Assembly: GCF_000332215.1 (NCBI RefSeq) | Contig: NZ_ALWB01000028.1 | Span: 1-32,424, forward strand | DNA length: 32,424 bases | DNA from: Pseudanabaena biceps PCC 7429 | GTDB lineage: Bacteria > Cyanobacteriota > Cyanobacteriia > Pseudanabaenales > Pseudanabaenaceae | Reading direction: 5' to 3' | Shown: positions 1-32,424 of the stretch, in pieces | Layout of the letters: each line of letters starts with the position of its first letter | Position numbering within the stretch: the stretch's first letter is position 1 | Translations under genes and position numbers: made by a program | The notes under the pieces: generated by a model | Told to the model about the DNA's origin: nothing | The model's database searches: none | Seen by the model: only the letters and a program-made list of their open reading frames with translations

Positions 1-134
1 TAATTCTGCTTCCAAGGCTCGCTCCACTAGTGCGGTGGTTAGTTGTTTCTAGGATTCCTCCTTCTCCGAATAAGTCGGGTGGTGTTTTACATTCTTTCTA
101 GCAATTCATCGAGCAGTTCTTTGCCTATATTCAT
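1..134 (-). pseudogene. IS256-type transposase, N-terminal fragment, frameshifted
   Basis: Read on the minus strand from an ATG at 134, the first frame gives MNIGKELLDELLERM and then a stop. Shifting frame gives PPDLFGEGGIL, and a further one-base shift gives LTTALVERALEAEL running off the window edge. Together these rebuild the usual start of IS256-family (mutator-type) transposases: a short helix, a 'DLxGExGxL' segment, then 'LTxALVERALEAEL'. At least two indels break it, so it is not functional. The bases between 135 and about 205 probably hold the element's terminal inverted repeat; a TGTAAAGTC-like string on the minus strand near 190-200 fits. The gene continues beyond the window, so I cannot see the catalytic DDE residues. 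Confidence 0.7.
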
Positions 135-215
135 CGGTTTTAGTGTTAGTTATTGGGTGTCTAGATTATCTCTCTGTATATATCCCAGACTTTACACAAA
201 ATACTCTACACTCTC

Positions 216-494
216 TATCCTCCCTATACATCGAAATTCAACCCCATTGAGCATCGTTTATTTCCTCATGTGACCAGAGCTTGTCAGGGAGCTATTTTTA
301 CCAGTATTGAGTTAGTAAAATCCCTCATTGAAAAAACTTCTACCAAAACTGGCTTGAGTGTAGTTGTCAATCTTATGGATAAGGTCTATGCCAAAGGTAG
401 AGAAGTCGCTGATGGTTTCAAGGAAAATCTACCTATCATTTTTGATGAATATCTTCCTAAATGGAATTATAGAGCCATTCCTCAAAATAACTGA
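216..494 (+). pseudogene. ISAzo13-type transposase, C-terminal remnant
   Basis: An open frame from about 216 to the TGA at 492-494 reads YPPYTSKFNPIEHRLFPHVT, then RACQGAIFTSIELVKSLIEK and TSTKTGLSVVVNLMDKVYAK, and ends in LPKWNYRAIPQNN. The block NPIEHR-LFPHVTRACQG followed by TKTGL...VY..GR...PKWNY.AIP is the C-terminal signature of ISAzo13 (Rhodopirellula-type DDE) transposases. Only about 90 residues of the usual ~400 remain. Upstream sequence is unrelated IS256-like DNA, so the gene was cut by a second insertion or a deletion. The frame itself is intact, with no stop inside the remnant, which suggests a fairly recent break. Confidence 0.72.
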
Positions 495-508
495 AATGCA
501 TAAGTTAT

Positions 509-1543
509 TTATTTCTCATTCCTAACCATTATTCTTTGCTGATCTCCCATACGGGTTTTAAATAGCAACCAGAGCATCATTCTGGCAGCACCTTCATGTT
601 GTTGCCAGATGCTCATGATAGCGCCTAGCAGTGATTTTGGTAAGTGACTATATTGATAAAAGGTACTGCCTGAATGGCATTCTTTCGTGTTGAGAAAATG
701 TTTTGACCACATCTCTGCTTGCACCCTAAAAGTGAGTCCCACAAGGTGCTTACATCCTTCTTCATCCTCTTGAAAGTGATGCACAACTTCTAACAAATTC
801 CAGAGAGGACTTTCAGGTAGAGAGAAGGCTTCCACTTTTCCCTGCTTTGGCCAATCAATTTGGGCGGTAATCCAGCAAGGCTGTGTAGCAAGGCTTTTAA
901 TTAGATTCAACTTCGTTGATTTTGTTAAATCTTTGCGCTTATCTCAACCTAGATATTCTTCAATTTGACTATCACTGATGGTGAATTCTCGCTCCCAAGG
1001 CTTCTCTAAAGTTGTGGCGTAGGCTGCATAGATTAAGTGCATACAGGTTGCACGAATATCAAGCGTATCTGAAGCAAGGATCGTTTGGGCTTCAAGGTGT
1101 GATCGTGGATAGCTGAAATTAATAATATTATTCAATCGCAAACTAATTTTGCCTTTGCCTTGACTGACCGATCGCTCGTATACGAGAGTCCCCGATTCAT
1201 CCAATGACCAAGGTAGAGATCGCCTTTGCGCAAGTAAATTGCAGGCTTCCCAAACAGCGATCGCCGAGCTAAAGGGAGTACTAACACCATTCGCAAATAG
1301 GCTAGGACTAATCTTAAAATGATTCTCAATCGCCTTTACTCTACCTTTTTTGGGCTGTAACGGTATAGAAGCACCAATATTACAGGCACTAACACATAGA
1401 GGTTCGGGAGCATATCCTTCACAGTTATTACAGATGGCGGGATCAATCCAGTAATTACCCTGCTGAATCGAAATTGCGCCCATAGGACAAATAGCTATAC
1501 AGGATGAACAGGCAACACAGCCGCTTGATATTTTATATGCCAT
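509..1543 (-). pseudogene. PatB/CnfR-like two-cluster ferredoxin regulator, broken and C-terminally truncated
   Basis: The first open stretch (1543 to 944, 199 codons) starts MAYKISSGCVACSSCIAICP and carries two cysteine sets for 4Fe-4S clusters (CVACSSCIAICP and CNNC...CVSAC). It ends ...IEEYLG at a TGA (944-946). Exactly in frame after that TGA the reading continues DKRKDLTKSTKLNLIKSLAT and on to ...LLFKTRMGDQQRIMV, stopping at 509. The second part has no ATG near its start (only TTG at 908-910), so it is better read as the continuation of one gene. From memory of the family, PatB/CnfR proteins (about 500+ residues, ferredoxin N-terminus, DNA-binding C-terminus, activator of nif genes under low oxygen) run through this same block. 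The C-terminal DNA-binding part is absent; homology seems to stop near 524, next to the ISAzo13 remnant. Alternative: two real genes, a short dicluster ferredoxin and a TTG-started unknown. Identification moderate; the in-frame continuity is directly visible. Confidence 0.68.
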
Positions 1544-1700
1544 TTCACTATGCTTTGAGAGTTGGTGAGTTGAAGCATTTGACTGCTGAATAGTTGGAGG
1601 ATATCGGAATCTTTTAAATTTAAAATATTCCTATAAGCCTTTATACTTACACCAACGTTCTTAATTCTGTTCAGATTGAGCATCTTAGAGTGCTTTGCGC

Positions 1701-1790
1701 TCAAATCCGAACTAAGAAATTTTTTAAAAGTGTTGCAAAACAAGACTTTTAAAAATTTCATATAGTTCTTTTGATCAGAAATTGCTGTAA
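1701..1790. repeat. Degenerate palindromic element, copy 1
   Basis: Imperfect inverted repeat: the left arm around 1701-1735 (GAAATTTTTTAAAAGTGTTG) pairs with the right arm around 1739-1773 (ACAAGACTTTTAAAAATTTC). The tail ends ATTGCTGTAA at 1781-1790. The same arm pattern and the same tail recur in the better conserved copy at 1838-1942, about 150 bp downstream, so the two are tandem copies of one non-coding element. It lies in the 552-bp gap between the broken ferredoxin regulator and the M50 gene. Confidence 0.6.
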
Positions 1791-1837
1791 TAGAAAGTAA
1801 GTTTTTAAAGATTTTCTTTATATTTGAGCGTTGAATG

Positions 1838-1942
1838 TTACAACAATTACCAATCAAACAAACCAAGGAAATTTTTGAAAGCGTTGCGAAGCAACGCTTT
1901 CAAAAATTTCCTTATGGTTCATTTGATCGATAATTGCTGTAA
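1838..1942. repeat. Long palindromic element (perfect 23-bp hairpin core), copy 2
   Basis: The core is a perfect inverted repeat: a 23-bp arm at 1865-1887, loop GAA at 1888-1890, matching arm at 1891-1913. The symmetry continues outward with mismatches, from TTACAACAATTACC at 1838 to ATTGCTGTAA ending at 1942, giving about 50 bp per arm. The core motif is GCGTTGC-GAA-GCAACGC. It has no coding capacity and resembles a MITE or REP-type element. The rest of the 1544-2095 gap shows only AT-rich sequence and a short duplicated AAAGCCTTATTTA (about 2010-2036). Confidence 0.75.
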
Positions 1943-2095
1943 GAAACTGTAGCCGTACATAGTTTGCGGTTTGTCGCTAAAGTGGATATACAGAATTCCA
2001 CATTTATAAAGCCTTATTTAAAAGCCTTATTTAAAAATTGTAGGGAATTGTGGCTTGTCTTCGAGAATTCCTGCGATTTCCTGTAATTTATTTTT

Positions 2096-3652
2096 ATGAT
2101 GTCAAATCCACTTCTTCCGATCTCTGTATTAGTACTTACCCTTGCTTTGCTGGGTTGGGGATATTTTCGTTCCCGCAAGTTTGGTAAGCTGGGGCTATTG
2201 TCTTGGCTGCAATTTGTAGCACTCATGGCTCCTTGGCTCATCTATTTTGGCTTGTTTGTTTTAGGTGTTTTTATAAATTTCACAACCCTATTATTTTTGT
2301 TGCTAGGCTCGACGATCGCCTATGTTGCTATCAGTAACCAATTACGCAAGATTGTGTCTGAAGAAAAATCAGCGATCGAGCAAAAGCTCAAACAAGGCAT
2401 CGAAGTGACTGGTAGCGATCGCCCAAATTCTCAAGACAATCTGGCTAACGATCTACCTGTTAAGACTCCAATTGCTTTGGCAATGTCACAGGGAAAGAAC
2501 CAGTTAAAACTTTTTAAGTCTTTGCCTGCGGAAGATATGAAGCTGATACAGGGGATTTTTGGAATCGAAACCTACTACGTTACCGAAACCATTCCCTACC
2601 AAGAAGGGGCTATTTTTAAGGGTAATTTACGGGGTGAGCCTGATGTCGTCCATGATCGCCTGACTAAATCCTTGCACGATCGCCTTGGCGATCGGTACAA
2701 CCTCTTTTTGGTTGAAGGTCAAGATCGCAAGCCCGTAGTAATCGTTTTGCCTAGCCGAGTTAGTAATGTGGATAACAATACGATTCCGCAAAGGCTCTTG
2801 ATTTTGGTACTGATTTTTGCCAATGGCTATACGGCTTTAAATTTGGGTGCTTTAGTAGGCGGGATTCCCGTTGTGCAATCTCCTCAAGAATATCTCATCG
2901 GTTTGCCCTTTGCCTTAGGTATTGGCGCAATTTTAGGGCTGCGAGAGCTAGCGATGCGTCTGATGGCAAAGAAATATAAAGTTACGATGAGTTTGCCGTT
3001 TCTTTTGCCTTCTTCCCAATTAGGTTCTTTTGGGGCGTTCAGTCGGATTTCTTCGCCATTACCCAATCGAGTTGCTCTGTTTGATATTGCGATCGCGCCA
3101 GCTTTGGTAAGTGGATTGGTTTCTTTGATCTTGCTTCTGGTTGGTTTGCGTCTATCTGCGATCGGGATGGGAAGCATCGATATTCCCAGTCAAATTTTTC
3201 AAGCTTCCGTATTGGCTGGAACCTTGGCGAAGTTATTTCTTGGGAATGCGTTACAGGATAGTTTTATTTCGATTCATCCTTTAGTGGTTCTCGGATGGCT
3301 TGGCTCGGTAATCACTGCCCTGAATTTGATGCCCGCAGGTCAGCTAGATGGTGGCAGGATTGTTCAATCGGTTTATGGAAGACGTACGGCAAGTTGGACG
3401 ACGGTATTAACCCTGATTTTCCTAGTGATTGCTACGGTCATTAATCCACTCGCTCTCTATTGGGGAGGAATTATCTTAATTCTATTAAGAGATTTGGAAC
3501 GTCCTATGCTCAATGAACTTTCAGAACTTGATGGCGATCGCGAAGCTTTAGGGATAGTCGCTCTCTTTTGGATGTTGATTACGTTACTTCCTATTACCGC
3601 TAGTGTTGCCGATCGCTTAGGTATTGGCGGTGGTAGCGGATTGCTTCCATAG
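2096..3652 (+). CDS. EGY-like M50 (site-2 protease family) membrane protein lacking the HEXXH zinc motif
   Basis: 518 residues. Hydrophobic segments lie at about 5-22 and 43-85, then a soluble stretch at 86-225, then a polytopic C-terminal half. The layout follows cyanobacterial and plastid EGY proteins: a GNLRGEPD motif (about 176-183), then the catalytic-helix position, then PFLLPSSQLGSFGA (301-314), and NLMPAGQLDGGR (410-421), the conserved substrate/metal-side motif of M50 peptidases. At the place where active members have HEXXH, this protein reads RELAM (283-287), so both zinc-binding histidines are gone. Intramembrane proteolysis is therefore unlikely; plant EGY3 is a known non-catalytic relative. 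It stands alone on the plus strand. Start is ATG at 2096 or the adjacent ATG at 2099; no strong ribosome site is visible. Likely role: membrane-bound regulator or chaperone-like pseudoprotease (inference). Confidence 0.85.
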   Translation: MMSNPLLPISVLVLTLALLGWGYFRSRKFGKLGLLSWLQFVALMAPWLIYFGLFVLGVFINFTTLLFLLLGSTIAYVAISNQLRKIVSEEKSAIEQKLKQGIEVTGSDRPNSQDNLANDLPVKTPIALAMSQGKNQLKLFKSLPAEDMKLIQGIFGIETYYVTETIPYQEGAIFKGNLRGEPDVVHDRLTKSLHDRLGDRYNLFLVEGQDRKPVVIVLPSRVSNVDNNTIPQRLLILVLIFANGYTALNLGALVGGIPVVQSPQEYLIGLPFALGIGAILGLRELAMRLMAKKYKVTMSLPFLLPSSQLGSFGAFSRISSPLPNRVALFDIAIAPALVSGLVSLILLLVGLRLSAIGMGSIDIPSQIFQASVLAGTLAKLFLGNALQDSFISIHPLVVLGWLGSVITALNLMPAGQLDGGRIVQSVYGRRTASWTTVLTLIFLVIATVINPLALYWGGIILILLRDLERPMLNELSELDGDREALGIVALFWMLITLLPITASVADRLGIGGGSGLLP

Positions 3653-3700
3653 GTTAAATAGAACAAAGTATCACTTTTTCTCTTCTGTTTAAAAGATAAG

Positions 3701-4171
3701 GCGATCGCTCTCCATTACCAAATTACAAAGCGATCGCCTCAAATATCCCTACTTTCACCCCACAAGCGATCGCACCCTCAACAAACCAACAACAACAAAA
3801 CAGCGATCGCCCCTAATCTCAATCACAAAACGATCGCCTAAAATATCTACACTCTCACCCCACAAGCGATCGCCCCTCAACAAACCAACATCAAAAAGCG
3901 ATCTCCTCTAATCTCAATCAAAAAGCGATCGCCTAAAACATCAACACTCTCACCACACAAGCGATCGCCCCCTCAATAAACCAACAACATCAAACAGCGA
4001 TTGCCCCTAATCTCATCAAAAAGCGATCGCCTAAAATATCCATACTTTCACAAACAAGCGATCGCCCCTCAACAAACCAATAACATCAAACACCGATCGC
4101 CTAAAATATCCACTCTTTCACCCCACAAGCGATCGCCCCTAGCATAACCAACAATATCAAACAGCGATCAC
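3701..4171. repeat. Tandem array built on HIP1 octamers (A-B-C higher-order units)
   Basis: Fifteen GCGATCGC sites or one-base variants start at 3701, 3730, 3766, 3803, 3830, 3866, 3898, 3925, 3961, 3997, 4023, 4058, 4093, 4129 and 4164, spaced 26-37 bp. The sequences between them are of three recurring types: A (CCTAAAATATC...CACAA), B (CCCCTCAACAAACCAAC...) and C (CCCCTAATCTCAATCA...). The order is ABC, ABC, ABC, AB, AB and a partial A, giving a period near 95-100 bp that loses its C unit at the right end. This fills the 564-bp gap between the M50 gene and the convergent dual-OB/WD40 gene. No gene or clear terminator is seen inside. Confidence 0.9.
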
Positions 4172-4216
4172 CGAAAATGTTACTAAGTTCATTGCCAAAA
4201 TATTCAGTGAGCTTTA

Positions 4217-5962
4217 CTAAAAAGGGGCATCGTCATAAGCATCCATATTATCAAACTTTCTGAAGATGATAATATCTCTACTTGTACCAGCAATCAGCAT
4301 AGAAGCATCAATATTAAATCTTAAATAATCAATTGTTTTTGCATATTCATCTATGCTTGAAATTAAATTCCCATTAGAAGTGTTCCACAATTTTATATTG
4401 CTTTTTGTGAATTCATGACCTGTAGCTGGACTTTGATTTGAAACAGTTGCGAATATTTCACAATCATCACTAAATGTAATTTCATCAATGCTTTCAGAGT
4501 GTGCAATAAAATAATTGATTGATCTTCTATTTCTAATATCATAAATAGTTAATCTACCCTCTGAATCGCCAAATACTAACAAATGTGAATCCTTACTGAT
4601 TGCCAAGCAGGAAATGGGTGCATTAGAAGTTGTTGTAACTTTATGTGTGATTTCTCCATCACTGACGCGAAATATTAATACTTCTTGAGAAGGTGTTTCA
4701 GAAACTACGGCAATAAAGTTTTCAGAACAGGCAATGTAATAACCTTGGCTTGGCTGGAATTCTGAAATTAGCTGACGATATTTTTTTCCATATTCCCATA
4801 TACCAATTCCGTAATAACTCCATATAACAACCTTATCTTTTGTAATAAATTCCACAAAGCAAGTTTCATATGTAGGATCTTCCTGAAAGTCATAATATTC
4901 AGATAAGGGAAGTCCTATATCATGTCCTGACAAGCTATATAAAAAATCTCCATTTGTTGTATTCCAAAATTCAATTTGCTGACTCTGAAGATAATAGCTA
5001 GAAATGGCAATTACCTCACCATCTTTGCTAATATTAACTGGCTCAAAATACTTAGTATTTATTCTTTGAATTTTGGATATGTTGCAGAAAACACCCATTT
5101 TATAATCTGTCAAACTACAAAACTTGACTGTTTGTAAATCATAGTCACTACTACAACCTACAATAGATTGATTGTCTTGTGTCAAAGCAAATGGATAACA
5201 GGTATTGGAAATACAATATCGTGACCATTGAATCTCAGCACTATTATTAATGACATTACTTGAATAGTTTTGAGAAGTGATACTAGAATCAATAATTTCA
5301 ATTACCCCAGCTATCAATTTCCAACAAGGTGCTTCATCCCCGTCCCAATTATCTGGTTTATATGGCATACCTAGACTCATAGTAATTAAATAATTACCAT
5401 TAGACTGATAACCAGACTCAATTTTCTTAACAAATATGGGATCAGTAATAGGGATATCCACTAATTTATTCCCAGAAGAAGAAACTATTGTACCTAGCCA
5501 TTGAATTCCTCCTCTGCTAGTTTGTCTTGATTTGATTGATAAACTGACAGCATTAATTAATTGTAGAGTTTTTCTTTTATCCAATGGCAATGATTGTAGA
5601 TATTTAGGATACACAAGCTTAAAAGAATTGTGAAGAATAGCACCATCATCACAGTACTGGATAATGTCTTGAACTTTGGATTTGCCTATAACTTCCCATT
5701 GTCCTTTTAGTACAGATAAGTTCTCACTTTCAAAATCAAAATTGTTTCCTGTATCAGCCAGAGGAATCTCTAAAATATCTAATAGTTCTGGCTCTCTTCC
5801 ATTAACAAGACAAATAGATTTTGGAACTCTACCATCTTTTGGATACAGAGAATCGCATACAGGTCTAGCCCATTTTCCTGTATCAATATTGATCCCCGCA
5901 ATACAACGTTCTCCTTCTTTTTTTGAATTAGCAAGGCAAATGATTCTTTTTACAGATGACAT
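4217..5962 (-). CDS. Dual-OB domain protein with C-terminal WD40-type beta-propeller
   Basis: 581 residues. The N-terminal ~225 residues (MSSVKRIICLANSKKEGERC, then GKWARPV, LDILEIPL, and CWKLIAGVIEII near the end) match the pattern I know as the dual OB-containing domain, a probable nucleic-acid or nucleotide-binding module. From about 245 to the end there are degenerate WD40 repeats: SCLAISKDSHLLVFGDSEGR, LTIYDIRNRRS, EITFSDDCEIFATVS, IKLWNTSNGNLISSI and similar blades, suggesting a propeller. No signal peptide or membrane segment is seen. It is the last gene of a three-gene operon and overlaps the upstream DUF488 gene by 13 bp, so translation is probably coupled. Function unknown; the fusion suggests a scaffold that ties nucleic-acid recognition to the two DUF488 proteins (inference). 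Confidence 0.75.
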   Translation of the reverse strand: MSSVKRIICLANSKKEGERCIAGINIDTGKWARPVCDSLYPKDGRVPKSICLVNGREPELLDILEIPLADTGNNFDFESENLSVLKGQWEVIGKSKVQDIIQYCDDGAILHNSFKLVYPKYLQSLPLDKRKTLQLINAVSLSIKSRQTSRGGIQWLGTIVSSSGNKLVDIPITDPIFVKKIESGYQSNGNYLITMSLGMPYKPDNWDGDEAPCWKLIAGVIEIIDSSITSQNYSSNVINNSAEIQWSRYCISNTCYPFALTQDNQSIVGCSSDYDLQTVKFCSLTDYKMGVFCNISKIQRINTKYFEPVNISKDGEVIAISSYYLQSQQIEFWNTTNGDFLYSLSGHDIGLPLSEYYDFQEDPTYETCFVEFITKDKVVIWSYYGIGIWEYGKKYRQLISEFQPSQGYYIACSENFIAVVSETPSQEVLIFRVSDGEITHKVTTTSNAPISCLAISKDSHLLVFGDSEGRLTIYDIRNRRSINYFIAHSESIDEITFSDDCEIFATVSNQSPATGHEFTKSNIKLWNTSNGNLISSIDEYAKTIDYLRFNIDASMLIAGTSRDIIIFRKFDNMDAYDDAPF

Positions 5963-6399
5963 ACTTTAATATTCTCCCATTTTTTACTTAGATATTCAGC
6001 GACAAGGCGGCGATGACAATTATGTGGTTTTGCCTCACTACAGAGCAAACATCCATGATTGAGTAATTCGGGTGTAACTTTTTTCTCAATCTGACGATCT
6101 GATATAAGTTTTAAAAATTTTTGCTCATATACCCCCCAATCACCTTTGTTTTTTTTGTACTCGTCCAAAATATCTTTAGTTGGAGCTAAATCAAGAATAT
6201 GTACATAATCAATCGCCCCAACTTGTTTAAGGAAATACTTTAAATCATTTTTCTTAGTAAAGCCTGCTAACTGAGAGACATTGTTTAGCCTTGTATCTAT
6301 AACTGTTTTCACACCAGACTTTATCAAAGTATCAAAAAATTGCTCAGCACTTTTCTGAGTAAAGCCCATTGTAAATAATTTAACTGACTGACTAAGCAT
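5950..6399 (-). CDS. DUF488 family protein (shorter paralogue)
   Basis: 149 residues. The N-terminus LFTMGFTQKSAEQFFDTLIK followed by VIDTR matches the DUF488 opening (TIGHS...F...L...DVR in the classic form). The C-terminal signature is C120-S-E-x5-C128-H-R, the conserved C-x-E...CHR motif of the family. It overlaps the upstream DUF488 gene by 8 bp and the downstream dual-OB/WD40 gene by 13 bp, so all three form one transcript. The catalytic role of DUF488 is not settled; the invariant cysteines and CHR motif suggest an enzyme active site or metal site. It differs strongly from its upstream partner (MGFT instead of VGHSN), so the pair may be a specialised heteromer. Confidence 0.82.
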   Translation of the reverse strand: MLSQSVKLFTMGFTQKSAEQFFDTLIKSGVKTVIDTRLNNVSQLAGFTKKNDLKYFLKQVGAIDYVHILDLAPTKDILDEYKKNKGDWGVYEQKFLKLISDRQIEKKVTPELLNHGCLLCSEAKPHNCHRRLVAEYLSKKWENIKVCHL

Positions 6400-7048
6400 A
6401 AACTTCTCCTTTTGTTTCTACATAAGCGATTTCATTACCCTGCTTTTTATAAGCTTCCATGAGACAATCCTCACGGTCTAAATCATCATTTTCTTGCACA
6501 GGAGACAAAGCATCAAACAGTGAAAGTTGACTAATTTCTATTTGTTTTGCAAATTGTTTGAATCCATGCTTAGCCAACATCCTATCTTCCAAATCTCCGT
6601 GAGATTCTAGATCGCCATTACTTTTAATATGCTGAATATCTAGATCATATTCCTTGAGATGTGGACAAACTAAAATTGCTCGATGACAAGTTAAAGGATC
6701 TTTTTCGGCACACATCAACGCGATTCTATGCCGACTTTTTACACCTTTTAAGATTCGTCTTATTCCTTCTGTAAATAAGTCAGTCGCTGCAATTCTCTCA
6801 TATAGAGCCTTACCATCGACATAGCAACTTTGGTCTTCTGGTCTTGCTCCTAACTCTTGTCCTAGAAATACATAACGAATTTTGTCGGCTTCTAAATAAT
6901 CCTTTAACTGTGCTTGGCAAAAATGTGGTAAATAACGACTATAGGGACGCGATCGCACATCAGCTAAAGCCGTAATCTCATGCTTTTGTAAAAGCTCAAT
7001 AAAAGTCTTGATGCTGTGATTTGAATGACCAACAGTAAAAAGTTGCAT
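6392..7048 (-). CDS. DUF488 family protein (canonical paralogue)
   Basis: 218 residues. It shows the full DUF488 signature: FTVGHSNHS (4-12), LADVRSRPYSRYLPHF (28-43), FLGQELGARPED (61-72) and C113-A-E-x5-C121-H-R. The last ~55 residues (acidic, low similarity) extend past the core. ATG at 7046-7048 is the natural start, since the motif begins three residues in. It is the first gene of the DUF488-DUF488-dual-OB/WD40 operon; the 28-bp gap to the DUF29 gene upstream allows either a shared transcript or a promoter around 7050-7080. No function should be assumed beyond a conserved predicted active site. Confidence 0.87.
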   Translation of the reverse strand: MQLFTVGHSNHSIKTFIELLQKHEITALADVRSRPYSRYLPHFCQAQLKDYLEADKIRYVFLGQELGARPEDQSCYVDGKALYERIAATDLFTEGIRRILKGVKSRHRIALMCAEKDPLTCHRAILVCPHLKEYDLDIQHIKSNGDLESHGDLEDRMLAKHGFKQFAKQIEISQLSLFDALSPVQENDDLDREDCLMEAYKKQGNEIAYVETKGEVYA

Positions 7049-7076
7049 TGATGATTAACCTCAATAATTTTGATAA

Positions 7077-7568
7077 TTAACATAGTAATAAATCTTCTGG
7101 AAATTGAGGATCGAGGATTTGGGCGATCGCATAGGGACAATCGGGTGGTAAATCGGGATAATCGAAGGGTGTTTCTCGCACAACCAATGACAAAGACAAT
7201 CTATACGCTTCGATTACCGCTTCATTGAGATAGGACTTCAAACTCGGATTATCTTTTAGATGTAACGTGATGCGATCGCGTTGTTCGATAATGTTTGACC
7301 GCCAGCTTTTACCGCGCAATTCGGTTTGAAACTCCCACTTCAGCAAATGTCCAATCAAAACACCCAAACGATTGCGAAGTTCTTGTTTTTGCTGCTTACC
7401 CAACGACTCAATTTCCTCCACCAAATTCACGATGTCTAGAGAATGCCATTGACCGAGCCTTAATAGTTCTGACTGCTCCTGAGTCCAAGCATAAAAATCA
7501 ACTTCATATAAATCAGTAGCTAAATCAGGACTTGTTTCTATTGGTAGTTCCAACTTTGACTCAATCAT
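7077..7568 (-). CDS. DUF29 family protein
   Basis: 163 residues from ATG at 7566-7568. The family hallmarks are clear: YEVDFYAWTQEQSELLRLGQ, LDIVNLVEEIESLGKQQKQE, LRNRLGVLIGHLLKWEFQ, then RGKSWRSNIIEQR and a C-terminal DCPYAIAQILD...FPE. DUF29 is a small helical family abundant in cyanobacteria with no known function. A longer reading from TTG at 7577 is possible, but ATG-ATT is favoured because the upstream DNA is shared with higB up to the same ATGATTG start context. A second DUF29 gene lies at 21818. Confidence 0.87.
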   Translation of the reverse strand: MIESKLELPIETSPDLATDLYEVDFYAWTQEQSELLRLGQWHSLDIVNLVEEIESLGKQQKQELRNRLGVLIGHLLKWEFQTELRGKSWRSNIIEQRDRITLHLKDNPSLKSYLNEAVIEAYRLSLSLVVRETPFDYPDLPPDCPYAIAQILDPQFPEDLLLC

Positions 7569-7597
7569 TATGTTCAAGCCTGCAATGCATTACACAC

Positions 7598-7658
7598 AAC
7601 TATAACAAACCAGACCTACCATGCAGTAGGTTTAAAATCGTCATCATTGGCGATCGCC
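7598..7658 (-). promoter_or_regulatory. Duplicated upstream block, copy 1 (before DUF29 gene)
   Basis: AACTATAACAAACC (7598-7611) and a 27-bp block (7632-7658, beginning TTAAAATCGTCATCATTGG) are identical to blocks upstream of higB at 8939-8952 and 8976-9002. Between them both copies carry a short inverted repeat (here CCTAC...GTAGG). On the minus strand the first block reads GGTTTGTTATAGTT, giving a plausible TATAGT -10 box about 35 bp before the DUF29 ATG. The matching also touches the start codon context. Confidence 0.55.
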
Positions 7659-7664
7659 CAAAAT

Positions 7665-7985
7665 TTACACTTGACTGATAACTGGCACTCTCAACTTAAC
7701 CAAAGACTTTTGCAACACACTTGGCTTAACACTCAACCAAACCTGATTGCGATTATCCTCAGTATAGCCAACCACCACCGCCCCCACAGGTGAACCAATC
7801 TCAGGATACATTTCTGGACTCATCGCCCCACTATCCAAAAAATCTGGAATCTGGATAATTCCCTTTACATTCTCATCCCCAATATCAACAAACACTCCAA
7901 AAGGCGCATGAAATTCCACTTTCCCGTAAATTAACTTCCCAAGCTGATACTTAGTTTTGACTTGACTCCAAAGTTGACTATTCAT
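7665..7985 (-). CDS. Single S1-domain RNA-binding protein
   Basis: 106 residues. The segment GKLIYGKVEFHAPFGVFVDI, then KGIIQIPDFLD, then GSPVGAVVVGYTEDNRNQVW and LSVKP is a complete S1/OB fold: G..v.G.V.....fGvfVd......G.i......, ..G..v...V........v.LS.. . Nothing else is fused to it. It lies last in the row higB-higA-109-residue gene-S1, with only 3 bp between the previous stop (7989) and its ATG (7985), so it is probably translated from the same transcript. S1 domains bind single-stranded RNA; the partner here is unknown. Confidence 0.78.
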   Translation of the reverse strand: MNSQLWSQVKTKYQLGKLIYGKVEFHAPFGVFVDIGDENVKGIIQIPDFLDSGAMSPEMYPEIGSPVGAVVVGYTEDNRNQVWLSVKPSVLQKSLVKLRVPVISQV

Positions 7986-7988
7986 TGG

Positions 7989-8318
7989 CTACTTTCGCTT
8001 TAACACTCTAGGGAACTGGTTTAAAGTTGGAAATAAATCATGAGGAATCGGTAACTCGATATACGAACCACCCTGATAAGTCCTCTCAAGCGGTTTAAAA
8101 AGGCGATCATAAGTTTCTTGATCTATCGTAACCTCTAAAATACCCTGTTTGTAACTCTGGTTATACTGTTCAGCCAAACTTCTAGAGTTAGCGCCAGCAA
8201 AATAACACTTACCGTCTTCATAGGGTGGATTATACGGAAAATTCTCCACTTGAAAACCATTTTGCAACAATTTCTCGCCTTTATTCGGCTGAGGCGCTTT
8301 ATAAATAGTGACTGACAC
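7989..8318 (-). CDS. Unknown 109-residue protein downstream of higA
   Basis: I do not recognise a named family. The protein has a YFAGANSRSLAEQYN motif (about 39-53), then ILEVTIDQETYDRL, then YQGGSYIELPIPHDLFP and a basic end. The pattern 'yFa....AeqY...ileV.id......Y.Gg..iElpIP.dl' reminds me of toxin-like domains with an ADP-ribosyltransferase-type layout, but this is weak. Start is GTG at 8316-8318; there is no in-frame ATG upstream. It begins 6 bp beyond the higA stop and ends 3 bp before the S1 gene start, so it is most likely a third member of the higBA transcript. Confidence 0.65.
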   Translation of the reverse strand: MSVTIYKAPQPNKGEKLLQNGFQVENFPYNPPYEDGKCYFAGANSRSLAEQYNQSYKQGILEVTIDQETYDRLFKPLERTYQGGSYIELPIPHDLFPTLNQFPRVLKRK

Positions 8319-8324
8319 AATAAT

Positions 8325-8627
8325 CTAATGTAATGCTGCAATCGGGACTATTTGACGCAATATATCACCTAAATTTCTTTTGGCTTCCATCAACTCATAG
8401 GCATAATGCAACCGCAAAAAATAACCATCCGACAACCCAAAATAGCGACATAACCGCAAATCAACATCCGCAGTCATCGGAGCTTTACCTTTAATAATTT
8501 GTTGAATACTCAAATAAGGCAACCGCAAACTCTCAGCCAAACTATTTGCACTAATATCTAATTCTTCTAAAAACTCATATTGCAAGATTTCGCCAACATG
8601 AGGATTACGCAGTAAAGTATTTTCCAT
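8325..8627 (-). CDS. higA: HigA-type antitoxin (XRE/Cro HTH)
   Basis: 100 residues. It has the HigA opening NPHVGEILQYEFLEELDISA followed by a helix-turn-helix: NSLAESLRLPYLSIQQIIKG, KAPMTADVDLRLCRYFG. The last ~25 residues (MEAKRNLGDILRQIVPIAAL) are the usual tail. It would neutralise the RelE-fold toxin encoded just upstream (toxin-first order, typical of higBA) and repress the operon. A good ribosome site, AGGAG, lies about 8 bp before the ATG (8635-8639 on the plus strand). A toxin stop to antitoxin start gap of 21 bp supports one transcript. Confidence 0.88.
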   Translation of the reverse strand: MENTLLRNPHVGEILQYEFLEELDISANSLAESLRLPYLSIQQIIKGKAPMTADVDLRLCRYFGLSDGYFLRLHYAYELMEAKRNLGDILRQIVPIAALH

Positions 8628-8648
8628 TGCCTTTGCTCCTAATGATAA

Positions 8649-8921
8649 TCAAACAATCTCAACATCATAAGCATTTCCATTTTGCCAAACAAAACACAGT
8701 CGCCATTGCTTAGTAATGCGAATACTGTTTTGTCCGAGGCGATCGCCAACCATCGCTTCTAGATGATTGGCAGGTGGTACGCGCAGATCTTCCAGATTAG
8801 CGGACACATCAAGCTGACGTAATTTGCGTAAAGCCCTTTCTTGTATATCTGATGGTAGCCTACGCGATCGCACACCTTGCCAAATTTTCTCGGTTTCTTT
8901 ACAAGCAAACGAAACAATCAT
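8649..8921 (-). CDS. higB: HigB/RelE-fold toxin
   Basis: 90 residues, the usual HigB size. MIVSFACKETEKIWQGVRSR, then ALRKLRQLDVSANLEDLRVP, then the hallmark LEAMVGDRLGQNSIRITKQW followed by RLCFVWQNGNAYDVEIV. Members cleave mRNA on the ribosome; the R...I.I..QWRLCF.W segment holds the conserved basic and aromatic residues. ATG at 8919-8921. The upstream DNA (8939-9002) is a duplicate of that before the DUF29 gene at 7568, so promoter control may be shared. Sequence looks intact, so the pair is probably functional. Confidence 0.88.
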   Translation of the reverse strand: MIVSFACKETEKIWQGVRSRRLPSDIQERALRKLRQLDVSANLEDLRVPPANHLEAMVGDRLGQNSIRITKQWRLCFVWQNGNAYDVEIV

Positions 8922-8938
8922 TGAAGCCTAGACACCTG

Positions 8939-9002
8939 AACTATAACAAACCGCTAAACTTACCCTGTAACAGGCTTAAAATCGTCATCATTGGCGATCG
9001 CC
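8939..9002 (-). promoter_or_regulatory. Duplicated upstream block, copy 2 (before higB)
   Basis: Same two blocks as at 7598-7658: AACTATAACAAACC at 8939-8952 and the 27-bp block at 8976-9002, which contains a HIP1-like GGCGATCGCC end. The spacer contains a different short inverted repeat (CCTG...CAGG). On the minus strand TTATAGTT offers a -10 box about 20-25 bp before the higB ATG. The block begins only 6 bp beyond the vapC stop. Confidence 0.55.
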
Positions 9003-9007
9003 GTGTT

Positions 9008-9421
9008 CTAAGGCAATATCTCAAAATAATCACAGTGCCTAGGTCGCATAATCGAAAAATCACGACGATCCAAAGTTAAAACACGAGTAATACTTAATCT
9101 TTCAGCGATCGCCACAATTACCGCATCAACAAAATCAAGTTGACTATCAGCATACTGCTCTAAAATTTGATTAACTCGTTCCAAATCTGTTGCTGTCATC
9201 GATTCTATTTGAACCCCACTAACAACCAAATTAGCAATAAATTTCCGCATCGCCTGATGTCCTAACCTTGAAGCAATCAAATAACAAACTTCAGGCAAAA
9301 CGACACTAGGAAGTAGTAATCGCTCATTGATACTTTGCACTACAGACAGAACGCGATCGTGATTACGATCTGTTAAATTCGTTAGAGCAAACAGAAAGCT
9401 AGTATCAAGTACAACAGTCAT
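9008..9421 (-). CDS. vapC: PIN-domain (VapC-type) toxin
   Basis: 137 residues. PIN acidic residues are in place: D6 in MTVVLDTSFLFAL, E44 in VVLPEVCYL, D96/D99 in SQLDFVDAVIVAIAE, and D118 in VLTLDRRDF. This predicts a Mg-dependent ribonuclease. The ATG overlaps the antitoxin TGA (9418-9421), the usual antitoxin-then-toxin coupling. No disruption is seen. Confidence 0.9.
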   Translation of the reverse strand: MTVVLDTSFLFALTNLTDRNHDRVLSVVQSINERLLLPSVVLPEVCYLIASRLGHQAMRKFIANLVVSGVQIESMTATDLERVNQILEQYADSQLDFVDAVIVAIAERLSITRVLTLDRRDFSIMRPRHCDYFEILP

Positions 9422-9690
9422 CCTTGTTCATCTGCATGAAGACTCCAACCACGAATCGGATTTACTTCACTTGCTAAAATCTCTTCATCCCTCTCCGAAA
9501 CATCTTTTTCATTGGAAGCACCCAAGCCAGCAATTGACAGTAAAAAACTGTTATGAGGTTGTGCTGTTTTTGTTTCAACAGCCTTGTAGCGAAGATAGCC
9601 AATAAAACTAACAAGCTCAGAGAAAGCATCCTCTGGCAAGTTATCAATTACTTCAATAATCTGCTGCCGCGTTGGAGTTAGGCTATTCAT
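9418..9690 (-). CDS. Antitoxin partner of the PIN toxin (DUF2281-like)
   Basis: 90 residues from ATG at 9688-9690 (a TTG two codons earlier is less likely). The N-terminus TRQQIIEVIDNLPEDAFSEL, then VSFIGYLRYKA is the typical 'i...l..lp.....l..f..yL..k' helix pair of DUF2281-type antitoxins that pair with PIN toxins. The C-terminal half is acidic and probably disordered, ending near the toxin start, and would wrap the PIN active site. Overlap of 4 bp with vapC supports co-translation. Confidence 0.78.
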   Translation of the reverse strand: MNSLTPTRQQIIEVIDNLPEDAFSELVSFIGYLRYKAVETKTAQPHNSFLLSIAGLGASNEKDVSERDEEILASEVNPIRGWSLHADEQG

Positions 9691-9714
9691 AAGCAAACAT
9701 GAAAAAGATGCTCA

Positions 9715-9900
9715 TTATATTTTAGCTGCAAGATGTGGTAAACCACTTGCAAAATCTTCATCTAAAACCACAATATTCAGTCTTCTAGCTTCACTACGAT
9801 TAGTAAAACGATTGGGTTTAGCCTTCTGATAATTAAAGCTATATTCAGGCAAAAGATCATCATCAGAATTTAGTTGATTTTCAAAACTATTGCTGTTCAT
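9715..9900 (-). CDS. Small orphan antitoxin-like protein
   Basis: 61 residues from ATG at 9898-9900. DDDLLPEYSFNYQKAKPNRF, then LNIVVLDEDFASGLP resembles short cyanobacterial antitoxin-like proteins with an LPEY.F...... / VVLD.D.A..FP pattern that usually sit before a PIN or RelE-type toxin. Here no toxin follows directly; the next gene downstream is the DUF2281-like antitoxin, 24 bp away. It may be an orphan or a second regulator of the VapBC-type operon. The assignment rests on a short motif only. Confidence 0.55.
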   Translation of the reverse strand: MNSNSFENQLNSDDDLLPEYSFNYQKAKPNRFTNRSEARRLNIVVLDEDFASGLPHLAAKI

Positions 9901-9940
9901 AATCTTCACACTCTTTTCTAGTGGCTAAACGGGCGCTACT

Positions 9941-9966
9941 AAAAAACAAGGGGCTTAAGCCCCTTG
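9941..9966 (-). terminator. Rho-independent terminator of gltS
   Basis: On the minus strand, just beyond the gltS stop, CAAGGGGCTTAAGCCCCTTG (9966-9947) is a perfect self-complementary stem, followed at once by six T (9946-9941). This is a textbook intrinsic terminator. It also separates gltS from the antitoxin-like gene at 9900. Confidence 0.9.
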
Positions 9967-9977
9967 CCTCTTGTTAA

Positions 9978-12900
9978 TTAGCTGCCACCGATACGGGCGA
10001 CATCGCGAGAGTTGGCTTCAAAAGCAGCGTTGAGGGCATCATCACCACTCAGTCCATCTTCTAGAGCTTCCTTAATCGCTTGCAATACCCGTTTGTAATC
10101 CTTGGGCATTACCTTCACGAATTTAGGAAGCATCGCATTCCAATCAGCGAGAACTCGTTCACCGATCGCACTCTCCGTATAGTCAACATGCTGTTGAATC
10201 AACTGCTTCAGATCCTTGATTTCTTCGGGATCTTCGAGCTTTTCTAAGCCGACCATTGAAGTATTGCAACGTGTTGCGAAATCACCTGACTCATCGAGAA
10301 TGTAGGCAATACCACCACTCATACCAGCGGCAAAGTTCCGTCCTGTTAAGCCCAAGACCACGACCTTACCGCCAGTCATATATTCGCAACCATGATCGCC
10401 GATGCCTTCGACTACGGCATTTACGCCAGAGTTTCGGACTGCAAAGCGTTCGCCAGCGATACCGCGAATGTAGACTTCGCCACTGGTTGCGCCGTAGAGT
10501 GCGACGTTACCAGCGATGACGTTCTCTTCGGCGACAAAGGTCGAAGCTTTGTGGGGATAGAGAATGATCTTACCGCCGCTCAGACCTTTGCCGAGGTAGT
10601 CATTGGTATCGCCTTCCAGTTCCATCGTCACACCTGCGGGAATGAATGCGCCGAAGCTTTGACCAGCCGTACCTTGGAAATGAAGATGTACAGTGTCATC
10701 AGGCAATCCTTCCCAATGGCGCTTGGTGATTTCGTTGCCGAGGATGGTTCCGACAGCACGATTGATATTCTTGATGGGAATAGTCTCTTGAACAGGTTCA
10801 CCATCAACGATCGCAGCTTGGCACAAATCTAACAACACAGTCATATCAAGGGATTTGTCCAAACCGTGATCCTGTGGAATTTGGCAATAGCGACCGACAT
10901 CTTCACCGACTTCGGGCTGATAGAGAATCTTCGAGAAGTCTAAGCCCTTGAGTTTCCAATGTTCGACGGCTTGCTTCGCTTCGAGAACTTCAGTACGACC
11001 GACCATTTCATCAAGGGTGCGGAAACCGAGTTTCGCCATTAGTTCGCGGACTTCCATGGCGATGAAGGTCATGAAGTTGACGGTGTGGGCGGGATCGCCT
11101 GTAAACTTCTCGCGTAGTTGCGGATCTTGGGTAGCGACACCAACGGGGCAGGTGTTGAGATGGCAGACGCGCATCATGATGCATCCCAAAGTGACGAGAG
11201 GAGCGGTGGCAAAGCCGAATTCTTCTGCACCAAGTAGAGCCGCAATCACGACATCACGACCTGTTTTCATTTGTCCATCGGTTTCGACAACTATGCGGCT
11301 GCGGAGGTTGTTGAGAACGAGGGTTTGGTGGGTTTCCGCGAGTCCGAGTTCCCAAGGTAAGCCAGCGTGTTTGATTGAGGTTTGGGGGGATGCGCCCGTA
11401 CCGCCATCGTAGCCAGAGATGAGAACGACATCAGCGTGGGCTTTGGAAACGCCAGCGGCGATCGTGCCTACACCGACTTCCGATACCAGCTTGACGCTGA
11501 CACGGGCGGCACGGTTGGCATTTTTGAGGTCATGGATCAACTCAGCGAGGTCTTCGATGGAGTAGATGTCATGGTGAGGAGGAGGCGAAATTAAGCCGAC
11601 ACCTGTGGTGGAGTGGCGAACTTTGGCTATCCAAGGATAGACTTTCTTGCCAGGGAGTTGACCGCCTTCTCCTGGTTTTGCGCCTTGAGCCATTTTGATT
11701 TGAATCTCCTTGGCTTGGGAGAGATAGAGGCTGGTTACGCCGAAACGACCAGAGGCAACCTGTTTAATGGCGCTATTTTTGGAATCGCCTTGCTCGTTTG
11801 TCCATGTGTAACGTTCGGGATCTTCTCCGCCTTCGCCTGTGTTGGACTTGCCACCGATGCGATTCATGGCGATCGCCAAAGCTTCATGGGCTTCCTTAGA
11901 AATCGAACCGTAGCTCATCGCACCCGTTTTGAAACGGCTCAAGATTGATTCAATGGGTTCCACTTCTTCAATGGGAATTGATTCGCGGGATTTGAAATCG
12001 AGCAAGCCGCGCAGGGTGAAATGTTGTTGATTCTGTTCATTGACTAAACTCGAATATTTCTTGAACAGTTCATAGTTGCCATCGCGCACTGCCTTTTGTA
12101 AGGCATGAATGGTTTCAGGGCTGAACAAGTGGGCTTCGCCATCCTTGCGCCATTGGTAATCGCCACCAACATCGAGAGTGTTGCCACTAGCAGGGCGATC
12201 GGGGAAGGCGTGGGTGTGACGAGCGATCGCTTCTTTGGCGATTACTTCCAAATCTGCGCCTTCAATGCGGGATGCTGTCCAAGTGAAGTACTTCTTGATC
12301 ACATCTTGATTCAAGCCAACGGCTTCAAAGATCTGAGCACCGCGATAGCTTTGGATCGTGGAAATACCGATTTTGGAGGCAACCTTGGTTACGCCTTTAG
12401 TTGCCGACTTGATGAAGTTCTTAACCGCAGTTTTGAACTCGACATTGACTAAGAGACGTTGATCGATCATGTCTTTGATGGTTTCAAAGGCAAGATAAGG
12501 ATTCACCGCGCCGCAACCATAGCCGATCAGCAATGCAAAATGATGCACTTCTCTAGGTTCGCCAGATTCGAGGACTAGCCCGACTCTAGTACGGGTTCCC
12601 GTGCGGATCAGATGGTGATGCAAGCCTGAAACGGCAAGTAAGGCAGGAATTGGCGCATTAGCGGCATCAACACCGCGATCGCTCAGAATCAAAATATTCA
12701 CACCATCAGCGATCGCCTGATCTGCTAGTTCGCAAATATGTGAAATCACCGATTCTAGTCCATTGACTCCATCTTTAGGATTGAACAAAGTAGAAAGAGT
12801 AACCGATTTAAAACCACCTTCGTTAATATGTTTCAACTTCGCAAGTTCGGCATCGCTGAGAATGGGAGTCTTTAGCTCGATCAAATGACAGCTTTCGGGT

Positions 12901-14564
12901 TCAGGTTTTAATAAATTCCGTTCCGCACCAATGGTAGTTTCCGCAGAAGTAATGATCTCTTCACGAATAGAGTCAATGGGAGGATTAGTTACCTGCGCGA
13001 ATAGCTGTTGGAAATAATCGTAGAGAAGTTTGGAACGATTAGAAAGAATCGCCAATGGCGTATCGGCTCCCATTGCACCCACGGCTTCTACGCCATCGCG
13101 TGCCATTGGCGTTAAGAGCAACCGTAAATCCTCAAAGGAATAGCCGAACGCCATTTGTCTTTGAGTTAAAGGAATAGCTTCAGCTTCAGTCGCTTCACCA
13201 TCCTTGAGGTTAGCGATCTCCACCATATGCTGATTAATCCATTCACGGTATGGATACTCGGTTGCGATTTGATGCTTGATTTCTTCATCGGCAACAATCC
13301 GCCCTTCTTCCATATTTACGAGGAACATCCGTCCTGGCTGCAAGCGACCTTTCGATTCGATCCGTTCAGGTTCAATTTCTAATACACCAGCTTCCGATGC
13401 GAAGATCACTAGATCGTCTTTAGTGACGTAGTAACGTGAAGGGCGCAAGCCATTGCGATCGAGAACTGCGCCGATCATCGTGCCATCGGTAAAGGCGATC
13501 GAGGCAGGACCGTCCCAAGGTTCCATCAAGCAGGAATGGTATTCATAAAATGCTTTCTTCTCATCACTCATGGACTCATGGGCTGTCCAAGGCTCAGGAA
13601 TCATCATCATCACGGCATGAGGTAGCGATCGCCCGGCCAGCACCAACAATTCTAAAGCATTATCAAAAATCGTGGAGTCGCTACCATCAATGTTAATCAC
13701 GGGCTTGATTTTGGAAATATCATCACCAAACAAATCCGACTCAAACATTGACTGGCGGGCAATCATCCAGTTGATATTGCCGCGCAAAGTATTGATTTCG
13801 CCATTGTGGGCAATGTATCGGTAAGGGTGCGATCGCTCCCAACTGGGGAAGGTATTGGTACTAAAGCGGGAGTGAACCAGAGCCAGAGCGCTCTCCATAT
13901 CTGGATCATGCAGGTCATGGGCGTAATATTGTCCGACTTGAGCCGTCATCAACATCCCCTTATAGACAATGGTGCGACAGGAAAGGCTAGAGGGATACCA
14001 ATAGGAATCGATATTGGTGGCGCGAATGTTGGTGTGGGCGAGTTTGCGAATTACAAATAACTTGCGATCGAAAGCGAGGTCATCAGCGAGATCGGGCGAT
14101 CGCTGAATAAATACCTGCTGCATGAATGGCTCGCTCGATTGCGCGGTCGCCCCCAATGGCGAATTATCGGTCGGCACATCACGCCAACCTAAAACTTTTA
14201 AACCTTCAGACTCTACCAGTCTCTCAAAAGTTTTTCTTCCATTTTGACGGGCTTCTGGATCTGGCGAAGCGTACACCATACCTACGCCATACTGACCAAC
14301 CTCTGGCAAAGTAATATTTGCGGCGGCGGCGACCTTTACCAAAAACTTATGGGGAATCTGCATCAAAATCCCTGCACCGTCACCCGTATTTGTCTCACAG
14401 CCACAAGCGCCACGGTGCTCCAAGTTTTCCAAAATCGTCAGCCCCTGCTCGACGATCGCATGGGATTTTTTCCCTAATTTATGTACGATAAAGCCGACCC
14501 CACAAGCATCATGTTCAAACTGTGGATCGTACAAACCTTGTTTCACTACGTTGCTATTCATCAT
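9978..14564 (-). CDS. gltS: Ferredoxin-dependent glutamate synthase (Fd-GOGAT)
   Basis: 1528 residues from ATG at 14562-14564 (a TTG two codons earlier is unlikely). It makes two glutamates from glutamine and 2-oxoglutarate using reduced ferredoxin, in the GS-GOGAT pathway of ammonium assimilation. The N-terminal Ntn glutaminase follows a short propeptide and starts at Cys21 ([14 protein letters not shown]). Then come the central domain, the FMN-binding (beta/alpha)8 synthase domain ([14 protein letters not shown]..., [10 protein letters not shown]), the 3Fe-4S cysteines C1128, C1134 and C1139 in [15 protein letters not shown], and the C-terminal beta-helix (G..G....GG...). Length and the lack of an adjacent gltD small subunit fit the ferredoxin type. 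It stands alone with its own terminator. I looked for an NtcA box (GTA-N8-TAC) upstream and found none that fits. Confidence 0.97.
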
Positions 14565-14912
14565 GGACAAAAAGGATATTTAGAGGGCTAAGTCAGCTCG
14601 GACGTAATTCGGGTTTTACGACGGCTATCTTGGATTGTACTAATAACTTTATGTCTTAGGGAAGATGTCTTAATGAAATGATCATATGCAATGCAAAAAA
14701 TTCTGGTATTTTGCAGTATTTTGTTACTTTAGATACTAAATTACCAAGGTATGTCGAGAAAGGTTAAACCAAAATCTTAGGACTGAGGGAGGTAATATTT
14801 GCTTGAATCGCAAGCGAGCGATCGCCATTAACTTGTTTGGATTAATTTAATCGTTTTGAGCGATCGCACGGATTTCCGACTTTTTTAAAATCGGCGATCG
14901 CCACTCCTACAA
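14565..14912. other. Intergenic region upstream of gltS
   Basis: 348 bp between the gltS start and the last WXG100-like gene, both on the minus strand. It must hold the gltS promoter and the end of the WXG100/FtsK transcript. I see three HIP1 or HIP1-like sites (about 14819, 14861, 14894), AT-rich sequence around 14690-14750, and no convincing terminator, ORF or RNA gene. Confidence 0.5.
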
Positions 14913-15692
14913 TTATTTCCCTCCCGTTATTTCAGGATAATCTAGTAATTTACGATTCCTCTCATCTTCTTCATCTTTCTTTTTCTGAGAGATTTCCATC
15001 GAAGCATCAAGTTTTTCAAGCGAAGCATCAAGCCATTCAAGGTCAGAACTAAGCCCGATCTCTTTTTTTAGATCATCAGAAATTTTGGTAATTATTTTTG
15101 GGGCAGAATCTTCGGGTAAGTTAGGATTTTTGGCGATCATTTCATCGTAAACGGCGATCGCGGGTGCAATAATCTCATCATAATTTTTCATCAAGCCACC
15201 AAGGAATATTGTGGTGAAGATCATGCCGCTTGCTGTACCTTTGCGTAAGTTAGCGATCGCCTGATAAAAGCCGTTATTAATGCTATTAAGAAGATTCTCT
15301 AATGATGAATCGTTGGTAGCTCTAGGATTATTTGGTGCAGACTGACTGCTTGCCGATGTAGAATTTGGACTTCCCATTTGAATTGGCAATTTAGCAGTGA
15401 GGATTTCAGAAATTGCCCCTAAGCCATAAACCTGTTCGGTAATTTGAATTTTCCTGTCCAAATATTCGCTTGTTTTTTCATAAATTTTGATTGTAGTTTT
15501 AGTTTTATCTAAAAATTCTTCCCAAAAATCATGTACGAAGTCTGAATACTGATCGTCACGCCATGTTGATTCAAGGTTATGCCATTGGTTTATTAATCTG
15601 CTAAATTCTTGATCTAATACATCTCGCAAATTTTGCAATTGTCGAGATAGTTCTTTTGCCTCTTCAATATCAAATTTGGTTTGTGTTGCCAT
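14913..15692 (-). CDS. WXG100-like protein with long C-terminal extension
   Basis: 259 residues. The first ~95 residues form a WXG100-type helical hairpin: FDIEEAKELSRQLQNLRDVL, helix 1, then the turn STWRDDQYSDF with W44-R-D46 in place of W-x-G, then helix 2. The rest adds a Ser/Asn/Pro-rich linker (about 115-135), a helical segment with a moderately hydrophobic stretch (GMIFTTIFLGGLM, about 160-172), and a charged Lys/Glu tail. Its first 55 residues align without gaps with the 97-residue neighbour. The layout (WXG100 head plus C-terminal domain) recalls LXG- or long-WXG-type substrates of type VII systems, but no toxin domain is recognised. Starts 3 bp after the stop of the upstream gene, so coupled. 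Confidence 0.78.
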   Translation of the reverse strand: MATQTKFDIEEAKELSRQLQNLRDVLDQEFSRLINQWHNLESTWRDDQYSDFVHDFWEEFLDKTKTTIKIYEKTSEYLDRKIQITEQVYGLGAISEILTAKLPIQMGSPNSTSASSQSAPNNPRATNDSSLENLLNSINNGFYQAIANLRKGTASGMIFTTIFLGGLMKNYDEIIAPAIAVYDEMIAKNPNLPEDSAPKIITKISDDLKKEIGLSSDLEWLDASLEKLDASMEISQKKKDEEDERNRKLLDYPEITGGK

Positions 15693-15695
15693 AGC

Positions 15696-15989
15696 CTAAA
15701 GTCCTTTTAAAGCGCCTAATTTAGCTCTGCGCTCTTCGGCAATGCGAACTTGTTCCCGCATGAAAGAGATAAATTCTTCTGATTCTTTTTGGCTGTCTTT
15801 ATGGGTTGTAGTTAGTTTTTCGTAGAGTGGCTCAAATGTCTGGTACTGGTCATCATGCCAGCACGATCGCAGGTTTGCCCATTGATTTTCCACCCTTGAC
15901 CAATCTTGTTTCATCGCTTCATGGAAATTTTCTAGTTGCTTGAGCAAGTCCTTTGCGTCATCAAGATCGAATGTAGTTTGTGCTGCCAT
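15696..15989 (-). CDS. WXG100-like small helical protein (W-x-D variant)
   Basis: 97 residues, right for WXG100 proteins. Helix 1 is FDLDDAKDLLKQLENFHEAM, then the turn RSCWHDDQYQTFEPLY with W44-H-D46, then helix 2 to residue ~92. The D-D-Q-Y-x-x-F pattern after the tryptophan is shared with the 259-residue neighbour. Family members form helical-hairpin dimers secreted by, or forming part of, ESX/Ess (type VII) systems. No YxxxD/E secretion tail is seen. ATG at 15987-15989 follows AGAGAAC. Middle of three tandem WXG100-like genes; possibly a heterodimer partner of one of them. Confidence 0.78.
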   Translation of the reverse strand: MAAQTTFDLDDAKDLLKQLENFHEAMKQDWSRVENQWANLRSCWHDDQYQTFEPLYEKLTTTHKDSQKESEEFISFMREQVRIAEERRAKLGALKGL

Positions 15990-16024
15990 GATGTTCTCTT
16001 TTAATTGTAATTATCTGTGGAGAG

Positions 16025-16043
16025 CAAGGGGCTTAAGCCCTTG
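16025..16043. repeat. CAAGGGGCTTAAGCCCTTG hairpin between WXG100 genes
   Basis: Nearly the same palindrome as the gltS terminator (9947-9966) but with one unpaired G and no T-run after it on the minus strand. It sits between the stop of the 90-residue WXG100 gene and the start of the next gene, so it could be a transcript-processing or attenuating hairpin. A third relative lies at 31588-31606. Confidence 0.6.
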
Positions 16044-16052
16044 TCTGTATTT

Positions 16053-16325
16053 TTAATTTCTTTCAAATTCTTCGACAATTTCTAAAAAACGCTCTAGCCA
16101 TTTTTTTGCATCTTCGCCAGCATCAAGAGCGGATTCAGTTGTTTTTGTGGTTTCTTCAAATTCTTTGGTAAAGCGTTCTTTTGATTCACCTTGCCAAGAC
16201 TCGTCACACTTTTTCCATTTGGCTTCTAGCTCCTTAAACTCATCGCCAACCTGTCTCTGGAAGTTTCCCAAGACATCGATAAACCGACTGAGTTCATCAA
16301 TATTGACATCGATATCTCTTGCCAT
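16053..16325 (-). CDS. WXG100 family protein (classic W-x-G)
   Basis: 90 residues. IDVNIDELSRFIDVLGNFQR, helix 1, then KKCDESWQGESKERFTKEF with W44-Q-G46 at the turn and the typical following E/S..F, then helix 2 with the end EDAKKWLERFLEIVEEFERN. This is the cleanest WXG100 signature in the window and anchors the assignment of its neighbours. Strong ribosome site AGGAGAA lies before the ATG at 16323-16325, suggesting high expression compared with the ATPase gene. It lies 136 bp downstream of the FtsK/SpoIIIE-like gene, with a repeat element in the gap. Confidence 0.85.
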   Translation of the reverse strand: MARDIDVNIDELSRFIDVLGNFQRQVGDEFKELEAKWKKCDESWQGESKERFTKEFEETTKTTESALDAGEDAKKWLERFLEIVEEFERN

Positions 16326-16367
16326 AAAGTTCTCCTGTTGTGTTTTCTAAGTAAGTAATTGGAATTT

Positions 16368-16456
16368 GTAGGATGGGTTAGCGATCGCGTAACCCATCAT
16401 TTGAAATTAATCATTTGGGATTAATTGATGCGTTACGTTGTACTAACGCATCCTAC
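16368..16456. repeat. Double-hairpin element between ATPase and WXG100 genes
   Basis: GTAGGATGGGTTAG (16368-16381) at one end and CTAACGCATCCTAC (16443-16456) at the other form an inverted pair. Each end is itself a hairpin: GATGGGTTA with TAACCCATC, and GATGCGTTA with TAACGCATC. The first loop contains a HIP1 octamer. It is a widespread type of bacterial intergenic repeat. It lies 5 bp beyond the ATPase stop codon, so it could reduce or process the transcript before the WXG100 genes. Confidence 0.72.
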
Positions 16457-16461
16457 GAAAA

Positions 16462-19400
16462 TTAAGCCTTCTTACTTAGATAATTTGCATAGATGGCAAA
16501 TTCCTGTTTAGTTGGCACGGCATAGGGCTTGAATTTCTCCAAATTGGCGGCTGTGGCTTCATCTTTGAAGTAGGCACGAAGTTTAGTTAGACTGGTGGCT
16601 AAGGTTTCATTGAATAAAGTACGGGAGTCATCGGCGGGCATGGTCAAGCCAATCCGTAGGTCAAAGTTGCTGAGGGAGATGCGCTCTTTTCCTGCAAATA
16701 GTTGGTTTAAGGTTTTGATGCCTTCTACCCAGAGAATTAGATGAATACCCAGTTCTGAACCCTGAGAGGCGATCGCCATTAATTTCTTAGCATCATCGGA
16801 CATATCGGGATTACCGCGATTGTCAACGGTGGGGCGCAAACTATTGAGGCGCTCTAATGTACCGATCGCTGCCACAAAAAAGATGGAAGCACCAAAATTA
16901 GTAGTGTCGGGATCGACTTCTCGCAGTTGCTTACGGCGCTCGAATTCGGCATGAATATTTTGCAGGGTAGTATTGGCTTTGCTGATGTGGCGATCGCTGT
17001 CGGCGAAGTCTTTGGCGATCGTGATCGGGAAATAGGATGAGAAGGCTTCACGGAAATTAAGGGTCATGCTTGACCAGTGACTACCACGATCGTCTTCATC
17101 GGATAGGTCGATGATGTGAAATTCGGCTTTTTGGGGTTGATGGCTGGAAACAAGGCTGGTCAAAACGCCGCCGAGGATACCAAAGATATTTTCTTCGATA
17201 TTGCCGACTAGGAGCATATTGCTACGGCTACGGCGGCGGAAGATGGCGCGGCTATGGTAGCCAATTTGCATTGCTTCGCCGACCCATGCAATGCTAGGAA
17301 AGTCACGTACGCGCCAGTTCGATTCATTGACGATATCCTTGATATCCGCAGGACTGAGCCAAGTATCAGCCGATGCTAATACCGTTAATAGTCCATTATT
17401 GCGGAGTCGGGTGGGATGTCTACCATCAAAGACCACTAGCTGATCGGTGGGTGGGCGTTGGTAGCCAGTGGCTTGGACAGTTTCTTGGATTTTGCGTAAT
17501 GCCTTTTTGCGCTCACCTGTGGAGGCATCGGCAACTTGACCGATTTCGTTACTGCCTTTACGTCCAAAGTCAGAGTTGTAAATAATCCGTCCGGGGCGAT
17601 CGAGTAAATCGACAGCATCGGTATTTCCTTCTGCTAGGGTCATGGCGGCGACGTTTTGATTCATCTGCATCGCCATCCGCAGATCGATGAGGTCATAGAC
17701 GCTGCGGGTAATGTTCTTGATATTGGGCGATTGGGAAGCTAACAATAAGTGAATCCCAAAAGCGCGACCTTTTTTAACAATGGTGTCAAAGATTTGGTTT
17801 AGCTCTGCGGAGATGCTGTCGTTGTCTTCAAATAAAACCTGAAATTCGTCAATGACGATGAGAATACGCGGCATTTTCTTGCCATTGGTTTTATTACGAT
17901 ATTCAGCAACCTTGGTAATGTCATTAGATATCGATTTCCATTCGTTAGCCCGAATCTGGAACTGCTCGTTGACTTTACGCAGGACGCTCAAACCAAACTC
18001 ACGATCGCTTTCAATAGATATCACTTTGGCATGAGGTAATGCTTTTGTCAGATCGAGATCATTAGAAGAGCCAGAATCTTCACCGCGATCGGGATCGACA
18101 TAGACTTGAAACTCAACGCCTTCTTTGAAGTCGAGTAGATACAGTTCCAATTCATCAGGAGCATAGCGCATGGCTAACCCATTGATAATGCTATGCAAAG
18201 TGTAGCTTTTACCTGCCCCTGGTTTACCAAATAGCAGCGATTGACTGACTTCTAAGCCCTTGGGATTTTGCCCCAACCAGAATTCTAGTTTTTCTCGCGC
18301 ACCCGCCACACCAATCGCTGTGCGAATTTCACCACGACTATCACTTGTCCACAATGTTTCTGGATATAGCTGTGAGAAGGCAACGGTGTCAACTTTGACT
18401 TCACCACAAGCTTTGCTAATCATGGCGGTGAGTTGGTTAAAGCGATCGCTTTCGGGTGGTTTGTCTAGAGTTGCATAGCAAACGATTTGTGTTTCAGGTG
18501 ACTCATAAACAAATAGGGGTTCACCATTGTAAGAGCGATCGGCAGGGCGTAAAACCTGACAATGGGCTTTGAACAGGTCGTAATTAAAGTTACGGGGTTT
18601 TTCTAGGGTTTCGTCAATGTGAATGATTGTGTAAACCCCTGCTCTAGAACCATTGACTAGTAGGCTATTAAGATATTCAAAGGATTTGTTATCAAATTTG
18701 CTAGGGAAATCAGCGATAAACAGATAGCGATAAGCCTCTTGAATGGCTTCGGCAGCGGCGTTGTAGGCTTCGATATTGTCGTAATCACGGCTGAGATAGT
18801 TTTGGATAACTTGCTCAGTATGTCCGATCAGTTTATGTAGTTGTTCTTGAATATCATCGCTGGTTGTGTAAGTGCGTTTACCGCGAATTTCTTCAGGTAG
18901 GCTCTTGAATGGGAAGGTGTTTCCCATACTGACGGGATCGATGAAGATGCCTTGTAGTTTTCGGGCGGGGAATGTTGCTATGGCGCGTAATGCGATCGAT
19001 TCGAGGGCGGCGGTGGCTGCTTGTCTGGTTTCAGGGCTGTTTGTGAAGATCGCAATATGTCCAGAATCCTGTCCTTGCTTGAAAGTTCGATATTGCAACA
19101 GTAACGGTAATTGATCAAGAGTAATGGCGATTGATTTATCTTCAAATAAATTCTCTACTAGATCTGTATTACTTAAATCAACAGAAAATTTACTTTTTTT
19201 ATCAACAATCTCACAAAGCTTACCCATCCGAACTAGGAATGGAGCAAGTCCTTCAGTTCTAGATGTATAAGCATTTTTCATATTGAGATTCCACCATCGC
19301 TCGTCATTCCATCCAACTGTAATTTGTCTAGATGAAGTTTCTAAAGGTTTTATCTCTCCATCAACTACTGTCACCAGACGATCTAAAAGCAAATGTGTTG

Positions 19401-19797
19401 AAGATAGTAATTGTGATGTCTCAACAATATTGTTAGTGAAATTATCTGTTAGAGTTTCATTAACTACTTTTTCAGTGATTTTAATAAATGCAAGCACACG
19501 AGATAATCTTTTAGCCAATGCTTCGCGAATATTTACCGCTTCTTGCCCCAATTGCCCCCTTTTATTGCTGATCTTTTGATTCCAATCCTCTTCACTGGTC
19601 TTTATTTGCTGTTCATGATCATCTGCACTAAATTGTAATTTTTCCTCCCAAGATTCTTCCGTAGCCTTTAGTTTTTTTTGAGATGTTCTCTCTAGATCAT
19701 TCAAGACTTCAATATAGCGAGATTTATCTCTTTGTAAAGATTCAAGAGCATCTTCTGCTTTACCACGTTGTTCTAAAACTTTAATAATGTTTGCCAT
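16462..19797 (-). CDS. FtsK/SpoIIIE (EccC/EssC-like) ATPase with three ATPase modules
   Basis: 1111 residues. Residues 1-100 are a charged coiled coil. Module 1 (about 180-420) has the fold pattern but no P-loop (HIAIFTNSPETRQAATAALE in place of Walker A; YRYLFIADFP as a Walker-B-like strand). Module 2 (about 480-770) is intact: Walker A GKPGAGKS (524-531), LDFKEGVEF typical of the FtsK family, Walker B ILIVIDEFQ (645-653), and the sensor strand IHLLLASQS (682-690). Module 3 (about 815-1090) is again degenerate (NMLLVGNIEENIFG instead of a P-loop; SIFFVAAIG; IHLILWVEG). Three FtsK-type modules with mixed activity is the plan of EccC/EssC, the motor of type VII secretion. Unlike those, it lacks N-terminal membrane segments and FHA domains. 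A membrane link may come from the two-TM protein encoded just upstream. Alternative: a DNA-pumping ATPase of a conflict system. Confidence 0.85.
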   Translation of the reverse strand: MANIIKVLEQRGKAEDALESLQRDKSRYIEVLNDLERTSQKKLKATEESWEEKLQFSADDHEQQIKTSEEDWNQKISNKRGQLGQEAVNIREALAKRLSRVLAFIKITEKVVNETLTDNFTNNIVETSQLLSSTHLLLDRLVTVVDGEIKPLETSSRQITVGWNDERWWNLNMKNAYTSRTEGLAPFLVRMGKLCEIVDKKSKFSVDLSNTDLVENLFEDKSIAITLDQLPLLLQYRTFKQGQDSGHIAIFTNSPETRQAATAALESIALRAIATFPARKLQGIFIDPVSMGNTFPFKSLPEEIRGKRTYTTSDDIQEQLHKLIGHTEQVIQNYLSRDYDNIEAYNAAAEAIQEAYRYLFIADFPSKFDNKSFEYLNSLLVNGSRAGVYTIIHIDETLEKPRNFNYDLFKAHCQVLRPADRSYNGEPLFVYESPETQIVCYATLDKPPESDRFNQLTAMISKACGEVKVDTVAFSQLYPETLWTSDSRGEIRTAIGVAGAREKLEFWLGQNPKGLEVSQSLLFGKPGAGKSYTLHSIINGLAMRYAPDELELYLLDFKEGVEFQVYVDPDRGEDSGSSNDLDLTKALPHAKVISIESDREFGLSVLRKVNEQFQIRANEWKSISNDITKVAEYRNKTNGKKMPRILIVIDEFQVLFEDNDSISAELNQIFDTIVKKGRAFGIHLLLASQSPNIKNITRSVYDLIDLRMAMQMNQNVAAMTLAEGNTDAVDLLDRPGRIIYNSDFGRKGSNEIGQVADASTGERKKALRKIQETVQATGYQRPPTDQLVVFDGRHPTRLRNNGLLTVLASADTWLSPADIKDIVNESNWRVRDFPSIAWVGEAMQIGYHSRAIFRRRSRSNMLLVGNIEENIFGILGGVLTSLVSSHQPQKAEFHIIDLSDEDDRGSHWSSMTLNFREAFSSYFPITIAKDFADSDRHISKANTTLQNIHAEFERRKQLREVDPDTTNFGASIFFVAAIGTLERLNSLRPTVDNRGNPDMSDDAKKLMAIASQGSELGIHLILWVEGIKTLNQLFAGKERISLSNFDLRIGLTMPADDSRTLFNETLATSLTKLRAYFKDEATAANLEKFKPYAVPTKQEFAIYANYLSKKA

Positions 19798-19845
19798 GAT
19801 TTCGACACCTATATTAACTCAAGCAAAGTTCTACATTGTAGATTG

Positions 19846-20535
19846 TTAAGACTGAAGTCGCCAAAAGAAAACAACAGCTAGAGCTATAATTGCCCCCCAA
19901 GCACCACCAATACTTCCACCTAGAATAAAAGATGCAGCAAGAAATAGAATCTCAATTAAAAGAGACTTGTTCAATTCTTCTAACTCTACTTTCTTTCGCT
20001 CAATATCGTTTGAGCAAAACTCTAAACGTTGTCTTGCTGAATTTAGTTCAGAGGATTGAGATTTTTGCAAACTTGATAAATCAGAGTCTCTAGAATCTCG
20101 CAAAGCTTTCAAGTTGGAATCTCTAGCATTTCTCAAATTGGCTAAATCTGAATTCTTAGCTGCTTGTAAACTCTCTGGATCGTTTTTTGCTCTTCTTTCA
20201 TGTGCTTGCCAATCAGCAAGACCATTACTAAGACTCATTACCAAAATATCAAATTCATCCTTGTTCAGATTTAAAGCAACTTGGGTGAATTCGAGCGTTT
20301 CAAAGTGTTCAACTTCAGGTAAATCTGAAAGACTATATCTAGAAACCTTTAAGGCTGTATCTCTTTTATCAATGGGTAACTTGTTTTTACAATAAGCGAG
20401 AAATTCTTTTCCTGCCTCGAAATTGTGCCAAGCATTCACAATACTTTCTAAAGCAGTCTGTTCTGTTACTTGACAGTAAACATCAAGATCTTTTAAAGCG
20501 TCAGGATTTTCAATTATTTGGTTATCTGTTGTCAT
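19846..20535 (-). CDS. Coiled-coil protein with hendecad repeats and two C-terminal TM segments
   Basis: 229 residues; no named family recognised. Residues 1-110 are a soluble domain (helical, acidic). Residues 128-171 are four consecutive 11-residue repeats: NSDLANLRNAR, DSNLKALRDSR, DSDLSSLQKSQ, SSELNSARQRL, which predict a straight or right-handed coiled coil. Residues 190-226 form two membrane segments (SLLIEILFLAASFILGGSIG, then AWGAIIALAVVFFW) joined by a Gly-rich turn. So the coiled coil should project from the membrane. First gene of the cluster, 48 bp before the FtsK-like ATPase, whose own N-terminus is also a coiled coil; the natural inference is that this protein anchors the ATPase to a membrane. 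Confidence 0.72.
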   Translation of the reverse strand: MTTDNQIIENPDALKDLDVYCQVTEQTALESIVNAWHNFEAGKEFLAYCKNKLPIDKRDTALKVSRYSLSDLPEVEHFETLEFTQVALNLNKDEFDILVMSLSNGLADWQAHERRAKNDPESLQAAKNSDLANLRNARDSNLKALRDSRDSDLSSLQKSQSSELNSARQRLEFCSNDIERKKVELEELNKSLLIEILFLAASFILGGSIGGAWGAIIALAVVFFWRLQS

Positions 20536-21067
20536 ACATTAATGAGCCTTAATTGATAGAAAGATTGGATCGCTACATATCAAGTAGCCAGACATGAGAA
20601 ATTGAAAAGAAATTGAGATCTCTGACTTTTTCTCTGTAAGTCAAAGTTAACTTTTGTCAGCCACAAAAAAAGTGAAAATCTGACCCACGATCGCTTGCTT
20701 TTAATTTAAAAATAGTGAAGAAAATTGCTACAAACTCAGGAAAGTGGAAATCACCGCCTATTTAGTTGATTAACTGCCTAAAACTTGGTAAATCTCATCC
20801 CTGCTTGAAAAACTCTCATCAAATCTTACAGAAAAAAAGAATGAAAAGCAACCACTTCAATTAATAAAATTCATGTCAAGTTTTTAGATATCTGATTTTT
20901 AAAAAAGAGAACTATACTTTCGATCTTGTCAAAAAACTGGAGATCATTGCTGCGGGAACGCTCTGTCCCCATATTTGGCTAAAATTAAAATACTAGATAT
21001 CTCACTAATTGCTACAACTACACCTAAAGTTAATAATGTTAAAATGCTAGAATCATCGGAATAAGTC
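20536..21067. other. Divergent intergenic region between the ATPase cluster and xisHI
   Basis: 532 bp, AT-rich, between divergently transcribed units. It should hold both promoters. TTAAAAT-type -10 candidates lie near 21039 for xisH. I see no ORF, RNA gene, HIP1 array or inverted repeat of note. Confidence 0.5.
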
Positions 21068-21484
21068 ATGTCTGCAAGAGATATTTTTTATGATGCTGTC
21101 AAAATAGCCTTGCAAAAAGATGGTTGGCAAATAACCCATGATCCACTTTCATTAGAATTTGGTCTGGGGCTGCTATATGTTGACTTAGGAGCAGAGCGTA
21201 TCATTGCCGCAGAACGAAGTAACGAAAAAATAGCAGTAGAAATAAAAAGCTTTCTCGGTGGTTCAGCCGTCTCTGAATTTCATACAGCACTTGGGCAATA
21301 TCTCAACTACCGCTTACTAATGCAAGAGCAGTACCCAGATTACAAATTATATTTAGCCATACCATCAAGCACCTATGATTCATTCTTTCAATTGCCTTTT
21401 GTCCAAGCCACAATTCAGCAATATCAACTCAAGTTAGCAATTTATAAACCAGAAAAGCAGGAGATCGTGAAATGGCAAGACTAA
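21068..21484 (+). CDS. xisH: XisH family protein (fdxN-element excision controlling factor)
   Basis: 138 residues, usual length. MSARDIFYDAVKIALQKDGW, then WQITHDPLSLEFG, then YVDLGAERIIAAERSNEKIA followed by VEIKSFLG, and the conserved EFHTALGQYLNYR. The D39...E58-I-K60 spacing looks like a PD-(D/E)xK nuclease-type core, which has been proposed for the family; this is a reading of the motif only. In Anabaena xisH and xisI are needed with the recombinase XisF for excision of the fdxN element. No recombinase lies here, so this is one of the many stand-alone xisHI pairs of cyanobacteria. Overlaps xisI by 13 bp. Confidence 0.92.
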   Translation: MSARDIFYDAVKIALQKDGWQITHDPLSLEFGLGLLYVDLGAERIIAAERSNEKIAVEIKSFLGGSAVSEFHTALGQYLNYRLLMQEQYPDYKLYLAIPSSTYDSFFQLPFVQATIQQYQLKLAIYKPEKQEIVKWQD

Positions 21485-21807
21485 ATGAATATCGCCAAAA
21501 AATCCAAGATTTACTCACGCAACTAGCAGAATATGGCTCAGCAAATGATGGAGTTGAGTCACAATTGATCTTTGATACTGAGCGAGATCACTATCAACTA
21601 GCTCATGTAGGCTGGCGAAACGATCGCCGAATTTATGGCTGTGTTGTGCATCTTGATATCAGAGATGACAAGATCTGGGTGCAACACAATGGAACAGAGT
21701 TTGATATAGCTGTCAAGTTATCAGAGATGGGTATCCCAAAAGAAAATATAGTAAATGGATTTCATTCCAGCTATATGCGACAGTTTACAGAATTTGCAGT
21801 TAGCTAA
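21472..21807 (+). CDS. xisI: XisI family protein
   Basis: 111 residues. LNEYRQKIQDLLTQLAEYGS, then VESQLIFDTERDHYQLAHVG, WRNDRRIYGCVVHLDIRDDK, IWVQHNGTE and the final MGIPKENIVNGFHSSYMRQF are the standard XisI signature from end to end. Translation is coupled to xisH through the overlap. It ends 10 bp before the stop of the convergent DUF29 gene, with no terminator visible between them. Biochemical role unknown; the fixed pairing suggests a complex or a toxin-antitoxin-like unit (inference). Confidence 0.93.
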   Translation: MARLNEYRQKIQDLLTQLAEYGSANDGVESQLIFDTERDHYQLAHVGWRNDRRIYGCVVHLDIRDDKIWVQHNGTEFDIAVKLSEMGIPKENIVNGFHSSYMRQFTEFAVS

Positions 21808-21817
21808 GAATTAGCGT

Positions 21818-22267
21818 TTAAACATTTTGAATGCCAATGGGAAAGTTCTCATCAAAAATTTGTTCGATAGAATAAGGGCATTCTTTCGGTAAATCCTTGG
21901 GTTTAAGGCGAGTTTCTTTTTCGGCAAGAACTAAAGCTAACTCGAAACCATCAGCGATCGCTTCTGATAGATAAGATTTTAGGCTAGGATTTTTTCGGAT
22001 TAGCTTTTTTATTTGAATTCTTTGCTCTTTGATGGTTAATCGCCAACTTTTACCGCGCAACCTCGGCTGCAAATCCCACTTAATCAAATGTCCCAGCAAA
22101 ATTGCTAAACGATTTTCCAACTCAGATCTTTTTTGGCTCCCCAAAGATTCAATTTCCTCCGCTAAATTCTCTATATCTAAACCATCCCATTTACCTAAGC
22201 GTAAACGCTCTACCTGCTCAACCGTCCAACGATAAAAGTCCGAATCGTATAGTAGTGTTGACATCAT
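21818..22267 (-). CDS. DUF29 family protein
   Basis: 149 residues from ATG at 22265-22267, preceded by AAGGTG; the next codon is also ATG, and a GTG lies three codons earlier. LLYDSDFYRWTVEQVERLRL, LDIENLAEEIESLGSQKRSE, LENRLAILLGHLIKWDLQ, RGKSWRLTIKEQR and DLPKECPYSIEQIFDENFP line up with the DUF29 protein at 7077-7568, so they are paralogues, though clearly diverged. Function unknown. Convergent with xisI. The 442 bp upstream hold a MITE-like repeat (22370-22469). Confidence 0.88.
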   Translation of the reverse strand: MMSTLLYDSDFYRWTVEQVERLRLGKWDGLDIENLAEEIESLGSQKRSELENRLAILLGHLIKWDLQPRLRGKSWRLTIKEQRIQIKKLIRKNPSLKSYLSEAIADGFELALVLAEKETRLKPKDLPKECPYSIEQIFDENFPIGIQNV

Positions 22268-22369
22268 CAAGATCACCTTTGTTAATCAAACGCTAAATCA
22301 ATATTATAAATCTGCTCACCTATATTTTTATAAAGTAATCCCTTCGCTAATCCTTTCACTGTTTACCTT

Positions 22370-22469
22370 ATAGCAATTCACGAAAGTGTGACAACACTTG
22401 TGAATAAAAAACAAACCTAGTAAGGGTTTGAAAAACTAAAAATGGCGTAGCCATTTTTAGTTTTGGTAT
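22370..22469 (-). repeat. MITE-like ~100-bp element, reverse orientation
   Basis: Same family as 29164, 29268 and 32262, here inverted. It runs from ATAGCAATTCACG (degenerate end) to TTTTGGTAT. It contains the conserved core hairpin ACTAAAA-ATGGCGTAGCCAT-TTTTAGT and a second hairpin AATTCACGAAAGTG...CACTTGTGAAT. It lies between the DUF29 gene and the cyclase; the remaining ~240 bp before the cyclase start hold HIP1 and no other feature I can support. Confidence 0.8.
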
Positions 22470-22709
22470 TACTTTGCTATAGCTACAGATCCATATAACA
22501 ATACTGAAAATAGGCGATCGCTATAAATAGCTTGTAGTCGCGATTTGATTTCTTGCAAAAGAAACTGCAAACCCAAAAGATGTATGGCACTGCAAAGCGG
22601 TGCTACATATTTTTTAGGTTTTATCTTAATGAGCAAATAGTCGCAGACTTGTTCTTTTCAGTAAGGATCGCCTTATCATTGGCAGTATAGACTTTTTTGC
22701 AGCTCTTAT

Positions 22710-25700
22710 ATGCCTTCTTTTTTCTCCCAAGATAAGGCTTCCAACGATCGCTATCAACTTTCTCTAAAGCTATTACTGATCGTTCCATTTGTAACACAGG
22801 TGATTGCTGCGGTGGGGGTAACTGGGTGGTTATCGATCCAAAATGGACGAGAAGCGACTCAGGAACTGGCTCCTAAAATTGGGCTGGAAGTAACGAATGC
22901 AATTGAAACCCATGTGCGGGGATACTTTCATACTCCTTTAGAGGTGTTACAAACCTATGGCACGATCGCCAAGGCTGGAAAACTGAATTTTGAAAATATA
23001 GATAGTTTGGATGAATTACTTTGGCAACAGATGCGCCAATCAAAAATCCTATATTTTTTCTACGCGACAAATCCTCAAGGTGAATTTATGGGAATTGAAC
23101 GAAGGAAGGATGATGCTCTCGTACTACATCGCTCTTCATCAACTAAATTCACCAAATTAACCCTAGAGCCATTTCCCAAACTATTAAGGCAAAAGTCGAT
23201 CTATCGGTTAGATGACGCTGGGAGGGTGCTCAATAAAATTGAAGTGAATATCTTCGATGCCCAAGAACGTCCTTGGTATCGAGGAGCGGTCAAATCCCGT
23301 CATGCGGTTTGGAGCCCGATCTATCTATTCGTGGCGCGTCCAATTTTAGGAATTACGGCTTCTATGCCGATTTATGGAGAATCGGGCAATCTTCGGGGAG
23401 TTTTAGCGATCGACTTAACCCTTTCGCAAATTGGTGACTTTCTCAGACAGTTAACGATCGCTAAAACGGGACAAGCCTTTATCCTCGAACCATCGGGCGA
23501 CATTGTAGCGACATCAACTTCAGAACTGCCTTATATCTCAGATCGCAATATCTCAGATCGTCATATCTCAGATCGTAGGCAACTGAGACTTCACGCCCTT
23601 CAAAGTCAAAATCCCTTATTAAAATCAATCTTTCAGAATCTCTCTCAAAAATATCCTAATTCTGCGAATATTCCCGATCATCAGCAAATTCAAATGGAAT
23701 GGGAAGGATCGACTCAGTATATCCAGATCTCTAGATTGCGAAGCAAGCAAGGGCTAGACTGGCTTTTGATCGTTACTGTGTCAGAACAGGATTTTCGCGA
23801 TCGCATTGATGTTAATACGCGCAATACAGTTATGCTGTGCGCTTTAGCCCTAGTTTTTGCGAGTTTAACGGGCTTATACACATCAAAATGGATTGCGAAA
23901 CCAGTGCAGAAACTAATTGATGCTTCGCATTTACTCGCTAATCTTTCGGCATCGGCGGATCTTGCTAGTGGTCAGCCCTATCATCCGATCGAAACTGCTA
24001 ACGTTCGCGAACTTTCAATCCTCGCAGATTCTTTTAATCAAATGGCTGAGCAGTTGCAAATCTCTTTTATGGCCTTGGCTAAAAGTAATGAGGAATTAGA
24101 AAGTCGAGTGGAACGAAGGACTGAAGCATTAAGAGTGAGTGAGGCTAAATATCGCACCCTCGTCGAAGTCGCCAATTGCATTATTTTAAGACGAGATACC
24201 AAGGGCAAAATTAAATTCCTGAACGAGTATGGCTTAACTTTTTTTGGCTTTTCTACGGAAGATGAAGTGGTTGGTAAAAATATTGAAGGAACAATTTTTC
24301 CAGTGACTGCCGATCCTATGACATCTAATTTGCCAATTTGGATGAATGCGAGTGTTAATGAAGCCGATCTATATATGTTTCAGGATATGTTTCAGGAAAG
24401 TCAAAATACGCGCAGTGATGGAATGCAAGTATGGATATCTTGGTCAAATCGTCCTATTGTGGATGAAGAGGGGAATATGCTGGAGATTCTTTCTATTGGT
24501 GTAGATATCACCGAGCGCAAGCGGATTGAATCTACTCTTGAGCAGTTTTTAAGTTTACAAAGAGCTACATTTGAGTCGATCGCAGATGGGATTTTGGCTG
24601 TAGATCGAATTGGACATATTACCAGCTATAACCAACAGTTTGTGGATATGTTTGCGCTATCCCAAGAAGTGCTATCGTTGCCTGATTACGCGCTTAGACT
24701 GGAGTTTCTGGCGGAACAAATGCGCGATCCTCAGGACTTTATGCAGCGATCGCAGGAGTTTTATCACCATCCTGAAATGGAAACCTATGACGTTCTAGAA
24801 CTAGTCGATGGCAGGGTCGTGGAGCGCTATTCCCGTCCGCAAAAATTAGGCGATCAGATTATTGGGCGCGTGTGGAGTTTTCAGGATATTACGGCGCGAG
24901 TACAGGCCGAGAAGGCGCTCGAAGAGCAGAAAACCTATTTGCGATTAATTATTGACAGTATTCCGCAGCAGATCTTTTGGAAAGATACAAATTTGGTCTT
25001 TCGAGGATGTAATAAAAACTGGGCAAGATATGCCCAACTGGATAGTCCAGAAAGTGTAGTAGGTAAGACGGATTACGATCTGATTGGGAATCCTCAATTG
25101 GCGGATATTTTTCGCCAGCACGATCGCCAAATTATGGAATCAAATATCCCAGAACTGCATGTTATTCAACAAAAGCTCAATCTAGACGAAGATGGACAAT
25201 CGATTTGGCTAGATATTAGTAAGTTACCCATCATTGATGCTGATGGTAAAACTATTGGGATTTTGGGGGTGCTTGATGATATTACTGAACGCAAACGCGC
25301 TGAAGAAGCCCTCTATACCGAGCAGGAAAAGTCGGAAAGACTATTATTAAATATATTGCCTAAAGCGATCGCGGATCGTCTGAAGCAGTCCCACGGGGTC
25401 ATTGCCGATAGTTTTGAGTCCGTTACGGTTCTCTTTGCCGATATAGTCAGCTTTACCGAAATGTCTTCAGAGCTGTCACCCCAAGATTTAGTTGATCTAC
25501 TCAATCTAATTTTTTCTGGCTTTGATCAGCTCAGCGAAACCTATGGACTAGAAAAAATTAAGACGATTGGCGATGCTTATATGGTGGCTGGGGGCATTCC
25601 CATTTCTACGGAAAACCATGCGGAGGCGATCGCTTCGATGGCATTAGATATGGTGGATAAAGTTGCTGAACTTCGCAATTTAACAGGTAGACAGTTGCAA

Positions 25701-25952
25701 ATTCGTGTGGGTATTCATACAGGTGCAGTTATTGCGGGAGTGATTGGCACGCAAAAATTTATTTACGATCTATGGGGCGATACGGTGAATGTGGCGAGTC
25801 GCATGGAGTCCCATAGTGAAGTTGGCAAAATTCAAGTATCGGCGGCAACTTATGAAATCCTCAAGCATAAATTTAATTTAGTCGAGCGCGGTGCGATCGA
25901 GATCAAGGGTAAAGGACAAATGCAAACCTATTGGCTGGGTAAGAAACTATAG
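22710..25952 (+). CDS. Membrane sensor adenylate cyclase (dCache-HAMP-PAS3-class III cyclase)
   Basis: 1080 residues. TM1 (about 18-42), extracytoplasmic dCache-type sensor (about 50-360), TM2 (373-391), HAMP (about 392-450), a short coiled coil, PAS domains at about 478-605, 612-735 and 742-865, and the class III cyclase domain (about 900-1080). Metal aspartates are D911 (FADIVSFT) and D955 (TIGDAYM). The base-selecting pair is K951 (KIKTIGD) and D1020 (IYDLWGD), the adenine-type pair, and the N...R of VNVASRM is present, so it should make cAMP from ATP. It resembles cyanobacterial multi-domain Cya proteins. Residues 277-288 carry three ISDR repeats in the sensor domain. It is convergent with the transporter-kinase gene and ends at a long hairpin. 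Upstream CAGTATAGAC may be a -10 region. Confidence 0.93.
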   Translation: MPSFFSQDKASNDRYQLSLKLLLIVPFVTQVIAAVGVTGWLSIQNGREATQELAPKIGLEVTNAIETHVRGYFHTPLEVLQTYGTIAKAGKLNFENIDSLDELLWQQMRQSKILYFFYATNPQGEFMGIERRKDDALVLHRSSSTKFTKLTLEPFPKLLRQKSIYRLDDAGRVLNKIEVNIFDAQERPWYRGAVKSRHAVWSPIYLFVARPILGITASMPIYGESGNLRGVLAIDLTLSQIGDFLRQLTIAKTGQAFILEPSGDIVATSTSELPYISDRNISDRHISDRRQLRLHALQSQNPLLKSIFQNLSQKYPNSANIPDHQQIQMEWEGSTQYIQISRLRSKQGLDWLLIVTVSEQDFRDRIDVNTRNTVMLCALALVFASLTGLYTSKWIAKPVQKLIDASHLLANLSASADLASGQPYHPIETANVRELSILADSFNQMAEQLQISFMALAKSNEELESRVERRTEALRVSEAKYRTLVEVANCIILRRDTKGKIKFLNEYGLTFFGFSTEDEVVGKNIEGTIFPVTADPMTSNLPIWMNASVNEADLYMFQDMFQESQNTRSDGMQVWISWSNRPIVDEEGNMLEILSIGVDITERKRIESTLEQFLSLQRATFESIADGILAVDRIGHITSYNQQFVDMFALSQEVLSLPDYALRLEFLAEQMRDPQDFMQRSQEFYHHPEMETYDVLELVDGRVVERYSRPQKLGDQIIGRVWSFQDITARVQAEKALEEQKTYLRLIIDSIPQQIFWKDTNLVFRGCNKNWARYAQLDSPESVVGKTDYDLIGNPQLADIFRQHDRQIMESNIPELHVIQQKLNLDEDGQSIWLDISKLPIIDADGKTIGILGVLDDITERKRAEEALYTEQEKSERLLLNILPKAIADRLKQSHGVIADSFESVTVLFADIVSFTEMSSELSPQDLVDLLNLIFSGFDQLSETYGLEKIKTIGDAYMVAGGIPISTENHAEAIASMALDMVDKVAELRNLTGRQLQIRVGIHTGAVIAGVIGTQKFIYDLWGDTVNVASRMESHSEVGKIQVSAATYEILKHKFNLVERGAIEIKGKGQMQTYWLGKKL

Positions 25953-25962
25953 GAATGAAAGT

Positions 25963-26025
25963 TACATAAACCAAAGAAGAGAAGGTTGGCGCTTCGCGCC
26001 AACCTTCTCTTCTTTGGTTTATGTA
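25963..26025. terminator. Perfect 30-bp-arm hairpin between convergent genes
   Basis: The arm at 25963-25992 is exactly complementary to 25996-26025, with loop TTC. It lies 10 bp past the cyclase stop and 3 bp past the stop of the opposite gene, so it can serve both transcripts. There is no long T-run inside, so it may act by structure alone, or be an inserted palindromic repeat used as a terminator. The GGCGC-TTC-GCGCC centre recalls the GCGTTGC-GAA-GCAACGC centre of the element at 1838-1942. Confidence 0.8.
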
Positions 26026-26028
26026 CAA

Positions 26029-28971
26029 CTATGCTCCCTGACTTTCTGGTTGAGATAAAGGAATCTGAATTAAAAATTCGGTTCCTTGTTGGAGTTCGGA
26101 TATGCAACGGATTGTGCCGCCATGCTTGTCAACGATGATTTGATAGCTGATCGATAGCCCTAGTCCCGTTCCTTCTCCCACAGGTTTAGTTGTAAAAAAA
26201 GGATTGAAAATCTTTTCGCGAACCGATTCGGGCATTCCGCAGCCATTGTCTTTAAAACTGATTTGTAATAAATTATTATTAATTATTGCTGTTGAGATGA
26301 TGATCTGTGGTTGTTCGTTCCCAACCGCAAAAGCACCTAACTTTTCTCGCTCTTGTAAAGCATCGATCGCATTGCCGATCAGGTTCATAAATACCTGATT
26401 GAGTTGTCCTGCAAAGCACTCGACGACAGGGATATCACCATAGTTCTTCAAAATGTGAACTTCCTTTTGATGGGGATTACCCTTAATCCGATTTTGTAAA
26501 AGAAGTAAGGTGCTATCAATACCTTCATGGATATCGATCGGTTTCATTTCAGCCTCATCAAGGCGCGAGAAATTCCTTAGGGTCAATACGATTTGGCGAA
26601 TACGTTCTGCTCCCAATTTCATCGAATGTAAAACCTTGGGAAAATCCTCCTGTAAAAAATCGAGATCGATATCTGCGATAAACGATTGAATGTCAGGATC
26701 GGGAGCGATCGCCTGTTGTTGCTCCCAAGCTTGATAGCGCCTGACCAATTCCAGTAAGTCCTGACTATAGACAAAGGAATGGCTGAGATTGCCATAGATA
26801 AAGTTGACGGGATTGTTGATTTCATGGGCAACGCCTGCCACAAGTTGCCCCAGACTGGACATTTTTTCGGTTTGGATTAATTGGGCTTGGGTATTTTTTA
26901 AGTCCTGCAAAACTATTTCTAGTTCTTGAGCCTGTGCGTTTGCTTGTTGGGTAAGTTGTTCTTGTTCGTTTAGACTTCTTTGGAGCCATTTTTCAGCATA
27001 CTTGCGATCGGTGATATCGCGCAAAATGGCGATATATTCCTGAGTGCGATCAGATTGATTGAAATATTCCGATACCGCTACTTCAACGATGCTGGGTATT
27101 TTCGCTTCAGTATTGAAGCGGTATTTATGTTTTAATTCCCTCTCACTGAGGTTATCCCAAAGGGCGGGATCATAATCAATTCCTTCTAAAAAGAGTCCGA
27201 GGGGTTTGCCTATCAGTTGCATTGCATCGATCTCAAAGAGTGAGGCCGCCGCAGGATTGGCTTGACATATCTCGCCTCGGTTATTGACAATCAGCATGGC
27301 ATCCAAAGCCGCCACAAATAAATGTTCTGCTCTTTGTCTCGATTCTTCCATGGTCATGACCTGCGGTAAGCTCGTCCAACAAGCGATCGCAATCCCAAGA
27401 AAGGCAACAACTAGGAGCAGCACTAAAAATAGAGCATTGCGATTTGTGTCACTATTTTCCCCATGTTGATCTAGCAGGCTAAAAGCTAGCCAACCTATTC
27501 CCGTACTACCACATACCAAAATAATGATGGTGATAGTTTGGACGATCATAAAATCAAATGATCTGAGGGATGTTTTATGGCGGTAAATTTTTGCCCACCA
27601 TTGCACATGAAAAAAGGCAAAAGGCAGTCGTCGCATTAAAGCATCGGCTCCTAATACGAAAATTGGCAAGAGCAAGCCAATCAGTAAATCTTGCCAACTC
27701 CATGCGATTCCCCCAACGACCAAAACCACGGATTCGATCGCTAAAAATAAAACTGCCCAATAGGGATACAAGGTTTCAGGGCGATCGCGCTTTAGCCAAA
27801 TTGCTAAATGTAGGATCGTGATGCTGGCTAAGTAGCCCGTGCCCGTGATCATAACTATTCGCGAAACGTCACCCCAAAATAGGCATAGCAAACTCATGAT
27901 TAAAGTTGCTACTAGCCCATGACCAATCACGCTACGAGGTGTAAATAATGTGAATAAAGGAGATAAATGACGCTCTTGGGCAAGCTGGTAAAGAACTCTG
28001 GGAGAGTTTGATGCAGCAGTTACCGAGCTTAGCAAACAACCAGCGGCAACCAAAAAGGTAATTAATGAAGAAGCCTCAGCCCCCCAAAATGGTTTTGCCG
28101 CGTCCAGTAGGTGCAAATAAGTATTTTCGCCTGCCAGAGGATTAGTCGATAGTCTTGCTAAAACCCAAGATCCACCTACATACACGACTGGAATGAGCAA
28201 TGCCATGTATTGCAAGCATTTTAGAGTTAGATCGGGACGACGACTCTCGGCAACAAAGGAGGAAGCAGTTTCACATCCATAGATCGCGTAGGTAGCTACA
28301 AAGTACCACTTTGCCCACATCACAAATGATGGCGCACTCACTGCACCTGTGGACAGAAACCCAGGGCTAGTGGGAGCAAAGGCTAACCAGTTGAGTCCCC
28401 CAATACAGAAAGCAATGAATAAACTGACGGCGGGAACGATAAAAAATGCTTGAAAGATAGCCATCGATCGCGTGCCACTAAATGCCACAACATAGGGCAA
28501 GAGCACAAAGGCAACTTTGAGAAACCCATCGGGAATATGGATATGAAAATCTAATAGGATGCTTTTGATTAAATCCGCTAGAATAATGGCATTGATTGCT
28601 GGAACCGATACCCAGCCCAGCCAATAGCCGATCGCTCCATACTTAGCTATAAATGGATAGTTTTTGAGCAACCTCACTGTATAGTTAGGAGTTCCTCCTG
28701 ACATATCCTGCCAGTGTTTTCCTAAATGCCTGATTTGAAGATTGAGAAATACGGCGACAAATGCTGAAGGAATCCATACCCAAATTGCTTTCTCTCCCAA
28801 CTCAATATGCATTGCTGGGGCTACGCCAAACCAAAGCAAGAGTCCAGTTGCGCCAAATCCCCATGTTTCAAAGGTGCTAAGACTACGCGGTAACTGAAAC
28901 CACGATTTCTGGGAGGTGACCAATGGGCTTGCGATTTGGGCAGGTTGGTTTCTAGATTCAGAATCAGTCAT
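26029..28971 (-). CDS. APC-type transporter fused to PAS and histidine kinase
   Basis: 980 residues. Residues 35-445 are a polytopic domain with about 12 hydrophobic segments, laid out like amino-acid/APC-superfamily permeases: [18 protein letters not shown] at the first helix, [28 protein letters not shown], and [18 protein letters not shown]. Two more segments follow (475-498, 513-533). Then PAS (about 545-657, ending [20 protein letters not shown]), a coiled coil, and a kinase core: H716 in [21 protein letters not shown]-box [11 protein letters not shown]1 DNGCGM, and G2 [14 protein letters not shown]. All catalytic boxes are intact. This parallels CbrA-type transporter-kinases, but with an APC rather than an SLC5 transporter half. 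Substrate unknown. No response regulator gene is adjacent, so the partner is elsewhere. Confidence 0.87.
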
Positions 28972-29163
28972 AGTAGCGCGATCTTATCTCTACAGGCATA
29001 ATTGCTTCTAGATTCTCATCAAAAGAGTTCCAAGAATGTACTCTTATCACTTTCTTAGAGCTGGGGACAATCGCCATGCAGCTTAAAAAATATCAAAGTA
29101 AAGGCAACGCAATGTTCCGCCTGTTCTGAATATAACTCCTTCCCAGCCACGAATTGGGTAGTA

Positions 29164-29266
29164 ATACCAAAGCTCAAAATGGCATAGCCATTTTGAGCTT
29201 TGAAAACCATTACTGGGTTTGGTTTTTAATTCACAAAAGTGTCGTCACACTTTCGTGAATTGGTAT
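29164..29266 (+). repeat. MITE-like element, copy next to dnaK (1 of tandem pair)
   Basis: Ends ATACCAA and TTGGTAT form terminal inverted repeats. Inner hairpin GCTCAAA-ATGGCATAGCCAT-TTTGAGC is followed by AAAACCATTACTGGGTTTGG and a second hairpin AATTCACAAAAGTG...CACTTTCGTGAATT. Length is 103 bp. Only one base separates it from the next copy. The gap 28972-29163 shows nothing else I can support. Confidence 0.82.
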
Positions 29267-29267
29267 A

Positions 29268-29366
29268 ATGCCAAGTTAAGAAATGGCGTAGCCATTTCTT
29301 AACTTGGCATTACTAGGTTTAGTTTTTAATTCACGAAAGTGCGACAACACTTTCGTGAATTGGTAT
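29268..29366 (+). repeat. MITE-like element, tandem copy after dnaK
   Basis: Same layout as the preceding copy, in direct orientation, 99 bp. The inner hairpin is GTTAAGAA-ATGGCGTAGCCAT-TTCTTAAC, with different arms but full pairing. The second hairpin AATTCACGAAAGTG...CACTTTCGTGAATT is perfect. It starts 15 bp beyond the dnaK stop, so it may end or stabilise the dnaK transcript. Confidence 0.82.
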
Positions 29367-29381
29367 TTAGAGGGGTTTGGC

Positions 29382-31352
29382 TTACATCCAATCATCATCG
29401 TCATCGTAGGAAACCCTAGTATTAGGACGACGGCGATCATCTTCATCCTTACCGCGTTTATTGCGACTGGCAAAACTGCCAATACTTTCGAGGATGCCAC
29501 TAAATAGATCGTCATCATCATCGTCGAAGTATTCTTCTTCCTCGGCATAGAGTTCACTCGATAGCGCATAGAGCGCTTCTTGTAGCTCTGACTGAGCGCG
29601 ATCGATCAGTGCATCGTCCTCTTTGGCGATCGCATCCCTGAGTTTTTTAATGGCTCCCTCAATTTGTTTGCGACGTTCGTAACTTAGTTTGTAGCCATAG
29701 TTAAGGGCTAATTCCTTTAACTGTCGCTCTGCACCTACGGCAAGATTGTCTGCCCGATTTAATTTTTCAATGCGTTCACGTTTGGCGCGATCGCGATCGG
29801 CAAACTGCTCTGCTTCGGTAACCATTCGCTGCACTTCTTTTTCGTCTAGGGTGGAAGCCCCCTTGATTGTGACTCGACGCTCGACACCCGTACGGCGATC
29901 GCAAGCGGTTACCGCCAAAATTCCATCGGTATTGAGATCGAAGGTCACATCAACCTGCGCCATCCCACGGGGCTGGGGATCGAGCCCACTGAGCTTAAAG
30001 CGTCCTAGGGACTTGTTATATTCAGCGAGATCTCGCTCTCCCTGAATCACATGGATTTCTACGGAGGTTTGATTGTCTTCGGCAGTCGTAAATAATTCCA
30101 TCTTGCGACAGGGAATCGTCGTATTTCTAGGAATTAAGCGTTTGACTACACCACCTGAAGTTTCGACACCCAAAGATAAAGGTGTGACATCCAGCAGTAA
30201 TACATCCTTAATTTCTCCAGATAAAATCGCCGCTTGAATCACGGCTCCGATCGCTACGACTTCATCGGGATTCACGCTCTGACTCGGTGGCTTGCCGATC
30301 GCTCGTTCCACCATTTCCTGTACCGCAGGAATCCTTGTGGAACCACCGACTAATACGACTTCATCGATCTGGCGAGGGCTGATTTGGGCATCCCGTAAGA
30401 CGCGATCGAGGGGGATTTGTAGCCGCTCTAATAGATCGGCGCTCAATCGCTCAAATTGCGATCGCTTTAAACTGGTTTCTAAATGTAAAGGTCCATCAGC
30501 CGTTGCGGTAATAAAGGGCAAATTAATTTCGGTAACGCCGACCGTCGAAAGCTCGATCTTGGCTTTTTCCGCAGCTTCGGTCAGACGTTGGAGAGCCTGA
30601 CGCTCTTTACGCAGATCCACCCCGTCGGATTTGAGGAATTCTTCGGCAAGGTAATTGACAATTTGGCGATCGAAATCATCGCCGCCCAATTGCGTATCAC
30701 CAGTTGTTGCTTTGACCTCAAATAAGCCATCGCTCACCTCCAGTACCGACACATCAAACGTACCGCCACCAAGGTCGAACACTAAAATTTTTTTGTTAGA
30801 CTTTTTATCTAAACCATAGGCTAAGGAAGCAGCCGTCGGTTCATTTAAAATTCGTTTAACTTCAATACCCGCAATGCGACCCGCATCTTTCGTCGCTTGC
30901 CTTTGGGAATCATTAAAATAGGCTGGAACCGTAATCACCGCACCTGTTACAGGTTCGCCTAAATACCGACTTGCCTCATCGACAAGCTTGCGAATCACCA
31001 TTGCCGAAATTTCTTCGGGCGCAAAATCCTTTTCTAGCCTAGAACTGCGTAACTTAATATTGCCTTGATCGTCACGCCTGACCGTATAGGGTACTCGCTT
31101 AGTCTCCGCAGAGAGTTCGCTATGCTTGCGTCCAATAAAACGCTTGACTGAATAAAAGGTATTATCAGGATTTAGCACCGCTTGCCGACGAGCCATTTGT
31201 CCGACAAGACGTTCGCCATCTTTAGTAAAGCTAACAACGGAGGGAGTGGTGCGGCTACCTTCTGAGTTTGCAATCACTATGGGCTTGCCACCTTCCATAA
31301 CGGCTACCACAGAGTTTGTCGTACCCAAGTCAATACCTACAATTTTGCCCAT
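29382..31352 (-). CDS. dnaK: Hsp70 chaperone DnaK (paralogue with acidic C-terminus)
   Basis: 656 residues from the ATG of [20 protein letters not shown] (31350-31352); a TTG ten codons earlier is open but less likely. All Hsp70 marks are present: the IDLGTTNS phosphate loop, [55 protein letters not shown], the linker [16 protein letters not shown], and a substrate-binding domain with GDR-type ATP coupling. The C-terminal ~100 residues are a lid helix followed by [12 protein letters not shown] and a final run of aspartates ending DWM, unlike the EEVD-like or DnaK2-type end. Cyanobacteria carry several DnaKs; this one looks like a DnaK1/DnaK3-type paralogue rather than the main stress DnaK2 (tentative). 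No grpE or dnaJ is adjacent. Confidence 0.95.
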
Positions 31353-31441
31353 GCTTGACGTATATACCTCTTCACTTCCCAAGACTGCTTATTCAACAGC
31401 TTAACAATTTTTTGTTTTGCTTTACTTTGCTAATATCCTAG

Positions 31442-31516
31442 CTCTAAACACTACGTATCTAAACATTACGCATCTAAACACTACGCATCTAAACACTACG
31501 CATCTAAACACTATGC
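31442..31516. repeat. Five 15-bp iterons upstream of dnaK
   Basis: Five head-to-tail units of ATCTAAACACTACGC, exact or with one or two changes, at 31442-31456, 31457-31471, 31472-31486, 31487-31501 and 31502-31516. They lie 90-165 bp before the dnaK ATG, in a 336-bp gap (31353-31688) that otherwise holds only AT-rich sequence and the hairpin at 31588-31606. They could be protein-binding sites for dnaK control, or neutral slippage repeats. Confidence 0.88.
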
Positions 31517-31587
31517 CCATGACTATACCTATGAATGACTTGCGAATAGCCTATGGACAAAAAATAAATATGAACAAAATATGGACA

Positions 31588-31606
31588 AAGGGGGACTAAG
31601 CCCCTT
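31588..31606. repeat. GGGGCTTAG-CCCC hairpin downstream of the CAAD gene
   Basis: AAGGGG(G)...CCCCTT with a short loop, related to the gltS terminator motif. On the minus strand it lies about 80 bp beyond the CAAD gene stop, without a clean T-run. Possible weak terminator. Confidence 0.45.
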
Positions 31607-31688
31607 CTGTCTATTGATTCTATTGATTTTTATATGACTTTTGCATTGTGTTTACCAGAAAGATTTATCAGAAAGGCTTAACAGAGAT

Positions 31689-32153
31689 TTAGCCAAAAAC
31701 CTTGTTTTTCCAAGCTGCGATCCCATCAATTAGCTCTTTGCGGCTACTGGCTAGCAATAGATATCGATAGACAAACCACAGGGAATAACCAAAACCAACC
31801 AGTTCAAAGATGCTAGGTAATAAAGGTAGTTTATTTAGGAATTCTAAGAGTGCTGATGTGGCAATTAGAAATGGGATTGCAGCGATGAGAGCGATCGCAA
31901 GGGTCAGGTTATCTTTTTTGCCTTCGCCAAAGTAATCTTGCCAAAGTTGCTGAACCTGTTCCCAGAGAGGGTTGCTCTCTGGCAGTGAGTCATTGGTGGG
32001 TGGGAGACTTGTTGCTATTGATTTTGCTATTTCAGGAGTGGGGGACAATGGCTTAACGGGGATTTCGATGATGGGTTTTGCCGCAATAGCGACTTCTACA
32101 ACTTCAGCTCCATTCTCTACGGTTGCTTCGTCAGTAGTTTCTTGAGGTTCCAT
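31689..32153 (-). CDS. CAAD-domain (CURT1-like) thylakoid membrane protein
   Basis: 154 residues. The N-terminal 60 are a disordered Glu/Pro/Thr-rich stretch. Then follows the CAAD core: an amphipathic helix LWEQVQQLWQDYFGEGKKDN, two membrane segments (82-104, TLAIALIAAIPFLIATSALL; 111-134, LPSIFELVGFGYSLWFVYRY) and a C-terminal helix SSRKELIDGIAAWKNKVFG. This fold is shared by cyanobacterial membrane-tethered aminoacyl-tRNA synthetases and by CURT1 thylakoid-curvature proteins. With no enzyme attached, this is a stand-alone CURT1-type protein likely in thylakoid membranes. It lies upstream of dnaK on the same strand. Confidence 0.9.
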   Translation of the reverse strand: MEPQETTDEATVENGAEVVEVAIAAKPIIEIPVKPLSPTPEIAKSIATSLPPTNDSLPESNPLWEQVQQLWQDYFGEGKKDNLTLAIALIAAIPFLIATSALLEFLNKLPLLPSIFELVGFGYSLWFVYRYLLLASSRKELIDGIAAWKNKVFG

Positions 32154-32261
32154 GATTTATTTATAGATTGCAGTCATTATTAATTGTGAAAATTTTAACA
32201 ACATTTGTCTCGCTTTTGGATCGCTGTATCGCTTAGTTGTATTGATACCCATGGAGCCGTT

Positions 32262-32333
32262 ATACCAAAGCTGAAAATGGCGTAGCCATTTTCAGCTTTG
32301 AAAACCCTTACTGGGTTTGTTTTTTAATTCACA
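32262..32333 (+). repeat. MITE-like element, truncated copy
   Basis: Begins ATACCAAAG, has hairpin CTGAAA-ATGGCGTAGCCAT-TTTCAG and AAAACCCTTACTGGGTTTG, then loses the second hairpin after AATTCAC (about 32333), where sequence becomes ATTTTAATTTACATTTTGG. Fourth member of the family, and the only truncated one. Confidence 0.78.
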
Positions 32334-32424
32334 TTTTAATTTACATTTTGGCTCAATAGGTGTTTCGGGGAGGTGATGCAAGTAGAGATTGAAGCAAAGC
32401 AGTGAGCAAAGCTTTACCCCTTCT

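What the first reader, a model, noticed from the sequence alone, without database searches (positions are those of the whole stretch)
14913..20535. Compact type VII-like (WXG100 + FtsK/EccC-type ATPase) gene cluster in a cyanobacterium
Seen: five same-strand genes, in order a coiled-coil protein with two TM segments, a three-module FtsK/SpoIIIE ATPase and three WXG100-like proteins, the last two coupled with 3-bp spacing. Known: in ESX/Ess systems EccC/EssC ATPases recognise and export WXG100 dimers. Inference: this is a minimal, diverged type VII-like export or translocation machine in a diderm phototroph. It lacks EccB, EccD, EsaA, mycosin and FHA domains, and the ATPase lacks its own TM helices, so the two-TM coiled-coil protein may supply the membrane anchor.
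Basis: partly seen in the sequence, partly recalled or inferred. Interest (0 to 1): 0.9.

Follow-up and report, generated by a model that had tools for sequence, protein, structure and literature searches.

The report
Mobile mini type VII export cassette
A cyanobacterium carries a five-gene mobile cassette that looks like a stripped-down protein-export motor with its small helical cargo proteins, a kind predicted before but with no function shown that I could find, and relatives suggest that its membrane anchor is a separate gene that elsewhere is fused to the motor.

Summary
The five genes are real and conserved. The 1111-residue protein is an EccC/EssC-type ATPase: EccC/EssC chains fill the first eight Foldseek ranks (best 6.6e-30; FtsK 2.7e-13), with one active motor. 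W1 passes the Pfam WXG100 cut-off; W2 and W3 do not, but their joint profile matches WXG100-like HP0062 (9e-14). A cyanobacterial WXG profile gave 93 hits in 60 of 78 other ATPase loci, 92 on the ATPase strand. The kind is in print: PMC3482391 (2012) lists mobile T7SS versions with one active middle module, cyanobacteria included; PMC11090510 (2024) describes it beside CoCoNuTs. Not found in print by my searches: (1) in the window's clade 11 of 14 TM-less ATPases have a TM-segment gene directly upstream, while 53 of 90 homologues carry TM segments themselves and one cyanobacterial ATPase is a natural fusion; (2) relatives carry ADP-ribosyltransferase, GNAT or nuclease domains in the cargo slot; (3) six congener loci show an empty site for a roughly 7.9-kb insertion. 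Export is the likeliest function but unshown; an intracellular conflict system is the main rival.

The parts
19846..20535 (-). Gene 1, 229 aa: coiled coil (by eye) with C-terminal hydrophobic stretch; proposed membrane anchor
   Evidence: ORF; hydrophobic segment; weakly similar to upstream genes of other cyanobacterial loci (L041 E 3e-5 in a 12-sequence comparison), and one such gene (L212) matches the N-terminus of the fused ATPase L210 at 3.7e-28
19858..19962 (-). Hydrophobic C-terminal stretch (residues 192-226), probable TM hairpin
   Evidence: Kyte-Doolittle peak 192-210; second half by eye
16462..19797 (-). Gene 2, 1111 aa: EccC/EssC-like FtsK/SpoIIIE ATPase without TM helices
19384..19797 (-). 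ATPase N-terminal coiled coil / stalk (residues 1-138)
   Evidence: model helices 2-39 and 57-138; pLDDT mostly 35-81 there
18391..19374 (-). Module 1 (residues 142-469): no Walker A; with the stalk it aligns with the N-terminal part of EccC5 and YukB that I take for stalk and DUF
   Evidence: 7b9f_C Z 15.2, 9qks_G Z 14.8; Walker A in 0 of 43
18205..18228 (-). Walker A GKPGAGKS of the single active motor (residues 524-531)
   Evidence: GKS in 43 of 43
17845..17865 (-). Walker B of the active motor (ends D650 E651)
   Evidence: D650 and E651 invariant in 43 sequences
16053..16325 (-). Gene 3 (W1), 90 aa: WXG100 protein with WQG turn
   Evidence: PF06013 31.4 bits over cut-off 27.3
15696..15989 (-). 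Gene 4 (W2), 97 aa: WXG100-like hairpin, WHD turn
   Evidence: below Pfam cut-off; family profile hits HP0062 3fx7 at 8.8e-14
14913..15692 (-). Gene 5 (W3), 259 aa: WXG-like N-terminal hairpin plus C-terminal extension; effector-slot protein
   Evidence: N-terminal part is in the same profile as W2; model helices 9-43 and 47-90
14916..15401 (-). C-terminal part of gene 5 (residue 98 on), no known domain found
   Evidence: 67-77% identity between congeners against 88-93% for the N-terminal part; no Pfam family over cut-off; model pLDDT mostly low
14913..20960 (-). Unit shared by three congeners in different surroundings
   Evidence: identity falls to about 33-50% on both sides
14742..22629 (.). 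Approximate insertion missing at the same site in six of seven congener loci (cassette + XisH + XisI + DUF29)
   Evidence: flanks printed side by side

Best explanation
A mobile, minimal type VII-like protein export/translocation cassette. Shown: a T7SS-class ATPase with one active motor, tied in gene clusters to WXG100-family hairpins and to an effector-slot protein, and carried on an insertion. Inferred: the ATPase forms a hexamer (as FtsK-family motors do) held at the inner membrane by the 229-aa coiled-coil/TM-hairpin protein, which pairs with the ATPase's N-terminal coiled coil and so restores, in two chains, the TM-stalk-DUF layout of EccC/EssC. W1, W2 and the W3 N-terminus pair as four-helix bundles that act as targeting handles. 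ATP hydrolysis threads W3, and in relatives toxin-bearing proteins in the same slot, across the inner membrane. How cargo would cross the outer membrane is unknown.
For: ATPase full-length fold: EccC and EssC chains rank 1-8 (best 6.6e-30), FtsK from rank 9 (2.7e-13); DUF-like module 1. WXG genes beside the ATPase in 60 of 78 other loci, 92 of 93 hits on its strand, 93 of 93 within 3 kb. TM segments: of 90 loci 53 ATPases carry their own ahead of module 1, 12 lack them but have an adjacent TM gene, 20 have neither, 5 are cut by contig ends; separate TM gene in 12 of 32 without against 4 of 53 with own TM. In the window's 19-member clade 11 of 14 TM-less ATPases have the TM gene directly upstream. 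Natural fusion L210. Anchor gene and the ATPase's N-terminal 227 residues diverge together: 38% and 38% against L039, 77% and 60% against L038, while the rest of the ATPase is 95-96% identical. Domains over Pfam cut-offs in the cargo slot or a protein in its place: ART in L041, GNAT in L116, WHH nuclease followed by a SUKH gene in L036, GNAT behind the WXG-like part in L209 and L210.
Against: No secretion data for any member met here. No YukC or YukD in the genome. 20 of 90 loci show neither TM segments in the ATPase nor an adjacent TM gene by this crude test, among them the CoCoNuT-linked L034 and Helicobacter L036. No C-terminal YxxxD/E signal in W1-W3. W2 and W3 miss the WXG100 cut-offs and score slightly higher on unrelated NCBIfam models. 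W3 of the window has no recognisable effector domain, and no immunity gene is evident beside it. The TM counts are not phylogenetically independent. The best PADLOC match of the motor is a defence protein, mad8.
Confidence: 0.57

Rival explanations
1. Intracellular conflict (defence) module: the ATPase remodels or releases WXG-tethered effectors inside the cell when infection or stress is sensed; nothing is exported.
For: One relative (L034) sits in a CoCoNuT/TerY-P-like operon with VWA, CARF, PP2C and kinase genes; another lies near TerD genes (L035), another near Hsp70 and GrpE (L037). In PADLOC the motor (residues 520-731) matches mad8 at 3.7e-16 and SspH at 6.8e-11, with HerA models weaker; this covers the motor only and is weaker than EccCa in NCBIfam (1.8e-24). 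I noticed an immunity-type gene beside an effector in one relative only (L036); this was not searched systematically. The CoCoNuT paper notes that the missing TM helices suggest a different mechanism.
Against: Among 128 neighbours (200-700 aa, + strand, near the ATPase) of L040-L117 no defence family stands out in the 25 commonest Pfam families shown of 145: protein kinases match 4 proteins, TPR at most 5. 53 of 90 ATPases carry TM segments. One relative has an adjacent SUKH gene, as exported toxins do.
Confidence: 0.28
2. DNA translocase or mobilisation factor of the mobile element.
For: The motor domain alone aligns best with FtsK (2iut_A Z 29.1, 277 residues, 2.7 A); the cassette is mobile.
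Against: Whole-length match is EccC/EssC and module 1 aligns with T7SS chains; WXG partners are conserved across phyla; no relaxase or integrase was met among the eight proteins scanned from 14913-22276.
Confidence: 0.07
3. Decaying or inert selfish cassette with no present function.
For: Patchy: 9 of 386 sampled genomes of the phylum, own included; L209, L212 and L213 look frame-broken in the anchor region, by eye.
Against: W1 and W2 are 96-99% identical in protein and the ATPase beyond residue 227 95-96% over DNA that is about 84-97% identical in 200-base windows, which points to purifying selection; no dN/dS was computed.
Confidence: 0.08

Closest known systems
Mobile versions of T7SS with YueA-like ATPase and solo WXG proteins (Zhang et al. 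2012, PMC3482391, Table 1 footnote 6; passages seen)
   [quoted passage not shown] WXG proteins; mobile; cyanobacteria, planctomycetes, verrucomicrobia, bacteroidetes and some proteobacteria listed
   Different: The passages I saw mention neither a separate anchor subunit nor a DUF identity of module 1
EssC-like ATPase/WXG100 extension of type III-A CoCoNuTs (PMC11090510, passages of section 10)
   Same: N-terminal coiled coil, no TM helices, only the middle module active, two WXG100 proteins of which one lacks the WxG motif, coiled-coil effector
   Different: Window cassette stands alone, has an adjacent TM-segment gene, and no CoCoNuT gene was met among the eight proteins scanned from 14913-22276
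Helicobacter pylori HP0062/HP0066 and the 'WXG100 secretion system' cluster (PMC4978471 and PMC3397514, passages)
   Same: WXG-like hairpin (HP0062, WRD in the bend), FtsK/SpoIIIE gene, HNH nuclease in the cluster; HP0062 is the best solved match of the W2/W3 profile
   Different: HP0066 itself was not compared here; gene order not compared
ESX/Ess T7SS (EccC/EssC)
   Same: ATPase class, DUF-like module, WXG100 partner
   Different: TM segments on another chain, fewer modules, one Walker A, no YukC/YukD found

Membership tests
T7SS (ESX/Ess) | EccC/EssC-class FtsK/SpoIIIE ATPase | tested here: met
   Best PDB sequence match is T. curvata EccC (4nh0) at 2.9e-17; EccC/EssC chains rank 1-8 in Foldseek. 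NCBIfam equivalog cut-offs are not reached: EccCa 86.5 of 509.15 bits, EssC 66.2 of 778.4
T7SS (ESX/Ess) | Stalk plus DUF module ahead of the motor | tested here: met
   Model residues from 53-101 to about 466 align with EccC5 and YukB chains: 7b9f_C Z 15.2 (3.9 A), 7b9s_2 15.2 (7.8 A), 7npt_C1 15.1 (4.1 A), 9qks_G 14.8 (4.8 A), 257-289 residues. That this chain part is stalk and DUF is recalled, apart from the title of 9qks; the tool warns that parts outside 329-788 are barely tested and that helices raise Z
T7SS (ESX/Ess) | TM helices in the ATPase itself | tested here: not met
   None at the threshold; a gene with a TM segment lies directly upstream
T7SS (ESX/Ess) | Three ATPase modules after the DUF (recalled) | tested here: not met
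   Two modules after the DUF-like one, the last without Walker A
T7SS (ESX/Ess) | WXG100 partner | tested here: met
   W1 over the Pfam cut-off; W1 is below the stricter NCBIfam WXG100 cut-off (31.1 of 44.85); W2 and W3 are below both
T7SS (ESX/Ess) | Other core parts: EssB/YukC, YukD | tested here: not met
   No match in the genome, control B. subtilis rings
T7SS (ESX/Ess) | EccB | tested here: inconclusive
   No match, but the control rang nowhere
T7SS (ESX/Ess) | EccD, EsaA, mycosin | not tested
   not searched
T7SS (ESX/Ess) | C-terminal YxxxD/E signal on the substrate | tested here: not met
   Only one internal match, W2 residue 49; motif recalled
T7SS (ESX/Ess) | ATPase-dependent secretion | not testable with these tools
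   needs an experiment
Mobile WXG/YueA-like T7SS version (PMC3482391) | Three HerA/FtsK domains, only the middle one active | tested here: met
   Walker A in the middle module in 43 of 43, in the first 0 of 43 and in the third 0 of 43
Mobile WXG/YueA-like T7SS version (PMC3482391) | Solo WXG proteins and mobility | tested here: met
   W1; three congeners with the unit in different surroundings, empty site
CoCoNuT III-A extension | VWA, McrB/McrC-type genes around the ATPase | tested here: not met
   Eight proteins of 14913-22276 scanned, none matches; further window genes not scanned
DNA translocase (FtsK/HerA) | Best full-length match is a DNA translocase | tested here: not met
   EccC/EssC rank first; the motor alone ranks FtsK first

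The most novel reading that the evidence does not exclude
Diderm bacteria of many phyla share a functional, mobile type VII-like exporter reduced to an ATPase, a separable two-helix membrane anchor and WXG handles; it swaps effector domains (ADP-ribosyltransferase, acetyltransferase, nucleases) and needs none of the other known T7SS membrane proteins.
Probability: 0.33. Interest if true: 0.78.

Novelty: new variant of a known kind. Interest (0 to 1): 0.55.

Why it matters
Type VII secretion is usually described for Actinomycetota and Bacillota (so in PMC11217815, passages of the abstract). A compact cassette in cyanobacteria with a separable anchor would make the minimal requirements of WXG export, and whether diderms export by this route at all, testable with five genes. 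It also offers an answer to a difficulty raised in print for the CoCoNuT-linked relatives: how a TM-less EssC-like ATPase could serve secretion.

Tried and rejected
A DNA-translocase reading was considered because of weak HerA matches and the FtsK-like motor, and set aside on the full-length match. PADLOC's best match, mad8 at 3.7e-16, covers the motor only and is reported under the defence rival.

Fold of W3: model mean pLDDT 55.6 with only 7 sequences; Foldseek gave nothing at E <= 0.001. EsxA/EsxB chains appear at E 2.7-9.8 with target TM-scores 0.72-0.82: only suggestive. The C-terminal half has no interpretable model.

Viral collections: the single-protein scan found no relative. The alignment scan found 83 relatives, 80 kept, of which one (L120, query residues 264-1096) is near full length and the rest match the motor region. 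In phages 95 records match, none with 80% coverage; one unannotated record covers 51%, the other listed rows about 18-24%. The cassette is not phage-typical.

A recurrent partner protein: 128 neighbours scanned, no dominant family among the 25 shown.

Flaws of my own: one search aligned a wrong stretch and was not used. The WXG seed set held one wrong-frame ORF (L113), as did alignment A5; the count was redone without it and the alignment, and I cite those. In one search the W1/W2 identity rows picked wrong ORFs; one search replaces them. In one search the tree display failed; one search replaced it (midpoint root). One search looked at the wrong place for the third module's Walker A and matched 3 chance strings in the first; redid both. 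Five of the 80 genome loci (L062, L082, L088, L097, L119) were dropped for want of a complete ATPase ORF hit, and L118, with a partial one, was left out of the TM count. ATPase starts are the longest possible ones, so N-terminal lengths are upper limits. TM calls are a Kyte-Doolittle window (19 residues, 1.6), and a few are doubtful (L035, L042, L112). The EccC module mapping rests on one predicted model.

Not done: complex prediction of the ATPase with W1-W3 or the anchor (no tool); EccD, EsaA and mycosin searches; a metagenome scan; a test of homology to LXG domains; a dN/dS estimate. The 2012 Ter paper cited by the CoCoNuT authors was not held, so what it says is known only through PMC11090510 and PMC4978471.

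At the filing check I changed the confidence of the best explanation from 0.58 to 0.57 and of the defence rival from 0.27 to 0.28, because the mad8 match had been left out.
Full report
What is there. Five minus-strand ORFs lie at 20535-14913 as described: 229, 1111, 90, 97 and 259 aa. Two congeners (G003 = L038, G021 = L039) hold the same five genes in the same order. Between the three genomes the unit aligns from 14913 to about 20960, and identity drops to about 33-50% on both sides; the surroundings differ. Of 97 genomes searched (own included) 22 match at E <= 0.001; besides the window only G003 and G021 have long matches. The other hits span at most about 240 query residues, at 25-32% identity, except a 36-residue stretch at 83% in G013 that may be a remnant. 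The gltS region is found in 25 of 26 genomes of the genus. In six of the seven congener loci fetched there (L219-L224 of L218-L224) gltS lies next to the window's 22710-25952 gene, so about 7.9 kb, roughly 14742-22629, is an insertion that holds the cassette plus XisH, XisI and a DUF29 gene. Two of the six (G003, G021) carry the cassette elsewhere. The seventh, L218, shows no match beyond gltS in the stretch held. So the unit is mobile or at least horizontally moved.

The ATPase. Pfam gives FtsK_SpoIIIE at 70 bits; NCBIfam gives EccCa 86.5, EssC 66.2 and EccCb 57.9 bits, far below their equivalog cut-offs, and DNA translocase FtsK 23.1; PADLOC gives mad8 57.5 and SspH 38.4 bits over the motor. 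In the PDB the best sequence match is Thermomonospora EccC at 2.9e-17, then EccC5 at 1.7e-11. An AlphaFold model from 43 sequences has mean pLDDT 87.1. Foldseek ranks EccC and EssC chains 1-8 (best 6.6e-30) ahead of FtsK (2.7e-13). VIA-align shows the finer picture: residues 469-1095 align with two EssC modules (4lya, Z 26.5, 497 residues, 6.7 A), residues from about 100 to 466 with the N-terminal part of EccC5 and YukB (Z 14.8-15.2 in four chains), which I take for stalk and DUF (recalled, and the title of 9qks), while the motor alone aligns best with FtsK (Z 29.1, 277 residues, 2.7 A). In 43 homologues the middle module has GKS in all 43, and neither the first nor the third has a Walker A in any. 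I therefore read stalk - DUF-like - active motor - dead module.

The small proteins. W1 passes the Pfam WXG100 cut-off; W2 and W3 do not, and on NCBIfam W2 and W3 score slightly higher on unrelated models. A profile of W2/W3-type proteins (10 sequences) matches HP0062 of Helicobacter (3fx7, 2gts) at about 9e-14, and a W1-type profile (7 sequences) matches HP0062 at 1.4e-5, then streptococcal WXG proteins and EsxB at 3e-4 and weaker. HP0062 is described as a dimer with ESAT-6-like features, WRD in the bend and an FtsK/SpoIIIE gene in its cluster (PMC3397514, passages); W3 has WRD and W2 WHD in the corresponding place.

Co-occurrence. A profile from 11 seeds of four cyanobacterial loci found, in one pass, 93 hits in 60 of 78 other loci; 92 lie on the ATPase strand, against 3212 of 6705 ORFs in general, and all 93 within 3 kb, against 3847 of 6705. 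Over 91 loci the WXG genes lie only downstream in 22 (two or more in 20), only upstream in 51, and none was found in 18, some of them cut by contig ends. In a FastTree tree of 90 ATPases the window falls in a clade of 19 (support 0.979): 12 cyanobacterial members (0.999) with a Chloroflexota sister, and a group of six with Deinococcus, two other bacteria and three more cyanobacteria. In the phylum the system is rare: at E <= 1e-60, 9 of 386 sampled genomes, own included, and 7 of 142 genera.

The anchor. Many planctomycete homologues have TM segments in the ATPase ahead of module 1. By a simple hydrophobicity test 53 of 90 ATPases carry them, 12 lack them but have an adjacent TM gene (11 upstream), 20 show neither and 5 are cut. 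A separate TM gene occurs in 12 of 32 without and 4 of 53 with own TM (Fisher p 0.001, not corrected for kinship). Inside the window's clade of 19, five have own TM segments, 11 have the gene directly upstream and three (L113, L212, L213) show neither. Cyanobacterial L210 has a 1206-aa ATPase whose N-terminus carries two TM segments and matches the separate upstream gene of L212 at 3.7e-28. The window's 229-aa protein is linked to that family weakly (L041 gene, E 3e-5 in a 12-sequence set, with coiled-coil bias likely). Among the three congeners the anchor gene and the ATPase's first 227 residues diverge together (77% and 60%; 38% and 38%), while the rest of the ATPase stays at 95-96%. This fits two parts that must match each other, but so few comparisons cannot prove it.

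The cargo slot. In relatives the third protein, or a protein in its place, carries recognisable domains: ADP-ribosyltransferase in L041 (PF01129 35.9 bits, cut-off 22.3), GNAT in L116, WHH nuclease in Helicobacter plasmid L036 followed by a SUKH protein, GNAT behind a WXG-like part in L209 and L210. Nuclease-like or ParB-like ends in L035, L051, L073, L107, L112 and L117 are read by eye; Pfam gave nothing over cut-off for them, nor for L034 and L037. In 36 loci a protein lies between two upstream WXG genes; 32 are 156-246 aa, look helical by eye and leave little room for an added domain, four are 297-388 aa. This recalls LXG toxins with small helical partners (recalled; of PMC9600955 I saw only the listing), but I did not test homology to LXG. 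The window's W3 has a C-terminal part without known domain; it varies more than the N-terminal part.

What is known. [quoted passage not shown] PMC11090510 (passages) describes the same kind of ATPase with two WXG100 proteins in CoCoNuT operons and notes the missing TM helices. PMC4978471 (passages) names a WXG100 secretion system cluster in H. pylori. So the kind is known; in the passages I saw no function is shown. I did not find the separate anchor, its fusion, or the DUF assignment in those passages or in the listings of searches; most subscription papers are not held.

Mechanism. Shown: ATPase class, single active motor, WXG partners, conserved neighbourhood, mobility, effector domains in relatives. 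Inferred: hexamer, anchoring by the 229-aa protein, WXG dimers as handles, export across the inner membrane. Not explained: passage of the outer membrane, missing YukC/YukD equivalents, and what W3 does. The main rival is an intracellular conflict system, favoured by the CoCoNuT and TerD neighbourhoods of single relatives and by the mad8 match, but not by a survey of neighbours.

Noticed in passing
window 21068-22276: XisH and XisI genes plus a DUF29 gene ride in the same insertion; in L038 a close DUF29 relative again sits near the cassette, by eye with a RelE/Phd-like pair instead of XisHI.
   Followed up: partly
L209, L210, L212 (between ATPase and W1); L213 (nucleotidyltransferase-like only): A nucleotidyltransferase/HEPN-like gene pair is inserted between the ATPase and WXG genes in this cyanobacterial subgroup; by eye, no family scan. 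L209, L212 and L213 look frame-broken in the anchor region.
   Followed up: no
G013:C149:44095-44202 (L005): A 36-residue stretch 83% identical to ATPase residues 924-959 in a congener without the cassette, perhaps a remnant.
   Followed up: no
L034 5552-18987: Caballeronia plasmid: the cassette lies between two VWA genes with DUF1887 CARF, PP2C and kinase genes, as in the CoCoNuT III-A description.
   Followed up: partly
L120: A contig filed as viral (IMG/VR) holds a near full-length ATPase with WXG-like genes and a 276-aa protein downstream.
   Followed up: no
L214 downstream of the cassette (L215 alike by eye): A Prok-JAB protease-like gene and a WD40 repeat protein of about 1250 aa follow the WXG genes.
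   Followed up: partly
L040, L041, L043, L211 downstream: Small membrane proteins follow the cassette; the L043 one has ankyrin repeats and an ARC6-like IMS domain, and the others look alike in part, by eye.
   Followed up: partly
window about 4217-9696: A run of small minus-strand ORFs left of gltS, not examined.
   Followed up: no
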